NCBI GenBank assembly: GCA_016208485.1
Contig: JACQXY010000062.1
Location: forward strand, 1 to 64,000
Direction: 5' to 3'
Length of the DNA: 64,000 bases
Source: Acidobacteriota bacterium
GTDB lineage: Bacteria > Actinomycetota > AC-67
The translations under genes and the position numbers were made by a program. The notes beneath the pieces are model-generated. The model made no database searches, had not been told where the DNA came from, and saw only the letters and a program-made list of their open reading frames with translations. Positions 1-64,000 of this stretch are shown here, piece after piece; within the stretch, counting starts at the first letter, position 1, and each line of letters starts with the position of its first letter.

Positions 1-982
1 AGACCATCCAGAGAGGAGGCACGTAGCTCCCGGGACCGTGCCGGCGCTCGTAGGAGGCTTGCACGTCGTCGATGCCCTGCACCGTCCCGTTCCAGGAGTT
101 GGTCGCGAGCACGCTGAGGATGTGCGGCAGCCGGATCTGGAGCACCGGGCGCCCGCCGAGGTTCCCGATCGTCAGCAGCGAGAAGCTCGCCCCGCGCTCG
201 GTCTCATACAGCGCCTCCGCCGCCGCCATCTTCATCGGCTGCTGGCGCGCGACGAGCTGCGCCTGGCTGTGACCGACGAACGCCACCCCGGTCACCGCGA
301 GGAACCCGGCGACGAGGGCGAGCCGGGCGGAGCGGCCGAACGCCGCGGCGTCCCGGCCGCGCGCCAGGTGGGTTGCGCTCACCCCGAGGACGAACATCGC
401 CGCGGTCAGCACCGCCGCCAGGACCGTGTGCCCGATGATCCCGATCAGCGTCGAGTTGGAGATCATGGCGAAGAAGTCGGTCATCTCCGCGCGCCCCGAA
501 TCCGGGTTCAGGTGATAGCCGACCGGGTGCTGCATCCAGGCGCTCGCCGCAAGGATGAAGAAAGCGGAGATCTGGGTTCCGATCGCGACCGCCCAGATCG
601 TGGCGAGGTGCACGCGCTCGGACAGCTTCCCCCGGCCGAAGATCCACAGGCCGAGGAACGTGGACTCGAGGAAGAACGCGACCAGCCCCTCGATCGCGAG
701 CGGCGCGCCGAAGACGTCCCCGACGAACCTCGAGTACGAGGACCAGTTCATGCCGAACTGGAACTCGAGCACGATCCCGGTGACCACGCCGAGCGAGAAG
801 CTGACGAGGAAGATGCTCCCCCAGAACCGAGTCATGCGACGCCAGGACTCGTCCCTGGTCCGGTACCACATGGTCTGCATGATCGCGACGAGGAGGGAGA
901 GTCCGATCGACAGGGGGACGAACAGGAAATGGAACATGGTCGTGATCGCGAACTGCCAGCGCGCCAGGTGCACGGCGTCCAT
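1..982 (-). CDS. cydA: Cytochrome bd ubiquinol oxidase subunit I (5' part; runs off the window)
   Basis: This is the catalytic subunit of the bd-type terminal oxidase, which oxidises quinol and reduces O2 in the cytoplasmic membrane. Reading from the ATG at 982, the N-terminus is MDAVHLARWQFAITTMFHF, matching CydA; His18 aligns with the conserved heme b595 ligand (His19 in E. coli). Further on are hydrophobic helices and the CydA-like stretches QPMKMAAAEALYETE and GPGSYVPPLWMV. About 327 codons are present and the C-terminal third lies beyond base 1. A GGGGAAGGGG ribosome-binding site lies just before the start, and a TAGGAT -10 candidate lies at 1016-1021. It diverges from the RuBisCO-like gene. 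Confidence 0.93.
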   Translation of the reverse strand, partial: MDAVHLARWQFAITTMFHFLFVPLSIGLSLLVAIMQTMWYRTRDESWRRMTRFWGSIFLVSFSLGVVTGIVLEFQFGMNWSSYSRFVGDVFGAPLAIEGLVAFFLESTFLGLWIFGRGKLSERVHLATIWAVAIGTQISAFFILAASAWMQHPVGYHLNPDSGRAEMTDFFAMISNSTLIGIIGHTVLAAVLTAAMFVLGVSATHLARGRDAAAFGRSARLALVAGFLAVTGVAFVGHSQAQLVARQQPMKMAAAEALYETERGASFSLLTIGNLGGRPVLQIRLPHILSVLATNSWNGTVQGIDDVQASYERRHGPGSYVPPLWMV

Positions 983-1104
983 GCGGTTCCCCTTCCCCGT
1001 CGGAAGCCGAGCGGAATCCTACCCCTGGGGATGCGCATTCGTCTCCGCGGGCGCGCGCGCGGTATACCTACCCTGACGAGAGCACGCAGGGGGAGGTTCT
1101 CCGC

Positions 1105-2415
1105 ATGGATGAGATGCAGATCCTGTCGCAGCCGGTCGCGCTGCCGGAAGGGGTCGACTTCGAGGAGTACATCGTCGCCACCTACCTCGCGGCCTACCCG
1201 GCCGCGGTCCCGCTCCCGAAGCTCGCGCCGTTCTTGGCCGTCGAGCAGAGCACCGGGACCTGGGTGCCGGTGCCGGGGGAGACCCCGGAGATGCGCGCGC
1301 GCCACGTCGCCAAGGTGATCGGCGTCTACGAGGTCCCCGACCTCGAGTTCGAGATCCCCGCCGGCACCGAGACACGCAACTGGCTCATCCAGGTGGCCTT
1401 CCCGGAGGTGAACATCGGCGAGCAGATCCCGATGCTGCTCACCGCCGTCGTCGGGAACATCTCCATGGGCGGCAAGATCAAGCTCGTCGACGTGCGCTTC
1501 CCCCGCAAGTACATCGCGGGCTTCAAGGGCCCGAAGTTCGGGATCGACGGAGTGCGGGAGCGCCTCGGCGTCTACAAGCGGCCTATCCTGAACAACATGA
1601 TCAAGCCCTGCACCGGATACCCCGTGGAAGTCGGCGTCCAGCTCTTCCGTGAGGCCGCGCTCGGCGGCAGCGACATCGTGAAGGACGACGAGCTGATCGC
1701 CGACGCCTCCTTCAACTCCGTGGCCGATCGGGTCAAGGCGTACATGCGGGTCGAGAAGGAGGTCTACGAGGAGACCGGCGAGCGCACGCTCTACTCGGTC
1801 AACATCTCCGACGGCGTCCCGAAGGTGTTCGAGAACGCCCGGCGCGCGATCGAGATGGGCGCAAACGCGATCATGATCAACTACCTCGCCGTCGGGCTCC
1901 CCGTCATGCAGGCGCTCGCGGAGGACCCCGCGATCGACGTGCCGATCCTCGCCCACATGGACGTGGCCGGCGCGTTCTACATGTCTCCCTGGCACGGGAT
2001 CAGCTCACACCTGATGCTCGGCAAGCTCCCGCGCCTCGCCGGCGCGGACATCGTGGTGATCCCCGCCCCGTACGGGAAGGCGCCCGTGATCGACGACAAG
2101 TTCATGAGCGTGGCGCGCAACCTGACCTTCCCGTTGCACGGGCTGAAGCCGACCGTGCCGATGGCCTCCGGGGGCATCGCGCCCTCCATGGTCCCACAGA
2201 TCATGGGGGACCTCGGAAACGACATCGTGATCGCCGCCGGCGGATCGATCCACGCGCACCCGGGCGGGCCGCGCGCCGGCGCGAAGGCCTTCCGTCAGGC
2301 GATCGACGCGACCATGGCGGGGATCCCGATCCGCGACGCGGTCGCGAACAACCCCGAGCTGGCGACGGCGGTCCAGCTCTGGGGAGACCCGTTCGGCAAG
2401 GGCGTCCGGCAGTAG
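1105..2415 (+). CDS. RuBisCO-like protein (form IV, non-carboxylating)
   Basis: A 436-aa member of the RuBisCO large-chain superfamily. Seen: the N-terminal ferredoxin-like domain and the barrel motifs, with Lys167 (spinach K175 position), the metal-site run KDDE at 193-196 (carbamylated Lys, Asp, Glu), Lys325 (loop 6 region), Ser355-Gly-Gly and Gly379-Gly. Changed: the second lysine of the KPK motif is Cys169, and the His-Arg of the phosphate/substrate loop reads HMDVAG at 284-289. Loss of these residues means it is unlikely to fix CO2. Known family reactions include enolisation in methionine salvage, isomerisation, and decarboxylation in apionate catabolism. It heads a cassette with a reductase and a sugar kinase, so I infer a carbohydrate or sugar-acid pathway. 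A GGGGGAGG ribosome-binding site precedes the ATG; a TATACC -10 candidate lies at 1063-1068. Confidence 0.88.
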   Translation: MDEMQILSQPVALPEGVDFEEYIVATYLAAYPAAVPLPKLAPFLAVEQSTGTWVPVPGETPEMRARHVAKVIGVYEVPDLEFEIPAGTETRNWLIQVAFPEVNIGEQIPMLLTAVVGNISMGGKIKLVDVRFPRKYIAGFKGPKFGIDGVRERLGVYKRPILNNMIKPCTGYPVEVGVQLFREAALGGSDIVKDDELIADASFNSVADRVKAYMRVEKEVYEETGERTLYSVNISDGVPKVFENARRAIEMGANAIMINYLAVGLPVMQALAEDPAIDVPILAHMDVAGAFYMSPWHGISSHLMLGKLPRLAGADIVVIPAPYGKAPVIDDKFMSVARNLTFPLHGLKPTVPMASGGIAPSMVPQIMGDLGNDIVIAAGGSIHAHPGGPRAGAKAFRQAIDATMAGIPIRDAVANNPELATAVQLWGDPFGKGVRQ

Positions 2416-2452
2416 CGATCCGTCCGGCGGCAGCGATCCGAAGGGAGCGGCG

Positions 2453-3685
2453 ATGAGCAAGGTCACGGTGCTCGGTGGGGCCGGCGCGGTCGGCAGCGTC
2501 GCCGTCCGGACCCTGGTTGGGATCAAGCCCTTCGACGAGATCGTCGTCGCCGACGCGAACGAGGCCAAAGCGAAGGCGATCGCCGCCCAGCACGGCAAGG
2601 GCGTGTCTGCCGCGCGCGTCGACGCCGGCGACGGCGCGAGCATCCAGAAGGTCGTGAAGGGCTCGACCGTCGTGCTGAACTGCGTCGGCCCGTTCTACAA
2701 GTACGCCCCGACCGTGCTCGGCGCGGTCGCGGGCTCGGGCATCAACTACGTCGACGTCTGCGACGACTACGACGCGACCCAGAAGCTCCTCGCGATGAAC
2801 GACGAGGTGAAGGCGGCCGGAGTCTCAGCGCTCATGGGCATGGGCAGCTCGCCGGGGGTCGCGAACCTGATCTCGAAGGTCTGCGCCGACCTGCTGCTCG
2901 ACTCGACGGAGGCGATCGACATCTACCACGCCCACGGCGGGGAGCCCGAGGAGGGCCGCGCCGTCATCGCCCACCGCATCCACTCGATGGTGAGCGACAT
3001 CCCGGTGTTCCTCGACGGGCGCTTCCAGACGGTGCAGCTCTTCGAGGAAAGCGGCCGCGCGCTCGAAGAGGACGCCGAGTTCGAGAGCATCGGGACCTAC
3101 AACGTCTACCCGTACCCCCACCCGGAGACCCTGACGCTCCCCCAGCACATCCCGGGGCTTCGCCGAGTCACGAACCTCGGGCTCGTGCTGCCGGCGATCT
3201 ACGCCGAGCTGATCAAGGCGACCGTGCGCTCGGGGATCGTCTCCGAAGAGCCCCTCGACGTGCTCGGCGCGCCGGTCGTGCCGATCGAGTTCGCCATCTC
3301 CCACATCCTGTCGGAGCGCCCGCGACTCACCAGGGAAGCCGGCCTCACCCAGGCGATGGGGTGCCTGAAGATCGTCATCCGCGGGACGAAGGACGGCAAG
3401 GCGACGGTCTATACGTTCTCGATGTCCTCGGTCGGCCGGGGCATGGGCGAGGGAACCGGGATCCCGGCGGCGCTCGGCGCGGTCATGATGGCCTCGGGCG
3501 ACGTCAAGGGGCAGGGCGTCCTCCCGCCGGAGGCGTGCGTGGACCCGCTGAAGTTCCTCGGCCTCGCGAGCAAGACCATGCAGTCGGGCGGGGGGCGCCT
3601 GCCGATCTCGATCCGCCGCACGGTCGAGGGCGGCGCGGAGGAAACGATCGACGCAGCCGCGATCCTGTCGGCGCTTCCGGGCTGA
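2453..3685 (+). CDS. Saccharopine dehydrogenase-like NAD(P)-binding oxidoreductase
   Basis: A 410-aa protein with an N-terminal Rossmann fold (VLGGAGAVGS at residues 5-14) typical of the saccharopine dehydrogenase / trans-acting enoyl reductase-like family, followed by the NCVGPF and YVDVCDD stretches usual in that family. The C-terminal half is the family's substrate domain. It begins 37 nt after the RuBisCO-like gene, with a GGGAGCGG ribosome-binding site, and ends 15 nt before the kinase, so the three are probably one transcript. The family covers amino-acid and sugar-acid oxidoreductases; the substrate cannot be read from sequence. I infer oxidation or reduction of the metabolite handled by the neighbouring kinase and RuBisCO-like protein. 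Confidence 0.85.
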   Translation: MSKVTVLGGAGAVGSVAVRTLVGIKPFDEIVVADANEAKAKAIAAQHGKGVSAARVDAGDGASIQKVVKGSTVVLNCVGPFYKYAPTVLGAVAGSGINYVDVCDDYDATQKLLAMNDEVKAAGVSALMGMGSSPGVANLISKVCADLLLDSTEAIDIYHAHGGEPEEGRAVIAHRIHSMVSDIPVFLDGRFQTVQLFEESGRALEEDAEFESIGTYNVYPYPHPETLTLPQHIPGLRRVTNLGLVLPAIYAELIKATVRSGIVSEEPLDVLGAPVVPIEFAISHILSERPRLTREAGLTQAMGCLKIVIRGTKDGKATVYTFSMSSVGRGMGEGTGIPAALGAVMMASGDVKGQGVLPPEACVDPLKFLGLASKTMQSGGGRLPISIRRTVEGGAEETIDAAAILSALPG

Positions 3686-3700
3686 GCCCGAGCGGCGTTC

Positions 3701-5266
3701 ATGGCAAAGACCGGCGACTGCATCATCGCTCACGACCTCGGCACGAGCGGGAACAAGGCAGTGCTCGTCGACACCGCCGGGCGGGTGATCGGCGCGAGCT
3801 TCCACGCCTACCCGATCCACTACCCGCACCCCGACTGGGCGGAGCAGGACGGCGAGGACTGGTGGGGAGCCGTCACCACCGCGACGAAGGACCTCCTCTC
3901 GTCGACCGGCGTCGCCCCGGAGCGGATCGCCGCGGTCACCTTCGGGGCACAGCTTCTCGGCCTGGTCCCGATGAGCGCCTCCGGGGAGACGCTCCGCCGC
4001 CCGATCATCTGGCTCGACAGCCGCGCCGGCGACCAGGCCCGCCGGCTGATGCGGCGCTTCGGCGGCCCGGGGATCTTCCGGCTCGCGGCGGGCGCGACGC
4101 TCTCCGGCAAGGACGGCTTGCCGAAGCTGCTGTGGCTGAAAGAGCGCGAGCCCGAGGTCTACTCCAAGATGGCCTGCTTCCTCGACGTCGGGGGCTACCT
4201 CGTTCACCGCTGCACCGGACGCATGTCGATGGAGTGGGCCGGCGCGTCCGCGTTCGGGCTCGACCTGAAGAAGAAGCGCTGGATGGCGGGACTGATTCGC
4301 TTCATCGGGTTCGACCCGGCCAAGCTCCCGGCGCTCGTGCGCACGACCGACGTCGTCGGGCCCCTCACGCGTGAGGCGGCCTCCGCCTGCGGTCTGCTCG
4401 AGGGAACTCCGGTGGTCGCGGGGACCGGGGATGTCGCGGCCGCCGCCGTAGGCGCCGGCGCGGTCGCCGAGGGCGACGGCCACCTGTACCTCGGGACCTC
4501 GGGGTGGATCAGCGTCGCGACGTCGCGGAAGCCGCGCGGCAAGCACGGCATCGCCCTGATCCAGTCGGCCGACCCCGCGCGCAACCTGATCTTCGGCGAG
4601 ATGGAGACCGCCGGCGCGTGCGTCGCCTGGCTCGCCGATCAGCTCTTCCGCGCCGAGATCGAGCGCGGCGGGCGGGCGGAGGCCTACCGAGCCATGGACG
4701 AGGCCGCGGCGAGCGTCCCCCCGGGATCGGGGGATCTGGTGTTCACGCCGTGGATGTACGGCGAGCGCGCCCCGATCAGCGACACCGACGTGCGCGCGGC
4801 CCTCTTCAGCCTCGGAGCCGATCACACGCGCGAGCACATCGTGCGGGCCGTCTTCGAGGGCGTCGCCTACAACTTCCGCTGGTTGCTGGAGAACATGGAG
4901 CGGGACTTCGGCGTTCGCCTGCCGGCTCTGCGCGTGGTCGGGGGCGGCTCGAAGAGCGCTCCGTGGATGCGGATCCTCTCCGACGTCACGGGACGACCGG
5001 TCGAGACCGTCCGCAACCCCCTTGAGGTCGGCGCGGTCGGGGCCGCGCTCACTGCGGCGGTCGGACTCGGGATGCATCCGGACTTCGAGTCGCTCCGGCG
5101 CGTGGTCCTGCCGGCCGCCGTCTACCGGCCGCGCGCCGAGAACCGCGCGACCTACGACTTCTTGTTCGGCGTCTACAAGGACACCTACCGGAGCCTCAAG
5201 GGCCTGTACCACCGGATCGGCCAGAGGCGCGCGCGCCAGACCGAGGCCGCGCGCCGCGCTGGCTGA
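3701..5266 (+). CDS. FGGY-family carbohydrate kinase (xylulokinase/fuculokinase type)
   Basis: A 521-aa sugar kinase. The N-terminus carries the phosphate-1 loop HDLGTSGNKAVLVD; later stretches PDWAEQDGEDWW and IIWLDSRA match FGGY kinases. The C-terminal ATPase half has LGTSGW, GVAYNFRWLLENM and VVGGGSKSAPWMRILSDV (adenosine motif), then a GAALTAAVG helix. Length is normal for the family. It would phosphorylate a sugar, sugar alcohol or sugar acid in the cytoplasm. It lies 15 nt after the saccharopine-dehydrogenase-like gene and is the last gene of the cassette. The exact sugar is not predictable; a pentose or deoxy-sugar derivative is plausible given the xylulokinase-like look. Confidence 0.9.
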   Translation: MAKTGDCIIAHDLGTSGNKAVLVDTAGRVIGASFHAYPIHYPHPDWAEQDGEDWWGAVTTATKDLLSSTGVAPERIAAVTFGAQLLGLVPMSASGETLRRPIIWLDSRAGDQARRLMRRFGGPGIFRLAAGATLSGKDGLPKLLWLKEREPEVYSKMACFLDVGGYLVHRCTGRMSMEWAGASAFGLDLKKKRWMAGLIRFIGFDPAKLPALVRTTDVVGPLTREAASACGLLEGTPVVAGTGDVAAAAVGAGAVAEGDGHLYLGTSGWISVATSRKPRGKHGIALIQSADPARNLIFGEMETAGACVAWLADQLFRAEIERGGRAEAYRAMDEAAASVPPGSGDLVFTPWMYGERAPISDTDVRAALFSLGADHTREHIVRAVFEGVAYNFRWLLENMERDFGVRLPALRVVGGGSKSAPWMRILSDVTGRPVETVRNPLEVGAVGAALTAAVGLGMHPDFESLRRVVLPAAVYRPRAENRATYDFLFGVYKDTYRSLKGLYHRIGQRRARQTEAARRAG

Positions 5267-5344
5267 CGCCGCCAGGACCTCGCCGGGCTTCCGCGCGCCG
5301 GCTGACAAGTTCTGCGCGCCGGCCGACGGCCTCCGCGCGCCGGC

Positions 5345-5432
5345 CGGGCGCGACGTAGCGCATGATCGGCCGCGCGCCGCGCCGCGCGACCTCCCGGAAA
5401 CCGGCCTCCTCGAACATCGACCGGAGCCCCAA
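5345..5432 (-). pseudogene. GNAT acetyltransferase 3'-end fragment (duplicate of 7211-7295)
   Basis: Read on the minus strand this stretch encodes MGLRSMFEEAGFREVARRGA and the next few residues, almost identical to the C-terminal part of the GNAT gene at 7146-7787. The DNA match is nearly perfect over about 85 bases and stops abruptly at base 5432, where transposase-like sequence begins. Weaker similarity, rich in CGCGCCGGC, extends toward the kinase stop codon. No intact gene is present; this is a duplicated scrap. Confidence 0.8.
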
Positions 5433-5834
5433 CTATCCCTCGCTTGCGGAGGGGACCGCGGTTCCCTACGGCGCCTACGACGTCGCTCGCAACCAAGGAT
5501 TCGTGTCGGTGGGTCGCTCGGCAGACACTGCGGAGTTCGCCGTCGAGGCGATCCGCCGCTGGTGGCGCCTGGCTGGCCGTCGCCACTGCCCGAAGGCCCT
5601 GACGGCGAGCCGCTGGTGAGCTACGACACGGTCGTGAACCTGATCGCCGGGACCCGCACCAAGACCGGGTTGAAGATCAAGGCCCTGCTCGACGAGCGGA
5701 CCTACGAGAAAGGCGTCAAGGTCACCGATGAGGAACTCGACCGCGTACAGGTGTCCCGTCACCGCACGTTCCCGGATTGGAATTACACGATCCCGCCTCA
5801 CCAACGCGCGCGACGCATCCCGAAGCAGAGCTAG
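5430..5834 (+). pseudogene. ISAzo13-family transposase remnant (middle plus C-terminus, internally deleted)
   Basis: Two reading-frame pieces match this transposase family. The first (about 5430-5570) encodes GTAVPYGAYDVARNQGF and SADTAEFAVEAIRRWW, the catalytic-core region. The second (about 5605-5834, different frame) encodes EPLVSYDTVVNLIAGTRTKT, then VTDEELDRV and FPDWNYTIPP, the natural C-terminus. The part between is deleted and the frame is broken. The N-terminal part of a similar transposase lies at 26569-26760. This is a dead element fused at its left edge to the GNAT fragment. Confidence 0.78.
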
Positions 5835-5869
5835 AGTGCAACGTTTGTCTTATGGAGACCTCTTGGTGT

Positions 5870-6493
5870 TCACCAGGCCGCGTCCACGCTCGAGAAGATC
5901 AGCGGAGGCGCGCCCGCCTCCAGGCCGAAGACGTACTCTCCCGGCGCCCCCTGGACCACTTCCAGATGGTCGGAGTAGAGCTGGCCGCGAAGCGAGAGCA
6001 CGCCCGCCTCCGACCGCATCCAGGCGGTCGCGCCGCGACGGAACCGGACAGGTAGCGTGCCCCTCACGGCCGTCCCGCGAAGATCCCACTCCCGCGCGAG
6101 CGTGATTCCGGTCCGGCCCCACCGGGCGCCCCGGACCCTGCCTTCCCACTCGACCGTCACCCGGCTCGGCGCGTCCGCGGCGCACCAGACAAGGACCCGG
6201 TGGGTGCCGGCGGGCCACTCGGCCTGGACGCCTTCCACTGTCGGGGCGTGGGGTTGGATGCTCGGCCAGTAGGCCCCGAGCAGGCCGTCTACCCCGCGCT
6301 CGAACATCAGGCACACGTCCGTGCGCCCTGGGGCGAGTGTCTCCATGAACATCTTCACGCGCCCCGGCCCTTGGACCGTTCCGCTCCACCAGAGGGGGGC
6401 GGGTGCCGAGTGCCGCCGGACCGCTGCCTCGGACGGGGGTGCCCCGGCAAGGACCAAGACCAGGCCGAGGCAGACGGCCCAGCGCCTTCTCAT
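5870..6493 (-). CDS. Secreted protein of unknown function (second of a coupled pair)
   Basis: A 207-aa protein with a clear signal peptide: MRRRW, then a hydrophobic run and cleavage near PPSEAA. The rest is beta-rich: PLWWSGTVQGPGRVKMFMET, a WPAGTHRVLVW stretch and MRSEAGVLSLRGQLYS near the end. I recognise no family. The ATG at 6493 overlaps the stop of the upstream secreted protein by 4 nt (ATGA), so the two are translationally coupled and probably act together outside the membrane. The ORF stays open well upstream of this ATG, but the signal peptide and overlap favour 6493. Confidence 0.7.
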   Translation of the reverse strand: MRRRWAVCLGLVLVLAGAPPSEAAVRRHSAPAPLWWSGTVQGPGRVKMFMETLAPGRTDVCLMFERGVDGLLGAYWPSIQPHAPTVEGVQAEWPAGTHRVLVWCAADAPSRVTVEWEGRVRGARWGRTGITLAREWDLRGTAVRGTLPVRFRRGATAWMRSEAGVLSLRGQLYSDHLEVVQGAPGEYVFGLEAGAPPLIFSSVDAAW

Positions 6494-6978
6494 GGGGTCG
6501 CGAAGGCGTAGGCCCCGCAGAACACCCGGGGGTTCTTGATGACGCAGTAGGCAGGTGTAGCGGCGTTCCAGGTGCGCCCCGCCGGCAGGTCCCACCACTG
6601 GTGGCTCGCCGCCGAGAGTGTCTGCCCCGGTGGCAGGACGAAGCCGACCGCGGGGAATGGGCACCTGAAGCCCGACCAGCACGTGTTGTGGACGATCTCG
6701 GTCTTGCCTGCCCACACATGAACATCCGTCGCGTATGGCACGGGAGGGGTCCCCGCGCAGATTCCCTTCGCTTCGCCTGAGACCTTCCCCCGCACCTGTA
6801 TGGGCGACCGGTCCACCGTCACCTCCTCGACGAGCATCGAGACGGCGGCGGTGCAGACAGTCTGGGCGGTGCCTGTCGCGACCGCGGTACCTCCTGCCCC
6901 GATGATCGGGGTGGCCTGGGCGCCGGAGGATGCAGGCACCAGGGCGAGAACCAGACTGAGAAGTACGATCCGCTTCAT
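6490..6978 (-). CDS. Secreted cysteine-containing protein of unknown function (first of a coupled pair)
   Basis: A 162-aa protein with signal peptide MKRIVLLSLVLALVPASSGA and cleavage near GAQA. The mature part holds six cysteines (in QTVCTAAV, KGICAGT, HNTCWSGFRC, AYCVIK and VFCGAY), an even number that would suit disulfides in an exported protein. No known domain is evident. A GGAGGGGG ribosome-binding site lies just upstream of the ATG. The downstream gene overlaps by 4 nt. The two genes sit alone between IS debris and the GNAT gene, so context gives no function. Confidence 0.7.
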   Translation of the reverse strand: MKRIVLLSLVLALVPASSGAQATPIIGAGGTAVATGTAQTVCTAAVSMLVEEVTVDRSPIQVRGKVSGEAKGICAGTPPVPYATDVHVWAGKTEIVHNTCWSGFRCPFPAVGFVLPPGQTLSAASHQWWDLPAGRTWNAATPAYCVIKNPRVFCGAYAFATP

Positions 6979-7145
6979 TCCCCCTCCTCTCCGCTTGCGG
7001 TGGTCCCCTCCGTGCCCGGCTCACCTCCTCGTCTCGATCCGCCGCGGGCGGTCGTCGGTTCCGTGCAATCCCCTCTGCCTCCACCCCGCGACAGCCCTGG
7101 CCCTTGGACGGGCCGCGAGCATCCTCCATCCGCGGGGCGAAATGG

Positions 7146-7787
7146 TCAAGTCCTACCGCCCCGGGCCTCGCTGGGGCTCCGCGCGCCGGCGGCCTCCGCA
7201 CCCCGGCCGCGCGCGACGTAGCGCATGATCGGCCGCGCGCCGCGCCGCGCGACCTCCCGGAAGCCGGCCTCTTCGAACATCGACCGGAGCCCCATGTAGG
7301 AGGCGGTGGCGGGCGCGCGCGTCCCTCCTTCGACGGGGTAGCCCTCGACGATCCGCGCGCCGCGGCGGGTCGCGTGACGCACCGCCGCCCGCAGGAGCGC
7401 CGACCCGACGCCTTCCCCGCGGTGGGCCCGGTCTACGAAGAAGCAGACGATCGACCAAACCGAGCAGTCGTCCACGCGCGCGAGCGTGCGCGAGCGTTCC
7501 AGGCGCCCGAACTCCTCGCGCGGGGCGACCGAGCACCAGCCGACCGGGCGGCCGCCCACGTAGGCGAGCAGCCCGGGGACCCGGCCGGAATCCACGATCC
7601 GCTTGAGCGCCCGGCGGTTCCCTGCTCCCTTGCGGGCGCCGGACCCGACCCCGCGCGAGAACTCGGCCTCCGTCGTGCGCCACCACATGCACCAGCAGTT
7701 CCCGTAGGCGCCGCTCGGCCCGAAGAGCGCCGAGAGGTCGGCCCATCGCTCGGGGGTTCCCGGGTGGATCTCGAGACGCGAACTCAC
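7146..7787 (-). CDS. GNAT-family N-acetyltransferase
   Basis: A 213-aa acetyltransferase. The acetyl-CoA-binding motif A is visible as VCFFVDRAHRGEGVGSALL (V/I-x-x-x-x-x-R-x-G-x-G). Upstream are a WCMWWR stretch and GWCSVAPREEFGRLERS, typical of a common actinobacterial GNAT subgroup. I chose the GTG at 7787 because it overlaps the stop of the upstream CGNR gene by 4 nt (GTGA); the open frame continues further upstream but would run through that gene. Substrate unknown. Its 3' end was copied to 5345-5432. Confidence 0.85.
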   Translation of the reverse strand: MSSRLEIHPGTPERWADLSALFGPSGAYGNCWCMWWRTTEAEFSRGVGSGARKGAGNRRALKRIVDSGRVPGLLAYVGGRPVGWCSVAPREEFGRLERSRTLARVDDCSVWSIVCFFVDRAHRGEGVGSALLRAAVRHATRRGARIVEGYPVEGGTRAPATASYMGLRSMFEEAGFREVARRGARPIMRYVARGRGAEAAGARSPSEARGGRT

Positions 7788-8389
7788 GCGCTCAGTCCCC
7801 CTGCGTGCCGCCTCCGGTACGCGCGCGTCTTCGCGCGGTTCCCGCACACCCGCATCGAGCACCACACCCCCGACCTGTTCTTCGAGCGATCGTAGAATGC
7901 CCGCCGGCAGGAGTCCTCGACGCACGCCTTGAGCCGGCTCCACGTCCCCGCGGTCATCGAGGCGAAGACGATCCCAAGCATCAGTCCGATGGCGCCGTCC
8001 ACTCCCCCGGCGGCCGGCTCGAGCCACGAGGTCCCATCGACCTCGAACCCGACGAGCAGATGAGCCTCGGCCGCCGCGCCGTTGAGGACGTCGGTCGCCG
8101 ACGGGTCCAGGGGCTCGCCGGTGCTCGCGAGCAGCAGCGCGCGCAGCGCCTCCCGGACCTCGATCAACCTCCGGACCGAGCCGTCATCGAGATCTGACCG
8201 AGGCGCGACCAGTCCGTGCCGGGCCATCCACGTCGCGGCCCGGAGAGGATCCCCCAGCCGGTCGATCCCGGCCTCCACGTCGCCTGTGTTGACGAAGGCC
8301 TGGACGATCGCGAGGTCGCCGGGAGCCGGCGCGCGGCGCCCCGGTTGCGCGCCCGGTTCGGTCCCCATACGGTCGTCAAGCGCAGTCAT
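7784..8389 (-). CDS. CGNR zinc-finger / ABATE-domain protein (putative stress-response regulator)
   Basis: A 201-aa protein. The N-terminal part (DLAIVQAFVNTGDVEAGID) fits the ABATE domain, and the C-terminus carries the CGNR zinc finger: CVEDSCRRAFYD, then CSMRVCGNRAKTRAYRRR, giving CxxxxC and CxxxC pairs. Family members are thought to bind DNA; the target is unknown. It is translated with the GNAT gene (4-nt overlap) and diverges from the branched-chain amino-acid importer. Its promoter looks strong and leaderless. A long palindrome lies in the shared upstream region, so regulation of the importer is possible but inferred. Confidence 0.85.
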   Translation of the reverse strand: MTALDDRMGTEPGAQPGRRAPAPGDLAIVQAFVNTGDVEAGIDRLGDPLRAATWMARHGLVAPRSDLDDGSVRRLIEVREALRALLLASTGEPLDPSATDVLNGAAAEAHLLVGFEVDGTSWLEPAAGGVDGAIGLMLGIVFASMTAGTWSRLKACVEDSCRRAFYDRSKNRSGVWCSMRVCGNRAKTRAYRRRHAGGLSA

Positions 8390-8398
8390 GCCCGAACC

Positions 8399-8426
8399 AC
8401 TCTATCACTCTAGCGGGTTACGTCAA
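8399..8426 (-). promoter_or_regulatory. Promoter of the CGNR-GNAT pair
   Basis: On the minus strand TTGACG (8426-8421) and TAGAGT (8404-8399) are spaced by 16 nt, a good sigma-70-like pair. The -10 ends 9 nt before the ATG at 8389, leaving almost no 5' leader. Confidence 0.6.
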
Positions 8427-8445
8427 TGAAACTGAGACGCCAGCA

Positions 8446-8451
8446 TATACT
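8446..8451 (+). promoter_or_regulatory. Putative -10 element of the branched-chain amino-acid importer operon
   Basis: TATACT lies just left of the 26-bp palindrome at 8454-8479. The predicted start of transcription would fall inside the palindrome, about 180 nt before the lipoprotein ATG. A matching -35 is weak, so this is tentative. Confidence 0.35.
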
Positions 8452-8453
8452 CG

Positions 8454-8479
8454 TGCCAGGTGCCCCCGGGCAACTGGCA
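8454..8479. promoter_or_regulatory. 26-bp near-perfect palindrome, candidate operator
   Basis: The left arm TGCCAGGTGCCC and the right arm GGGCAACTGGCA are separated by CC and pair at 11 of 12 positions. It lies between the divergent CGNR regulator and the importer operon. It could be a dimeric regulator site or an RNA hairpin in the operon leader. Confidence 0.5.
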
Positions 8480-8633
8480 TATTACGTTTGCCGGTTCATA
8501 TGGAGACGGCACCGGGCCGCGCCCCCCCATAGGGCGTCGCTCGTTTACAGTAGGGCAATCGGACCAGCCCTCGGGGTACAGCCGACCCTTATCGCCCCGG
8601 CCCATGGGAGGGACACTCGTGTGCGGAAGCAGA

Positions 8634-10031
8634 ATGCATAGGAGAGGGCTGCGGTCGCGCACCGTCCGGCGCGCGGTGCCGGCGCTGCTCGCGATCGCCC
8701 TGGCCACCACCGCCTGTGGCACGCGAGTCGACCGCGAGGAGTTCTACCGCTCGCTCGCGAGCCAGCCCGGCACCGGCCAGGCGCCCGGGCAGCAGCCCGG
8801 CGGGGCGGCGCCCGGGGGAGAGACCCCGGTGAGCGGGGTCCCCGGCGGCCCCACGCAGGTTCCCGGCGGCTCCCTGCCCACCTCGACGGCGGCACCCACG
8901 ACCACGGGAAGCCCGACCGGGTCCGGTTCCGGGTCCTTCTCGAACGTGTCCTCGGCTGTGATCGGAAACACGATCCGCATCGGGTTCCATCTCCCCGAGA
9001 CCGGCGCCGCACCGCTGCCCACCGACTACCGCGACACGATCAACGCGGTCACGGAGTACTTCAACGCCGAGCAACGGCCCCACGGGCGCACAATCGAGTT
9101 CATCGTCGCCGATGACGGATACGACGCCCAGAAGGGCCTCGCGGCCTGCAAGAAGATCGCCGGGAGCAACCCTCTGCTCGCCGTCGGCCACACGATGCCC
9201 GCGGCCCAGGACGCGTGCGCCCGCCTCTTCGGCGAGCGCGGGATCCCCTACTTCATGCGAGGCACCTACCCCGAGATCCTTCGCAACCGCTCCCTTTCCT
9301 GGTTCGGGACCGTCTCCGACGACCGCCAGGGGCGCATGCTCGCCGAGTACGTCCTGAAGCGCCTCGGAGGGGTGGGCCGCAAGTCGGCCGTCGTCTTCCA
9401 GAACGACCAGGTTTCCGCGCGCGACAACTTCGTCGCGACCATCAAGGCCGGCGGGGGCAAGATCGCCGCCGTCGAGGAGTCGGTCCCGCGCCAGCCCGAC
9501 TACGCGGCGACCGTGCAGAAGCTGATGGACGCCGGCGCGGAGTACGTGCTCCTCAGCATGCCGCCGGTCGACGCGATCAAGCTGTCGGTCCAGGCGCAAG
9601 GGCAGGGATACCACCCCCAGTGGCTCGGCGGCGGCACCTGGTGGAACTACAACATGGTCCTGGAATCGGCCGGCATGGCGCTCGACGGGGCGATCGTGCT
9701 CTCCCCGTGGCCCTCCATCGACTCGGCCGGGGCCGACGAGTTCAAGCGCGTCTACAAGAAGTACCGGCCCGACAAGGAACCGGACGACATCGGGCTCGTG
9801 ATGTGGGGCTGGACGAACCTCATCCATGAAGCGCTCGCGAAGGCGGGGCCAAACCTCAGCAGGCGGGCGCTCGCCCAGGCGCTCCAGACCTTCCGCTTCA
9901 ACAAGCCGTACTGGCTGCCGATCGCCTACACGCCGTCGGATCACATCGGCGCCGACTCGGTGGCGGTGTTCCGCGCAGATGGACAGGCCAGGCGCTGGCG
10001 CCAGATCTCGGGGTTCACCTCCGGCTTCTAG
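8634..10031 (+). CDS. ABC-transporter substrate-binding lipoprotein (branched-chain amino acid/amide type)
   Basis: A periplasmic-binding-protein type I receptor for a Liv-type importer. From the ATG at 8634 (465 aa) there is a signal peptide with lipobox-like LATTACG, so it is lipid-anchored. A Pro/Gly/Thr-rich linker follows (about residues 40-95), then the receptor fold: IRIGFHLPETGAAPLPTDY, YFNAEQRPHGR, VADDGYDAQKG and AVGHTMPAAQDACARLF. An upstream ATG at 8460 would bury the signal peptide, so I reject it. It is the first gene of an operon with LivH, fused LivMG and LivF. Ligand unknown: amino acids, amides, urea and aromatic compounds are all known for this family. Confidence 0.9.
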   Translation: MHRRGLRSRTVRRAVPALLAIALATTACGTRVDREEFYRSLASQPGTGQAPGQQPGGAAPGGETPVSGVPGGPTQVPGGSLPTSTAAPTTTGSPTGSGSGSFSNVSSAVIGNTIRIGFHLPETGAAPLPTDYRDTINAVTEYFNAEQRPHGRTIEFIVADDGYDAQKGLAACKKIAGSNPLLAVGHTMPAAQDACARLFGERGIPYFMRGTYPEILRNRSLSWFGTVSDDRQGRMLAEYVLKRLGGVGRKSAVVFQNDQVSARDNFVATIKAGGGKIAAVEESVPRQPDYAATVQKLMDAGAEYVLLSMPPVDAIKLSVQAQGQGYHPQWLGGGTWWNYNMVLESAGMALDGAIVLSPWPSIDSAGADEFKRVYKKYRPDKEPDDIGLVMWGWTNLIHEALAKAGPNLSRRALAQALQTFRFNKPYWLPIAYTPSDHIGADSVAVFRADGQARRWRQISGFTSGF

Positions 10032-10044
10032 CCGAGGGGGTCGC

Positions 10045-10905
10045 ATGTTCAGGTACCTGCTCCTCGGAATCCTCACCGGATCCGCCTATGCGCTGCTCGC
10101 CGTGGCGTTCGTCCTCGTCTACAAGGGCACCCGGGTGTTCAACCTCGCCCAGGGCGAGATCGGGGGCATCGGCCTCTACATCGCCTGGGTCCTCACCGCG
10201 AAGGTCAACCTGCCGGTGGCCGTGGCCGCGCTCGTCGGCATCGCGGGGTCCGCGGGCGTGGGGCTCCTCATGGAGCGAACGCTGATCCGCAGGGTGATCG
10301 ACAGCACCCCCCTGTCGGCTCTCGCCTGCACCCTCGGGGCCGCGCTCACGCTCGGCTACGCGGAGGCCTTCATCTGGGGCTACAACATCCAGACCTTCCC
10401 CTCCCCCGTCGGCAACGGGAGATTCCACCTCGGGACGGTCACCGTGACCGCGCCGCGCGTCGCATCCCTCGTCGCGGCGGCCGCCGTCGCCGGGGGACTC
10501 GCCCTCTTCCTTCGGCGCACGCGCCTCGGGCTCGCGGTGTGGGCGGCCACCTCCGACCAGGCGCTCGCGCGGATGTCGGGCGTCTCGGTGGACCGGGTAC
10601 GCGCGCTCGTTTGGGCGCTCGGCGGGGCGCTGTCGGGGCTCGCGGCGATCCTGCTCGGCACCATCTACACCTTCTTCCCCCTCGCCAACACGCTCTTCCT
10701 CGTGCGCGCGCTCGCCGCGGCGCTGCTCGGAGGGCTCACGAGCCTTCCCGGCGCCTTCGTCGGGGGGATCTCGCTCGGCGTCCTCGAGGCACTCGTCGTC
10801 TGGCGGACGGGCGTCGGGGGAGCCGTCGACACCGCGATCGTCGTGCTCATGATCGCGGTGCTGCTCGTCCGGCCGGGAGGGCTCCTCGGTGAGCGCGCGC
10901 GGTAG
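10045..10905 (+). CDS. livH: Branched-chain amino-acid-type ABC transporter permease LivH
   Basis: A 286-aa inner-membrane permease with about eight hydrophobic helices. Diagnostic LivH stretches are GILTGSAYALLAVAFVLVYK, VFNLAQGEIGG near the N-terminus and LLGGLTSLPGAFVGGISLGV near the C-terminus. The ATG at 10045 lies 13 nt after the lipoprotein stop, with GAGGGGG as ribosome-binding site. Its 3' end overlaps the next gene by 17 nt. Confidence 0.92.
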   Translation: MFRYLLLGILTGSAYALLAVAFVLVYKGTRVFNLAQGEIGGIGLYIAWVLTAKVNLPVAVAALVGIAGSAGVGLLMERTLIRRVIDSTPLSALACTLGAALTLGYAEAFIWGYNIQTFPSPVGNGRFHLGTVTVTAPRVASLVAAAAVAGGLALFLRRTRLGLAVWAATSDQALARMSGVSVDRVRALVWALGGALSGLAAILLGTIYTFFPLANTLFLVRALAAALLGGLTSLPGAFVGGISLGVLEALVVWRTGVGGAVDTAIVVLMIAVLLVRPGGLLGERAR

Positions 10906-12772
10906 GCGGATCGGCGTGAAGCCCGGCCCGGCCCTGCTGGGCGCCGGACTCGTCGCCGCAGTCGCCGCGGCGCCGTTCCTGAACGAGTACCTCCTCTACG
11001 TTCTCGCCCTCGTCGCCATCCAGATGATGGCCGTGCTCAGCCTGAACGTCCTGATGGGCTACGCCGGGCAAGTCTCGCTCTCCCAGGCCGCGTTCGTCGG
11101 AATCGGCGCCTACGCCACGGCCCAGTTCGCACAGTGGAGCGTCCCCTTCCCGCTCACGATCGTGCTCGGCACGCTCGCGACGGCGGCCGCGGCCGCGATC
11201 ATCGGCCTCCCGTCGCTTCGGATCCGGGGCCTGGAGCTCGCGGCGACCACCCTCGCCTTCGGCATCGCGGCCGAGCGCCTGCTGTTCGCCCGCCCCTGGG
11301 ACAAGGCCTCGACGATGGGCGTCCCGGTGCCGCGGCCGGCCGTCATCAAGGGGGACGGAACGTTCTTCGCCGCCGCGCTCATCGCGCTCCTCGTCCTCGT
11401 CGCGCTGGACGCATCGCTCAGGCGCAGCCGGCTCGGGCGCGCCTTCTACGCGGTGCGATACCGCGAGGACACCGCCGCCGCGCGCGGCATCCCGGTCGGG
11501 GCGACCAAGCTCTCCGCCTACGCCGTGAGCGGGCTCTACGCGGGGCTCGCCGGCGCCCTGTCCGCCTACCTCATCGAGCAGGTCACCCCCGGCGCCTTCG
11601 ACGTGTGGCACTCGCTGCTGTACGTGGCCGCCGTCATCGTCGGCGGGATCGGGTCCTGGAGCGGAGTGCTCGTCGCCGCGGCCATCTTCTCCGGACTCCC
11701 GGAGCTGCTCAGGCCGGTCGCCGCCTACGCCCCTCTCGTCGGCGCGATCCTGCTCATGCTCGCCCCTCCGCTCCGGCCGGAGGGTCTGTCCTTCATCCTC
11801 GATCGCGCGATCGGCGCGCCCCGGCGCCGGGCGAAGCCGGCGCCCACCGCCGCCGACGACGGACTGGCTCTGTCCGGCTCGGTCGCCGCGCTCGGGCCAC
11901 CGCGCCGCCCGGTGTCGCTGTCGGTGCCGGTCCGGACCCTCCTTTCGCTCGAGGACGTCTGCCTCGCCTTCGGGGGACTCCAGGTGCTGCGCGGCACGAC
12001 CATGGAGGTGCGCCGGGGCGAGATGGTCGGCCTGATCGGACCGAACGGCGCCGGGAAAACCACGCTCTTCAACTGCGTGTCCGGCTTCGTCGTCCCGCAG
12101 TCCGGCCGCATCCGATACCGGGACCACGACCTCCTCGCCCTTCCCTCGCACGCCCGCTCGGCGCTCGGGATCGTCCGCACCTTCCAGCAGGTCGGGCTGT
12201 GCGGGCCGCTGACGGTGCGCGAGAACGCCCTCCTCGCCCAGCACGCGATCGAGCCGTACGGAGCGGTCGCCGGGCTGTTGCGAGCGCCGTGGGCCGGGCG
12301 CGCGGAACGGCGCGCCGCCGCGCGCGCCGACACCGTCCTCGAGCTGCTCGGCCTCGACGGCCTTGCCGGCGAGGCGGTCCGCAACCTCCCGCACGGCACG
12401 CAGCGCCTGGCCGAGGTGGCGGCCGCGGTCGCATCCGGGCCGGAGCTGCTCCTGCTCGACGAGCCGGCGGCCGGGATGGACCCGGACGAGGCGCACCGCT
12501 TGGCCGAGCGCCTCGCCGCGCTGCACCGCGCGCTCGGGGTCACCGTCCTCATCATCGAGCACCATGTGCCGCTCGTCGCCGGCCTGTGCAACTACGTGTA
12601 CGTGCTCGGCGAGGGGCGGGTGATCGCCCAGGGAAGCCCCGCGGAGATCCAGCGCGACCCGCAGGTGATCGCCGCCTACCTCGGCGAGCAGGCGGGCGAT
12701 CCGGAGGCCCGGCGCGAAGCCCGGCGCGCGGCCGCCGACCGGCGCGCGGAGGAGGCGGTCGCCGGTGTCTAG
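10889..12772 (+). CDS. Fused LivM permease - LivG ATPase
   Basis: A 627-aa fusion. Residues 1-305 are a LivM-type permease (LSLNVLMGYAGQVSLSQAAF at 50-69, then GVLVAAAIFSGLPELLRP). Residues 320-345 form a linker. Residues 350-600 are a LivG-type ATPase: Walker A GPNGAGKTT at 384-392, Q-loop region RTFQQVGL, and Walker B LLLLDEPAAGMDP. The usual LSGGQ signature reads NLPHGTQRLAEVA, a weakened form also seen in other LivG proteins. Fusion ties one permease half to its motor. The GTG start overlaps livH by 17 nt and the end overlaps livF by 8 nt. Confidence 0.9.
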   Translation: MSARGRRIGVKPGPALLGAGLVAAVAAAPFLNEYLLYVLALVAIQMMAVLSLNVLMGYAGQVSLSQAAFVGIGAYATAQFAQWSVPFPLTIVLGTLATAAAAAIIGLPSLRIRGLELAATTLAFGIAAERLLFARPWDKASTMGVPVPRPAVIKGDGTFFAAALIALLVLVALDASLRRSRLGRAFYAVRYREDTAAARGIPVGATKLSAYAVSGLYAGLAGALSAYLIEQVTPGAFDVWHSLLYVAAVIVGGIGSWSGVLVAAAIFSGLPELLRPVAAYAPLVGAILLMLAPPLRPEGLSFILDRAIGAPRRRAKPAPTAADDGLALSGSVAALGPPRRPVSLSVPVRTLLSLEDVCLAFGGLQVLRGTTMEVRRGEMVGLIGPNGAGKTTLFNCVSGFVVPQSGRIRYRDHDLLALPSHARSALGIVRTFQQVGLCGPLTVRENALLAQHAIEPYGAVAGLLRAPWAGRAERRAAARADTVLELLGLDGLAGEAVRNLPHGTQRLAEVAAAVASGPELLLLDEPAAGMDPDEAHRLAERLAALHRALGVTVLIIEHHVPLVAGLCNYVYVLGEGRVIAQGSPAEIQRDPQVIAAYLGEQAGDPEARREARRAAADRRAEEAVAGV

Positions 12773-13595
12773 CGTCCTTGCGATCGACGGGCTGGTCGCA
12801 GGATACGGCTCCGCGCGAGTGCTGAACGGCGTCGACGCGGAGGTGGAGGAGGGCGAGGTCGCCGTGATCCTCGGCGCGAACGGCGTCGGCAAAACCACCA
12901 CGCTGCGCGCGGTGTCGGGGTTCCTCAGGCCCTGGGCCGGGCAGGTGCGCCTCGACGGGCGCCCCCTCGGCCGCGTCACCCCCGAGCGGGTCGTGCGACT
13001 CGGGGTCGGCGTGGTCCCGGAGCCGCCGGGGGTATTCCGGGACATGAGCGTCCTCGACGTCCTGCGCGTCGGGGCGTTCTCGCTCCCCGACCGGCGCGCC
13101 GGCGACGAGCGGCTCTCGTGGGTGCTGCGCGCCTTCCCGCTCCTCGCCGAGCGCCGCGCGCAGCGCGCCGGAAGCCTGTCGGGAGGCGAGCAGCGCCAGC
13201 TCGCCGTCGCGCGCGCCATGATGGGACGCCCCCGGCTCCTGCTGGTGGACGAGGTCTCGATGGGCCTGTCCCCGACCATGGTCACGACGATCTTCGACCT
13301 GCTCGACCGGCTCCGGCGCGAGGAGGGGATCACCGTCCTGATGGTCGAGCAGAACGTCTCGGCCCTCGACGTCGCCGACCGCGCCTATGTCATGGAGAAG
13401 GGCCGTATCGTCCAGGAGGCGAGGGGCGCGGAGCTTCGGCGCGCACGGGCAGGCGCCGCGCGCGCCTACCTCGGCGCCGGCGCGGCCTCCTCCCCCGAGG
13501 AGACCACCGGTCCCGAGGCGGCAACCGTCACCACAACCAAACGTGCGCCGCGGCGCGCCCCTGCCGGGGCAGCCGCATCGAAGGCAAGGAGGTAG
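12765..13595 (+). CDS. livF: Branched-chain amino-acid-type ABC transporter ATPase LivF
   Basis: A 276-aa second ATPase of the importer. Walker A is GANGVGKTT, the signature is SLSGGEQRQLAVARAMM, Walker B is LLLVDEVSMGLSP, and the H-loop region reads VEQN as in LivF. It differs from most LivF by a C-terminal tail of about 40 residues, rich in Ala, Thr, Arg and Lys (EETTGPEAATVTTTKRAPRR), likely disordered. The GTG start overlaps the LivMG stop. Confidence 0.9.
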   Translation: MSSVLAIDGLVAGYGSARVLNGVDAEVEEGEVAVILGANGVGKTTTLRAVSGFLRPWAGQVRLDGRPLGRVTPERVVRLGVGVVPEPPGVFRDMSVLDVLRVGAFSLPDRRAGDERLSWVLRAFPLLAERRAQRAGSLSGGEQRQLAVARAMMGRPRLLLVDEVSMGLSPTMVTTIFDLLDRLRREEGITVLMVEQNVSALDVADRAYVMEKGRIVQEARGAELRRARAGAARAYLGAGAASSPEETTGPEAATVTTTKRAPRRAPAGAAASKARR

Positions 13596-13597
13596 TC

Positions 13598-14959
13598 ATG
13601 CGCAAGACAGCCCTCATCGCGGCGGCGGTGCTCGCCGCAGGAGCGATCGGTCTCACCGGCGGCCCGGGGTTCGGGACCGCGGCGCCGGCTCCCGCGCGCG
13701 CGCGCGCATGGGCGGTGCGCATCGCGATCACATCCCAGAACCAGGAGCTGCTCCAGGCGGCCGACGCCTCGTCGGAGGGCGGTTCCAAGCCGACCGCGAC
13801 GGCGGTGCCGGGCGCGATCGGCGGGCAGAGCCCGTTCGGCGCAACGGCCTCGCCCGAGCACCCGTTCGCCTCGAGCACACCGCTCGACTGGCAGGACTCG
13901 ACCGGGAGCGGCTACGCCGAGGGAAGCTACGCCGAGGCGCGCGTGGAGGGCCCCACCGCCACCGCGCGCACGGGGTTCTCCTCGGTCGGAGGCACCGGTT
14001 TCGCTGTGGCCAACATGGCGCTCACCTGGGACCAGCAGGAGCAGCTCATGAACCAGTGGATCGACACGAACCACCGGGTCTTCGATCCGCTGAACGCGGA
14101 GATGGATGCGCTCGGCGCCGCCCTGTCGCCGCTCGGGATCCGGATGCCGCACTTCGAGCCGATGGCAGGGCTCGGATGGATCGACGTCCTGCGCGCCCAG
14201 AACGTCTCGTCGGGAACCGAGACGACGTCCGCCCCAGGGTTCTCCTCGGCGCGCGCGCGCACCTCGCTCGCCGCGGTGAGGCTCTTCGGTGGATTCATCG
14301 AGGCCGAGGGGATCTCGGCCGAGGCGGTGTCGGAGAGCGCAGGCGGCACCGACGACCGCCGCGCCGTCGCCCGCATCGCGAAGCTGCGGATCGCCGGCGT
14401 CGAGACGATCGCCGACTCCGCCGGGATCCGAGTCGCCGGGAACGACCTGCTCTCGCGCGCCGTGCTCCAGCCGGTACTCGACGCGGCGCTCGGCGGGCTG
14501 CAGACCGCCGGCGTGACGATTCGCGTGCTCGATTCGCGCGAAGCCGGGGACCTCCGGGAGGCGTCGGCGCTCCAGATCGAGATCGCCTCGCCGGGCGGCA
14601 CCGCGCTCGTGTCGATCGCCCACGCGGAGGCGAGCGCCGCCTCGGTCGGATGGGGTGCCTCGGTCGCCCCGGCGGCCCCGACGCCTCGGGCATCTGAGCC
14701 GCCGGCCGTCGAGGAGGTCCCGGCCTGGGAGCCGGCTCCGGCGGTTTCCGAGCCGGCCTACGTGCCTCCCGCGGCCGCGCCGACAGAGCTGGCCGCGCCG
14801 GCCTGGGTGCCGAGGCCGGGGCCGCGCGCGCGCCAGATGTCTCAGTCCGCGGTGCGCTCGCTGCGCACCTCGTACCTGCTGCTGTTCGTGCTCGGAGGGC
14901 TGCTGTCCGCCCTCGTGCTACCGGCGCTCGCCCGGCCGGTTCGCCCGGCGAGGACGTGA
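13598..14959 (+). CDS. Secreted, C-terminally membrane-anchored protein (choice-of-anchor-P-like)
   Basis: A 453-aa protein: signal peptide MRKTALIAAAVLAAGAIGL, a long Ala/Gly/Ser-rich outer part, a Pro/Glu/Ala-rich stalk (about residues 355-410), then a single membrane helix (YLLLFVLGGLLSALVLPALA) and a short basic tail. The layout resembles actinobacterial choice-of-anchor proteins rather than a sortase substrate; no LPxTG is present. It follows livF by 2 nt with an AAGGAGG ribosome-binding site, so it is co-transcribed with the importer and may be a cell-surface partner. Its function is not recognised. Confidence 0.75.
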   Translation: MRKTALIAAAVLAAGAIGLTGGPGFGTAAPAPARARAWAVRIAITSQNQELLQAADASSEGGSKPTATAVPGAIGGQSPFGATASPEHPFASSTPLDWQDSTGSGYAEGSYAEARVEGPTATARTGFSSVGGTGFAVANMALTWDQQEQLMNQWIDTNHRVFDPLNAEMDALGAALSPLGIRMPHFEPMAGLGWIDVLRAQNVSSGTETTSAPGFSSARARTSLAAVRLFGGFIEAEGISAEAVSESAGGTDDRRAVARIAKLRIAGVETIADSAGIRVAGNDLLSRAVLQPVLDAALGGLQTAGVTIRVLDSREAGDLREASALQIEIASPGGTALVSIAHAEASAASVGWGASVAPAAPTPRASEPPAVEEVPAWEPAPAVSEPAYVPPAAAPTELAAPAWVPRPGPRARQMSQSAVRSLRTSYLLLFVLGGLLSALVLPALARPVRPART

Positions 14960-14973
14960 AAGGTGGGAAGCAC

Positions 14974-15342
14974 ATGATGGATCGCAGGTATCGAATCGGC
15001 CTTGGATTTGCCCTCGCCGCGGCGGGGGTAGTGGTGGCAATCGCCGGTTGGATGGGAGTGAGCAACGAGACCGAGGTCGCCTTCCAGCTCCCGTACTTCG
15101 CGAGCGCCGGAGTCGGAGCGCTGCTGCTGTTCGGAGCGGCCGCGACCCTCCTCCTCAGCGCGCAGTTCGACCGCGACGAGAGCCGCGTCGACGACCTCGA
15201 GCGCGCGGTGCGGGGCCTCGCCGAGGAGGTCGCGCGCCTCGCCGACGAGCTGACGCCGGCGCGCGGCGCGACTCCGGCGATCCTTGGGACCGACGGCGCG
15301 CGGGAACCGGAGCGAGCGGCGCGCGCCTCCGCGAGCCGCTAG
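14974..15342 (+). CDS. Small membrane protein with a cytoplasmic coiled coil
   Basis: A 122-aa protein with two membrane helices (IGLGFALAAAGVVVAIAGW and YFASAGVGALLLFGAAATLL). A charged heptad-like region follows (DDLERAVRGLAEEVARLADEL), a probable short coiled coil. The ATG at 14974 has AAAGGTGGG upstream. A GTG at 14956 overlapping the previous stop is possible but lacks a ribosome-binding site. It is the last gene of the importer/anchor-protein operon. No family recognised. Confidence 0.7.
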   Translation: MMDRRYRIGLGFALAAAGVVVAIAGWMGVSNETEVAFQLPYFASAGVGALLLFGAAATLLLSAQFDRDESRVDDLERAVRGLAEEVARLADELTPARGATPAILGTDGAREPERAARASASR

Positions 15343-15450
15343 CACGCTGCCGGGCGCCGGCGAGCCGCCGGCGCCACCCGGGCCTCGCGAGCCACGCCGT
15401 CCGGCGGGGCTCCGTGCGCCCCGCTTCTCCTCTCGCGGTCGGTTCCGCTC

Positions 15451-15502
15451 CATTCTCGTACGGATCTGCGCCCGCATACGATAGTGAACTCGTACGAGAA
15501 TG
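15451..15502. promoter_or_regulatory. Perfect 12-bp inverted repeat, candidate operator
   Basis: CATTCTCGTACG (15451-15462) and CGTACGAGAATG (15491-15502) are exact inverse complements 28 bp apart. Each arm also contains the palindrome CGTACG. The repeat lies 84-135 bp upstream of the acyl-CoA dehydrogenase start and may bind a regulator of that gene. Confidence 0.5.
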
Positions 15503-15571
15503 AGGCGCGGCGCTCCGCTCCGCTCGTGGGGGAGCGGGGGGAGCGGCGGACGCGCGGAGGCCGGAATCTGG

Positions 15572-15577
15572 TAGGTT
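15572..15577 (+). promoter_or_regulatory. Putative -10 box of the acyl-CoA dehydrogenase gene (leaderless)
   Basis: TAGGTT lies 8 nt before the GTG at 15586, and there is no ribosome-binding site. The same arrangement occurs at other genes in this window, consistent with a leaderless mRNA. Confidence 0.4.
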
Positions 15578-15585
15578 TCCCAGCC

Positions 15586-16767
15586 GTGAGCACGCCGACT
15601 CGCAACCGCGCCGACGCCCTGGACTTCCTCGGCGTCGATGCCCTCCTCTCGGAGGAGGAGCGCATGATCCGGGACACGGTCCGGCGCTTCGTTCGCGAGC
15701 GCGTGCTCCCGGACGCCGGCGGTTGGTTCGAGCGCGGCGAGTTCCCCCGCGAGCTGGTCCCCGAGCTTGGGAAGCTCGGGCTCCTCGGAATGCACATCGA
15801 TGGCTACGGGTGCGCCGGCGCGAGCGCCGTCGCCTACGGCCTCGCCTGCATGGAGCTCGAGGCCGGCGACACCGGGGTTCGGAGCTTCGTGTCCGTGCAG
15901 GGGTCGCTCGCGATGTACTCGATCCTGCGCTGGGGCTCCGAGGAGCACAAGCGGGAGTGGCTCCCTCCGATGGCCGCCGGCGAGCGCATCGGTTGCTTCG
16001 GCCTGACCGAGCCCGACTCGGGAAGCGATCCGGGCAGCATGCGCACGACGGCGAAGACGTCCGGAGGGGACTGGATCCTGGACGGGACCAAGATGTGGAT
16101 CACGAACGGCGGGATCGCCGACGTGGCGGTGGTGTGGGCGCGCGCGGAGGACGGGATCCGCGGCTTCCTGGTGCCGGCCGGCACGCCGGGCTTCTCGGCC
16201 CGCGACATCCACGGGAAGATGTCGCTCCGGGCCTCGGTCACCTCCGAGCTGGTCTTCGACGGGTGCCGCGTGCCCCGCGACATGATGCTCCCGGAGGCGC
16301 GCGGCCTCCGGGGACCACTCTGTTGCCTCGACGAGGCGCGCTACGGAATCGCTTGGGGCGCCGCCGGAGCGGGGCGCGCCTGCTATGAGGCGGCGCTCGC
16401 ATACGCGAAGGAGCGGACCCAGTTCGGAAAGCCGATCGCCTCCTTCCAGCTCACCCAGCGGAAGCTCGTGGAGATGCTCCTTGCGACCAACCGCGCCGCT
16501 CTGCTCGCGCTGCACGTCGGCCGGATGAAGGACGAGGGCCGCCTCGCCCCGGAGCAGGTGAGCCTCGCGAAGCTCGCCAACGTGCGCGACGCCTTGGAAG
16601 TCGCGCGCTCGGCGCGCTCGGTGCTCGGCGCCAACGGGATCTCGCTCGAGTACCCGGTGATCCGCCACATGAACAACCTCGAATCGGTCTTCACCTACGA
16701 GGGCACGAACGAGATCCACACGCTGATCATCGGCCAGGCGATCACCGGGCTGAGCGCCTTCCAGTAA
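15586..16767 (+). CDS. Acyl-CoA dehydrogenase, glutaryl-CoA dehydrogenase-like
   Basis: A 393-aa FAD-dependent dehydrogenase. Seen: FAD-binding CFGLTEPDSGSDPGSM at about 137-152 and KMWITNG at 169-175. The C-terminal TYEGTNEIHTLIIGQAITG places the catalytic base at Glu372, equivalent to Glu370 of human glutaryl-CoA dehydrogenase. Arg99 in DTGVRS aligns with the glutarate-binding Arg94. Together these favour glutaryl-CoA, on the lysine/tryptophan or benzoate degradation route, though other dicarboxyl-CoAs are possible. An upstream ATG at 15484 would add 34 residues unlike the family and overlap the inverted repeat; the GTG at 15586 with a -10 box 8 nt before it fits better. Confidence 0.88.
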   Translation: MSTPTRNRADALDFLGVDALLSEEERMIRDTVRRFVRERVLPDAGGWFERGEFPRELVPELGKLGLLGMHIDGYGCAGASAVAYGLACMELEAGDTGVRSFVSVQGSLAMYSILRWGSEEHKREWLPPMAAGERIGCFGLTEPDSGSDPGSMRTTAKTSGGDWILDGTKMWITNGGIADVAVVWARAEDGIRGFLVPAGTPGFSARDIHGKMSLRASVTSELVFDGCRVPRDMMLPEARGLRGPLCCLDEARYGIAWGAAGAGRACYEAALAYAKERTQFGKPIASFQLTQRKLVEMLLATNRAALLALHVGRMKDEGRLAPEQVSLAKLANVRDALEVARSARSVLGANGISLEYPVIRHMNNLESVFTYEGTNEIHTLIIGQAITGLSAFQ

Positions 16768-16794
16768 GCCGCCGCCCCCTCCCGAGCGCGATCC

Positions 16795-19059
16795 TCACGG
16801 GCACCAATCGAAGTCGAACTGACCCGGCACGCGCGGGATGACGCTCCCGTAGCCGGGACGGCAGGTCAGGTACGGCCCGCCGTCCAACACGTCGATCACC
16901 TCGCCAGTCAGCCAGAAGTGCTCCTTCTGGTCGGCCCCGCGCGGGTCGCGTCGCGGGTCCTCGTGCGGGTCTCCCCCGTCCTCGCGCGGCGGAATGTTGG
17001 CGTTCGGCGGCGGGTAGTTGCCGGAGTCCCAGTAGACGAGCGCGGAGCCCGCCCAAGGGGCGACGTTCCCATCGCCGTCGCGCGGGAACGGCTCGAGCCC
17101 GAAGTACGGCTCCACCGCCCAGTGCCGCCCGGCCATGAGCGCGGTGTCCATCACGCGCGCGCCGATCGTGCGCGCCTCCACCTCGGCGGCGAAGTTCGTG
17201 ACCTGGAAGTCGCCGAGCGCCGCGTGCATCAGCACCCGGTGCGCGGGAGTGTTCTGGTAGGGGTCGGTCGTCATGTGCTGCGCGTAGCCGTCGGCCTCCG
17301 CCCGGTCCCAGAGCATCTGGAGCAGCGCCATCACGAGCTGCTGCTCCTGCTTGTTCGGAAACATCGTGTAGAGCACCGAGGAGTAGGACGGCAGGAAGTC
17401 CTCGGGATCGGGGTGGGTCGGGTCGGCGTCGGGGTTCACGAGCGGCCCCTCCCAGTCCGAGGAGCGGTTGAGCAGCGTCGAGTAGTTCATGCCGGTCACG
17501 CCGAGCGTCGCGCGCGTGAAGTCCACCGAGAGGGCCGTGAGCGCCCCGCCCATGATCCCGCCCTGGCTGTTGCCGTCGTAGAACAGCTCGCCGGTCGCAA
17601 ACAGCGGGTTGCCGTCGGCGTCCTCGAACGCGGGGTCGGTCGCGAGGCCGCTGGGGTGCGCGAGCACGCGCCCGAGGTACAGGGCGTTCAGGAAACCCTG
17701 CTGCGACCGGTCGGCCATCGACGGCATGTTCGACGGATCGGCGAGCGTCGCCGCCGCGCCGGCGATGTCGTACTCGGCGAAGCCCATCCAGTTCGTCGCG
17801 CAGGGCATGAAGTTGCGCTCGCGGTCGCGGTCGGTCGAGCCTCCTCTGGACTCGTAGCGGCTCCCGAGCAGGCCGTGGCCGTAGATCGTCGGGTGAGACG
17901 GGCTCTCCGCGCCGGCCGTCGCGGGGATCGTGCATATGAATGCGGCATCGAGGGTGGGGATCGCGGGGTTCTGCATCGGGAGACCGTCGAGCCCGTACAG
18001 GAAGCGCGCCCCCGGCGGCGCCTGCGCCGGCAGCCCGGTGACGGGATCGGCCTCCGTCAGAGGCAGAGGCGGGCGGTCGAGGTAGTTCGGCACGGTGATC
18101 CTGCCCTCGACCCGGCGAAGCCGGGCGCCCTGGCCCGTCTGGTCGGTGACGTTCGTGACCTGGAAGCGAGGCGGAACCCCCTCGATCGCGGCGTTGGCGA
18201 GGTCCACGTCCCCGAGCTGCGCGAAGGCGTCGTCGCGGATGTGCAGGACCCGCTCGCTGAGGTTCCGTCCGGACGCGACGGTGAATTGCCAGGCGAGAAA
18301 GAGCCGCGCGCGGTCGAATGCGTTCCCGCGCGCCCGCTCGGCCGTCTCGATCCTGCCGATGATGCCGCTCACCTCGGCGCGCCGGAACTCCTCGAACGTC
18401 GGGTCCCCTGCGGGCCCCGGAGTGTTGTCGCGGTAGGCCGCGAACTGCGCGCCGGCAGAGATGAAGGCGCCGCTTGCGTCCCGCATGTCGCGCAGGGCCA
18501 CAAGGTAGCGGTTCCCCTCGAGGAAGTTGACGGCCGGCCGCAGGATCAGCAGGCGCTCGCCGTCGGTGGTGGCCGAGTTCAGGTCCATCTCGGACCAGAA
18601 AGGCCACCGCTCGCCGGTGGCTGCGTTGATGATCAGGATCGACGCGTCCGGGGCAGCGTAGCGGCCGATGTCGGCGAGGTGGTCGGCCGGGTCGTTCGGC
18701 CCCCCGGTGCTCAGCCCGGCCGTCCCCCACGTCTTGTGCAGATCCAGCCCCGGAACGAACGTGAGGACCATCGAGCCGGGAGAGAACCCATCGTTGCGGT
18801 CCCACTCCGCCGGGTCGATCGGCTTGCCGGCGACGCTGCGAGGCATCTCCACCGGGAGGAAATCGATGCGGCGCCCGGTGGCGGTGGTCGGATCGGCGCG
18901 CGTGAACCGGTCGCTCGGGAACGGGAGAAGGCAGAGGGCCTTGTCCAGCGGGTCGCAGGCCAGGCGAACGGGCGCGCCCTGGGCCGGCGCCGTCGCCGTG
19001 AGGCCCGCCAAGAGCGCCGCGGACACGATTCCATACACCAGTCGTCGGGTTCGAAGCAC
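16795..19059 (-). CDS. Large secreted alpha/beta-hydrolase-like protein
   Basis: A 754-aa exported protein with signal peptide (LVYGIVSAALLAGLTATAPA, cleavage near AQGA). The N-terminal half holds beta-rich stretches such as LLPFPSDRFTRADP and LLILRPAVNFLEGNRYLVAL, typical of secreted lipase-like proteins. In the second half, PTIYGHGLLGSRYE resembles an oxyanion loop and FYDGNSQGGIMGG resembles a nucleophile elbow (GNSQGG). A C-terminal segment DGGDPHEDPRRDPRGADQKE is highly charged, and the protein ends FDFDWCP. I infer an extracellular esterase or lipase; substrate unknown. It stands alone and ends 25 nt from the convergent acyl-CoA dehydrogenase stop. Confidence 0.75.
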   Translation of the reverse strand: MLRTRRLVYGIVSAALLAGLTATAPAQGAPVRLACDPLDKALCLLPFPSDRFTRADPTTATGRRIDFLPVEMPRSVAGKPIDPAEWDRNDGFSPGSMVLTFVPGLDLHKTWGTAGLSTGGPNDPADHLADIGRYAAPDASILIINAATGERWPFWSEMDLNSATTDGERLLILRPAVNFLEGNRYLVALRDMRDASGAFISAGAQFAAYRDNTPGPAGDPTFEEFRRAEVSGIIGRIETAERARGNAFDRARLFLAWQFTVASGRNLSERVLHIRDDAFAQLGDVDLANAAIEGVPPRFQVTNVTDQTGQGARLRRVEGRITVPNYLDRPPLPLTEADPVTGLPAQAPPGARFLYGLDGLPMQNPAIPTLDAAFICTIPATAGAESPSHPTIYGHGLLGSRYESRGGSTDRDRERNFMPCATNWMGFAEYDIAGAAATLADPSNMPSMADRSQQGFLNALYLGRVLAHPSGLATDPAFEDADGNPLFATGELFYDGNSQGGIMGGALTALSVDFTRATLGVTGMNYSTLLNRSSDWEGPLVNPDADPTHPDPEDFLPSYSSVLYTMFPNKQEQQLVMALLQMLWDRAEADGYAQHMTTDPYQNTPAHRVLMHAALGDFQVTNFAAEVEARTIGARVMDTALMAGRHWAVEPYFGLEPFPRDGDGNVAPWAGSALVYWDSGNYPPPNANIPPREDGGDPHEDPRRDPRGADQKEHFWLTGEVIDVLDGGPYLTCRPGYGSVIPRVPGQFDFDWCP

Positions 19060-19190
19060 GATCGCACCTCCCAGAGGGGTTGCCGCAGACTCGGATGGGA
19101 CTTCACTCGGATTCGACGTCCGAGTGGGAGTCTCCTTCTCCGGCCGGGAAAGCTTCTCCGGGTGGGATCGCGCTCAGCGAGGGGCGGCGC

Positions 19191-19310
19191 TCAGCGGCTG
19201 CGGTCTTTGCCGCCGCGCTTGTCGCGGCGCTTCCCTGCCGCCGCCGCCTTCTTGGCCTTCAAACGCAGGTCCTGCTTCTTGCGTCCGCTGTCGTGCTTCT
19301 GCTTGGCCAC
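19191..19310 (-). CDS. Very small basic protein (39 aa)
   Basis: Starts GTG at 19310 with a strong AGGAGG ribosome-binding site 7 nt upstream. The product begins MAKQKHDSGRKKQDLRLKAK (initiator shown as Met) and ends RRDKRGGKDRSR. It is about 40 percent Lys plus Arg with no hydrophobic core, so it would be disordered and could bind nucleic acid or ribosomes. No known family comes to mind. The good ribosome-binding site, the clean stop and a composition unlike random GC-rich frames support it as real. Confidence 0.6.
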   Translation of the reverse strand: MAKQKHDSGRKKQDLRLKAKKAAAAGKRRDKRGGKDRSR

Positions 19311-19427
19311 TCAAGCCTCCTATCGACGTCTGACGGAACCTTAGCAGGCGCGGGCCGCCGATCCCACCTTCGAAGAGGCGCCTGCAACCGGGCTCCGGAC
19401 CCGCGCGCGAACTCTCCCGGAGATCCC

Positions 19428-20267
19428 TCAGGACCCGTCCCCGCCTCTTCCGAGACGGGTGACCGCGCCGGAGAGACGGCGCACCGCCCCGCGCGGGAGA
19501 GCGTGCGACAGCGAAGCGACCGCCTGATAGGCGAGGCCGGGAATGACGACCACCCTTCCGCGACGTAGCCCGCGGAGCCCCTCCTTCGCAACCCTCTCCG
19601 CAGTCATCCACAACTGCTCGGGGAGCTTCTCCCCCCCGCCGCCGCCGTGCTTCGTCCCCTCCGGCGCGCCGCCCGCGTCGCGGCGCTCATGGAACTCGGT
19701 GCGCGTGTAGCCGGGGCAGAGCGCCGACACGCGCACCCCGGTGCCGCCCAGCTCCTCGGCGAGGCCCTCGGTGAAGACCGTGACGAAGGCCTTGCCGGCC
19801 GCGTAGGTCCCGCCGAAGGGCTGCGGCACGATCCCGGAGACCGACGAGACGTTGAGGATCCCGCCCCGGCCGCGCGCGATCATCCCGGGGAGCACGGCGC
19901 GAGTGAGCCGCACCGGCGCCAGCACGTTGAGGCGAACCACGCGGTCCTCGCGGTCGAGGGGGATCTCGGCGAACGCCCCCGCGTTCCCGATGCCCGCGTT
20001 GTTGACCAGCAAGTCGATCGGACGATCTTCGTCGGCGAGCCGCGCCTCGACCATGGCGAGCTCACCGGCGTCGGAGAGATCTGCCGAGAGCACCTCGACC
20101 TGCACGCCGTGCCGGTCTCGCATCTCGGTCGCCAAACCGTCGAGCCGATCGGCTCGGCGCGCGACCAGGACGAGGTCCACGCCCTCCGCGGCCAGCTCGC
20201 GCGCGATTGCCGCCCCGATGCCGCTGGAGGCGCCGGTGACGAGCGCGGTGCGCCAGGGATTGCTCAT
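19428..20267 (-). CDS. Short-chain dehydrogenase/reductase (SDR)
   Basis: A 279-aa classical SDR: cofactor motif TGASSGIG at 11-18, Asp63, NNAG at 89-92, catalytic Ser near 142, and YxxxK as Tyr155/Lys159. The tail ALCPGYTRTEFHERR fits the PG motif. The substrate is not predictable. I start at the ATG at 20267 (MSNPW), preceded by a GAGGTGAGG ribosome-binding site, rather than the upstream ATG at 20321, which adds residues before the Rossmann strand. Confidence 0.9.
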   Translation of the reverse strand: MSNPWRTALVTGASSGIGAAIARELAAEGVDLVLVARRADRLDGLATEMRDRHGVQVEVLSADLSDAGELAMVEARLADEDRPIDLLVNNAGIGNAGAFAEIPLDREDRVVRLNVLAPVRLTRAVLPGMIARGRGGILNVSSVSGIVPQPFGGTYAAGKAFVTVFTEGLAEELGGTGVRVSALCPGYTRTEFHERRDAGGAPEGTKHGGGGGEKLPEQLWMTAERVAKEGLRGLRRGRVVVIPGLAYQAVASLSHALPRGAVRRLSGAVTRLGRGGDGS

Positions 20268-20538
20268 GCCCTCACCTCCTGGGTCGGCGGAAGGAGCCGT
20301 CCTCGAACGCGGCCGGTCCAAGAGAAGATGCGGCCCCCCGCGGCTTGCACGGAGTCTATGCGCCCCCCTCCGCGCGCCGCCAGCGCCTCGTTGACGCCGG
20401 GGCGCTCGGGGGTCCGATGGTGTTCCCCGAAGACCGCGGCGTGCGGGAGGAGGAGCAGATGGAGGGCGCGGTAATCCTCAATCGACGCCTGCGAGAGCAC
20501 GATCGACCGGCCCGGCACCCGACGAAGCGGCGCGAAGC

Positions 20539-21654
20539 TCAGGAGGCAGGCCGCGCGACATCGAACTTCACGTCGCCGAGCTTGCCGTGCAGGACTCCGC
20601 CCATCCAGTTCTGGCTCGTCCTGACCAGCTGGAAGCTCGGGTGGGAGACCGATATCCCGGTCACGCTCGCGTTCTGGAACGAGAACCGCTCGTCGCGGAG
20701 CGCGCCGCACGACTCAAAGTTGATGATCGACCCTCCCAAGTAGAACGCACCACTGATCGAGGAGCCCGACTGGGCGACGCGAAGCGTGATCGGGCCCTGG
20801 ATGTCGCAGGTGTACGTGCGGTCTTCCCCGGCCAACGACAGGCTCGCGCGGTACCGCCCCTTCCATGTCCCGCGCAGATCGGCCGCGCATCCATCCCCTG
20901 TGTAGAGGTAGCCGTTCGGGCAGTCCGTTGCGGAGCGCGGGTTGGACACCGCGTACGCCCGCCGGTAGTCGCCGAGTTCATACGCGGTGCGCACGGGGCT
21001 CGAGCCACTCTCCCAGCCGGCGGGATCGCGCACGAACTCCCCGTGGACGGCCTCGCGAACCAGGGCCCTGCCGATCCCGCCGGCCTTCTCCGTCGCCCTC
21101 TCGATCACGCGCTTGAGGAACTCCCAGACGCCCGACCTGGCCGTCTCGGCGCGCGCCGCGCGCATCTGCTGAAGGATCCCGCTCTCGTCTTGAGCTGCCC
21201 GAACGGCGGCGACGGGCACGGGTTCGTCCGGCGGAGCAAGAGCCGAGCCGAACTCGGCGAGGACGATCCCGTCGAAGGCGCGCCGGACGCGCCGGCTTGC
21301 GTCGATGCGCGCGAGGATCGAGTTCAGCCGGCGCTGCCAGTCGAGCATCTCCTCGGGGCGCGGGTCCGGCGCTTCGGCTCCCAGTCGCACGAGCGCGTCG
21401 AACTGCCTTCGGGCCTCGATCCTCGCGGTGAAGGTCGGGACGATGTTGATGGCGGCGCTCGCGAGCAGGCCGGCCACGAGTGCCGGGATCACGGTCCGAG
21501 GCGTGAGGAGCCCGCGTTTCTTCGCAACGGCCTGCGCGGGCAGCGCGGGCGGCGCGCCGGCGCCCGCAGGCGACGGCGGCTGCGGAGGCGGCGCGGCGGC
21601 ATCCGCGCGGTGGCTCCGGCGGGAATGGAGTCCCCGTCCTTGAGGGAAACGCAT
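20539..21654 (-). CDS. Membrane-anchored protein of unknown function with a C-terminal beta domain
   Basis: About 371 aa. A Pro/Ala-rich cytoplasmic head is followed by one membrane helix (TVIPALVAGLLASAAINIV), then a helical region (QFDALVRLGAEA to VIERATEKAGGIGRAL). The C-terminal beta-rich domain runs through NGYLYTGDGCAADLRGTWKG and ITLRVAQSGSSISGAFYLGG, resembling small ligand-binding beta-barrel folds, with several Cys. Start uncertain: ATG 21654, GTG 21660 or ATG 21732. No family recognised; it has no obvious operon partner. Confidence 0.6.
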   Translation of the reverse strand: MRFPQGRGLHSRRSHRADAAAPPPQPPSPAGAGAPPALPAQAVAKKRGLLTPRTVIPALVAGLLASAAINIVPTFTARIEARRQFDALVRLGAEAPDPRPEEMLDWQRRLNSILARIDASRRVRRAFDGIVLAEFGSALAPPDEPVPVAAVRAAQDESGILQQMRAARAETARSGVWEFLKRVIERATEKAGGIGRALVREAVHGEFVRDPAGWESGSSPVRTAYELGDYRRAYAVSNPRSATDCPNGYLYTGDGCAADLRGTWKGRYRASLSLAGEDRTYTCDIQGPITLRVAQSGSSISGAFYLGGSIINFESCGALRDERFSFQNASVTGISVSHPSFQLVRTSQNWMGGVLHGKLGDVKFDVARPAS

Positions 21655-21966
21655 CCTCGTCACCCCCGCACTCTCGCCCACGGGACCGCCGACGGCAAGC
21701 CGCCGCACATTGGGTGGTCCCATGCCTCGCAAACCAGATACTGCGCTTGCTCCAGTCGCGAGTCCCGCCCGGCCTGGCTCGAGCGACGAGCGAACCCGGC
21801 CGACACCGACTCCAACGCGCGGAAGTCGGCTGGCAGGCCGCGCCGGTCGCCCTTCCCGACGAGGCCGAGCTTCGCGCTCGCTCGCCGCGGCCGCGCGGAA
21901 TCGCGCTTGCGTTTGCGACGCGTCGAGACCGGCACAAGGGGATGCGCTCGGGCCGTGAGCGACAGG
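21655..21966. other. Intergenic stretch without a recognised gene
   Basis: About 310 bases between the membrane protein and the first toxin-antitoxin pair. Open frames exist on both strands but their composition is not protein-like and none matches a family I know. It is probably the left edge of the accessory zone. Confidence 0.4.
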
Positions 21967-22341
21967 TCAAGGCGTCTTTACGACGGACCGCGCGGCTGAC
22001 GAGGCTCTGTTCCGTCCGGCAGTCCGTGGAGAACGTCTCGCTGCCCTTGCCCGATGAGCCGGGCCGGCCGACTCGAAGGCGATGACCGGGCGAAGGGAGA
22101 GGCCGCGTGCCAACCGACTCACCATGTCGAGGGTCGGGCTCATGGTTCCGTTCTCGATCCTGGAGATCACGGCCTGGCCAGTGCCGACCTTCTTCGCCAG
22201 GGCAGCTTGGGAGAGCCCGGCCTCACGGCGCGCGCGAGCCAGCGCGCGCGCGGCCTCCCGGGTCGCATCGGCCTCCTCGTACGCGCGCCGCCACTCGGGG
22301 TCGGTCATCACGTACCGCTCGACGAACCGCTTTAGTTCCAT
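21967..22341 (-). CDS. XRE-family antitoxin (HigA-like)
   Basis: A 124-aa protein with a helix-turn-helix at about residues 40-75 (AGLSQAALAKKVGTGQAVIS, then RIENG). This is the usual antitoxin of a HigB/Gp49-type pair. The ATG at 22341 overlaps the toxin stop by 1 nt (TGATG), so toxin comes first, as in HigBA. The basic C-terminal tail (HRARAARRSPRTAGRNRASS) is longer than usual. It would bind the toxin and repress the operon, perhaps at the inverted repeat near 22710-22725. Confidence 0.85.
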   Translation of the reverse strand: MELKRFVERYVMTDPEWRRAYEEADATREAARALARARREAGLSQAALAKKVGTGQAVISRIENGTMSPTLDMVSRLARGLSLRPVIAFESAGPAHRARAARRSPRTAGRNRASSAARSVVKTP

Positions 22342-22700
22342 CACCGTCGTCCCTTCTTCCACTTCCCCATCCGCTCGACCGCCCGGCTGAGTGTTGTCTT
22401 CGGAATCGAACTCGTCTTCTTCTGGAAGATCGTCGTCACCACCAGCAGGCGGCTTCCCGCCTCGAAGAACAGCGAGCGCGCGATCCGATGCTGCCACCGA
22501 CTTCGGAGTTCCCAGAGGCCGGTCCCTTTGACCTTGTGGAGCCTCCTCTCGGGCAGCTCGAGCCCGAACTCCTCAAGGTCCTTGAGGTCTTGGACCACCT
22601 CGGTAGCCAGCCGCAGGTCCCTCGCGCGGAGTTCCAAGAACTCCTCCACAACCGGGTTCTCCCGCCGAAGCCGGTAGAACTCCACTCGCCACCGTCTCAC
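22341..22700 (-). CDS. HigB/Gp49-like (RelE superfamily) toxin
   Basis: A 119-aa toxin with a GTG start. Typical stretches are VEEFLELRARDLRLA, LHKVKGTGLWELRSRW, ARSLFFEAGSRLLVVTTIFQ and KKTSSIPKTTLSRAVERM. The family cleaves mRNA, usually at the ribosome. It is paired with the XRE antitoxin downstream. Confidence 0.85.
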   Translation of the reverse strand: MRRWRVEFYRLRRENPVVEEFLELRARDLRLATEVVQDLKDLEEFGLELPERRLHKVKGTGLWELRSRWQHRIARSLFFEAGSRLLVVTTIFQKKTSSIPKTTLSRAVERMGKWKKGRR

Positions 22701-22709
22701 GCCAGGAGC

Positions 22710-22725
22710 ATGACAGATAAGTCAT
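22710..22725. promoter_or_regulatory. Small inverted repeat upstream of the HigBA-like operon
   Basis: ATGACAGATAAGTCAT: arms ATGAC and GTCAT flank an AT-rich centre 10 nt upstream of the toxin start. It is a plausible autoregulatory operator for the XRE antitoxin. Confidence 0.35.
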
Positions 22726-22817
22726 AGCGGCGCAAGGGAGGAGGCCACCGATGTACCGGGAACCGGAGTGGCGAGAGGTCGGCGGGCCGGGTCGGAACAT
22801 GTGCGGATGGCGCCGCC

Positions 22818-22910
22818 ATGGAATCGTTCTTCGCCTTGCTCCAGAAGAACGTGCTCGACCGTCAACGCCGGCAAACCGGAGAGGATCTGAGACCGGCCAT
22901 CGTCATCCGA
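22818..22910 (+). pseudogene. IS3-family transposase C-terminal fragment
   Basis: The frame reads MESFFALLQKNVLDRQRRQT and then EDLRPAIV, the well-known stretch near the C-terminus of IS3-type OrfB. It breaks off after about 30 residues. Another IS3 scrap, in the opposite orientation, abuts it. Confidence 0.75.
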
Positions 22911-22994
22911 TCCGACCGAGCCCGCGATACCGGCTTCGGCCAGGCGCTCCGTGTAGACGATCGACAGGTACTGGCGCGCGATGAGGAAGTGATG
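22890..22994 (-). pseudogene. IS3-family transposase internal fragment, opposite orientation
   Basis: On the minus strand the frame reads ARQYLSIVYTERLAEAGIAG then SVGS, the stretch just before the third catalytic residue of IS3-type DDE transposases. It meets the plus-strand C-terminal scrap head to head, evidence of an inversion or of two separate elements. Nothing here can be functional. Confidence 0.7.
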
Positions 22995-23013
22995 GGGCGC
23001 TTCGCTCGCTTCC

Positions 23014-23445
23014 TCATCGCGTCGCGTCTTGGTACCGCGCCTCGTCGACGACCAGCCGCCAGTAACCACGGGTCGGTCTCGTCGCCCTGAAGTGCTGGAA
23101 ATCGAAAGTTAGGATCGGAAGTCGGTGGCGCTCTGCGTAAGCCATAACCGAGGCGTCGGCGAGGTCGAGATCCGCGTATCGTTCGGCGATTTCGGCGGAG
23201 CGCCGCAGCAACCCGGGCGTCAGGAATCCGACCTGGTGTTCGCCGGCGACCAGCGCCGACAGGAACAACCGGGCGGATTGACTGCCCACACGCGATCGAA
23301 GGAGATGCTCTGCCTCAACGATCACCGGATCCGGGACGATGAGGTCTCGACCGAGCTCCGTGACCAATGCCGCCGCCAGCTCGTGAGCCTCATCTGCCGC
23401 GTTCGCGGCGGCTACGATCGGGCCGGTGTCTGCGACAACTCTCAC
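23014..23445 (-). CDS. PIN-domain ribonuclease toxin (VapC-like)
   Basis: A 143-aa protein with the PIN acidic residues Asp6 (VVADTG), Glu44 (VEAEHL), Asp97 (LADASV) and Asp115 (TFDFQHF). This is a metal-dependent RNase of the VapC type. The GTG start overlaps the antitoxin stop by 4 nt (GTGA). Confidence 0.88.
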   Translation of the reverse strand: MRVVADTGPIVAAANAADEAHELAAALVTELGRDLIVPDPVIVEAEHLLRSRVGSQSARLFLSALVAGEHQVGFLTPGLLRRSAEIAERYADLDLADASVMAYAERHRLPILTFDFQHFRATRPTRGYWRLVVDEARYQDATR

Positions 23446-23666
23446 CGTGCGGTCGCGGGATCACGCAGGTACCGTTCAGCCAGGCGTCCGAGATCCCGAG
23501 GTCCTTCCCCGGAAGCCGCATACCGAGGCGCCTTCTTCTCGCCGCCTGCCCGCGCGCCTTCCTGGATCAGCCTCGCTGCTGCGGCAGAGAAGGATTCCCC
23601 CTCGCCGGCCTGCTCGCGCACCAATGCCTCGACGCTGTCAGGAAGACTCAAGGTTCGACGTGCCAC
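23442..23666 (-). CDS. VapB-like antitoxin
   Basis: About 74 aa. The N-terminal ARRTLSLPDSVEALVREQAG fits a ribbon-helix-helix fold, and the C-terminal tail would wrap the toxin. I start at the GTG at 23666 because AGGAGGG lies 7 nt upstream; the GTG at 23681 would overlap that ribosome-binding site. Confidence 0.75.
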   Translation of the reverse strand: MARRTLSLPDSVEALVREQAGEGESFSAAAARLIQEGARAGGEKKAPRYAASGEGPRDLGRLAERYLRDPATAR

Positions 23667-23727
23667 CTCTGCCCTCCTCACGTATGAACTCCAGTATCAT
23701 ACCATGTTTTCGAGGAGCGCGCCGGGT

Positions 23728-23755
23728 TTGCATATGGACGCGCCTGGCGTAATAT
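23728..23755 (+). promoter_or_regulatory. Promoter of the AbiEi/AbiEii-like pair
   Basis: TTGCAT (23728-23733) and TAATAT (23750-23755) are spaced by 16 nt. The -10 ends 6 nt before the GTG at 23762, so the message has essentially no leader. It sits in a short AT-richer gap shared with the divergent VapBC pair. Confidence 0.5.
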
Positions 23756-23761
23756 AGAACC

Positions 23762-24562
23762 GTGATAAGCGTCCGAGCGCATACACGGCGGCCGCTGCCG
23801 TCCAGTCTGGCGCCCCTGGTCGAGGAACTCGAGCTTCGGCAGCCGAGGGTGGTGACGCGAGCCGTTCTGTCCGGGATCGCTGCCCGGACCGGACTTCGCC
23901 TGAGCGCCGATGTGGCCGTCGACCGCCTCGTCCGCCTCGGGTGGCTTCTCCCCCTTCGAACCCGGGACTCGTGGGAGTTCGCCCCGGCGGCTCGCGCCGG
24001 CCGATTTCGGTCCGGCGACCCATGGATCGAGCTGCGCGCACTCCTGCAACACGAGCCCGACGCGCCTGTTGCGGTCGCGTTCGAGTCGGCCGCGTGGGTG
24101 CTGGGCCACTCATCCCATCAACCTTCAGTGCCCGTTCTCGCCCACCGACGCGGCTGGCGGCCCCGACGCTCTCTTGGAGGGATGAGAACCGTCACCCACG
24201 AGTGGGCCCTGCCGCTCCGGACTGTGAGCGGTCTGCCCGTCTGGTGCGAAGCAACCGTCGTCGTTGCGGCCGCAGACCGACCTGCGGCTCAAGGCGACTG
24301 GGCCAACGCCGACGACTGGCTTCCTGAGACTTTCGGAGCAACCACGCCCGATGAAGTTCTCGCTGAAGCAAGTGGCCGTCGAGCCTCGACGCTGGCTCGT
24401 CTTGGCTACCTCGCGGAGTGGTCGGGGAGACGGGATATCGCCGACCGCGTGGCCGAACTGCTCCCCTCACGCCTGCCCGTCTCCTCCCTCGGCCCTCGAG
24501 ACAGCCGGGATCGGTGGAGCAAGCGCTGGCGTCTCTACGACGCCCTCTTGCCAACCCGATGA
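23762..24562 (+). CDS. AbiEi-like antitoxin of a type IV toxin-antitoxin pair
   Basis: A 266-aa protein. The N-terminal winged-helix part (RVVTRAVLSGIAARTG, RLVRLGWLLPLRTRDSWEFA) resembles the AbiEi_4-like domain, and the rest fits the antitoxin C-terminal domain. It is followed by an AbiEii nucleotidyltransferase with a 4-nt overlap. In AbiE systems the antitoxin represses the operon and opposes the toxin without direct binding. The assignment rests on context as well as sequence. Confidence 0.75.
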   Translation: MISVRAHTRRPLPSSLAPLVEELELRQPRVVTRAVLSGIAARTGLRLSADVAVDRLVRLGWLLPLRTRDSWEFAPAARAGRFRSGDPWIELRALLQHEPDAPVAVAFESAAWVLGHSSHQPSVPVLAHRRGWRPRRSLGGMRTVTHEWALPLRTVSGLPVWCEATVVVAAADRPAAQGDWANADDWLPETFGATTPDEVLAEASGRRASTLARLGYLAEWSGRRDIADRVAELLPSRLPVSSLGPRDSRDRWSKRWRLYDALLPTR

Positions 24563-25434
24563 TCACTCAGGGCTACCTCGCTCGACACTTTCAAGGACGC
24601 GGCGGCATGGCGGATGCCGCCCTGCTCGATGTCGTTCAGGACTACGCCCTCAAGCACCTTCACGACCAGGGAATCTTCGATCTGGGGATCGTTCTCAAGG
24701 GAGGCACGGCGCTGCGCAAGTTCCGCGCAGGAAACGCCGGCCGATTCTCGACCGACCTCGACTTCGCCGCTCCCGAGGTCGACGCCGCGGGCCTCCTTCT
24801 CGACGCCCTCGACGGAGCCGAGACCTTCGACGTTCGGTTCCGCCTCCAAGACCGCGAGCCGCTGCGCGCGAAGCTCGTCGTTGAGACACCGCTGGGCCAA
24901 CCGCGGATTCCCGCCCGCATCGAGATATCTCCTCGTCCGCTATGGCTTCCAACCCGGCGGACGAAGCTCGTCCCCCTTCCCGTCCACGACGGATACGAGT
25001 TCAGCCTTCCCGCGCTCCCAGCTCCAGCGCTCGAGGAGGCTTTGGCTGAGAAGCTCGCCGCCTGGCGACGTCGGCGCAAGTTGCGCGACCTCTACGATCT
25101 CCATCTCTTCGGCCGGGGCGCGCTCGACGAGCCGTTGATCCGCCGCATCCTCGTGCTCAAGGTGTGGCACGACGTCGTCAACGATTCGCTCGGTGAGAGA
25201 CCATTTGATCCATCCGATGTCGTCGCCCACATCGACATGCGACGCATGCCCTCCGAGGACCTCGGACTTCTCACCCAGCCGGTCGATCCCGACGCTTGGC
25301 TGAACAGCGTCCGCGCACGCTATGCCTTCGTCATACAGCTCGACGGGATCGAGCGACGCATCGCGCGCTGCAATCCCGGCGATCGATATGAGGTCTCTCA
25401 GCTCGTGGCAGCGTTCCAATCCCGTGCACGGTAA
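24559..25434 (+). CDS. AbiEii/AbiGii-family nucleotidyltransferase toxin
   Basis: A 291-aa protein with the nucleotidyltransferase signature: LKGGTALRKF at 46-55 and RFSTDLDF at 62-69, so Asp66 and Asp68 are the metal ligands. Then LALPAPALEEALAEKLA-like helices and RKLRDLYDLHLF complete the AbiEii pattern. Family toxins add nucleotides to tRNA or proteins and give abortive phage defence. The ATG at 24559 overlaps the antitoxin stop (ATGA). Confidence 0.88.
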   Translation: MITQGYLARHFQGRGGMADAALLDVVQDYALKHLHDQGIFDLGIVLKGGTALRKFRAGNAGRFSTDLDFAAPEVDAAGLLLDALDGAETFDVRFRLQDREPLRAKLVVETPLGQPRIPARIEISPRPLWLPTRRTKLVPLPVHDGYEFSLPALPAPALEEALAEKLAAWRRRRKLRDLYDLHLFGRGALDEPLIRRILVLKVWHDVVNDSLGERPFDPSDVVAHIDMRRMPSEDLGLLTQPVDPDAWLNSVRARYAFVIQLDGIERRIARCNPGDRYEVSQLVAAFQSRAR

Positions 25435-25547
25435 AGCTGGGAGGCTTGGGCTCCAGTTGGTGGCGCAGAACGTCAAGCGCATCTCCGTGAGCGCTGGTCT
25501 CCGGCCGCCGCATCGGGCGTGAGGAACCCGGTTCGCGCTCCGGAAGC

Positions 25548-25591
25548 ATCTGGTGCGGATCTGGTGCGGATCTGGTGCGGATCTGGTGCAG
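25548..25591. repeat. Four tandem 11-bp repeats
   Basis: The unit ATCTGGTGCGG occurs three times exactly and a fourth time with one change (ATCTGGTGCAG). It lies in the 350-base gap between AbiEii and the second HigBA-like pair, which otherwise holds only a promoter. Confidence 0.85.
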
Positions 25592-25747
25592 ATCTTGCGT
25601 GGAGGTAAGGCGACAGTATCAGAACCGCTTCTCGCTCCTATCTGGGCTGCTCAGCGAGGGCGTCGGGTAGTCGGATGATCTTCCGGCCGCCTATCGGGAA
25701 GCGTGCCTCACCCTCTGTCGAACTCGAACCTCATCCGCGGGCTAGTG

Positions 25748-25775
25748 TTGACGATCCCCTTGCTTGGGCTATACT
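25748..25775 (+). promoter_or_regulatory. Promoter of the second HigBA-like pair
   Basis: TTGACG (25748-25753) and TATACT (25770-25775) are spaced by 16 nt, the best promoter match in the window. Transcription would begin just before the ATG at 25785. Confidence 0.65.
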
Positions 25776-25784
25776 TATTGTGAT

Positions 25785-26141
25785 ATGTCATGGATGGTGG
25801 TCTTCTATCGGGACGTCCGCGGTCGAGAGCAGGTCCGGGAATGGCTCGATGAGCTGGAGCAGAGAAACCCAAGTGAGTACGGAACGGTAAGACACGCAAT
25901 CGACCTGCTGGAGGAGTTCGGTGTCCATCTGTCCCAGCCGTACTCGAAGCAACTCGAGGGAAAGCTGCGGGAGCTGAGGCCGGGTCCGTGGAGAATCACG
26001 TACTTCGCGGATCCCAAGCGTCGCCTCGTTCTGCTGACGAGCTTCCGAAAGAAGGGCGCCCGCGCCGACCCTCGGGAGATCGCGAAGGCGACGCGTTCCA
26101 TGGATGACTGGCTGAGGCGAACGAGGGAGGAACCGACATGA
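25785..26141 (+). CDS. HigB/Gp49-like toxin
   Basis: A 118-aa RelE-superfamily toxin: REWLDELEQRNPSEYGTVRH, then LEGKLRELRPGPWRITYFAD and RLVLLTSFRKKGARADPREI, the typical Gp49 pattern. I start at MSWMVVFYRD (25785), just after the promoter. The gene overlaps the antitoxin start by 4 nt. Confidence 0.88.
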   Translation: MSWMVVFYRDVRGREQVREWLDELEQRNPSEYGTVRHAIDLLEEFGVHLSQPYSKQLEGKLRELRPGPWRITYFADPKRRLVLLTSFRKKGARADPREIAKATRSMDDWLRRTREEPT

Positions 26142-26509
26142 CGACCTGGAGCGAGTTCAAGAGGAAGCGTCCGCTGGAAGGCGAGGCGAAGCGCGCCTAC
26201 GAGGCAGCGCGTCAGAAGATGGGCGTCGGCTACCTGATCCTGAAGGCGCGCGCCGAGGCGGGGCTGACCCAGGCGCAACTGGCAAAGAGAATCGGGACCT
26301 CGCAACCGATGATCGCTCGGTGGGAATCTGGTGCGCAGGTTCCGAGCGTGACCAGCCTGTTGCGGATCGCCGAGGCCACGGGCTTCGATCTCGCCGTCGC
26401 GCTGCAGAAGCCCGGCTCCACCAAGCGCGAGTTCCAGGTGATCAGTTCCCATCGATCGGGGACGGGTCGGCCGGCGCGATCAACACCCGCCAGGCGAAGG
26501 GCCGGGTAG
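26138..26509 (+). CDS. XRE-family antitoxin (HigA-like)
   Basis: A 123-aa protein with a helix-turn-helix at about residues 42-70 (AGLTQAQLAKRIGTSQPMIA, then RWESG). The ATG overlaps the toxin stop (ATGA). This is the second HigBA-type pair within 4 kb; the two antitoxins are related but clearly different. Confidence 0.88.
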   Translation: MTTWSEFKRKRPLEGEAKRAYEAARQKMGVGYLILKARAEAGLTQAQLAKRIGTSQPMIARWESGAQVPSVTSLLRIAEATGFDLAVALQKPGSTKREFQVISSHRSGTGRPARSTPARRRAG

Positions 26510-26568
26510 CGGAAGAACCGCAGCCGTCGTTAGGGCCCGTCAGTAAATAAGTGCTGTAGTATTGAGAT

Positions 26569-26760
26569 GTGGCTTCGCGGGCTTCAGCCGATGGACGACT
26601 CCTGAAGCGGAAGCTGATCGCGCTCGGGTCCGCGTTGGACGAGCGCAGCCGCAGGCTCGTGTCCGCCGCAGAAGCTCTGACGTTGGGTCGCGGTGGCATC
26701 GCGAAGGTGCATCGGGCGACGGGGACGGCGCGGAGCACCATCGAACGGGTGTCCGGGTCA
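26569..26760 (+). pseudogene. ISAzo13-family transposase N-terminal fragment
   Basis: The frame reads LDERSRRLVSAAEALTLGRG, then GIAKVHRATGTARSTIERV, the helix-turn-helix start of ISAzo13-type transposases. Similarity ends near 26760, after which the frame runs into antisense of the next transposase scrap. The C-terminal part of a similar element lies at 5430-5834. Confidence 0.7.
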
Positions 26761-26775
26761 AGAATTCAGATTCGG

Positions 26776-27198
26776 CTACGCTGCGCGGGCGTGATACTCA
26801 TGAATGAGTCCGCCGAGCCGATCGCGGCGGCCGATCCGATTTCGATGGACGCTTGCAGTTGAAGAAATCACCGAGGTCGACGCTTCGGGACACGCGAGCC
26901 CAAGTCCTCGATGCGGGCGGTAGCGGTTGTGGTGCGTGGTGTATTGAGCGAGCACGCGCATCAGGTGGTTCTCGCTGAAGATAAGCAGATGATCGAGGCA
27001 TTCACGCCGAACGCTTCCGATCCAACGTTCGGCATGACCGTTGGCTTGAGGCGTCTGGACCGGGGTAAGGACGATCATTATGCCCTCGGCCGTGAACACC
27101 TCGTCGAAGGGTCCGGAGAACTTTGCGTCCCGGTCTCGGATCAGGAACCGGATCGTGGCATCGGCGGATTCAGCACGTCCGACGCTGAGTGTCGCTAG
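26776..27198 (-). pseudogene. IS481-like integrase-core transposase, N-terminally truncated
   Basis: On the minus strand the frame reads TIRFLIRDRDAKFSGPFDEV, then TPVQTPQANGHAERWIGSVR and HNRYRPHRGL, with the natural end RRDRLGGLIHEYHARAA. These are the second Asp and the Glu region of a DDE integrase core. The N-terminal half, with the first catalytic Asp, is missing; the frame stays open to about 27198, where sequence next to the neighbouring IS begins. Confidence 0.78.
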
Positions 27199-27211
27199 CC
27201 TGGATTCCCAC

Positions 27212-29150
27212 GTTAGGTGTTCGGGTTAACACCACGGGCCTGGTGGGTGGGTTTAGCCGAATGCGAGTTTGAGTCTGCGGCCTTGCCACCAGGGGACTGG
27301 GATGTCGGTGTCGGGGAAGCCGGCGTCGAGGAGAAACGGGTTGTGGGCTCTCTTCCCGTATTTCACGGTGACGGTGTCGTCGGTGATGGTGATGCGCGCT
27401 GAGGTTTGGATGAAGTCGCGGTAGATGTGGCGGGACTTGGCGGTGGTGTAGGCGCCGCCGATGTGTGCGCCGAGCATTCGGTACAGGCTTGAGCCCATGA
27501 GGGTGAGTTGGAGGTCGCAGTTGATCTTGAGGGCGACGGCGGAGGAGAGGGCGTCCATGTGGAAGAAGTCGACGCCGTCGGCGATGTTGTTTTCGATGAG
27601 CATGCGTTTGGCGTAGTTCTCGATCAGGTTCGCGGCGCCGCGGCGGAGCTGGTTGGTGAGGAGCAGGGTGGGTTGTTCGTGGCCGAGGTCGCAGACGGCG
27701 ATCTGTCGGATCGCGCCCTCGTAGTCGTCCAGGGTGGTCCGCTGGTCGATGATGCGCGGGGTGCGATAGGCGCGGGTGACGTTCTTGAGCTCGACGCGCC
27801 GCCACGCGGACGATGGTGAGGCGTCGATCGCTTCGAGGAGTTTGGGGCTGCGCCGGCGGAGCGTGATGAACCGGATCCCTGCCCGGTTGAGCGCATCCAG
27901 GTTGGCGTAGGTGGTGAGCTTGGAGTCGAAGATGAGCTCTTCGGGGAGCCGGCCGGTTCGCCTCTTCCAGAAGTTCACGAACTGGAGAATCTCGTCGTTC
28001 TGATCTTCTTTCCGCAGGTCAGCGTTGGCGTAGCAGAAGACGCGCTGGTCGGCGTCTTGGGCGAGGAAGGCGAGGATGCCTTTCTGGCGGCGGCTGCGTC
28101 TGGACACGTAGTGTTTCTGGATGAGCGCATCGTCGCCGTGGAAGGGGATGGTGTGGAAGTCCAGATGGAATGAGACGCCTCGCTTGAGGCCGAGGCGGGT
28201 CATGGCGTCGAACCAGCGTTGCATGAGTTTCGGGTAGCAGGCGGGGGGGATCCGGCAGCTGTATTCGGTGAGGAACGATCGTTTCGGGGTGACGTTCAGG
28301 CCGGCGAACAGGGCGAGGCCCTCGTCGAAGACGTGCGACATGACGTGGCTGTGCCGGGCGCTGCCGAACAGCTTGAGCGCGAGCAGTGCCCGCATGGCGG
28401 CTCCCGCGGGGATCATCGTGGTGCCGGGGAGTCCTGAGCGGCGCATCAGTGGGTCGAAGCCGACAGCGACGAGCATGGGGACGAACAGAAACAGGCCGCC
28501 CAGGTCGGTTCGAAACTCGCGCGGCGTCCAGTTGACGGCGCGAACGTCAGCCGGGGCTGCCGCGAGGGGGCGCAGCGTCCCGGCGCGTTCCTCGTCCGGG
28601 CGGCGCGCAAGTTTCGCGAAGCCCTCCTCCGTGAGGATGATCCAGATCGCCGGGGGGCTGAGCGGCTCCCCTTCCTCGCGGAGCGTCCGCGCGATGTCGT
28701 AGACAGACAGGTTCTGCTTGCGCAGAGCCACCACCCGCTCGCGCAGGCGCGACGTCTTGGTCTCGGGTGGGGAGACGTCGGCGCGTTTGGCGGCGGCGCG
28801 CTCAGGCAGGAAGAAGGCGCGGCCTGGGTTCTGGCGGAACTCGTGGCAGAGCACCCGGAAACTCCCGGGCGTATACCCGAACCGGACGGCGGCCTCCCGG
28901 GAGGGGAGGTTGTCGATGAAATACGCGCGCAGGGCCTCGTACTGGCGGTGCGTCGCGTTGCTCGGCTCGAGGAAGGCCCTCTCGACCGCAGTTAGCTTCC
29001 GCGATGGACCGATGAACATACTCCCACTATCTCACTCGTGGGAGAAGATGGCAAGCACTCGGGCATCATCTGCTTGTCACCTGCTTCTTTCCCTATGTTT
29101 CCACCGGATGGGGAGGAGCGGGAAAGCGTTCGTTCAGGCTGCCACCTGAC
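27212..29150. mobile_element. Possible complete insertion sequence around the intact transposase
   Basis: Imperfect terminal inverted repeats are suggested at 27212-27230 and 29132-29150; the right end read inward is GTCAGGTGGCAGCCTGAAC, matching the left at 12 of 19 positions. They bracket the only intact transposase gene here. I could not confirm a target-site duplication, so the ends are tentative. Confidence 0.35.
27253..29019 (-). CDS. DDE transposase (IS4/IS1380-like superfamily), apparently intact
   Basis: A 588-aa transposase. The N-terminal 130 residues hold helix-turn-helix-like segments (LPSREAAVRFGYTPGSFRVL and LSVYDIARTLREEGEPLSPP). The catalytic core has Asp in VSFHLDFHTIPFHG, Asp in LIFDSKLTTYANLDALN, and a Glu in YAKRMLIENNIADGVDFFHM, which fits the Y-x2-R-x3-E pattern of IS4-type enzymes. 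No frameshift is seen, so it may still be active, unlike its neighbours. A short hairpin, CTCCCAC/GTGGGAG at 29021-29044, lies just ahead of the start. Confidence 0.85.
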   Translation of the reverse strand: MFIGPSRKLTAVERAFLEPSNATHRQYEALRAYFIDNLPSREAAVRFGYTPGSFRVLCHEFRQNPGRAFFLPERAAAKRADVSPPETKTSRLRERVVALRKQNLSVYDIARTLREEGEPLSPPAIWIILTEEGFAKLARRPDEERAGTLRPLAAAPADVRAVNWTPREFRTDLGGLFLFVPMLVAVGFDPLMRRSGLPGTTMIPAGAAMRALLALKLFGSARHSHVMSHVFDEGLALFAGLNVTPKRSFLTEYSCRIPPACYPKLMQRWFDAMTRLGLKRGVSFHLDFHTIPFHGDDALIQKHYVSRRSRRQKGILAFLAQDADQRVFCYANADLRKEDQNDEILQFVNFWKRRTGRLPEELIFDSKLTTYANLDALNRAGIRFITLRRRSPKLLEAIDASPSSAWRRVELKNVTRAYRTPRIIDQRTTLDDYEGAIRQIAVCDLGHEQPTLLLTNQLRRGAANLIENYAKRMLIENNIADGVDFFHMDALSSAVALKINCDLQLTLMGSSLYRMLGAHIGGAYTTAKSRHIYRDFIQTSARITITDDTVTVKYGKRAHNPFLLDAGFPDTDIPVPWWQGRRLKLAFG

Positions 29151-29271
29151 ATAGTGGGCGTAAGATCATAGGTTAGCAGCTATCGTTAACAGCAAGCCGT
29201 CAAGACCCCTCGATTCGCGGCGCCTCAAGCAGCCCAACAGTTAGGGATAGTCACGAGGGTGGGAGTCCAGG

Positions 29272-29607
29272 CTAGGAGTCGGGGTGGAACCGCGGTTCCG
29301 CCCGCTCCTCCAGATACATGGCCACCACCGACTGGGCGATCCTGTCTGCGATCGTGGGCACGCCGAGCACTCGGACCCCGCCGCCGTGCGGCTTGGGGAT
29401 CTCCACCGCCCTGACCGGAGGCGGAAAGTAGGACCCCGAGCTCATCCGATTCCAGATCTTGTAGAGGTTGTTCTCAAGATCGGCCTCGAACTCATCCAGG
29501 GCCTGCCCGTCCACTCCCGGGGCACCCTTGTTGGCCGCGACCCGCCGGTACGCCTCCCAGACCATCTGCTTGGGAATCGCAAACGGCTTGTCCTTCGGCT
29601 TTGGCAT
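29272..29607 (-). pseudogene. Group II intron reverse transcriptase, N-terminal fragment
   Basis: From the ATG at 29607 the frame reads KQMVWEAYRRVAANKGAPGV, DGQALDEFEADLENNLYKIW, PPPVRAVEIPKPHGGGVRVL, GVPTIADRIAQSVVAMYLE: RT motifs 0 to 2 of intron-encoded proteins. It stops at HPDS, just before the Y-G-(Y/F)-R-P region, and lacks the YADD catalytic site. About 110 of some 420 to 500 residues remain. Confidence 0.85.
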
Positions 29608-30188
29608 GTTCTTCTCGCTTCCTCCCGGGGCTGACGCCCCGGTTGACCGAGATGCACAGTCCTGGTGAGCCGGCCCCTTGGCTCCACCGCCACCCCAGCG
29701 AGCAGCGGCTTCTCGGCTACTACGGGCCGGTCCGCCGGCGAGCGCCGCATCGGTACTCAATGCCTTCGGTTTTCTGCCTCGGCACGCTCCCTCTCGCGAC
29801 CTGGGGTCTGCGACCCCCGATCGCCGTGTCGACGCTCGCCTTCTCACGTTCCGTGCAAGAGCCGCAGACCAGGCTCACGCCGCCTCTACGCCGGGCACCG
29901 CCTGGCCAGTACGCGGGCATCCGCCAGGCTCATCCCGGAGGGCACACCAGGACCCCCGGTTTCGATGCCGTCTCAGAGTTTCGACGCCTCAACAGCGCAC
30001 GCCCGACCAGAGAGCATCTCGGGCGAGCGCTTCTGGAACGTCTGCCTGGTCCCCACCTGACGCGATCAAGCCGCGCCGTTTCCCGGATCGCTCACCACGA
30101 CAGCCTTCAGCTAACGCAGCACCGGGTGGTTTAGCGCCTGCCCCCGCGGGCCAACGCTGGAGGGCCAACAATCCTCCATCTCTCGCAC
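29272..30188 (-). mobile_element. Group II intron, 3'-truncated
   Basis: Minus-strand sequence from 30188 begins GTGCGAGAGATGG, matching the GUGYG 5' end of group II introns, followed by about 580 nt of structured RNA typical of domains I-III. Next comes the N-terminal part of an intron reverse transcriptase. The catalytic RT domains, maturase domain and RNA domains V-VI are absent, so it can neither splice nor move. Confidence 0.7.
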
Positions 30189-30269
30189 AGCTCCGCCTAC
30201 GTAAGGGGTCTTCTACATGACACCTCCTTCAGCGTTCGTGACACACGGTGCGGCTCCCGTAGAGGGACG

Positions 30270-30500
30270 TCAGGCGGCCGTCGGGATTACACCGTCGGAG
30301 TAGCGAACCTCGTGCACACGTTGGCGCTCGCGGTCGAGGTGGAACTTGAAGTAGCTCTCGAAGTCGCCGTTGCCGCGCAGTGCCCGTAACTTGAGAACGG
30401 CTTCGGCTCCTTCCAGCCCCCATCTGGCGCCAGTCAGGTCCATCCGGTCCTTCACCAGATGACGACAGGCTCCTTCGATCACTCCGGTTGCGATCGTCCG
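30270..30500 (-). pseudogene. ISKra4-family transposase C-terminal fragment
   Basis: The frame reads [40 protein letters not shown], then [20 protein letters not shown] and YSDGVIPT at the natural end. This is the last quarter of an ISKra4-type transposase. Upstream the frame loses similarity, so the rest is deleted. Confidence 0.82.
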
Positions 30501-30640
30501 ACGCCTCCTGGATACTGACCGCCCGCCAACGTTCAGGCGCGGTGTTGGGATGAGCGACGAGGCGCTCGGCAAGCTCGCGCGCGCTCTGCCGGCGTTTGCA
30601 TACGAGCAATTGGAACGCGAGCGCGCATTCGTTGATTGTC

Positions 30641-30660
30641 AAGGTGAGCGGACTCGAACC
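30641..30660 (-). repeat. Partial copy of the tRNA-Ala 3' end (candidate attachment-site scar)
   Basis: AAGGTGAGCGGACTCGAACC matches 30782-30801, inside the tRNA-Ala gene, at 18 of 20 positions and in the same orientation. It covers the T-arm and acceptor end, the part used by many integrases. It lies at the edge of the IS cluster. Confidence 0.5.
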
Positions 30661-30779
30661 AGAAATGCGCAGGTCAGCGCGTTGTGCCCGAGAACTGGAC
30701 AGTTGGACGGTCGAGAAGTGATCGGACTCGGGGCCAAAACCGCTGGTCAGGGGCTATTCCGTGGCTGTTCCGCGGGTTG

Positions 30780-30852
30780 TGGAGGTGAACGGACTCGAAC
30801 CGTCGGCCTCCGCGTTGCGAACGCGGCGCTCTACCAACTGAGCTACACCCCC
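30780..30852 (-). tRNA. tRNA-Ala (anticodon CGC)
   Basis: A 73-nt cloverleaf on the minus strand. The acceptor GGGGGTG pairs with CACCTCC (one G-U), the D-arm is AGCTCAGTTGGTAGAGC, the anticodon arm is CCGCGTTCGCAACGCGG with CGC in the loop, and the T-loop is TTCGAGT. The discriminator base is A. No CCA is encoded. Confidence 0.95.
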
Positions 30853-30888
30853 GTAGCGGGAGGAAATGCTAGCACGTCGCCGCGCGCC

Positions 30889-31518
30889 CTACGGCGCGAG
30901 CCGCTCTTGGTGCTCGGAGATCGCGCGCTGGAGATTCCGCTGCACGAGGGTGATGGACAGGTCCCCGCGCGTGCGCTCCATGATCGAGCGCGCGATGTCG
31001 GTGGTGCGGCGGAGCCCGCCGGTGAGCGCGTCGGGGTAGTCCATGGAGATCAGCACGTAGTAGATATCGTCCATCGCCGCGAGCAGGCCTTCGCCCCGTT
31101 CGACCTCGCCGTGGCGCATGAGGTCGAGCAGGTGCCGGCGCAGCTCGCCGATCGCCTCGGCGAGGCCGTTCAGATAGGGGGCGTCGCCGACCCCCATCTC
31201 CTCCGGCGACGGGACCTCCTGCCCCTCGATGAGCGCGGCGGTCGAGCATGCCTCGGCGTACTCCTTCTCGGCGTCCTGCAGGTACCCGGCGTAGTAGATG
31301 TCGGGGTAGCCCTTCATGGAGCCGCGCGCGTGATCGAGCGACTCCTTCGCTTTGCCCCGAAGCTCCCGCGCGAGGTCCATCTCCTTGCGGTGCACGGCCC
31401 GGATCGAGTTCGCGCAGTGGCGGATCGCCTGACGCGACGCGGTGAGGCCTTGCTCGCGCGCGGCGCTCTTCGCGTCGAGGCGCGCGCGGATCTCGTCCGA
31501 GGTCCTGGTCAGGTCCAC
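30889..31518 (-). CDS. Translin-family protein
   Basis: A 209-aa all-helical protein. The C-terminal half, MDDIYYVLISMDYPDALTGG then LRRTTDIARSIMERTRGDLS, closely follows the translin/TRAX signature (LDYPNALTPGLRR, D-x-R-x-x-x-E-x-TRG-D/E-L). Translin proteins bind RNA or single-stranded DNA as ring oligomers, and TRAX adds a nuclease site. The acidic residues expected for the nuclease are not all identifiable by eye, so binding rather than cleavage is the safer reading. It is the last gene of a galU-led run, between a SepX/GlpR-like gene and tRNA-Ala. Confidence 0.8.
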   Translation of the reverse strand: MDLTRTSDEIRARLDAKSAAREQGLTASRQAIRHCANSIRAVHRKEMDLARELRGKAKESLDHARGSMKGYPDIYYAGYLQDAEKEYAEACSTAALIEGQEVPSPEEMGVGDAPYLNGLAEAIGELRRHLLDLMRHGEVERGEGLLAAMDDIYYVLISMDYPDALTGGLRRTTDIARSIMERTRGDLSITLVQRNLQRAISEHQERLAP

Positions 31519-31546
31519 GAGGCGGGATTCTAGTCGAAGGACGCCG

Positions 31547-32107
31547 CTACTGGCCGACGGCGCGGTCGGGGTATGCGTCCTCGACCGGGTAGGGGCGCGC
31601 GGCGGGGGTCCGGCGCTCCTCGTCCTGCTTCCACTGGATCAGGCGCGCCGCGTAGCCGCCGAGCACCGCGTCGATCGCGAGATGGACGAGCAGCAACCAC
31701 CGGAGCTGCGGGACGAGACCGAGGACGAAGGTCGCGCCCGCCGCGGCGACGAGCCTCTCGAACGTGGTCCGCCGGCGCCGGACGACTCGCCGGCGACGGC
31801 TCCGAGGGGCCGTCACGTCGCGCGGGACCATGACCCACCGGCCGGACAGGGCCTGTCCTCGCCTCCTCGCGTTCGCCAGCACGCCCATAGATCGCTCGAA
31901 GCTACGGACGCCGTCGATCGGCGAGGACTCGAGACGGGTTCGGAAGAGGGAGGGGACCAGAACGACCGCCCACACCAGGGCCAGCAAGAGCACGAACACG
32001 AAGCCCAGCCGAATCCCTCCCCAGGGCCCCCGGGGACGCCCCTCGCGCCCCAGCACCCACAACATCTGGGTCCGGGCGGAGCCTAACAGCCCTAGATCGT
32101 GATTCAA
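31547..32107 (-). CDS. SepX/GlpR-like actinobacterial membrane protein
   Basis: About 186 aa. An N-terminal membrane helix (LGFVFVLLLALVWAVVLVPS) is followed by LFRTRLESSPIDGVRSFERS, then MGVLANARR. A very basic segment (PRSRRRRVVRRRRTTFERL) leads to two more helices (VAAAGATFVLGLVPQL, WLLLVHLAIDAVLGGYAARL). This layout matches the actinobacterial SepX/GlpR family, a membrane protein linked to division in some members. The start is uncertain: TTG at 32107 or ATG at 32065; neither has a clear ribosome-binding site. It follows galU on the same strand. Confidence 0.6.
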   Translation of the reverse strand: MNHDLGLLGSARTQMLWVLGREGRPRGPWGGIRLGFVFVLLLALVWAVVLVPSLFRTRLESSPIDGVRSFERSMGVLANARRRGQALSGRWVMVPRDVTAPRSRRRRVVRRRRTTFERLVAAAGATFVLGLVPQLRWLLLVHLAIDAVLGGYAARLIQWKQDEERRTPAARPYPVEDAYPDRAVGQ

Positions 32108-32172
32108 GCACCCTGGTCATCCCCCACATTCGGCCCGAGCCGGTCGCCCTGCCGGCATTGCTCCCCTACCGT

Positions 32173-33045
32173 TTACACCAACTTCTTGCGCACCGCGAAA
32201 TCGGCCAGGAACTCCCGGAACTCCCTTCCGATGTCCTCGCGCTCCGACGCGAGCTCCACCGTGGCCCGGAGGAAGTCGATCTTCTTGCCGATGTCGTACC
32301 GCGCGCCCTCGTAGAGGTACCCGTAGACGGCCTGCACCTGCGCGAGGCCGCGGATGGCGTCGGTGAGCTGTAGCTCCCCGCCGACGCCCGGCGCGGTCTC
32401 GCGCAGGACCGAGAAGATCTCGGGGGTGAACACGTAGCGCCCGATCGCCGCGAGGTTCGACGGCGCCGCCTCCGGAGCGGGCTTCTCCACGATGTCGAGC
32501 ACCTTCACGAGCTGGTCGTCGATCGGTTCCGGCTTGGCGGCCCCGTAGGCCGATATCTCCGGCAGCGGGACCTCCTGGAGCGCGATCACGCTCCGGCCGT
32601 ACTGCTCGAACACCTCGATCATCCGGCGGAGCGGCCCGTCGGTCATGATGTCGTCGCCGAGGAGCACCGCGAACGGCTCGCCTCCGATGTGACGCTCGGC
32701 GCACGCCACCGCGTGGCCGAGCCCCAGCGGGTCACCCTGGCGCACGAAGTAGATGTCGGCCATCTCGGAGATCTCGCGAACGGCGTCGAGCTTGCGCTTG
32801 TCGCCCTTCGCCTTGAGGTAGTACTCCAGCTCGAACGAGCGGTCGAAGTGATCCTCGAGCGAGCGCTTTCCGCGGCCGGTGACGATGATGATGTCGGTGA
32901 TGCCGGCCCGGACGGCCTCCTCCACCACATACTGGATCGCGGGCTTGTCGACGAGGGGCAGCATCTCCTTCGGCTGCGCCTTCGTCGCGGGGAGGAAGCG
33001 CGTCCCGAGCCCCGCCGCCGGAATGATCGCTTTCGTGACCGCCAT
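32173..33045 (-). CDS. galU: UTP-glucose-1-phosphate uridylyltransferase
   Basis: A 290-aa enzyme making UDP-glucose from UTP and glucose-1-phosphate for cell-wall and polysaccharide synthesis. The N-terminal nucleotide loop AAGLGTRFLPATKAQPKEML is a textbook match, followed by DKPAIQYVVEEA, a DPLGLGHAV stretch, LLGDDI and VEKP. It is divergent from the 5-formyl-THF cyclo-ligase, an arrangement I recall from mycobacteria. A TAGACT -10 candidate lies near 33070 on the minus strand. Confidence 0.95.
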   Translation of the reverse strand: MAVTKAIIPAAGLGTRFLPATKAQPKEMLPLVDKPAIQYVVEEAVRAGITDIIIVTGRGKRSLEDHFDRSFELEYYLKAKGDKRKLDAVREISEMADIYFVRQGDPLGLGHAVACAERHIGGEPFAVLLGDDIMTDGPLRRMIEVFEQYGRSVIALQEVPLPEISAYGAAKPEPIDDQLVKVLDIVEKPAPEAAPSNLAAIGRYVFTPEIFSVLRETAPGVGGELQLTDAIRGLAQVQAVYGYLYEGARYDIGKKIDFLRATVELASEREDIGREFREFLADFAVRKKLV

Positions 33046-33121
33046 GGGTTCCCGCTCCCGAGCGAGTGAGTCTACGGGGCGGAGCGCCTTCGGGGCAAAG
33101 GTACGCTACCGTCACCGCAGG

Positions 33122-33703
33122 ATGGAGGCGCGCTCGCGAAAGGACGTGGTCCGGCGGCTCGCCCTCGCGCGGCGCGCGCGCCTCTCGCTCGCGGCGCGCG
33201 CCGCGGCCTCCGCGGCCATCGCAGGTCGCCTGCTCGCCCTGCCGGAGGTCGCCGGCGCGCGCACGCTCCTCGCCTTCGCCTCCACCGCGCGCGAGGTCGC
33301 GACCGACGCGATCCTTGCGGCCGCCCTCCGGGACGGCCGGGTGGTCTTGCTTCCCACCGTCACCGGGCCGGGCGAGATGCGGGCCGCGCCGATCCGGTCC
33401 CTCGACGACCTCGCTCCGGGCTACCGGGGAATCCGCGAGCCGGGGCGCGTCGAGCCGGCCGACCCGGCGGCCGCGGACGTCGCGATCGTTCCCGGAGTGG
33501 CCTTCGACGCGCGGGGAGCCCGGCTCGGCCACGGGGGCGGGTTCTACGACCGGCTCCTCGCCGCGATCCCGCGAAGGGTCCCGCGCGTCGGGGTCGCCTT
33601 CGAGGTCCAGGTGGTCGACGAGGTCCCCGAGGAGCCGGACGATCAACGGGTCGACGTGATCGTGACCGAGGCGAGGGTGCTCGATTGCCGCGCCGGGCGC
33701 TGA
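33122..33703 (+). CDS. 5-formyltetrahydrofolate cyclo-ligase
   Basis: A 193-aa enzyme that converts 5-formyl-THF to methenyl-THF using ATP. Seen: an N-terminal basic helix (SRKDVVRRLALARRARLS), VVLLPTV, and the C-terminal signature VPGVAFDARGARLGHGGGFY then DRLL, which binds ATP and metal. The start is the ATG at 33122; the open frame continues further 5' but would overlap galU. The next gene on the same strand is the FmdB-like zinc ribbon. Confidence 0.92.
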   Translation: MEARSRKDVVRRLALARRARLSLAARAAASAAIAGRLLALPEVAGARTLLAFASTAREVATDAILAAALRDGRVVLLPTVTGPGEMRAAPIRSLDDLAPGYRGIREPGRVEPADPAAADVAIVPGVAFDARGARLGHGGGFYDRLLAAIPRRVPRVGVAFEVQVVDEVPEEPDDQRVDVIVTEARVLDCRAGR

Positions 33704-33711
33704 GCCGCGCT

Positions 33712-33720
33712 TGCTACAAT
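33712..33720 (+). promoter_or_regulatory. Extended -10 promoter of the FmdB-like gene (leaderless)
   Basis: TGCTACAAT: an extended -10 (TG, one base, TACAAT at 33715-33720) ending 9 nt before the GTG at 33730. No ribosome-binding site is present, consistent with a leaderless mRNA. Confidence 0.5.
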
Positions 33721-33729
33721 TCCGGCGCC

Positions 33730-34065
33730 GTGCCCACGTACGAATACGCCTGCCTCTCGTGCGGTGAGCGAACCGAGGTCGTCCGGTCCTTCAGCGACCC
33801 GCCGCTCACGGTCTGCCCGCGCTGCGACGGGGAGCTGAAGCGCCTGTTCCATCCCGTCGGTATCGTCCTCAAGGGGTCGGGCTTCTACTCCACCGACAAC
33901 CGCGCGTCGAAGCGCCGCGCGCCCAAGGAGCCGGCCGCCAAGACCGGGACCGAGACCAAGACCGAAACCAAGACGGAATCCACCCAGAAGGCGGGGGCGA
34001 CCGAGCCGAAACCCAAGAAGTCCGGGACGGACTCCTCGACCGAGAGGGGCTCGGCCGCCTCGTAG
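33730..34065 (+). CDS. FmdB-type zinc-ribbon protein (Ruc-like)
   Basis: A 111-aa protein. The N-terminal zinc ribbon has CLSCGE and CPRCDG, a CxxC pair set, inside the PTYEYAC pattern of the FmdB family. The C-terminal half is low-complexity and charged (KTGTETKTETKTEST, KPKKSGTDSSTERGSAAS), hence disordered. A mycobacterial protein of this type beside the cyclo-ligase, Rv0991c (Ruc), is described as a redox-regulated chaperone; a similar role is inferred. The GTG at 33730 is preferred because the family begins with PTYEYAC. Confidence 0.85.
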   Translation: MPTYEYACLSCGERTEVVRSFSDPPLTVCPRCDGELKRLFHPVGIVLKGSGFYSTDNRASKRRAPKEPAAKTGTETKTETKTESTQKAGATEPKPKKSGTDSSTERGSAAS

Positions 34066-34083
34066 CCGGTTTCCGGGACGCAG

Positions 34084-34149
34084 GTGACCGCTCGCACATG
34101 ACCCCATGACCGCTCGCACATGACCCCATGACCGCTCGCACATGACCCC
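34084..34149. repeat. Three tandem 22-bp repeats spanning the MTA phosphorylase start
   Basis: Three head-to-tail 22-bp units at 34084-34105, 34106-34127 and 34128-34149, identical except for the first base. Each contains CGCTCGCACATGACCCC; the ATG in the third copy is the start codon at 34142. The other copies' ATGs are out of frame or run into a stop. Confidence 0.9.
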
Positions 34150-34939
34150 GCGCGCTGAGATCGGCGTCTTCGGAGGGTCGGGGCTCTACGCGTTCATCGA
34201 GGGGGCCGCCGAGCATCGCGTGGCGACTCCCTACGGCGAGACCTCGGCGCCGGTCGTGATCGGCGAGGTCGCCGGCCGGCGCGTCGCCTTCCTTCCCCGC
34301 CACGGCGCGCGCCACGAGTTCCCGCCCCACCGGGTCCCGTATCTCGCCAACATCTGGGCCATGAAGGATCTCGGGGTGACTCGCGTCCTCGCGCCGACCG
34401 CGGCCGGGTCCCTTCAGCCGCGCGTGCGGCGCGGCGACTTCGTGATCTGCGACCAGCTCGTCGACCGGACCTCTGGGCGCGCGGCGACCTTCTACGACGG
34501 ACCGGGGGCGACTCACGTGTCGCTCGCCGACCCGTACTGCCCGGAGCTGCGCCGCGTGGCGATCGAGCGTGGCAAGGCGGCCGGCCTCCCCCTGCACGAG
34601 AGCGGAACGGTCGTCGTCGTCGAGGGACCGCGGTTCTCCACGCGCGCGGAGTCGCGCTGGTTCGCCTCCTCCGGCTGGGAGGTCATCAACATGACCCAGC
34701 ACCCCGAGGCGGCGCTCGCCCGCGAGCTGGAGCTGTGCTACGCGAACATCTCCGTCATCACCGACTACGACGCCGGAGTCGAGACCACGGCACCGGTCTC
34801 GGTGGACGAGGTGATCGAGGCCTTCGGCGCGAGCATCCATCTCCTGCGCGACCTGCTGCTCGCGGTCGTCCCCGCGATCCCCGTCGAGCGGGCCTGCCCC
34901 TGCGCGTCCGCCCTCCGGGGCGCGCGGGTCGGGCATTAG
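34142..34939 (+). CDS. mtnP: S-methyl-5'-thioadenosine phosphorylase / purine-nucleoside phosphorylase family
   Basis: A 265-aa phosphorylase. Seen: EIGVFGGSGLYAF at the N-terminus, FLPRHGARHEFPPHRVPYLA, PTAAGSLQPRVRRGDFVICD, VVVEGPRFSTRAESRWF and VINMTQHPEAALARELELCY, all MTAP hallmarks. It cleaves methylthioadenosine with phosphate in polyamine and methionine salvage. Some actinobacterial relatives are inosine phosphorylases, so the purine is not certain. The start codon is the ATG inside the third 22-bp repeat. Confidence 0.9.
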   Translation: MTPRAEIGVFGGSGLYAFIEGAAEHRVATPYGETSAPVVIGEVAGRRVAFLPRHGARHEFPPHRVPYLANIWAMKDLGVTRVLAPTAAGSLQPRVRRGDFVICDQLVDRTSGRAATFYDGPGATHVSLADPYCPELRRVAIERGKAAGLPLHESGTVVVVEGPRFSTRAESRWFASSGWEVINMTQHPEAALARELELCYANISVITDYDAGVETTAPVSVDEVIEAFGASIHLLRDLLLAVVPAIPVERACPCASALRGARVGH

Positions 34940-34983
34940 CGCGCGGGCGTCCTCCGGGCGCTCCCGCTCGGGGCCCTGGTCGG

Positions 34984-36084
34984 TCAGGCGTCGCGCGGCG
35001 CCGCAGCGCCGGCGCGCGCCACGGCGTCGATCTCAGCCCGCCGGCGGTCCATCTCCTCGTTCAAGCCCTCGGCGATCCGCTCGTCGGCCGCCGACAGCTC
35101 CCCCAGGTCGACGTCCTGGAGGTCGAGCACGCCGAGGCCTTCGAAGCAGGTGCGCACCGTCGGACCGAGCAGCCCGATGTCCCGCACGATCGGCACGATG
35201 CGGCTGAACAGCATCTTGCGGAACTGACGCATGATCTCCGAGCGCTCGACGTAGTCGAGCACCTCGCCGACGTCGAAGCCGAGATTCGACCAGACCTCCT
35301 CGGCCATGAACCGCCCGTACATCAGGTGGGAGGCCTCGACCACGAACTCCTCGCGCTCGGCGCGCTCGGCCTCGGTGAGCTGCGGGTAGTAGTCGCGCAG
35401 CGCGAGCCGTCCGAACGCCACGTGACGGGCCTCGTCCTGCATGACGTAGGTGTTGATGGCCTTGCCGAGCGGCTCATCGGTGAAGTCCCGGATGAGGGAG
35501 AACGCCGCCAGCGCGAGCCCCTCCACCATGACCTGCATCCCGAGGTAGGTGAAGTCCCAGCGCGACTCGGCGATGATCTGCTCGAGCAGGATCTTCAGGA
35601 AGCGGTTGATCGGGTAGACCATCTCGACCTTCTCGCGCAGGTATCTCGAGAACGCCTCCACGTGGCGCGCCTCGTCCATCACCTGCGTCGCGGCGTAGTA
35701 CTTCGCGTCGATGCCGGGCACCGACTGCACGATCTTCGCCGTACATATGAGCGCGCCCTGCTCGCCGTGGAGGAACTGCGAGTTCATCCAGGCGCCCATG
35801 TGGTGGCGCAGCTCCGCCCGCTCGCGCTCGGACAGGCGCTCCCAGATCGGCGAGCCGAAGATGGGGATGATGGCGTCGGGGGCGTTCTCGGGAGAGCCTG
35901 GGTCGACGTCGATCGACCAGTCCAGGCGCGTCTCCGCATCCCACTGGCGCTGCTTTCCCTTCCGGTACAGCGTCAGGAGCTGCCCGCGCGCCTCGTCGTA
36001 CTCCCAGTCGAACGCCGCATCGAACCGCGCCGGAACGAGCCAGCGCGGATCGCCGAGCGGCAGTGCGTACCGGCTCGTCCTCAT
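34984..36084 (-). CDS. Ferritin-like diiron oxygenase/reductase family protein
   Basis: A 366-aa four-helix-bundle protein with a complete diiron site: Glu108 (HGEQGA), Glu138 and His141 (DEARHVEAF), Glu189 (MVEGLAL), Glu218 and His221 (DEARHVAFG). The repeated DEARH motifs are typical of the R2-like/AurF-like oxygenases. It would bind two irons and activate O2; the substrate is unknown. The ATG at 36084 has GGGGGAGG upstream and is preferred over 36108. It follows the TetR gene by 20 nt on the same strand, so it is probably controlled by it. Confidence 0.82.
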   Translation of the reverse strand: MRTSRYALPLGDPRWLVPARFDAAFDWEYDEARGQLLTLYRKGKQRQWDAETRLDWSIDVDPGSPENAPDAIIPIFGSPIWERLSERERAELRHHMGAWMNSQFLHGEQGALICTAKIVQSVPGIDAKYYAATQVMDEARHVEAFSRYLREKVEMVYPINRFLKILLEQIIAESRWDFTYLGMQVMVEGLALAAFSLIRDFTDEPLGKAINTYVMQDEARHVAFGRLALRDYYPQLTEAERAEREEFVVEASHLMYGRFMAEEVWSNLGFDVGEVLDYVERSEIMRQFRKMLFSRIVPIVRDIGLLGPTVRTCFEGLGVLDLQDVDLGELSAADERIAEGLNEEMDRRRAEIDAVARAGAAAPRDA

Positions 36085-36104
36085 GGCCTCCCCCTCTCGC
36101 TCCC

Positions 36105-36692
36105 TCAACCGGCGGCCGGCGGGCCGAGCGCCTCATCCCGGGGACGGCCGAGCGAGCCGGCCAGCAGCTCGGCGATCGCGCGCGCGACCTCCTCCACAGG
36201 ATCGGCGGGAGGGGTGATCGCGTACGACTGCATCAGGCGCGCGAAGCACTCGGCGGCCGCACGCACGAGCGCGGGAGGCGCGCCGGCCACGCGCGCGCCG
36301 AAGATCTCCTGAGCCGCCCGGCGCCCGGCGGCGATGAGCGGGTGCGCCTCGACCGTCAGGTACGGCAGCAGCGCCTCCGGCTCCGCCTTCAGAAGAGAGC
36401 CGAGCAGCGGGTGCTCCCGGAGCCACGTGAGAGACGCGAGCGCGCCGGCCTCGACGGCGGCCCTGAGGTCGGGGTGGGGCGCCACCGCCGAGCGCACGCG
36501 CGCGACGAGCCGCGACTCCTCCCGCGCCACGAGCGCCGCGAGCACCGCGTGCTTGGTGGAGAAGTAGCGGTAGACGGTGGGGCGGGATAGGCGCGCGGCG
36601 CGCGCGAACTCCGTCATGGTCGCCCGGCCGACGCCGACGCGCTGAACGACCTCGAAGGCCGCGTCGATGATGCGTTCGCGCTTGAAAAGCAT
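36105..36692 (-). CDS. TetR-family transcriptional regulator
   Basis: A 195-aa regulator. The N-terminal DNA-binding part is RERIIDAAFEVVQRVGVGRA, then TMTEFARAARLSRPTVYRYF, a clear TetR helix-turn-helix. The ligand domain follows. The open frame continues upstream to 37541, but the TetR start at 36692 is obvious. It probably controls itself and the diiron protein 20 nt downstream. No clean palindrome is visible by eye in the 160-bp upstream gap. Confidence 0.9.
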   Translation of the reverse strand: MLFKRERIIDAAFEVVQRVGVGRATMTEFARAARLSRPTVYRYFSTKHAVLAALVAREESRLVARVRSAVAPHPDLRAAVEAGALASLTWLREHPLLGSLLKAEPEALLPYLTVEAHPLIAAGRRAAQEIFGARVAGAPPALVRAAAECFARLMQSYAITPPADPVEEVARAIAELLAGSLGRPRDEALGPPAAG

Positions 36693-36851
36693 GACTCCCC
36701 CGCGGATACGAATAAGCGACGACCGTCCAGGTGTCAAGAGTCCCGAATGTGCCGGGGGGAATCGCGCCCTGCGCGGCGAATGCCTGGTAGGGAAGGAAGG
36801 CCGAAGTCTTCGGGCGGGATCATCCGGACGAACGAGGGAGAAGGGAAGCCG

Positions 36852-37595
36852 ATGAGAGCGGGATCCCGTGCCATCGCGGCCATCGCGCTCGCTCTGCTGC
36901 CCGTCGTCCCAGGCGGCGCGAGCGCCGTGGGACCGGAGGCCCCGGCCACCGCAGGCTGGATCAAGCTCCCCGTGAAGGCCGGCGACGCCTACTCGCTCCA
37001 GTGCGACTCGGGGAGGCTTGCAAGCGACTTCATCGTGGAGCGCTTCGAGGGCTCCGACGGCGGCGGATGGGACAGCTGGTCGGCCGGCGGGCCGGGCGGG
37101 GGCATGCGCGCGCGGGCGAAGCTCGGGTCCATCGACCGCTCGATCGAATGGGCGGCTTCCCCATCGTCGAACGGCTTCCGGCACGAGGGGAGCGTCGGAA
37201 GCGCCGGGGTGCTCCGGGTATCCTGGGCCCTCTGGGGAGATCCGGCGACGTGCATCTTCTCGCTGGGCGGCACGTCGCGCGCGTGGAGCGAACTCGACCG
37301 GGCGCGCGGCGCGCACCTCACCACCTACGACTTCCCGACCGGGGCGGCGGCCGGCCCGGCGTCGCTCGTCGAGACCTACGACCGGACGAGCAGCGGATTC
37401 CTCGCCGCGCTCCTCGTGCCCGGCGAGATCGGAGTCGCGCAAGTCGCGGGTCCCGAGGGTCAGAGCTACCTCGGAGCCGGCGAGTCCCCCTGGATCGCGA
37501 TCGCCGAGCCGACGAGCGGCACCTGGAGCTATCGCGTGCACGCCACCGCCGGGCTCACGACGACCGAGCTGTGGCTCCTGGAGATCCCCGCGTAA
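36852..37595 (+). CDS. Secreted protein of unknown function
   Basis: A 247-aa protein with signal peptide MRAGSRAIAAIALALLPVVP and cleavage near GASA. The mature part is beta-rich (AGDAYSLQCDSGRLASDFIV, TWSYRVHATAGLTTTELWLL), with one Cys pair (in LQCDSG and ATCIFS). It resembles a small extracellular beta-sandwich but matches no family I know. GAAGGGAAG is the ribosome-binding site. Confidence 0.65.
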   Translation: MRAGSRAIAAIALALLPVVPGGASAVGPEAPATAGWIKLPVKAGDAYSLQCDSGRLASDFIVERFEGSDGGGWDSWSAGGPGGGMRARAKLGSIDRSIEWAASPSSNGFRHEGSVGSAGVLRVSWALWGDPATCIFSLGGTSRAWSELDRARGAHLTTYDFPTGAAAGPASLVETYDRTSSGFLAALLVPGEIGVAQVAGPEGQSYLGAGESPWIAIAEPTSGTWSYRVHATAGLTTTELWLLEIPA

Positions 37596-37633
37596 ACCGT
37601 GAGGCGCGCGGCGGCCGGAGCCCCGGCGGCCGC

Positions 37634-37639
37634 TAGACT
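37634..37639 (+). promoter_or_regulatory. Putative -10 box of the polytopic membrane protein (leaderless)
   Basis: TAGACT ends 9 nt before the ATG at 37649, repeating the leaderless spacing seen elsewhere in the window. Confidence 0.4.
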
Positions 37640-37648
37640 CTGGGAAGA

Positions 37649-39502
37649 ATGCCGCGCGCTCGCCGTCCCGCCCTCCTCGCGCTCCTTCTCGCCGCCTGCG
37701 CCGCCGTCCCGGCCGGCGCTGCGACGCCGCCGTCCGCGCGCGTCGTGCTCGTCACTCTGGACGGATCCGCGCTGCCCGACTGGACGAAGCCGGGGCTGCC
37801 CGCCCTCAGGTCCATCCTGGACCACGGAGCCGTGGGGCTGCTCTCGACTCGAACCGGCGACCGGGGGACCTCCGCTCGGGGGCCGTTCACGCGCATCCCG
37901 GGAGCGAGATCGCTCGTGCTCCCCCGGCGGGCGGACGCGCACTTCCCCTCCGGCGCCCGCACCGACTTCGAGGGGGCCGCGGCGGCGCTGCGCTCGGAGA
38001 TCCGGCGGGGCTCGCGCTTCCTCATCGCGGACGCGGGGGATCCGCGGCGCGCGGACGGGGCGGAGAGCGGCGACCCGGCCGCGCGCGACCTCTGGATGCG
38101 GCTCGCGATGCGCCGGGCCGACCGGCTCATCGCCGTCGCTCGCGCGAGCCTCCTGCCCACCGACCTGCTGATCGTCGCCTCACTTGCTCCGCCGGAGTCC
38201 CGCGCGCGAGAGGCGGTTCAGCTCGGCGCCGTCGCGGCCGCCGGGGCCGGGATCCGGCCGGGGCTCCTAGAGAGCCGCTCCACTCGCCGCGCGGGACTCA
38301 TCACCCTGGCGGATCTCGCAGCGACGGTGGCGGAGCGGCTCGGGTCCCCGGTCCCAGGCGCCCGCGCGGCGACGCTCCGGTCGAGTCGGACGGCGCTCGG
38401 CGAGGCCCTGGCGCTCGACCGAGACCTCCTCCTCGCCGCGGGGAGCCGCCGCCCGGCCACCCGCGGCATGCTCGCCGCCGCCCTCGCCCTGGTCGCTCTC
38501 ACCCTCGCCACCGTGCTCGGGGGACGCGGGCAGCCGGCGAGCCTGGGCCGGATCCCCCGCGGATGGAGAGACGTCCTCGCGACGCTCCTGCTCGCGCTCT
38601 CGGCGATGCCCCTCGCGCTCCTCGTGGCCCCGGCCCTGCCGGTCGGCACCGCGGGCGCGGAGGTGATCGCCGCGACCGGGATGGCGCTCGCGGCGGCGGC
38701 CCTCGCGCGCGGCGCGCTCGGGCGGGAGCGCGGGCTCGCGGTGATCCTCGGCGCGACGGGGGCGACTGTGCTCACCGACGTGCTGCTCGGCACGCCCCTC
38801 GGATCCCGCTCCCCCATCTCCTTCCTTCCGGCCGCCGGCGCGCGGTTCTGGGGAATCGGCAACGAGCTGATGGGCGCGCTCATCGCTGCCGCGGTCCTCG
38901 CGGCCGGCCTCGTCATGGACCGCGCGCGCGAGCCCCGGCGGCTCCTGCCACCGGTCGGCGTCGCGTTCGCCGTCGCGGTCGTGGTCATGGCGGCTCCGCC
39001 GCTGGGCGCCAAGCTCGGCGCGGCGCCGACCGCGATCCCCGCCTTCGGCGCCTTCCTGCTGGCGTCCCTCGGCGCACGGCTCGACCGGAGAGCGGCGCTC
39101 GGCTTCGGGGTCGCGGTGGTGCTGGCGATCGGGCTCGCCGTCGCCGTCGACGCGGCGCGGTCGCCCGGGGCGCAGAGCCACATAGGCCGCGCGGTGGGCG
39201 GCAGCGAGATCGGAGCCATCCTCGGGCGGAAGATCGAGGCCGCCGCCCGGATCGCCGCCTTCACCGTCTGGTCGAGGGTTCTCCTCCTCCTCGCGGCCGG
39301 GTTCGCGCTGCTCGTCCGGCGGCATCCGGCGCTGCTCGGGCGCGCCCTGTGGGGCAGGGTGCACCTGCGCGCGGCGCTTTCCGCGTGCCTTGTTGGAGCC
39401 TTGGCCGCGGTCGCGTTCAACGACGCCGGCCTCGTCGCGGCGACCCTGATCGCGATGCTCGCCTGGGGGGCGCTCGGGGTGGTGCTGCTCGCCGGAGAGT
39501 GA
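37649..39502 (+). CDS. Polytopic membrane protein with an extracytoplasmic alkaline-phosphatase-like N-domain
   Basis: A 617-aa protein: signal peptide (PALLALLLAACAAVPAGA), an outer domain of about 230 residues starting RVVLVTLDGSALPDW (the LVTLDG pattern of alkaline-phosphatase/phosphodiesterase-like folds), then about ten membrane helices from residue 270 onward. A conserved-looking loop FLPAAGARFWGIGNELMGAL is in the middle of the membrane part. It might modify an envelope glycolipid or polymer; that is inference. It shares a strand with the preceding secreted protein, 53 nt away. Confidence 0.65.
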   Translation: MPRARRPALLALLLAACAAVPAGAATPPSARVVLVTLDGSALPDWTKPGLPALRSILDHGAVGLLSTRTGDRGTSARGPFTRIPGARSLVLPRRADAHFPSGARTDFEGAAAALRSEIRRGSRFLIADAGDPRRADGAESGDPAARDLWMRLAMRRADRLIAVARASLLPTDLLIVASLAPPESRAREAVQLGAVAAAGAGIRPGLLESRSTRRAGLITLADLAATVAERLGSPVPGARAATLRSSRTALGEALALDRDLLLAAGSRRPATRGMLAAALALVALTLATVLGGRGQPASLGRIPRGWRDVLATLLLALSAMPLALLVAPALPVGTAGAEVIAATGMALAAAALARGALGRERGLAVILGATGATVLTDVLLGTPLGSRSPISFLPAAGARFWGIGNELMGALIAAAVLAAGLVMDRAREPRRLLPPVGVAFAVAVVVMAAPPLGAKLGAAPTAIPAFGAFLLASLGARLDRRAALGFGVAVVLAIGLAVAVDAARSPGAQSHIGRAVGGSEIGAILGRKIEAAARIAAFTVWSRVLLLLAAGFALLVRRHPALLGRALWGRVHLRAALSACLVGALAAVAFNDAGLVAATLIAMLAWGALGVVLLAGE

Positions 39503-39513
39503 GCGGGGCGGGT

Positions 39514-39717
39514 TCAGGCCCGGCGGCGGCGCACGACGACCGGGCAGCGATCCCCGGCGACCCCGCGCTCGATCCAACGGTCCAGGCCGCCGGCCTTCTC
39601 GATGTCCTCGCGAAGCATGGCGGCCATCTCGTCGGCGGTGCGCCGGTGCTCGTCGGTCCACGGGATCGGACAGTGCCGGGCAACCACCGGCGAGATCGTG
39701 GCGCGCGCGTCGTTCAC
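39514..39717 (-). CDS. Small conserved-looking protein of unknown function
   Basis: A 67-aa protein with a GTG start. The helical centre HRRTADEMAAMLREDIEKAG, then GLDRWIER, and a basic end VVVRRRRA look like real coding sequence. No family is recognised. It converges with the membrane protein 11 nt away. The ribosome-binding site (GGGAAG) is 11 nt from the start, so it is weak. Confidence 0.45.
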   Translation of the reverse strand: MNDARATISPVVARHCPIPWTDEHRRTADEMAAMLREDIEKAGGLDRWIERGVAGDRCPVVVRRRRA

Positions 39718-39880
39718 GTCGTCATTCTTCCCGCTTCGCGCCCCGTTCGCCTGCCGCGAACCCGCCGCCTCTGCCGCTCGGGCGCAATCTGCCGAAACCG
39801 CCTGTCGGACGCGGATGCGCGCGCGGCGACGGTCACGCCCGCATCCCGTCAGGATCGCAGCGCAAAAGCGCGTCGCGCGG

Positions 39881-39900
39881 TATAGTTTGGAGCCTAACTA
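39881..39900. promoter_or_regulatory. Operator/promoter motif upstream of the MarR gene
   Basis: TATAGTTTGGAGCCTAACTA: arms TAGTTTGG and CCTAACTA pair at 7 of 8 positions, and TATAGT also reads as a -10 box. A similar element lies at 40480-40499 ahead of the YceI gene, suggesting shared MarR control. Confidence 0.55.
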
Positions 39901-39916
39901 GATGCGAAGGAGACCG

Positions 39917-40441
39917 GTGGCCGCTCGCGAGACGCCGATCCGGGTCGGCAGGGAGATCGAGCGGGAGTTCCCGGGGTCCGACCGCCGCGCGACCGCGTCG
40001 GTCGTCAACCTCGTCCTGGCGGAGAACCTCGTGACCGGGGAGCTGAGCCGGCTCCTCCGGCGCCACCGCCTGACGCCGGCGACCTTCAACGTCCTCATGA
40101 TCCTGCGAGGCGCCGGCCGGCCGCTCTGTCCCCACGAGATCGGGGAACGGAGGCTCGTAACTCGAGGGACCGTCACCGGCCTGCTCGACTCGCTCGAGCG
40201 GCAGGGCCTCGTGCGGCGGACGCCGCACCCAGAGGACGGGCGCTCGTTGCTGATCGAGATCACCGACAAGGCCGGGGCGCGCCTCGAGAGGCTTCTCCCC
40301 GCCCACTACGGCGGCGAAAAGGAGATGCTCTCCTGCCTCACCGCGGCCGAGAAGGACATGCTGGTTCGCCTGCTCGGCAAGATCCAGGGCCACCTCGAAG
40401 CGCGCCGCGAGCCGCGAGAATCGGGCGGACGCGGCCGGTAG
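39917..40441 (+). CDS. MarR-family transcriptional regulator
   Basis: A 174-aa winged-helix regulator: LRRHRLTPATFNVLMILRGA, then RRLVTRGTVTGLLDSLERQG (recognition helix), LVRRTPHPEDGRSLLIEIT (the wing, D-x-R). I start at the GTG at 39917 because GAAGGAG lies 5-11 nt upstream; the ATG at 39902 touches the operator. It sits 120 nt before a YceI gene that shares its upstream motif, so it likely represses both. Confidence 0.9.
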   Translation: MAARETPIRVGREIEREFPGSDRRATASVVNLVLAENLVTGELSRLLRRHRLTPATFNVLMILRGAGRPLCPHEIGERRLVTRGTVTGLLDSLERQGLVRRTPHPEDGRSLLIEITDKAGARLERLLPAHYGGEKEMLSCLTAAEKDMLVRLLGKIQGHLEARREPRESGGRGR

Positions 40442-40479
40442 CTCCCCAGGAGCGGGCGGGGCCGGCAGAGCGTCGGGAA

Positions 40480-40499
40480 TATAGTTTGGGACCAAGCAG
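40480..40499. promoter_or_regulatory. Second copy of the MarR operator-like motif
   Basis: TATAGTTTGGGACCAAGCAG, 61 nt upstream of the YceI ATG. It shares TATAGTTTGG exactly with the site before the MarR gene and has a CCAA counterpart on the right, a partial palindrome. Confidence 0.5.
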
Positions 40500-40560
40500 T
40501 TGTTCGGTAGGCGGAGATTCGCGTAGCGGGCGCCGTGCCCGCGGGAGAGGGGAGACCTGG

Positions 40561-41133
40561 ATGAACGCAACGACGAGAGCACCTGAAGGGGTGGACCTTC
40601 CTCCGGCCGGGACCTGGGACATCGATCCGGCTCATTCGGCGGCCACCTTCTCGGCGCGCCACCTGATGGTGGCCAAGGTCCGGGGTCGCTTCGCGAAGTT
40701 CTCCGGCGCGCTGCACGTGGACGAGGTCCCCGAGCGGTCCTCGGCGGAGGTCGAGATCGAAGCGACATCCATCGACACCGGGGAACCGTCGCGCGACGCC
40801 CACCTTCGCTCCCCCGACTTCCTCGACGTCGAGCGCTACCCGGTTCTCCGGTTCAAGACGGCCGGGCTCGAGAGGGCTGCCGGCGCGCGGTTCCGCCTGA
40901 CCGGCGAGCTGACGATCCGCGAGGCCGTGCGCCCCGTCGTCCTGGATGTGACGTACGAGGGGACCGTCACCGACCCGTGGGGTGGCACGCGCGCGGCGTT
41001 CACGGCAACGACGGAGATCGATCGGGAGGAGTTCGGCATCACGTGGAACCAGGCGATCGAGGCCGGCGGCTGGGTCGTCGGCAAGAAAGTGCGAGTCGAG
41101 ATCGAGATCGAGGCGATCCGCAAGTCCGACTGA
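40561..41133 (+). CDS. YceI-family lipid/polyisoprenoid-binding-type protein
   Basis: A 190-aa protein. DIDPAHSAATFSARHLMVAK is the hallmark start of YceI, followed by VRGRFAKFSGALHVDE, VEIEATSIDTGEPSRDAHLR and LTIREAVRPVVLDVTYEG. The family folds as a lipocalin-like barrel that binds polyisoprenoids or related lipids. There is no signal peptide, so this one is cytoplasmic, as in many actinobacteria. It is probably in the MarR regulon. Confidence 0.92.
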   Translation: MNATTRAPEGVDLPPAGTWDIDPAHSAATFSARHLMVAKVRGRFAKFSGALHVDEVPERSSAEVEIEATSIDTGEPSRDAHLRSPDFLDVERYPVLRFKTAGLERAAGARFRLTGELTIREAVRPVVLDVTYEGTVTDPWGGTRAAFTATTEIDREEFGITWNQAIEAGGWVVGKKVRVEIEIEAIRKSD

Positions 41134-41210
41134 CGCGCCCGCCACCCTCGACCGGCCCGCGCTTCCCAGGAGCCGGACGCCGGGGGGGCATTCGACCGGA
41201 GGTGAAGGGA

Positions 41211-41597
41211 ATGCTCGACGAGGAAGCAGCGCGCATCCTGCGCTCGAAGTCCTTTGCGCACCTCGCCCTGGACGACGAGGGGAGCCCCCACGTGTCCCCG
41301 GTCTGGGTCGACGTGGACGACCATGGGCTGGTCGTCGTCAACACCGCGGAGGGTCGGGTGAAATCCCGGCGGCTCGCGGTCGGTTCGCCCGTAGCCCTCT
41401 CGGCGGCCGATCCCGAGAACCCCTACCACTACGTGGGAGTTCGGGGGCGCGTCGTCAAGCGGACCAACGAGGGCGCCGACGCGGTGATCGACCGGCTCGC
41501 GAACAAGTACCTCGGAGTGGATAGCTACCCGTACCGCCAGCCCGGAGAGCGCCGCGTCACGATCCTGATCGAGCCCGAGCGCGTGTTCGTCAACTGA
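41211..41597 (+). CDS. PPOX-class (F420/FMN-dependent) flavoprotein
   Basis: A 128-aa split-barrel protein. LRSKSFAHLALDDEGSPHVS, then PVWVDVDDHGLVVVNTAEGR and VKSRRL match the PPOX-class F420-dependent group common in Actinomycetota; family reactions are reductions using FMN, F420 or heme cofactors. The cofactor here is inferred. It follows the YceI gene by 77 nt with GGAGGTGAAGG upstream. Confidence 0.85.
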   Translation: MLDEEAARILRSKSFAHLALDDEGSPHVSPVWVDVDDHGLVVVNTAEGRVKSRRLAVGSPVALSAADPENPYHYVGVRGRVVKRTNEGADAVIDRLANKYLGVDSYPYRQPGERRVTILIEPERVFVN

Positions 41598-41644
41598 CCC
41601 TCGGCGCGCGGATGGGAACGCCCGCGACAGGGCCCGGTGGCCGA

Positions 41645-41650
41645 TAGGAT
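41645..41650 (+). promoter_or_regulatory. Putative -10 box of tRNA-Arg
   Basis: TAGGAT ends 8 nt before the first base of the mature tRNA. Confidence 0.35.
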
Positions 41651-41658
41651 TCGGGCCG

Positions 41659-41730
41659 GCCCCCGTAGCTCAACGGACAGAGCGGCGGTTTCCTAAACCG
41701 TGCGTGGAGGTTCGACTCCTCCCGGGGGCA
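41659..41730 (+). tRNA. tRNA-Arg (anticodon CCT)
   Basis: A 72-nt cloverleaf. The acceptor GCCCCCG pairs perfectly with CGGGGGC, the D-arm is AGCTCAACGGACAGAGC, the anticodon arm is CGGTTTCCTAAACCG with CCT in the loop, and the T-loop is TTCGACT. The discriminator is A and no CCA is encoded. The antisense strand codes the tail of the neighbouring XRE gene. Confidence 0.95.
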
Positions 41731-42092
41731 CCGATCCGATTCCTGGTCACAGGGCGGTTCTGCTCGCGACGCGCTGGTTTGCGTGCTGTGGCGCTCCCAG
41801 AACGGCTGTCGATCGCCCAAGAGATGCGCTTCCCCACAGCGGCGGCGTATCTGCCCACCGTCGAAAGCCTCACATCGGCCCCTCCCGCCTCGATACGAGC
41901 CACGGCAGACTGCGACGTGCCCATGCGAGCTGCGATCACCGTTTGGCTGATGCCTGCATCCTCCCTGGCAGCCGCCAGCTCGCGCAAAAGCTTCCGCCGC
42001 TCCAGCGCCGCCTCGACGAGCTCGGGGAACTCGGGCTCCCTCTGCGCCCGCTCCTCGATGTACTGGTCAACGAAGTCGTCTCGAGGACCCAT
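41670..42092 (-). CDS. Orphan XRE-family DNA-binding protein whose 3' end runs into tRNA-Arg
   Basis: A 140-aa protein with a helix-turn-helix at about 45-75 (AGISQTVIAARMGTSQSAVA, then RIEAGG), resembling antitoxins of HigBA/HicAB type, but no toxin gene adjoins it. The last 20 or so residues (GAPGRSRTSTHGLGNRRSVR) are the antisense of the tRNA. The natural C-terminus was therefore probably lost when the sequence was joined to the tRNA 3' end. An AT-rich region with repeated GATATC (near 42124-42160) lies upstream. Confidence 0.75.
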   Translation of the reverse strand: MGPRDDFVDQYIEERAQREPEFPELVEAALERRKLLRELAAAREDAGISQTVIAARMGTSQSAVARIEAGGADVRLSTVGRYAAAVGKRISWAIDSRSGSATARKPARREQNRPVTRNRIGAPGRSRTSTHGLGNRRSVR

Positions 42093-42194
42093 GCCCTCTC
42101 CTCGTCGCGGTCCATCCTCGGTCAGGATATCTCATATCTAGGATCATAGCAACGATATCACAGGCCGACCGGCCCACGCCCCCGAGCCCGCCAG

Positions 42195-42416
42195 TCAGCC
42201 AACCGACGCTCCGCGAGCACGCAGGTTGGCGCCCTGATCCTTGAGCTGACGGCACACAACGAGGTCACAGAGATCGCCGAACGAATAGAGGCGTCGACGT
42301 CCGCAACGATGGGAGGGTTCGATCAGCCCCGTCCGCGCCCAATAGCCGGCGGTCGTGCGCGGCACTTTGGCGATCCGCACCGCCTCAGGCACGGTGTAGA
42401 ACCCGGCGTTACCCAC
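42195..42416 (-). CDS. MerR-like helix-turn-helix fragment
   Basis: A 73-aa frame: GFYTVPEAVRIAKVPRTTAG, YWARTGLIEPSHRCGRRRLY, then SFGDLCDLVVCRQLKDQG. This is a MerR-type DNA-binding head, as in antitoxins that carry a DUF433-like tail. It stops soon after the DNA-binding part, so it is probably a truncated gene. Together with the orphan XRE gene it suggests a decayed accessory patch beside tRNA-Arg. Confidence 0.55.
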   Translation of the reverse strand: MGNAGFYTVPEAVRIAKVPRTTAGYWARTGLIEPSHRCGRRRLYSFGDLCDLVVCRQLKDQGANLRARGASVG

Positions 42417-42621
42417 TCGATCCCTTCCAGGCCCCGAAATGCGTTGCTCTCACAAGCCCACCGTGGGATAGAGACGCCCACTGCGATCCCGGGCGCCCCG
42501 TCCGCGGGATCCACGAACCGCGGCAGGCGCCCCGCGAGGACCCGGCCTTCGGCCGAGGGCTCGCGACTCATCCCCCTGCGGGTCCGCCGGCACAAGCCCC
42601 AGACGCGCGCGGTCAACGCCA

Positions 42622-44580
42622 TCAGAGGGAGTTGCATGCCCTCAGCGGCTGCCAGTGCTCCAGTTTCGTCGTGGCGTAGTCGTAGAGGCCGCAGCCGATC
42701 GCACCCTCGTCCTTGGCCGCGCTCACGAAGGCCCGGACCTCCGCTGCCGTGGCATCCTCCCCCAGACCTCCAATAACGTGAACCGGGCGACCTGTGCGCC
42801 GCCGGGCCTCACGGACGTTGTATGCGGTGAATGGCCCCGCGCAGAAGCTGCTGTCGCTCTTGCAGCGCTCTCTACGCGGCGTCCAGTAGCTCATCGGAAG
42901 CACAGCATCCGCGTACTTCCCGATATCACGCCAGGAAAGGCCGCCCCACTCGGGCCGGGAGACATCGATGTCCTTCTGAGGGAGCGTGATTGCCCCGATC
43001 GGGAATCCCGGGCCCACCCTCCTCCGAACCTGCCCCATCTGCCAGGAAACCCCCGCCATGCAGTCCTTGGCCGAGGCGGTACCGCAGTGCTCGATGTCGA
43101 TGGCGAGACCGTCGAATCCCTGGCCGCTCGTTCGCTCGAACTGCGCGATGGCGGCGATGCGGAACACCTCGCGATCGCGGTACTGCGGGCTGTTGTAGGT
43201 CGGCAGGTACCAACCGACCACTCGCATCCCTTTGGCGTGAGCCTCGGTGACCCACCTGCGGAGCCTTGAGGAGTGGCGATAGCGCGTGGTCCGGTCGTCT
43301 GGATCCGGTCGGCATGAAAACCGCGGCTCCGGATCGCAGTAGGTCACGGTCTGAACGTAGAGGGTCCGGACGCCCCTGTCGTGCATGCCTTGGACGCGAG
43401 ACGCGATGTCCGCGTCCGCCGTGCCCTCGTTGTAGTCCCACAGGTCCACCCACGTCCCGAGCCCCCCGAAGGGCGACGGGAGCCGCGCGACCCACCGGTC
43501 AAGGGCGACGTAGGTGTTCGAGGACCTCGAGTTCCGCTTCCCGAGAACCTTGATCTTGAGGGTGTGCGCCGCGTTCTTCAGGCTCCCGTAGCTCCTCTTC
43601 ACGCCGTAGACGCGCCTGGCGGAGTAGTTGTCGACCGTCCCCTTGGACTCGCCGTCGATGTAGACCTGGGCCTTTCCCTGGTCCGGGCCAGTGATCGTGA
43701 GCCAGAAGACTCCGGTGCCAGAGAACCGGAGGGTGACCCAGGCGCCCGCTGTCCTCGAGCGCCTGTACTTCCCGCCGGAGACGTGGCTGTCGGAGACCGT
43801 CCCCCAACCGGAGCTCCACGCGGCGGCGGCGCTCGACTCCTGCTGCTCGTGCTCGGCACGGAACTGCGCGAAGCTCCCGGGAACCTCGTTGCCTGCCAGG
43901 TCGGTCGCCTTCGGGTCCGCCGACGAGCGATTGACGTGGATCCGGTGGACGCGGCCAGGGACAAGCGGCCTGGTCGGCTTCACCGTGACGTAGCGCGCCG
44001 GGCCCGCCGAGCAGCTGACCGCCTGGTTGTCGGTGTTCGTGCATGTGAGCGTTGCGGCGATTCCCTCGGTCGGATAGCGAGCTTCGAGCTGGATGCTCCC
44101 GTGGTTCAGGTCGCCCGACACTCCCTTGACGTCCTCATCGAACGTGAGAACGGCTGCCTGGCCGCCGATGGCTGAGTAGGTCCTGATGCTGGCGCCGGGC
44201 GGATCGGTGTCCACGCCGAAGTTGACCACGGCGCTGTAGCGGGGAGTGCCGACCGCGTCCTGCTGCTCAGCCTCTGCGGAGTGCCAGCCGTCAGCAAGTT
44301 CGCTGGTCGCATCGACGCTGAAGCTCCCCTGGTTGCAGGTGGTCCTGATCGGCTCCTCGGTCCCCGACTTGTCGCGCCCCTGATACACGCGAACCGTCAC
44401 CGTTGTGGAACCCACGGGGTCGCATGTCCCGGCGAATGCGGGAGTCGAGTCGTTGGTCCAGCTCTCGTTGGCGGGCGACGTGAGCGTTGGGTACCCGTCG
44501 GCCATCCCCGGCGCCGCCTGCAACCCGGTCCAAAGAGTTCCCAGAGCCAGCGCCGACGCCAATCTTCGCTGCCGTCTCAT
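42622..44580 (-). CDS. Secreted multidomain protein: Ig-like domains plus a glycoside-hydrolase-like barrel
   Basis: A 652-aa exported protein with signal peptide (LASALALGTLWTGLQAAPGM). Residues 28-125 are a bacterial Ig-like domain (YPTLTSPANESWTNDSTPAF). Residues 130-240 resemble an SbsA-type Ig domain (VLTFDEDVKGVSGDLNHGSI). Residues 255-365 look like a carbohydrate-binding beta-sandwich (WVTLRFSGTGVFWLTITGPD). The C-terminal barrel has GVRTLYVQTVTYCD, GMRVVGWYLPTY, GFDGLAIDIEHCGT and DAVLPMSYWTPR; Asp/Glu in LAIDIEH sits like a GH catalytic pair. Substrate unknown, likely an extracellular glycan. GAGGAGG is the ribosome-binding site. Confidence 0.75.
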   Translation of the reverse strand: MRRQRRLASALALGTLWTGLQAAPGMADGYPTLTSPANESWTNDSTPAFAGTCDPVGSTTVTVRVYQGRDKSGTEEPIRTTCNQGSFSVDATSELADGWHSAEAEQQDAVGTPRYSAVVNFGVDTDPPGASIRTYSAIGGQAAVLTFDEDVKGVSGDLNHGSIQLEARYPTEGIAATLTCTNTDNQAVSCSAGPARYVTVKPTRPLVPGRVHRIHVNRSSADPKATDLAGNEVPGSFAQFRAEHEQQESSAAAAWSSGWGTVSDSHVSGGKYRRSRTAGAWVTLRFSGTGVFWLTITGPDQGKAQVYIDGESKGTVDNYSARRVYGVKRSYGSLKNAAHTLKIKVLGKRNSRSSNTYVALDRWVARLPSPFGGLGTWVDLWDYNEGTADADIASRVQGMHDRGVRTLYVQTVTYCDPEPRFSCRPDPDDRTTRYRHSSRLRRWVTEAHAKGMRVVGWYLPTYNSPQYRDREVFRIAAIAQFERTSGQGFDGLAIDIEHCGTASAKDCMAGVSWQMGQVRRRVGPGFPIGAITLPQKDIDVSRPEWGGLSWRDIGKYADAVLPMSYWTPRRERCKSDSSFCAGPFTAYNVREARRRTGRPVHVIGGLGEDATAAEVRAFVSAAKDEGAIGCGLYDYATTKLEHWQPLRACNSL

Positions 44581-44779
44581 TTCGCCTCCTCAGCGGGCTT
44601 CGCCCGGTTTGTGCTGTCACCCTAGGCTTGTTGAGCGAAGCCGGTCAATGTCCAAACGGACACGTGCGCCTGGGACTCGCCCTGTTGAACAGCCTGCTCG
44701 CCGTGGGTAGCGCAGATGGGTTCGAGCGCGGGGGGCATCCCGCGCCTTCCCGTGATCCGAAGGAACTCGGGCTTCAGGG

Positions 44780-45379
44780 TCAGTTGCCGAGGGCCGCGCG
44801 CGCGCGCCGGCGGACGCGGGCGTCGAGTTTCGCCATGGTCGCCCCCACGCCGGGTTCTACCGCGCGGATCTCGCCGATCCGGCGACGGACGTATTTCCAG
44901 TCGAGGTCTTCGAAGCGCGACGCCGCAATGGCGACGGCGCCCGCGAAGGAGATGTCCCACTCGGCTTCCGTCATCGTGGCCTGGTGCAGGCGGTCGAGGT
45001 AGAGGTCGTCGACGCCGATGATTCGCGCTGCGCCCTCCCCGAAATCGACGCTCAGTACGCGGGACTCATCGCAGTCGATACGATCACCGGGGAACTCGAC
45101 CGCCACTCGCGCGGGTTCGTGGTACCAGTGACGACCCTCCTTCGTGAAACCCAGCTCGCGAAGTCGGCGCTCGTCGGACGCGGTGACGGGCGCGCACAGA
45201 TCGAGGTCGGTTGGCTGGTACCGGTCCCCGGTGTAGTAGTCCTCGGCCAAACCGCCGATGACTATGGGCTCGGAGGCGAGCACCTCTCGAAGCGCAGCGG
45301 CAACCATGAGGTGCCGCTCGATCCGGTCGGGGCTAGCGGCCGCGCGCGCGAGAAGCCTCTCGGCCTTCGAAGTAGTCAC
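44780..45379 (-). CDS. Nucleotidyltransferase-fold protein paired with an XRE regulator
   Basis: A 199-aa protein. PIVIGGLAEDYYTGDRYQPT then DLDLCAPV gives the GG...DxD pattern of DUF6036/MNT-type nucleotidyltransferases. Its start lies 47 bp inside the upstream XRE gene, in another frame, so translation is tightly linked. Toxin-like activity (nucleotide addition) with the XRE protein as antitoxin is inferred from this arrangement. Confidence 0.75.
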   Translation of the reverse strand: MTTSKAERLLARAAASPDRIERHLMVAAALREVLASEPIVIGGLAEDYYTGDRYQPTDLDLCAPVTASDERRLRELGFTKEGRHWYHEPARVAVEFPGDRIDCDESRVLSVDFGEGAARIIGVDDLYLDRLHQATMTEAEWDISFAGAVAIAASRFEDLDWKYVRRRIGEIRAVEPGVGATMAKLDARVRRRARAALGN

Positions 45380-45743
45380 GGGTCAGCCCATCGGCCACGA
45401 GCGATCTCTGCTCGGACGGAGTCGGGTTCCGAAGCCAAGGATTGAACGATCGATCGCCGATGGCGCGATGGATGCGCTCCGCTCGCTCGCCCCGGCGATC
45501 CTCGATCCCCCCGGCGGACCACACGACCAGGGATCCGAGCCGGAGAGGCTCGCGAGTTTCGCGAGCGAAGCGCTCGATGAAGTCGAGAGACGGCCGGACC
45601 AGACCGGACTCGGCGCGCGCGACCGAGGACTGGGTGGTCCCCATCCGCCTTGCCATCTCCGCTTGGGTGAGCCCCGCCTTCCGCCGCGCCCGCCGAAGCT
45701 GGATCCCGATCTCCGCCGCCTTCAATGTCCGCCCCTCACTCAT
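45333..45743 (-). CDS. XRE-family regulator/antitoxin
   Basis: A 136-aa protein with a helix-turn-helix at about 20-50 (AGLTQAEMARRMGTTQSSVA, then RAESG). The C-terminal half (RAERIHRAIGDRSFNPWLRN) is extra and may contact the nucleotidyltransferase. Its own start codon lies in the first of two matching palindromes, so autorepression is likely. Confidence 0.85.
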   Translation of the reverse strand: MSEGRTLKAAEIGIQLRRARRKAGLTQAEMARRMGTTQSSVARAESGLVRPSLDFIERFARETREPLRLGSLVVWSAGGIEDRRGERAERIHRAIGDRSFNPWLRNPTPSEQRSLVADGLTRDYFEGREASRARGR

Positions 45744-45757
45744 AGCGTAGTCGCTAT
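45742..45757. promoter_or_regulatory. Palindromic operator 1 of the XRE/nucleotidyltransferase operon
   Basis: ATAGCGTAGTCGCTAT: 6-bp arms ATAGCG and CGCTAT with a 4-bp spacer. It overlaps the XRE start codon and the downstream edge of the -10 box. Confidence 0.7.
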
Positions 45758-45783
45758 ATTATCACAATGTTAACGGCCGTCAA
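45756..45783 (-). promoter_or_regulatory. Promoter of the XRE/nucleotidyltransferase operon
   Basis: On the minus strand TTGACG (45783-45778) and TAATAT (45761-45756) are spaced by 16 nt. The -10 ends 12 nt before the ATG. Palindromic operators flank it on both sides. Confidence 0.65.
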
Positions 45784-45795
45784 TGGTGACTGGTC

Positions 45796-45811
45796 ATAGC
45801 GCTTTCGCTAT
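45796..45811. promoter_or_regulatory. Palindromic operator 2 of the XRE/nucleotidyltransferase operon
   Basis: ATAGCGCTTTCGCTAT: the same arms as operator 1, 54 bp away centre to centre (about five helical turns). It lies upstream of the -35 box. Confidence 0.7.
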
Positions 45812-45864
45812 ATCCGCAGCATCGCCAATCCGTCGGGCTCCCAGGGGAGCGCAGACGCCGTCCT

Positions 45865-48306
45865 CTACAGCACAGTCGTATGGAGCAGCGGGTCGGCTGC
45901 GATCTCGCCCTCGGAGAACCGCTCGGACACCCACACCTTCGCGCTGAAGAGCGGCGTTTGGTCGGCGTAGTGAGGCGAGTCGGGGTTCGTGGACTCCGAG
46001 TAGGTGAGCCACGTCCCCCCGACCGGGCCGTCGTCGGTGAACTGCACGGACATGACGAAGCTCGATCCGTAGTTCACGTCGGGGTAGCCCTCTCCGGGGA
46101 CCCAGTCGTTCGCCGCGTAGATGGCGTTGAAGTTCCCCAGCTCGCCGGGGCCACCGTGAATGGGGATACGCGCCCCGTCGGCGAGCAGCCGGTACTGGTA
46201 CTCCCCGAGCATCGCGTCGAGCGGGATCCCGGAATCGCGGAGGTCCGCGACGGCGCTGCGGAACGCGTCCCACACCTGCGGGTTGGCGATGTTGAGCCCG
46301 TTCGGCGTGTTCACCGGATCCCGGTAGTCGAACTGGTTCGTGTAGAGACCGTCGATCCCGAGCGCCCGCTGAACGAACCGACGGAACAGGACCGATCCTG
46401 CGCTGTTGAGGTTGTCGTGCGCGTCCCATGCCGCGACGACCGGGCAGGCATCCGCGACGTCGCTCATGGTCGGGTTGGTCTCGCACATCTGGATGGCATC
46501 GTCGCGGAGCAGCTCGCCGGCGTACTGCCGGTTTTCGAAGGCCACCTCCTGCAGGGTCGCCAGCTCGAAGCGGTTGCCCAAGCGCCCGTCGAGTCCGGCC
46601 AGGCGGTCCTCCACCATCCGCAGCCCCACGCGCGTGCGCAAGCTCCGCTGGGTCCGCTCGTCACCGATGATCATCGGGTAACCCTCGAGTGGATGGTGAG
46701 GGTTGGACAGCCAGTAGCTGTCGTTCGCGTTGTGCACGTAGTCGGTGCGGAACAGGATCGGCAGGTGGCTCGGCCCGAAGATGCCTGGGACGACCGCGTC
46801 GCGGTCCGATCCCCATTCGCAGCCCGGGCGCGACCCGTCGAGGATCGGGAGCCGCGCGAGCTGCCACACCGCCTGGGCGACCGGGCTCGCGGCGCACGTG
46901 CGGATCTGGTCGTCGGTGACGTGGGGCACCACGGAGTGGTCTCCGTAGTACGCCCTGCCCGCCGAGTCCGCCGACATGGTGTTGACCCACGGGATGCCCT
47001 GGTTCCGGTCGGTCGCGGCCTTCAGCTCCTCGACCGACTGGGCGTGGTCCATCTCGAAGAACTGGTTCAGGGCGCGCAGGTGGGTGTTCGCGTCGCGAAT
47101 GGCGTAGGCCGTGGTCGGGGTCCAGTTGAAGATGTTCACCGGCCCGGCCGGGGAATCGGTGGCCCGGATCCCGACGATCAGAGGCCCGAAGCGCGTGTCC
47201 CAGAACCGGTGAGTGCGCTCGGTGAAGGTGCCGTCCGGCTCGCGCGCCTCGACGGTCACGTCGCGGGAGGTCATGCGCTCCCGGCGGCCGTCGTAGACGT
47301 ACTCCGTCGGGTCGCCCGGCACGAGCGTCAGCTCGTAGGGGGTGAACCGCCACGCGGTGGACACGGTGTGGCTCCACGCGACGTTGTCGGTGTGCCCGAT
47401 CAGGACCAGCGGCGCTCCGAAGAGCCCGGCGCCCGACGCGTTCATCTTGCCGGGGATCGTGAGCTGGAACTGGTAGAAGCGCTCGGGCCCGACCCACGGG
47501 AAGTGCGGGTTCCCGAGCACCATGCCGCGGCCGTTGGAGGTCGCGTCCTTGCCGAGCCCGTAGGCGTTGCTGCCGACGCTCTTCGCCCCGGATCCGGGGA
47601 GCCCCGAGCCGTCCCAGTGGCGCAGGGCCGCCATCACGCTCGCGTTGGAAGTCGTCGGCAGGAACTCCGTCGGGTCCGGCGGCGCCGCGGCGACGACCTC
47701 CCGCATCAGGGCCCCCGAGCTGGCGAAGAGCATGAGCTGGAAGAACCGCCGGTAGACATCGATCTCGGTGATCGGGCGGACCCACTCCTTGCCCTTGCAG
47801 CGAAGGTCGGGGATGCCCTCGGCCTCGGTGTGGGAGAGATACTTGTTGTATCCGGCGACGTAGCCGCGCGCGATCTCCCTCACCTCGCGGCGAGGGCCGT
47901 TCGGCGGCGCCTGACCGAGGATCTGCTCGATGGTCCCCTCGTCGATGATCTTCTGCCAGAAGAAGTCGCTCTCGAGGTTCGTGGGCTGCACGCCGTTCGC
48001 CCAGGAGACGTAGCCGGCGTCGGGGCCGAAGTAGTACGAGCGGCGGGCCGACACGGTGACGTAGTCGTCGGCCATCTCGCACAGGTTGTCCTCCGCGAAA
48101 GCGTAGCCGTAGCCGTAGCCGAGTCCCGCGTAGTCGCTTGCCAGGATGTGCGGAGTGCCGTACGCGGTCCTGCGGATCGTCGCGTTCAGAGGCTCCTCGG
48201 AGCCCGCCGCCACCCCACTCACCGTCGGCGCCGCCAGCGCGATCGCCAGGGCCGCGACTCCAAACGTGCGCGCGCGGCGCGCGCGCAGAGATGATCGGCG
48301 CATCAT
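45865..48306 (-). CDS. Penicillin/acyl-homoserine-lactone acylase family (Ntn hydrolase)
   Basis: An 813-aa secreted enzyme. A signal peptide (RTFGVAALAIALAAPTVSGV) is followed by the alpha chain with YGTPHILASDYAGLGYGYGY and AFAEDNLCEM. The autocleavage site is VGSNAYGLG, with Ser246 as nucleophile of the beta chain, then GMVLGNPHFPW and LVLIGHTDNVAWSHT. Such enzymes hydrolyse amide-linked acyl groups, from beta-lactams to quorum-sensing lactones and lipopeptides. Length and motifs are complete. It is monocistronic and divergent from the helicase. Confidence 0.9.
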   Translation of the reverse strand: MMRRSSLRARRARTFGVAALAIALAAPTVSGVAAGSEEPLNATIRRTAYGTPHILASDYAGLGYGYGYAFAEDNLCEMADDYVTVSARRSYYFGPDAGYVSWANGVQPTNLESDFFWQKIIDEGTIEQILGQAPPNGPRREVREIARGYVAGYNKYLSHTEAEGIPDLRCKGKEWVRPITEIDVYRRFFQLMLFASSGALMREVVAAAPPDPTEFLPTTSNASVMAALRHWDGSGLPGSGAKSVGSNAYGLGKDATSNGRGMVLGNPHFPWVGPERFYQFQLTIPGKMNASGAGLFGAPLVLIGHTDNVAWSHTVSTAWRFTPYELTLVPGDPTEYVYDGRRERMTSRDVTVEAREPDGTFTERTHRFWDTRFGPLIVGIRATDSPAGPVNIFNWTPTTAYAIRDANTHLRALNQFFEMDHAQSVEELKAATDRNQGIPWVNTMSADSAGRAYYGDHSVVPHVTDDQIRTCAASPVAQAVWQLARLPILDGSRPGCEWGSDRDAVVPGIFGPSHLPILFRTDYVHNANDSYWLSNPHHPLEGYPMIIGDERTQRSLRTRVGLRMVEDRLAGLDGRLGNRFELATLQEVAFENRQYAGELLRDDAIQMCETNPTMSDVADACPVVAAWDAHDNLNSAGSVLFRRFVQRALGIDGLYTNQFDYRDPVNTPNGLNIANPQVWDAFRSAVADLRDSGIPLDAMLGEYQYRLLADGARIPIHGGPGELGNFNAIYAANDWVPGEGYPDVNYGSSFVMSVQFTDDGPVGGTWLTYSESTNPDSPHYADQTPLFSAKVWVSERFSEGEIAADPLLHTTVL

Positions 48307-48620
48307 TCCCTCCCCATCCGGTGATCCATTCCTGCCTACGGGTTTCGCCGCCGCGGCGCGATCTCCTTCTGCCGCGCCGATCCCCCGCCGGGGGAAGGCT
48401 CACTGCCGGAGCCGGGCAGGCGACCGGCATCGGCCGCCCGATTTGGGGTGGTGCGAAGGAATGCAAGCGCGCGGGCTCGGCACCTGCTATCCTCAAGCCT
48501 ACGGGCAGCCGAGTGTGGCGCCCTGTGAGGTTTCGCTTCCCGCTCCCTCCATTGCGGCGGCATCGGGCCAGTTGATTCCTCCCCGATCCGTCGCGGCGCA
48601 TGGCCGCAAGTGAGGAGAGC
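48307..48620. other. Divergent intergenic region between the acylase and the helicase genes
   Basis: About 310 bases. A TATCCT -10 candidate lies near 48488 on the plus strand, about 130 nt before the helicase start, implying a long 5' leader. I see no clear riboswitch or further gene. Confidence 0.3.
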
Positions 48621-49823
48621 ATGACCACGACCACCTTGACCACCTTCGCCGACCTCGGCGCGTCCACCGCGGTGATCGACGCGCTCGCAGCGCAGGGCAT
48701 CACTCAACCCTTCGACATCCAGCGTCTCGTCCTGGCCGACGCGCTCGCCGGTCACGACGTGCTCGCGAAGTCGAGGACCGGCTCGGGCAAGACTCTTGCC
48801 TTCGCCATCCCGATCGTAGAGCGGACGGTGGCGACCGACGGGCCGCCGACGGCCCTGATCCTCGTGCCGACTCGCGAGCTGGCGGCGCAGGTCGCCGACG
48901 AGTTCGCCGGCATCGCCCGCGCGAAGCGCCTGCGCGTCGCGACCGCCTACGGCGGCGTCGGCCTGGGCGAGCAGGGACGCCGGGCCGCGCGCGCCGACAT
49001 CCTGATCGCAACCCCCGGCCGCCTGATCGACCTGGCCTCCCGCCAGGCGGTGAAGCTCGGCCACGTCGCCATCCTCGTGCTGGACGAGGCCGACCGCATG
49101 CTGGACATGGGATTCCAGCCGCAGGTCGACCGGATCGTCGCCCGCATTCCTTCGGATCGCCAGACGATGTTCTTCTCCGCGACCCTCGACGGAGCCGTCG
49201 GCCACCTCGCCGGCAGCTACACGCGCGCGGCGCGGCTCCACGAGGTCGCGGCGCCGATCGAGACGGTGGACGAGGTCGACCACCGTTTCGTCCCGGTGGC
49301 CCCGCAGCACAAGATCGGCGCGCTCGTGGAGCTGCTCACGGCCGAGCGCAGCCACGCCCTCGTCTTCGTCCGCACGAAGCGGGGAGCCGACCGCCTGACT
49401 GAGCGGCTCCGCGCGCACGGCGTGCGGGCCGTCGCGATGCACGGCGACATGAGCCAGGCGGCGCGCGAGCGCTCCCTCGAGCGGTTCGACTCCGGCAAGG
49501 CCGACACGCTCGTGGCGACGGACGTGGCCGCGCGCGGGCTCGACCTCGACCGGATCACCCACGTCGTGAACTTCGACCCGCCGTCCGACGACAAGGGGTA
49601 CGTCCACCGCGTCGGGCGGACGGCGCGCGCCGGCCGGAGCGGCACCGGGGTTACCTTCGTTCTCCCGGACCAGCAGGGAGACGTCGGCCGGATGGCTTCG
49701 CGCCTGAAGCTCCACGAGGACTTCGAGCGCGAGGGTCTCACGACTCCCCCGTCGCGCGCCGTCTACACCGCGCCGCGCCGGAGGAACTCCCTCCTCGGAA
49801 AGCGCCGGCGCCCGAGGTTCTGA
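48621..49823 (+). CDS. DEAD-box RNA helicase
   Basis: A 400-aa ATP-dependent RNA helicase. Q-motif (FADLGASTAVIDALAAQGIT), motif I AKSRTGSGKT, Ia PTRELAAQ, Ib TPGR, motif II VLDEAD, motif III FFSATL, motif IV LVFVRTK, motif V ATDVAARGLD and motif VI HRVGRTARAG are all present. The C-terminal tail is short and basic (APRRRNSLLGKRRRPRF). The ATG at 48621 has GAGGAGAG just upstream and is preferred over 48600. Likely roles are ribosome assembly or RNA turnover. Confidence 0.93.
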   Translation: MTTTTLTTFADLGASTAVIDALAAQGITQPFDIQRLVLADALAGHDVLAKSRTGSGKTLAFAIPIVERTVATDGPPTALILVPTRELAAQVADEFAGIARAKRLRVATAYGGVGLGEQGRRAARADILIATPGRLIDLASRQAVKLGHVAILVLDEADRMLDMGFQPQVDRIVARIPSDRQTMFFSATLDGAVGHLAGSYTRAARLHEVAAPIETVDEVDHRFVPVAPQHKIGALVELLTAERSHALVFVRTKRGADRLTERLRAHGVRAVAMHGDMSQAARERSLERFDSGKADTLVATDVAARGLDLDRITHVVNFDPPSDDKGYVHRVGRTARAGRSGTGVTFVLPDQQGDVGRMASRLKLHEDFEREGLTTPPSRAVYTAPRRRNSLLGKRRRPRF

Positions 49824-49883
49824 CCCGCGCCCGAGGTTCTGACCGGCGCCGAACACTCGCCGGGGCGCTCCCTGCCCCCCGGC

Positions 49884-50699
49884 CTACGCTTGTGGCAGGA
49901 CCGGAGAGAACGGGACGTCGCCGGGGACGAGTCGCAAGCCGGCGAACCCGTGGGCCCGAGCGTAGGCGATCTCGTTCACCAGGCCCCCGACACCGTTCGA
50001 GGCGGCAAGCGGGGCGACCATGAGGGTGCTCAGGACCCCGACGGCGCGGCCGCGGGCGTCCAGGAACGCGCTTCCGGAGTCCCCCGGGATCCCAGGCGTC
50101 GCGGTGTAGACGGTCTGAGACCAGCCGCCGCTCGTCGGGCCGAGGCTCTCGCCCATCTTCGGGCTGAGCAACGCGATCCCGAGGCGAAGGCTCGAGTTGC
50201 CGTAGGAGTAGACGGTTCCGGCGATCGGGGTTGCGACCCCGATCGGGCCTCCCCAGAATGGCACCGATGGATTCACCGAGCCCACGTCGGTCGGGTCGAT
50301 GCGCACGAGCGCGAGATCGTTGAAGGCGCAGAAGTCGGGCCTTCGCTCCCGGGCCGCTCGCATGCGGGCCCACGAGTTGTACACCATCGTCCCCAGCTTC
50401 TTCGCGCCGCCGATCCTTACCCGCGTGCCCTCGGGAAGAGTCGCGGACTCACAGCCATTCGTGGCCGCGCTCCCCTCCGTGCCGGTGCAGTGGGCGGCCA
50501 TGCCGATGTAGACCCTGGTGCCTCGGGTGAAGACGAAGTTGGACGTGCACTGCGCGACGGGGGTGACGGCCTGCACTCCGGGATGGATCGTTGCGGCGCC
50601 GGGCGAGGCCCACCTCGGCCCCGCTGAGGACGCGGAGGGCGCGATCGCGGTGGCCACGGCCACCGCCGCTCCGAGCCATCTCCCGCGTGAACCCATCAT
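49884..50699 (-). CDS. Secreted trypsin-like serine protease
   Basis: A 271-aa protease with signal peptide (GRWLGAAVAVATAIAPSASS). The catalytic triad is visible as His70 (GMAAHCTG), Asp128 (FNDLALVRI) and Ser208 (GIPGDSGSAF). Cysteines at CTSNF, HCTG, GCES and FCAF could form disulfides. The start at 50699 (MMGSRG) has GGAGGGG upstream; the ATG at 50753 would put extra residues before the signal peptide. Substrate unknown. Confidence 0.88.
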   Translation of the reverse strand: MMGSRGRWLGAAVAVATAIAPSASSAGPRWASPGAATIHPGVQAVTPVAQCTSNFVFTRGTRVYIGMAAHCTGTEGSAATNGCESATLPEGTRVRIGGAKKLGTMVYNSWARMRAARERRPDFCAFNDLALVRIDPTDVGSVNPSVPFWGGPIGVATPIAGTVYSYGNSSLRLGIALLSPKMGESLGPTSGGWSQTVYTATPGIPGDSGSAFLDARGRAVGVLSTLMVAPLAASNGVGGLVNEIAYARAHGFAGLRLVPGDVPFSPVLPQA

Positions 50700-50979
50700 C
50701 GCGCCCCTCCTTCCGCCGACGCGACGGAATGACCATGCGCGTCCGCTCGGCAAGTCCCGACAGCGGTGTCGGAGGGAAACGACCGACGCCCCGCGCGAGG
50801 CACTCGGCTTCCCTCACACAGGCGCCTCTATCCATAGCCTGCCGATACCCGCGTTCGATGTCAACCGGGACAAGACACCTGGGTCCCCGACCCGGGCGCA
50901 CACCGAGCGTGCATCCTAGGGCGCGCCGCGCCGCGAGGTCCCATCCGGCCCGGGACCTCCGGGCACTTCGCCCCTTGGT

Positions 50980-50991
50980 TACCGGCCGGTA
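50980..50991. promoter_or_regulatory. Perfect 12-bp palindrome upstream of the hydrogenase operon
   Basis: TACCGGCCGGTA, ending 23 nt before the small-subunit ATG. It is a candidate regulator site for the hydrogenase operon. A second short palindrome, GCAATTGC, lies at 51006-51013. No Shine-Dalgarno sequence is seen before the ATG. Confidence 0.4.
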
Positions 50992-51014
50992 GCGCCTCGA
51001 CACTTGCAATTGCC

Positions 51015-52130
51015 ATGAACACATTCGCCGGCTCCATCCGATCGCGCGGGGTCACCCGGCGCGACTTCATGAAGTTCGCTTCCGTCATGACGGCGGCGCT
51101 CGCGCTGCCGGTTCGCTACACGGGACGAATCGCCCGCGCCCTGGCCTCGGCCGCCCGGCCGACCGTCATCTGGCTCGAGTTCCAGGACTGCGCAGGCGAC
51201 AGCGAGTCGTTCCTCCGCTCCAGCCACCCGACCGCCGGGCAGGCGGTGCTCGACCTGATCGATCTCGCCTACCACGAGACGATCATGGCCCCCGCCGGGG
51301 CCGCCGCGGAGAAGAACCTGCGGGACGCGATGGAGCGCGCCCGGGGCAAGTACATCGTCATCGTGGAGGGCTCGATCCCGACGGCGGCCGGCGGAGCGTA
51401 CTGCACGATCGGCGGGCGCTCGGCGGTCCAGATCCTCGAGGAGGTCGCCTCCGGCGCCGCCGCCCTGATCGCCGTCGGCACGTGCGCGTCTTTCGGCGGT
51501 CTCCCGGCCGCGGCCCCCAACCCGACCGGGGCGATGGGGGTCCGCGACCTCGTCAAGAACAAGCCGGTTCTGAACCTTCCCGGCTGCTCGGTGAACGGCG
51601 TGAACCTCGCGGCGACGATCACGCACTACCTGACGTTTTCGGAGCTGCCGGCCACCGACCAGTTGGGGCGCCCGCTCTTCGCCTACGGCCAGCGCATCCA
51701 CGACACCTGCCCGCGCCGCTCGCACTTCGACGCCGGCCGGTTCGTGAAGGAATGGGGCGATGCCGGGCACCGGCAGGGCTGGTGCCTCTACCAGATGGGC
51801 TGCAAGGGGCCGAAGGCCATGCACAACTGCGCCGCCGTCGGATGGAACGACGGCACCTCGTGGCCGATCGAGGCCGGCCACCCGTGCATCGCGTGCACCG
51901 AGCCGGGATTCTGGGACGGGTCGACGCCGTTCTACCGGTGGATGGGCGAGTCCCTGCTCCCGACGCCACACCGCCCGGCGCGCCCGCAGGGATCGCTCGG
52001 GATCGGCCTCGGCGCCGGGGCTGCGGCCGCAGCAGCCGCCGCCGGCACGGCCGTGCTGATCAGGCAGCGCAAGGCGGGCGCGGCGCGTCCGGATTCGGGC
52101 GCCGGCGACCCGGGCTCGGAAGGAGAGTGA
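51015..52130 (+). CDS. [NiFe] hydrogenase small subunit, Tat-exported, membrane-anchored, CxGD variant
   Basis: A 371-aa electron-transfer subunit. The Tat signal is VTRRDFMKFASVM (Arg15-Arg16). Proximal-cluster ligands are Cys59, Asp62, Cys157 and Cys191: the usual CxGC reads DCAGDSES, so one Cys is replaced by Asp. The distal cluster has His229, Cys232, Cys257 and Cys263; the medial cluster has Cys272, Cys291 and Cys294. A C-terminal helix (about 328-349) with a basic tail anchors it. An Asp ligand at this position is reported for the actinobacterial-type (group 1h/5) hydrogenase, but those lack a Tat signal and Hyb-type partners. The layout here is group 1 Hyb-like. Confidence 0.93.
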   Translation: MNTFAGSIRSRGVTRRDFMKFASVMTAALALPVRYTGRIARALASAARPTVIWLEFQDCAGDSESFLRSSHPTAGQAVLDLIDLAYHETIMAPAGAAAEKNLRDAMERARGKYIVIVEGSIPTAAGGAYCTIGGRSAVQILEEVASGAAALIAVGTCASFGGLPAAAPNPTGAMGVRDLVKNKPVLNLPGCSVNGVNLAATITHYLTFSELPATDQLGRPLFAYGQRIHDTCPRRSHFDAGRFVKEWGDAGHRQGWCLYQMGCKGPKAMHNCAAVGWNDGTSWPIEAGHPCIACTEPGFWDGSTPFYRWMGESLLPTPHRPARPQGSLGIGLGAGAAAAAAAAGTAVLIRQRKAGAARPDSGAGDPGSEGE

Positions 52131-52134
52131 CACC

Positions 52135-53844
52135 GTGGCGCGACTCGTCATCGACCCCGTAACCCGGATCGAGGGGCATCTCCGGATCGAGGCCCAGGTC
52201 GCGAACGGCCACGTGCGCGAAGCGTGGGCCTCGGGCACCATGTTCCGGGGCCTCGAGCTGATCCTCCAGGGACGCGACCCGCGCGACGCCTGGCTCTTCA
52301 CCCAGCGCATCTGCAACGTGTGCACGATGGTCCACGCGCTCGCCTCGGTGCGGGCGGTGGAGGACGCGCTCGGGGTGAAGCCCCCACCGCTCGCGGTCCT
52401 AATCCGGAACCTGATCACCGCCTTCCAGTACGTCCAGGACCACGTCGTGCACTTCTACCATCTGCACGCCCTGGACTGGGTGGACATCACCTCCGCCCTG
52501 AAAGCCGACCCCGCCGACGCGGCGGCGCTCGCCGGGAGCATCTCCGACTGGCCCGAGAACTCGGCCCAGCAGTTCAAGGACGTCCAAGACAAGCTCAAGG
52601 CGTTCGTCGCCTCCGGGATGCTCGGCATCTACGCGAACGGCTATTGGGGCCATCCCGCGTACAAGCTCCCGCCGGCCGCGAACCTCATGGCGGTCGCCCA
52701 CTACCTGCAAGCCCTCGACTGGCAGAAGGAGGTCATCAAGGCGCACGCCGTGCTCGGCGGCAAGAACCCGCTGCTGCAGACCTTCCTCGTCGGCGGGATG
52801 GCGATCCCCGTCGATCCGAGCAGCCCCTGGGCGCTGAACGCCGACCGGCTCGCACTCCTGCGCTCGCTCGCGGCGAAGGGCAAGGAGTTCGTCGAGAAGG
52901 TCTACATCCCGGATCTGCTCGCGGTGGCCTCCTTCTACAAGGACTGGGCGGGGCTCGGCGAGGGCACGAAGAACTTCCTCACGTGCGGGGAGCTGCCGCT
53001 CGATCCGTCGGGCGATCCAAGGAGCTTCGCCTTCCCGTCCGGAGTGATCCTCGACCGCAACCTCTCGTCGGTCCAGCCGTTCCGGCAGGAGAAGGTGACC
53101 GAGCAAGTCGCGCGGTCCTGGTACCACTACACCGCCGGTGAGGCGCGCGCCTTCCACCCTTGGGAGGGGGAGACGATCCCGCGCTACAGCGGCCCGAAGC
53201 CCCCGTACGAGCACCTCGACGTGGAGAGCAAGTACTCGTGGCTGAAGGCTCCCCGCTACGACGGCCACCCGATGGAGGTCGGCCCGCTCGCGCGGGTCCT
53301 GGTCGCGTACGCCTCCGGCACCAAGCGCATCAAGGAACTCGTGGACCTCGTGCTCACCAAGCTCGACGCGCCGCCGGCCGCGCTGTTCTCCACTCTCGGG
53401 CGGACGGCGGCGCGCGGCATCGAGACCCTCTACATGGCCGAGCTGATCCCGACGCTCCTCGACCAGCTCACCGCGGCGATGAAGTCCGGCGACACCAAGA
53501 CCCACGCCGGTCGCATGTGGGATCCCTCCGAATGGCCGAAGGAGGCTCGGGGGGCCGGATTCCACGAGGCTCCACGCGGGGCTCTCGGGCACTGGGTCCT
53601 GATCGAGGACGGGAAGATCTCGCGCTACCAGTGCGTGGTCCCGACCACCTGGAACGCCTCCCCGAGAGACTGGGCGGGCACGCCGGGGCCCTACGAGGCG
53701 GCGCTCGCCGGAACCCCCGTGGCCGACGAGGCCAAGCCGATCGAGATCCTGCGCACCATCCATTCCTTCGACCCCTGCATCGCTTGCGCCGTCCACGTTC
53801 TCGACGCCCGGGGCACGCCCGTTTCGGTCGTCGAGGCCGTCTGA
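52135..53844 (+). CDS. [NiFe] hydrogenase large subunit
   Basis: A 569-aa catalytic subunit. The L1 motif is RICNVCTMVHA (Cys60, Cys63), where the usual Gly after the first Cys is Asn61. L2 is DPCIACAVH (Cys548, Cys551, His554), with a 15-residue extension after His554 that the maturation protease should remove. RIEGHLR near the N-terminus is conserved. The four Cys bind Ni-Fe. The GTG start lies 4 nt after the small-subunit stop. It has no signal of its own and is exported with the small subunit. Confidence 0.94.
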   Translation: MARLVIDPVTRIEGHLRIEAQVANGHVREAWASGTMFRGLELILQGRDPRDAWLFTQRICNVCTMVHALASVRAVEDALGVKPPPLAVLIRNLITAFQYVQDHVVHFYHLHALDWVDITSALKADPADAAALAGSISDWPENSAQQFKDVQDKLKAFVASGMLGIYANGYWGHPAYKLPPAANLMAVAHYLQALDWQKEVIKAHAVLGGKNPLLQTFLVGGMAIPVDPSSPWALNADRLALLRSLAAKGKEFVEKVYIPDLLAVASFYKDWAGLGEGTKNFLTCGELPLDPSGDPRSFAFPSGVILDRNLSSVQPFRQEKVTEQVARSWYHYTAGEARAFHPWEGETIPRYSGPKPPYEHLDVESKYSWLKAPRYDGHPMEVGPLARVLVAYASGTKRIKELVDLVLTKLDAPPAALFSTLGRTAARGIETLYMAELIPTLLDQLTAAMKSGDTKTHAGRMWDPSEWPKEARGAGFHEAPRGALGHWVLIEDGKISRYQCVVPTTWNASPRDWAGTPGPYEAALAGTPVADEAKPIEILRTIHSFDPCIACAVHVLDARGTPVSVVEAV

Positions 53845-53855
53845 AAGGAGGCCCG

Positions 53856-54839
53856 ATGAGGCGCGACTCGGCCGGCGAGCCTCCCGGCGGCCCCACCGAT
53901 CCCGGGCGGAGGGAGTTCCTGAAGCTCGTCGGAGCGACGGCCGGCGCCGCCGCCGCCGCGGCCGTGCTCCCCTCCGGCGCGATCGCCTCGCCCGAGCGAG
54001 TCGAGGAGCTGGCGCGGGAGCACGCGAACGATCCGGGGATGCTCATCGACCTGTCCAAGTGCATCGGCTGCGGCGCGTGCGTGACCGCCTGCAAGTTCCA
54101 GAACGACCTGACGTGGCGGCAGGACCAACCGTGGCTGGGGCCGGATGCCCAGCTCGCCTCGGCGAACTGGACGGTGGTCCGGACCTTCGAGCCCGAAACC
54201 GAACCTTCAGGGTCGATCCGCTACGCGAAGCGGCAGTGCATGCACTGCCTGGAGCCCGCGTGCGCGTCGGCGTGCCCGGTGAGGGCCCTCCGCAAAGAGC
54301 CCAACGGGCCGGTCACCTACGACGTCACCCGGTGCATCGGCTGCCGCTATTGCCTGGTCGCGTGCCCGTTCAGCGTTCCGACGTTCGAGTGGGACCGGCC
54401 GATCTCGAAGGTGAGCAAGTGCAACCTCTGCTTCCAGCGGGTCTCGCACGGGGAGGCGACCGCCTGCGCCGCGTCCTGCCCGGTGAGGGCCATCACCTTC
54501 GGCAAGCGCGGCGAGCTGCTCGAGAAGGCACGCGCCACGCTCGCAGCGGATCCGGAGCGCTACATGCCCCGCATCTACGGCGAGAAGGAGGTCGGCGGGA
54601 CCTCGGTCCTCTACATCTCCGACGCTACCTTCCCCGAGGTGGGATTCCGGGAGGGGCTCCCAACCGAACCGATCCCGGACTATACCTGGCAGGTCAGCCG
54701 GCTGGCTCTGCCCGTCGCGGCAACCGTCGGCGCGGTGCTGACCACGATCTGGGTCCGGCGGAGCCGGGCGCTCGAACGCGGCGCCGCCGCGCCCAGCGCC
54801 TCGCCGGACGGCGAGAAGCCCGGAGGGACGCACGCATGA
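53856..54839 (+). CDS. HybA-like four-cluster ferredoxin subunit (Tat-exported)
   Basis: A 327-aa protein. The Tat signal is DPGRREFLKLVGATAG. Four [4Fe-4S] motifs are visible: CIGCGACVTAC, CMHCLEPACASAC, CIGCRYCLVAC, and CNLC with a later CAASC. The C-terminus has a membrane helix (about 280-300) and a Ser/Pro-rich tail. It would pass electrons from the small subunit to the HybB-like quinone-site subunit. The ribosome-binding site AAAGGAGG is strong. Confidence 0.9.
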   Translation: MRRDSAGEPPGGPTDPGRREFLKLVGATAGAAAAAAVLPSGAIASPERVEELAREHANDPGMLIDLSKCIGCGACVTACKFQNDLTWRQDQPWLGPDAQLASANWTVVRTFEPETEPSGSIRYAKRQCMHCLEPACASACPVRALRKEPNGPVTYDVTRCIGCRYCLVACPFSVPTFEWDRPISKVSKCNLCFQRVSHGEATACAASCPVRAITFGKRGELLEKARATLAADPERYMPRIYGEKEVGGTSVLYISDATFPEVGFREGLPTEPIPDYTWQVSRLALPVAATVGAVLTTIWVRRSRALERGAAAPSASPDGEKPGGTHA

Positions 54840-56035
54840 GCGTAACCACAACCGCCCTCGCCCGTCCGGCGGCGCCCCGCCCCTGGACGTTCCACATGAC
54901 CTCCTTCCGGGTGGTCCTCCTGGGGATCGCCGGGCTCGGCATCGGATCCGTGCTCTACCGGTTCCTCTTCGGGCTCAGCGCCTCGACCAACCTGACCGAT
55001 CAGTGGCCCTGGGGGCTGTGGATCTGGTGGGACGTGGCCGCCGGCGCGGCGCTCGCCGGAGGAGGCTACTCCACGGCCCTGATGGTCAACTTCCTGGGCG
55101 GGGACAAGTGGAGGACCGTCGAGCGCGGCGCGTTCCTCACCTCGATGCTCGGCTATGTCATGGTGTCCGGCGGGCTGCTTCTCGACCTCGGACGCTGGTT
55201 CAACTTCTGGCGCCCCATTCGGTTCTGGGGCTACCACTCCGTGATGTTCCTGCTGTTCTGGTGCGTCGCCGGCTACACGGTGGTCCAGCTCGTCGAGTTC
55301 GGCCACATCTGGGTGGAGCGGGTCCCGACCCCGCGGATGACCCGCCTCATGCACCGGATCTACGTGCCGGTGCTGATCGTCGGGGTCGTCCTGCCGATCC
55401 TGCACCAGTCGGCGCTCGGGTCCCTGTTTATCGTCGCGAAGGGACGGCTCGACCCGCTCTGGTGGTCGATGCTGCTGCCGCTGTTCTTCCTGATGTCGTC
55501 GTTCTTCGTCGGCCCGGCCATGGTAGCCATCGAGAACATCGTCTCCGCGCGCGCCCACGGGCGCCGGGCCCCCGTCCCCGTGCTCGGCGACATGGTGCGC
55601 GTGACGGGCAAGCTGATGGGCGTGTACCTCGTCCTGAAGATCGCGGACCTCGTCTGGAGAGGCGAGCTGGGCCGGATGTTCGAGGGCACGACCGCGAGCA
55701 ACTTCTTCCTGATCGAGATGCTGATCGGCATCGTCGTCCCGGGAGCCATGTTCCTCCTTCCCCGGATCCGGCAGACGGTGGGCGGTCTCTTCGCCGCCTC
55801 CTTCCTCGTCGTCGCCGGCGTGGTGTTCAACCGCGCGAACGTCGTGTTCACGGGGATGGCGAGGTCGGTGAACGCGCCCTCGTACTTCCCGTACTGGATG
55901 GAACTCGCGGTGACGGGCGGGCTGATCGCCGGCGCCGTCCTCACCTACCTGTTCATCACCGAGAACTTCCCGATCCTCCCCGAGCGCGGGGCCGCGCCGT
56001 CGCCCGCGCCGGGAAGCGCCCGAGCGGCAGGGTGA
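54836..56035 (+). CDS. HybB/NrfD-like integral membrane quinone-interacting subunit
   Basis: A 399-aa protein with about ten membrane helices (for example VVLLGIAGLGIGSVLYRFLF and LWIWWDVAAGAALAGGGYST). No heme-ligand pattern of a b-type cytochrome is seen; it fits the NrfD/HybB family that exchanges electrons with quinones and may move protons. The ATG overlaps the ferredoxin stop (ATGA). Confidence 0.88.
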   Translation: MSVTTTALARPAAPRPWTFHMTSFRVVLLGIAGLGIGSVLYRFLFGLSASTNLTDQWPWGLWIWWDVAAGAALAGGGYSTALMVNFLGGDKWRTVERGAFLTSMLGYVMVSGGLLLDLGRWFNFWRPIRFWGYHSVMFLLFWCVAGYTVVQLVEFGHIWVERVPTPRMTRLMHRIYVPVLIVGVVLPILHQSALGSLFIVAKGRLDPLWWSMLLPLFFLMSSFFVGPAMVAIENIVSARAHGRRAPVPVLGDMVRVTGKLMGVYLVLKIADLVWRGELGRMFEGTTASNFFLIEMLIGIVVPGAMFLLPRIRQTVGGLFAASFLVVAGVVFNRANVVFTGMARSVNAPSYFPYWMELAVTGGLIAGAVLTYLFITENFPILPERGAAPSPAPGSARAAG

Positions 56036-56553
56036 GCGGGAGCGGGACGAGGGTCCCCACCGTCGTGGGGATCGGGAACCTGCTCCTGCGAGACGACGGG
56101 GCCGGCGTTCGCGCGGCCGAGATGCTCAGGTCCCTCGCCCCCGAGGAGGTCCGAGTGCTGGACGGAGGGGTCATGGGCCTGGAGCTGCTGGCCACCGTCG
56201 AGGAGGCCTCCCGCCTGATGGTCCTCGACTCGATCGACTCCGGCCGCGCGCCGGGCACCGTGCTGCGCCTGAGTGATCCGCCGGGCGCCGCCTCGGGCAA
56301 GCTCTCCCCCCATCAGGTCACGTTCGCCGACGCGGTCGGCCTGGCGCGCCTGCGCGGGACGGCGCCCGAGGAGATCGTCGTCCTCGGGATCCAGCCGGCG
56401 CGCGTCGAGCCGGGGCTGGAGCTGTCTCCGGAGGTCGCCGCCGCGCTCCCGCACCTTGTGGACGAGGCCCTCGCGATCCTCTCCGGGTGGGTCGCGGCGG
56501 ACTCCCAAGACGGCGCCGCCGGCCCGGGCCGCAGCAGTCGAGAGGCGGGATGA
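56032..56553 (+). CDS. Hydrogenase maturation endopeptidase
   Basis: A 173-aa HyaD/HybD-type protease: VVGIGNLLLRDDGAGVRAAE at the N-terminus, LDGGVMGLELLATVEEASRL, LDSID, then HQVTFADAVGLARL. It uses the Ni in the large subunit to recognise its target and trims the C-terminal tail. The GTG start overlaps the HybB-like stop (GTGA). Confidence 0.9.
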   Translation: MSGSGTRVPTVVGIGNLLLRDDGAGVRAAEMLRSLAPEEVRVLDGGVMGLELLATVEEASRLMVLDSIDSGRAPGTVLRLSDPPGAASGKLSPHQVTFADAVGLARLRGTAPEEIVVLGIQPARVEPGLELSPEVAAALPHLVDEALAILSGWVAADSQDGAAGPGRSSREAG

Positions 56554-58976
56554 ACGACGAGGTTCGGCGCGCGGGGGTCCACGTCACCGGGATCGTGCAG
56601 GGCGTGGGCTTCCGGCCCCACGTGTTCAACCTCGCCGCGCGCCTCGGTCTCGCCGGCTGGGTGCGCAACGACGCGCGCGGCCTGACCGCCGAGGTCGAGG
56701 GCGATGCGGGCGCCGTCGAGCGCTTCCTCGCCGAGATCTCCGAGAGCCCTCCACCACTCGCGGTCGTCGAGTCCGTCCGCGTGACGGAGCTGCCGCCGTC
56801 GGGTGCCTCGGGGTTTCGGATCCTTGCGAGCGAGCCCGGAGAGCGGCGCGTGCACGTCTCACCCGACGTGGCGACCTGCGGGGACTGCCTTCGAGAGGTG
56901 CTCGACCCGCGCGACCGGCGCCACCGCTACCCCTTCACGAACTGCACCAACTGCGGGCCGCGCTACACCATCGTCGAGGATGTGCCCTACGACCGCGCGC
57001 GCACGACCATGTCGGCCTTCCCGATGTGCCCCGCCTGCGCGGCCGAGTACTCGGACCCCTCGAACCGGCGATTCCACGCCCAGCCGAACGCCTGCCCCGC
57101 CTGCGGGCCGCGCGTGCACCTGCTCGGGGCGCGCGAGGTGGCGCAGGGGGGCACGGCCGCGCGGGAGCGCGGGGGCGACCCACCCTGGATGCTTCCCGGC
57201 GCCGCGCCGCCCGGCGACGAGATCTCCCGGGCCGCGCGCCTGCTCGCCTCCGGTGAGATCCTCGCCGTCAAGGGGCTCGGGGGCTACCACCTCGCCTGCG
57301 ACGCGGCCGACGAGGCAGCCGTCGCGCGCCTGCGCGGTCGCAAGCACCGTGAGGACCGGCCCTTCGCCTTGATGGCCCCCGACCTCGAAGCGGCGCGAGC
57401 GCTCTGCGAGACTTCGCCCGAGGAGGAGGCGCTGCTCCTGTCGCGCCGGCGGCCGATCGTGCTGCTCCGCAAGCGGCCGGGCGCGCGGGTCGCCCCGTCG
57501 GTCGCGCCCCGATACGACACGCTCGGGATCATGCTCCCCTACACCCCCCTGCACCACCTTCTGCTCGCGGAGGCGCGCCGGACCCTGGTGATGACCTCGG
57601 GCAACCTCTCGGACGAACCGATCGCCTTCGAGGACGCCGAGGCGCGCGCGCGCCTGTCGGGGATAGCCGACGCCTTCCTCGTCCACGACCGCGCGATCCA
57701 CATCCGGTGCGACGACTCGGTCACCCGCATCATCGCCGGCGCGGAGAGCCCGATCCGCCGCTCGCGCGGCTGGGCGCCGGAGCCGGTCCGGATGCCGCTT
57801 CACGCGCCGTTGCCCCTGCTCGCGACCGGCGCGCAGCTCAAGAGCGCGGTCGCGGCCGTGCGGGACGACCTCTGCTTCCTCTCCCACCACATCGGCGACC
57901 TCGAGAACCTGGAGACCCTGCGCTCGTTCGAGCAGGCCGCCGAGCACCTCGCGCGCCTGTTCGACGTGCCCTACGGCGCCGTCGCCCACGACCTTCATCC
58001 CGAGTACCTCTCCACGAAGTGGGCGGAGGCCCGGAGCGACCTCGTGCGCGTGCCGGTCCAGCACCACCACGCCCACATCGCCTCGTGCATGGCGGAGAAC
58101 CTCCGGACCGACCCGGTGCTCGGAGTCGCCTTCGACGGGCTCGGCTACGGCTCGGACGGAACTCTCTGGGGAGGCGAGTTCCTGGTGGCGAGCCTCGCCG
58201 GATTCAAGCGCGTCGGCCACCTGGCGACCGCTCCCATGCCCGGAGGCGAGCAGGCCATCCGCCAGCCGTGGCGAATGGCCGCGGTGTGGCTCGAGCGGGC
58301 ATTCGGCGAGGACCACGTGCGGCTGCCGCTCGACCTGCCGGCCGAGGTCGGCGCGACGCGCTGGCGAAACTGCCTGAGGATGGCGGCGCGCGGCGTGAAC
58401 TCGCCGGCGACCTCCAGTATGGGGCGCCTATTCGACGCCGTCGCCGCGCTCGCCGGCGTGCGCGCGGAGGTGACCTATGAGGGGCAGGCCGCGATCGAGC
58501 TGGAGGCGCTCGCGGCGCGCGAGGGCGGCGCTCCCTACCCCTTCGGGGTGGCCGAGGGGCCGGATGGGACCCTCCTCGTCGACCCGGTGCCGTGCGTGCG
58601 CGCGGTCGTCGCCGACGTGCTCGAGGGCTTCGAGGCGCCGACGATCTCGGCACGCTTCCACGCCGGCGTCGCGGCGATGGTGGCCGAGGTCCTCGAGCGC
58701 CTGCGGCGGGCGACCGGGATCGGCACGGTCGCGCTCTCGGGAGGGGTGTTTCAGAACGCGCTCCTCACCGGCACCGTGACCCCGTTGCTCGAGGGCGGCG
58801 GGTTCGAGGTCCTCCGGCACCGCCGGGTTCCCGCCAACGACGGAGGCATCGCGCTCGGGCAGGCTGCGGTGGCCGCGGCCGTGCTCGCCGGAGGCGGGCC
58901 TCCGGGATACACGGATCCCGGTAAGGTGGATGCGGCGAAAGGGGGGAGCACGGATGTGCCTTGGCGTTCCCGGTAA
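56550..58976 (+). CDS. hypF: Carbamoyltransferase HypF
   Basis: An 808-aa enzyme that makes the CN ligand precursor from carbamoyl phosphate. Domains in order: acylphosphatase-like (HVTGIVQGVGFRPHVFNLAA), two zinc fingers (CGDCLREVLD with CTNCGPR; CPACAAEY with CPACGPR), a YrdC domain (AVKGLGGYHLACDAADEAAV to TSGNLSDEP), and a Kae1-like carbamoyltransferase domain (HHHAHIASCMAEN; VALSGGVFQN). Length is typical. The ATG overlaps the protease stop. Confidence 0.95.
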   Translation: MNDEVRRAGVHVTGIVQGVGFRPHVFNLAARLGLAGWVRNDARGLTAEVEGDAGAVERFLAEISESPPPLAVVESVRVTELPPSGASGFRILASEPGERRVHVSPDVATCGDCLREVLDPRDRRHRYPFTNCTNCGPRYTIVEDVPYDRARTTMSAFPMCPACAAEYSDPSNRRFHAQPNACPACGPRVHLLGAREVAQGGTAARERGGDPPWMLPGAAPPGDEISRAARLLASGEILAVKGLGGYHLACDAADEAAVARLRGRKHREDRPFALMAPDLEAARALCETSPEEEALLLSRRRPIVLLRKRPGARVAPSVAPRYDTLGIMLPYTPLHHLLLAEARRTLVMTSGNLSDEPIAFEDAEARARLSGIADAFLVHDRAIHIRCDDSVTRIIAGAESPIRRSRGWAPEPVRMPLHAPLPLLATGAQLKSAVAAVRDDLCFLSHHIGDLENLETLRSFEQAAEHLARLFDVPYGAVAHDLHPEYLSTKWAEARSDLVRVPVQHHHAHIASCMAENLRTDPVLGVAFDGLGYGSDGTLWGGEFLVASLAGFKRVGHLATAPMPGGEQAIRQPWRMAAVWLERAFGEDHVRLPLDLPAEVGATRWRNCLRMAARGVNSPATSSMGRLFDAVAALAGVRAEVTYEGQAAIELEALAAREGGAPYPFGVAEGPDGTLLVDPVPCVRAVVADVLEGFEAPTISARFHAGVAAMVAEVLERLRRATGIGTVALSGGVFQNALLTGTVTPLLEGGGFEVLRHRRVPANDGGIALGQAAVAAAVLAGGGPPGYTDPGKVDAAKGGSTDVPWRSR

Positions 58977-59214
58977 GGTCGTCGAGGTGTTCGAAGAGCA
59001 CGGTCTCCGCATGGCCCGGGTGGACTTCGGGGGCGTGACCCGCCGCGCGTGCCTCGAGTACATGCCCGACGCCGGCCTCGGCGACTACGTGATCATCCAC
59101 GTCGGATTCGCGATCTCCAAAGTCGACGAGGAGGAAGCGCGCCGGGTGTTCGAGTTCCTCGCCGAGATGGGAGACCTGCGCGAGGCCGGGATCCCGGGAG
59201 GCGCGACGCCGTGA
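58954..59214 (+). CDS. hypC: Hydrogenase maturation chaperone HypC
   Basis: An 86-aa protein beginning [12 protein letters not shown], the required N-terminal Cys motif. It ferries the Fe(CN)2CO unit between HypD and the large subunit. The ATG at 58954 lies 23 nt inside hypF, with GGGGGAG as ribosome-binding site. The codon before stop overlaps the hypD start. Confidence 0.94.
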
Positions 59215-60320
59215 GGTTCGTCGACGAGTACCGCGACGCCGACGCGGCGCGCGCGCTCGTCGGTCTGCTCGCGCGCCGCGTGACGCGCCCCTGGACCGTG
59301 ATGGAGGTCTGCGGAGGCCAGACCCACACGATCGTGAAGTTCGGTATCGACGAGCTTCTCGCGCGCGGCGTCGAGCTGGTGCACGGCCCCGGGTGCCCCG
59401 TCTGCGTAACCCCGCTCGAGCTGGTCGATAAGGCCGTCGCCATCGCGTCGACGCCGGGCGTCATCTTCTGCTCCTTCGGTGACATGCTCAGGGTCCCCGG
59501 ATCCTCCAGAGACCTGCTCGCGGTCAAGGCGGCGGGCGGCGACGTGCGTATCGTCTACTCCCCCATGGACTGCCTCAAGATCGCGCGCGAGAACCCCGAC
59601 CGGCGGGTTGTGTTCTTCGCCGTCGGGTTCGAGACGACCGCGCCGGCGAACGCCATGGTCGTGTGGCAGGCGCGCCGGCTCGCCGTCCCGAACTTCAGCG
59701 TCCTGGTGTCTCACGTGCTCGTCCCTCCGGCGATGGAGGCGATCCTGTCCTCCCCCGCCAGCCGCGTGCAGGGGTTCCTCGCGGCCGGCCACGTGTGCAC
59801 CGTCATGGGCTACGAGGAGTACGAGCCGCTCGCCGAGCGGTACCGCGCGCCGATCGTGGTCACCGGCTTCGAGCCGCTCGACATCCTCCAGGGGCTGTAT
59901 ATGCTGCTCGGGCAGCTCGAGGACGGCCGCTGCGAGGTCGAGAACCAGTACTCGCGCTCGGTACTGCGCGAAGGCTGCCTTCCCGCGCGCCGGCAGATCG
60001 CCGAGGTCTTCGAGGTCTGCGACCGCAAGTGGCGCGGGATCGGCGAGATCCCCCTCTCCGGCTACCGGCTCCGACCGGAGTACCGAGCCTTCGATGCCGA
60101 GTCGCTTTTCGACGTCGGCGCGATCGAGGTGGCCGAGTCGCCGGCCTGCCGAGCAGGGGAGGTCCTGCAAGGCCTCATCAAGCCGAACCAGTGCGAGGCG
60201 TTCGGCACCCTCTGCACCCCGGAGCGCCCTCTCGGGGCGACCATGGTGTCGAGCGAGGGCGCGTGCGCCGCCTACTACCACTACGGACGCTTCCGCGAGG
60301 CAGCGCCGAGCCGGAGGTGA
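59211..60320 (+). CDS. hypD: Hydrogenase maturation protein HypD
   Basis: A 369-aa Fe-S protein on which the Fe(CN)2CO centre is built. Visible motifs are [30 protein letters not shown] and [14 protein letters not shown], with the C-terminal Fe-S cysteines in [23 protein letters not shown] and SEGACAAYY. The GTG start overlaps the hypC stop. Confidence 0.94.
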
Positions 60321-61456
60321 GGGAGGTGGCCGTCTCGCCAGAGGACTTCACCTGTCCGGTGCTGATCTCGGACTACCCCAACGTGCTTCTCGGGCACGGA
60401 AGCGGGGGCAAGATGACGGCGCGCCTCATCGCCGGCCTGTTCCTGCCGTCGTTTGCGAACCCGGCGCTCGCCGCGCTGAACGACCAGGCCGTGGTCGAGT
60501 GGGACGGCACACGCATCGCCATCACCACCGATTCCTTCGTGGTATCCCCGCTGTTCTTCCCCGGAGGCGACATCGGCTCGCTCGCGGTGAACGGCACCGT
60601 GAACGACCTCGCGGTCGGCGGCGCGATCCCGATGTGGATCGCGGTGGCCTTCATCCTGGAGGAGGGCCTGCCGATGGCCGACCTCGAGAGGATCGTGCGG
60701 AGCACCGCCGCGGCCGCCGAGGCGGCCGGCGTCACGCTCGTGACCGGCGACACGAAGGTCGTCGACCGCGGGAAGGGCGACGGCATCTTCATCACGACGA
60801 CGGGCGTCGGGATCGTCCCGGCCGGGGTCTCGCTCTCGGCCGACCGTTGCCGGCCGGGCGACCGGATCCTGCTGTCGGGCCCGATCGGCGTGCACGGCGT
60901 CGCGATCATGAGCGTGCGCGAGGGGATCGAGTTCGAGACCGAGATGGGAAGCGACACCGCGCCGCTCACCGGCCTCACCCGCGTGATGCTCGAGGCGGCG
61001 GGGGGTCCGGAGGGCGGAGACGGCCCCAGCACGAGCGGAGGCCGCCACGCACAGCCGTCGAGCCCCTCGGTCGACCGGGCCGGGATCCGCTGCATGCGCG
61101 ATCCGACGCGCGGGGGCCTGTCGAGCGCCCTCAACGAGATCGCGCAGGCCTCCGGAGTCGGGATGCTGCTCGACGAGGGCGCGATCGAGGTGCCCGACGC
61201 CGTGCGCGGGGCCTGCGAGATGCTCGGCCTCGATCCCCTGTACGTCGCGAACGAGGGGGTACTCGTCGCGATCGTCGCTCCTGAGGCGGCCGACCGGGTG
61301 CTCGAGGCGATGAGGTCCCACCCGCTCGGAGGTCGCGCCGCGCTCATCGGCGAGGTCGTGTCCGAACACTCCGGCATCGTGGCGCTCCGGAGCGCGGTCG
61401 GGGGCACGCGCGTCGTGGACATGCTCGCCGGGGAGCAGCTCCCGAGAATCTGCTGA
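60317..61456 (+). CDS. hypE: Hydrogenase maturation dehydratase HypE
   Basis: A 379-aa PurM/AIR-synthase-type enzyme. Seen: [53 protein letters not shown], and the C-terminal PRIC, whose last Cys is carbamoylated then dehydrated to thiocyanate. An unusual Gly/Ser/His-rich insertion of about 25 residues ([20 protein letters not shown]) lies in the middle. The GTG at 60317 overlaps the hypD stop; the GTG at 60326 with GGGAGG upstream is an alternative. Confidence 0.94.
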
Positions 61457-61511
61457 GCGAGTTCAAGACCTCCTTGTGCTGCTGTAGGACTTGTGGTGTA
61501 TGCTCACCCAC

Positions 61512-61724
61512 ATGAAGAGGCTGCAGATCATGATCGAGGAGGATCTGGACGCGGCCCTGGAGCGGCTCGCGACAAAGGCGGGGCGGTCCAAGGCGGCGCT
61601 CATCCGCGAGTTCGTCCGGGAGAAGATCAGACCGCTGCCGCCGATCGCGTCGGATCCGCTCGCACAGATGGCCGGCGTGGATGATTTCGAGCCCGCGGAC
61701 GTCGACGAGGTCGTCTACGGGTGA
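61512..61724 (+). CDS. Ribbon-helix-helix antitoxin (VapB/CopG-like)
   Basis: A 70-aa protein: MKRLQIMIEEDLDAALERLA then AGRSKAALIREFVREKI, a ribbon-helix-helix fold, then a C-terminal toxin-binding tail. A TATGCT -10 candidate at 61499-61504 lies 7 nt before the ATG. It forms a pair with the PIN protein. Confidence 0.85.
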   Translation: MKRLQIMIEEDLDAALERLATKAGRSKAALIREFVREKIRPLPPIASDPLAQMAGVDDFEPADVDEVVYG

Positions 61725-62125
61725 TCTTCGTCGACACCTCCTTCTGGGTGGCGCTCAGGAACGGCCGCGACGCCAGGTACCCGGAGGCGTACACCCTCCT
61801 CACGGCGCACGGCGACGACTCCCTGGTCACTACCAACCACGTGAGGGGGGAGGCCTGGACCTTCCTTCGCCGGCGCGCGGGGCACGCGTCCGCGGTCGGC
61901 TTCCTGGACGCGATTGATCGCTCCCCGCGCATCCGAGTCGTCACGGTTCCCGAGGAGACGGAGCGCAGCGCCCTCCGCTGGCTCCGGCGTCACGATGAGC
62001 GTGAGTACTCGTTCGTCGACGCCACGAGCTTCGCGGTGATGAAGTCCCTCAGGATCCGGCACGCGCTCGCCTTCGACGGCGACTTCTCGGCCGCCGGGTT
62101 CGCCGAGCTTCGCACGCCCGGCTGA
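61721..62125 (+). CDS. PIN-domain ribonuclease toxin (VapC-like)
   Basis: A 134-aa toxin with Asp5 (FVDTS), Glu44 (RGEAWT), Asp100 (FVDATS) and Asp119/Asp121 (AFDGDF). The GTG start overlaps the antitoxin stop (GTGA). It is only distantly related to the PIN protein at 23014-23445. Confidence 0.88.
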   Translation: MIFVDTSFWVALRNGRDARYPEAYTLLTAHGDDSLVTTNHVRGEAWTFLRRRAGHASAVGFLDAIDRSPRIRVVTVPEETERSALRWLRRHDEREYSFVDATSFAVMKSLRIRHALAFDGDFSAAGFAELRTPG

Positions 62126-62250
62126 CCAGTCCAGTCCGTTATGGATTCGGGGCCATGCGTCGGGAGGGCGTATCCTCAAGGTGTGCGTGCGCACCACCGA
62201 CCAGAACTATGTGGTCACTGCAGCATGGCCCGGACGGGAGGAGTGAGGTC

Positions 62251-62535
62251 ATGAAGCTGCGCTACGACGAGGACGAGGAGGCTCTCTACATCCTTCTGAC
62301 TGAAGGCGAAGAGATCTCCAGGACCGAGCAGGTCGACCCTGGGACACTGGTCGACCTCGATCGTCGTGGTCGCGTGATCGGCATCGAGGTCTTGCAGCCG
62401 GCGCGCGTATGGCCTCTGGAGGAGATCATCACCAGGTTCCCCATCACGCAGCCCGACGAGGCACTTCTTCGCGACCTATGGGATCGGCAGGGGAGGCCGT
62501 TCCCCTTCGCGAAGCCGACGCGCATCGCCGTGTGA
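62251..62535 (+). CDS. DUF2283-family protein
   Basis: A 94-aa protein: MKLRYDEDEEALYILLTEGE, then RTEQVDPGTLVDLDRRGRVI and GIEVLQPAR match the DUF2283 fold (D-x-E/D-x-D-AL-YI, GxIVGIEIL). These small proteins often sit beside toxin-antitoxin genes; their function is unclear. The ATG at 62251 follows GGAGTGAGG. Confidence 0.85.
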   Translation: MKLRYDEDEEALYILLTEGEEISRTEQVDPGTLVDLDRRGRVIGIEVLQPARVWPLEEIITRFPITQPDEALLRDLWDRQGRPFPFAKPTRIAV

Positions 62536-62570
62536 GCGACAGGGCATCCGGCGAGTCCCGAAAGAGCGCG

Positions 62571-64000
62571 CTACGGCGCTCCCTCTGGGACGGCCTCGAG
62601 CGCCCCTTCGGGCTCCTCGGGCTCCACCACGAGGTGCGCGTCCTCCCGCAGCGGCAGCTCTTTCAAGAAGAGCATCACCAAGAACCCGACGACGCAGATC
62701 GGCACGCCCCACAGGAAGACGATGTGGATCGAGCGCGCGAACGCCTCGACCACTCCGCGGCGGACCGGCGGCGGGAGCGCGAGAATGCTCGCCGGGCTTC
62801 CCTGGAGCGCCCGCACATTGATCGTGCCCGTCCTGAGTCCCGGGACGAGCCGCGGCAGGTGGAAGGCGAGGCGGTTGGTGAGGATCGAGCCGAAGATCGC
62901 GGCGCCGAACGAGCCTCCCATGGAGCGGAAGAAGCTCGTGGCCGAGGTCGCCGTCCCGAGGTCCCGGTGCGAGACCGCGTTCTGCACCGCGAGCACCATC
63001 ACCTGGATGACGAGCCCGAATCCGAGCCCGGCGATCACCATGTAGACCGAGGAGACCGCGCGGCCGGTCCCGGTCCCCATGGTCGAGAACAGATAGAGCC
63101 CGACCGTGAGGAGCGCCATCCCGGCAACCGGATAGGCCTTGTAGCGGCCGAAGCGCGTGATGAGCCGGCCGGAGGTGACCGATGAGAACATCATCCCCGC
63201 CATGACGGGCAGGATGAGCAGCCCAGAGTTCGTCGCTCCTGTGCCCCGCACCACTTGCAGGTAGAGGGGGAGGAAGATCATCGCCCCGAACATCCCGAGC
63301 CCGAGGATGAAGACTCCGGCGTTCGTCACCACGAACACCGGGTTGCGGAACAGGCGCAGCGGCAGGATCGGCTCGCGCGCGCGCCGCTCTTGCGCGACGA
63401 AGGCGGCGAGGAGCGCGACCCCGGCGATCGCGAGGCCGCCGACGACCGGCGAGCCCCACGGATACTCGTTGCCGCCCCAGACCGTGACCAGGAGCAGGCT
63501 CGAGACGCCCCCGACGAGGAGTCCGGCCCCCACGTAGTCGATCGCGTGCGCGTGGCGCCGGAACGGGAGGTCAAGGGCGGAGGAGGTGACCGCGAGCGCG
63601 GCCACGCCGACCGGGACGTTGATGTAGAACACCCAGCGCCACGAGAGATGGTCCACGAAGAACCCGCCGAGCAGCGGGCCCGACACGCTCGCGAAGGCGA
63701 AGACGGCCCCGAGGAGCCCCTGGTACCTGCCGCGCTCCCTCGGGGAGACGATGTCGCCGATGATCGCCATCGCGAGAGCCATCAGGCCGCCTGCACCGAG
63801 ACCCTGGATCCCGCGAAAGGCGATCAGCTCGGCCATGTTGCGCGAGAGGCCCGACAGCGCGGATCCGACGAGGAAGATCACGATCGCCGCCTGGAACAGC
63901 TCCTTGCGCCCGTAGAGATCGCTGATCTTGCCGTAGAGAGGCGTGGAGACGGTCGAGGCGAGCAGGTACGCGGTCACCACCCACGACAGGTGATCGAGCC
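62571..64000 (-). CDS. DHA2-family (EmrB/QacA-type) MFS drug:proton antiporter, 5'-truncated
   Basis: At least 476 residues in frame; the N-terminus lies past the window end. Motif [15 protein letters not shown] and helices with [20 protein letters not shown] then [13 protein letters not shown] and [18 protein letters not shown] (motif of the 14-helix family) are clear. The C-terminal tail is acidic ([17 protein letters not shown]). It would export drugs or other amphiphiles. Confidence 0.92.

Follow-up and report, generated by a model that had tools for sequence, protein, structure and literature searches.

What reaction is carried out by a RuBisCO-like protein (RLP) whose gene stands beside those of a saccharopine-dehydrogenase-like enzyme (SDH) and an FGGY carbohydrate kinase? 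To our knowledge, few RLP reactions are known. The question is raised by a locus in an Actinomycetota genome, within the 64,000-nucleotide stretch of DNA that was analysed here (the window; Table 1). An earlier note had described three tightly spaced genes, and this was borne out: the open reading frames lie exactly at the span it gave, with gaps of 37 bp between RLP and SDH and 15 bp between SDH and kinase, all three are co-directional, each has matching Pfam domains, and all show a strong coding signature (GC3 0.93-0.96). The observation of a three-gene cassette is thereby confirmed. A scan for promoters and terminators found none. Among PHROGs, the RLP and SDH had no match and the kinase matched one family of unknown function.

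Table 1. Features of the RLP locus (positions in the window)
Feature	Position	Strand	Length	Domains or remarks
RLP (RuBisCO-like protein)	1105-2415	+	436 aa	Pfam RuBisCO_large (1e-40) and RuBisCO_large_N
SDH (saccharopine-dehydrogenase-like, NAD(P)-dependent)	2453-3685	+	410 aa	Pfam Sacchrp_dh_NADP (2e-18) and Sacchrp_dh_C
FGGY carbohydrate kinase	3701-5266	+	521 aa	Pfam FGGY_N (2e-46) and FGGY_C (1e-34)
Codon of RLP Cys169	1609-1611	+		Position of RuBisCO Lys177, second Lys of KPK
Partial repeat	5317-5431	none	115 bp	93% copy of 7180-7294; right after the kinase stop

The RLP family stands apart from the RuBisCO-superfamily references compared

The RLP belongs to the RuBisCO superfamily by its carbamate Lys/Asp/Glu metal site and its fold; an AlphaFold model of middling quality (pLDDT 74.9) was used for the fold alone. 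Its best NCBIfam models are those of the enolase MtnW, both below cut-off: PRK09549 (NF007095) at 388.8 bits, just under the 409 required, and TIGR03332 at 348.6 bits against 513.6. Among structures, MtnW enzymes again come nearest, both in sequence and in fold (308 bits, ~37-38% identity); 3qfw, which we take to be R. palustris RLP1, scored 114 bits. With the model of OiaX, the RLP decarboxylase of apionate breakdown, the score was 186.7 bits where 700 are required.

In a tree with MtnW, OiaX/NonPhoto, Photo RLP and RuBisCO references (DeepYkr, IV-GOS and IV-AMC were left out), the RLP and its relatives form a clade of their own (53 rows, SH-aLRT 95). MtnW references make up a separate clade with a support of 100, and the RLP lies outside both the OiaX/NonPhoto clade and the IV-Photo group (C. 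tepidum / R. palustris RLP2). The nearest sister (support 93) is a small Actinomycetota group in which the RLP sits in a rhamnose-type operon, next to an AGE-type isomerase, rhamnulokinase and class II aldolase at one locus (L054) and a RhaS binding protein at another (L055). Membership in OiaX/IV-NonPhoto was rejected on score, the HM found in place of HR and the separate clade; MtnW membership was rejected on scores below cut-off, the absence of the MtnW residue Lys98 and the separate clade. By sequence comparison, the protein appears to represent a distinct, uncharacterised branch that joins none of these reference groups.

An active site predicted to hold one phosphate

From the sequence of the window, the earlier note had read a carbamylated Lys/Asp/Glu metal site with Lys167 and Lys325 kept, a cysteine for the second lysine of KPK and an altered HR motif. 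Alignment to reference proteins upholds these assignments. The family retains Glu60, Thr65, Trp66, Asn123, Lys175, Lys201, Asp203, Glu204, His294, Lys334, Ser379 and the glycine pairs of RuBisCO; in the window protein the predicted metal site is K193/D195/E196, and K167 and K325 stand at K175 and K334. Motifs of the window protein are EQSTGTW (47-53), N118, NNMIKPC (163-169), KDDE (193-196), HMD (284-286), GKAP (324-327), SGG (355-357) and GG (379-380). Replaced throughout the family are Lys177 (by Cys), Arg295 (Met), His298 (Ala, Ser or Thr) and His327 (Val), which in the window protein gives C169, M285 in the HR motif and V318. Cys169 is invariant across the 27-member close family.

The roles of the phosphate-binding residues are known from RuBisCO structures. 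Since the second phosphate site (Arg295, His327) is lost and the first (P1) is intact, the ligand likely carries a single phosphate. The loss of K177, R295, H298 and H327 makes a reaction with a 1,5-bisphosphate and CO2 unlikely, and the absence of Lys177 and Arg295 speaks against RuBP carboxylation. Lys167 and the carbamate-Mg2+ site could in principle be enough for enolisation. Plain RuBisCO activity with CO2 fixation was rejected as an explanation, because the active site is incomplete and this RLP is the sole RuBisCO-family gene of the genome (2.66 Mb, 94.9% complete).

The similarity to MtnW raises the possibility that the protein acts in methionine or 5'-deoxyadenosine salvage, either as an enolase that has diverged from the MtnW type or as an isomerase of the DeepYkr type, with the kinase acting on a 5-substituted ribose or ribulose. 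DeepYkr RLPs have been described as 5-methylthioribulose-1-P 1,3-isomerases (PMC5893883). The proximity to MtnW by sequence and fold favors such a role, as does an mtnA gene in the genome. However, the position of Lys98 (G. kaustophilus numbering), the catalytic base of MtnW, is Asn118 in the window protein and invariably Asn in its family, MtnW falls in its own clade, none of the genes adjoining the cassette was recognised as an mtn gene, and the SDH and aminotransferase partners described below would be left unexplained. We therefore regard a salvage function as improbable. Among the minority of flanking genes searched by family, no cupin gene was identified adjoining the cassette.

The FGGY kinase is the constant partner

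Two samples were used to ask how widely the genes keep together. A phylum survey covered 397 Actinomycetota genomes, 30 with a close RLP and 367 without; in the 29 other than the window's own (58-67% identity), an FGGY kinase lies directly upstream of the RLP without exception (29/29). A wider scan took one genome for each of 84,980 bacterial and archaeal species. Its best 80 of 505 matches were retained, so that the family may exceed the sample. Orthologues among these 80 (58-76% identity) came from Chloroflexota (Dehalococcoidia, Anaerolineae and Thermoflexia), Caldisericota/Cryosericota, Bacillota, one Smithellaceae MAG and, within the archaea, Baldrarchaeota, Theionarchaea and Methanolliviera. 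The non-redundant loci number 85 and span both domains, bacteria and archaea; 79 of them carry an FGGY gene at most 2 kb from the RLP; at three of the remaining six a contig end cuts the locus, and at three (L070, L141 and L146) the kinase is absent. Given 79 of 85 loci, the linkage is not a matter of chance. The neighbourhood survey suggested by the earlier note thus turned out strongly in favor of linkage, and the tree it had called for sets the RLP apart from the known-function clades among the references used; neither refuted its reading. Its list of partners stood only in part: the kinase is constant, and the SDH is one of several alternative partners. A TetR regulator is found in Actinomycetota operons, and MFS transporters of one family lie near three RLP loci (L088, L094 and L100, the last from the cultivable strain Candidatus Cryosericum septentrionale SMC1); together they weakly hint at uptake and induction, and hence at catabolism.

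The window kinase has the DxGT loop, both FGGY domains above the Pfam cut-off and the catalytic aspartate (Asp244), which is present in all 71 FGGY sequences compared. Its closest model is XylB at 323 bits, under the equivalog cut-off of 380.25; it scores 249 bits with the gluconokinase model TIGR01314 and 175 bits with LsrK. On the kinase tree, the RLP-adjacent kinases group closely. They form an RLP-associated subfamily of their own, nearest to xylulokinase and co-travelling with the RLP.

The membership of LsrK in the FGGY family suggests an alternative in which the kinase phosphorylates a 2,3-diketone and the RLP takes the place of the LsrG isomerase in a processing route resembling that of phospho-AI-2. 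In its favor, the MtnW substrate is a phosphorylated 2,3-diketone chemically close to phospho-DPD. However, the genome lacks LuxS, the XylB score far exceeds that with LsrK, and neither SDH nor aminotransferases would be accounted for. We rejected AI-2 processing for want of LuxS and consider it very improbable.

SDH alternates with class III aminotransferases

The third gene of the cassette varies. SDH adjoins the RLP in 33 of 85 loci, and a class III aminotransferase does so in 24, which is of two kinds: one resembling glutamate-semialdehyde aminomutase, and one resembling 4-aminobutyrate aminotransferase, found in Anaerolineae, Thermoflexia and Baldrarchaeota. The two enzyme types never occur together (0/85 loci, ~9 expected; Fisher 7e-7, uncorrected for relatedness), and at 28 loci both are missing from the distance searched, in part because contigs are truncated. 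At the genome level, by counts compiled by hand, 25 RLP genomes have the aminotransferase next to the RLP, and 5 of these also encode an SDH, versus 46 of 54 other RLP genomes (Fisher 3e-8, uncorrected for ancestry). Because of these five exceptions (G090, G101, G398, G401 and G421), where the SDH lies elsewhere, the exchange is a tendency and not a rule.

The SDH has the NADP-binding and C-terminal domains and the fold of the saccharopine dehydrogenase superfamily. Its nucleotide-binding motif is GGxGxVGS, and in the orthologue alignment Asp34 ends strand 2, which suggests a preference for NAD. The best PDB folds for its AlphaFold model (pLDDT 93.9) are carboxyspermidine dehydrogenase, lysine 6-dehydrogenase and saccharopine reductases; BioU and homospermidine synthase also match but rank lower. 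By sequence it is far from the NCBIfam carboxy(nor)spermidine synthase model (38.4 bits against a cut-off of 800). Characterised fold relatives act on C-N bonds. Since aminotransferases also replace the SDH, an amine/carbonyl step is likelier than the oxidation of an alcohol. The oxidation of a sugar phosphate that the earlier note had assigned to the dehydrogenase is for the same reasons unsupported.

SDH is co-inherited with the RLP in the Actinomycetota sample, with an orthologue in 26 of 30 RLP genomes versus 2 of 367 others (Fisher 3e-34). Away from the RLP, it mostly adjoins a second FGGY paralogue, and such separate pairs occur in Chloroflexota too. The pair is also present in two genomes with no RLP match (G294 and G322), in one of them with a PLP-dependent decarboxylase. 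Pairs without a nearby RLP indicate that kinase and SDH belong together and may serve more than one pathway. It is conceivable that SDH and FGGY form the core of the pathway, to which the RLP adds an optional accessory step in those lineages that bear it; the independent pairs in several genomes argue for this. Against it stand the near-confinement of SDH to RLP genomes (26 of 28 in the phylum sample) and the close grouping of the RLP-adjacent kinases, and we deem this arrangement unlikely. At some of the second SDH-FGGY loci there are genes for a corrinoid protein, for a UroD-like methyltransferase or for DUF1638. No corrinoid or UroD gene was seen near the RLP in 80 loci, and a corrinoid/UroD link was left out of the pathway model for that reason.

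A further possibility is a sugar-acid route that would begin with the phosphorylation of a sugar acid by the kinase; the dehydrogenase would oxidise the product to a 3-oxo acid, from which the RLP would release CO2 in the manner of OiaX. In Sulfitobacter and Rhizobium, a four-carbon acid sugar kinase does adjoin an RLP, and the FGGY family includes gluconokinases, to whose model the window kinase has some similarity. However, the RLP is far from OiaX in score and stands outside the OiaX/NonPhoto clade, which keeps Arg295, and the SDH folds like amine dehydrogenases and alternates with aminotransferases. Such a route is improbable, and the decarboxylation by the RLP put forward in the earlier note is unsupported.

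Origin of the cassette

Five genomes represent the family to which the window's genome belongs, and among them the close RLP occurs in this genome only. The closest RLPs are in Dehalococcoidia (74-76% identity versus up to 67% within the phylum). This Dehalococcoidia-like RLP and the 115-bp repeat behind the kinase fit a horizontal gain, and the repeat is possibly a scar of cassette insertion.

A proposed pathway

We propose that the cassette serves a short, undescribed pathway of mainly anaerobic prokaryotes, whose chemistry and order of steps we infer as follows. Judging by its family, the FGGY kinase would transfer phosphate to a hydroxyl group on a small compound, polyol or ketose-like. 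The retained residues suggest that the product, a monophosphate, occupies the RuBisCO-type P1 phosphate site of the RLP, with Mg2+ held by carbamylated Lys193, Asp195 and Glu196, and that Lys167 may act as a base to move a proton beside a carbonyl. Its chemistry would be that of an enolase or isomerase and not of a carboxylase. The SDH, elsewhere replaced by a class III aminotransferase, would interconvert amine and carbonyl in the same pathway, as family chemistry and the exchange suggest. Within the earlier proposal of a kinase-dehydrogenase-RLP route, consecutive action of kinase and RLP on a phosphorylated sugar-like compound is plausible. We place the probability of the proposed pathway as a whole at about 0.5. 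There is likewise an even chance that the clade catalyzes a reaction new to the RuBisCO superfamily, namely enolase/isomerase chemistry on a sugar or polyol that is both phosphorylated and amine-linked, together with FGGY and exchangeable C-N enzymes, and that it has spread horizontally among anaerobic bacteria and archaea.

No paper on an RLP with FGGY, or on an RLP with saccharopine dehydrogenase and a kinase, was found in the literature searched, which excludes subscription papers; the cassette is conserved and, within that literature, undescribed. The RLP clade, with partners of its own, would be a new one. Most of the relatives recovered (in the wider scan, the best 80 of 505) belong to lineages not yet in culture that inhabit sediments, hot springs and groundwater, such as Dehalococcoidia, Anaerolineae, Geothermincola/Solincola Actinomycetota, Theionarchaea and Baldrarchaeota, in which a RuBisCO-family gene is easily misread as evidence of CO2 fixation. 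A study of Lake Towuti reported Chloroflexota that encode RuBisCO large subunits but lack an autotrophic pathway, treating the gene as RuBisCO and giving no function (PMC11650866). The cassette described here points to a small pathway, away from carbon fixation. The motifs EQSTGTW, NNMIKPC and AHMD, along with the partner set, can aid annotators in telling the family from RuBisCO and MtnW. The exchange at the third gene narrows the likely chemistry of the pathway to a step between amine and carbonyl, and the three linked genes could be assayed together by enzymologists.

Comparison with known systems

Of the characterised RLPs, MtnW/YkrW (2,3-diketo-5-methylthiopentyl-1-phosphate enolase) shares with the present protein the carbamate/Asp/Glu site, the equivalents of Lys175 and His294 and the phosphate-binding glycine pairs. 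It differs in that our RLP has Asn for Lys98, RuBisCO-like Glu60 and Lys334 and the KPC motif, and is accompanied by FGGY and SDH or an aminotransferase, whereas MtnW is partnered by mtnX/mtnB. OiaX and the IV-NonPhoto proteins resemble it in standing beside a kinase and in a probable sugar monophosphate substrate, but their linked kinase is of the four-carbon acid sugar type, they keep the HR motif (Arg295) and they form a separate clade. With form III/I RuBisCO the RLP shares the Lys201 carbamate site, Lys175, Lys334, Glu60, Asn123 and SGG, while lacking Lys177, Arg295, His298 and His327. For the SDH, carboxyspermidine dehydrogenase and lysine 6-dehydrogenase offer the same full-length fold (TM 0.65-0.81 by query length) at only ~20% identity, and the SDH is linked to FGGY and RLP, not to genes of polyamine metabolism. 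Finally, the kinase has the FGGY domains and catalytic Asp of D-xylulokinase (XylB), from which it is distinguished by its sub-cut-off score and its placement in a subfamily that travels with the RLP.

Gene neighborhood in the window

Downstream of the FGGY kinase gene lies one copy of a 115-bp direct repeat (5317-5431 versus 7180-7294; 93% identity). This copy resembles part of the GNAT-like gene (see table), and is possibly the scar of an insertion or recombination event. Given the NiFe hydrogenase large subunit, HypF and cydA, the window suggests that the host is a hydrogen user with cytochrome bd.

Other enzyme and respiratory genes of the window
Gene	Position	Strand
cydA	2-982	-
GNAT-like gene	7146-8027	-
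AurF-like diiron enzyme (p-aminobenzoate N-oxygenase family)	34984-36108	-
Penicillin-amidase family protein	45865-48306	-
NiFe hydrogenase large subunit	52135-53844	+
HypF	56487-58976	+

Related loci in other genomes

In three Actinomycetota loci (L157, L158 and L159), a second FGGY kinase, located away from the RuBisCO-like protein (RLP), adjoins a methyltransferase corrinoid protein and a UroD-like methyltransferase, with DUF1638 also nearby in some and the saccharopine-dehydrogenase-like protein (SDH) adjoining the kinase in L157 and L159. These loci may encode a corrinoid-dependent methyl-transfer pathway that includes a sugar kinase. L162 (5881-10139, -), whose genome has no RLP match, also carries an SDH-FGGY pair; the gene directly upstream of the pair encodes a PLP-dependent decarboxylase of the MfnA/glutamate-decarboxylase type.

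Another uncharacterized RLP group is represented in L057 and L059, where RLPs of 42% identity adjoin an MFS transporter. An old-yellow-enzyme gene lies close by, as does a UPF0261 protein, whose membership of the PRK02399 family is shown for L057. Finally, the sister-clade RLP of L054 shares one operon (5823-11098, +) with an AGE-family isomerase, a rhamnulokinase and a class II aldolase, which is a rhamnose-like pathway with an added RLP.
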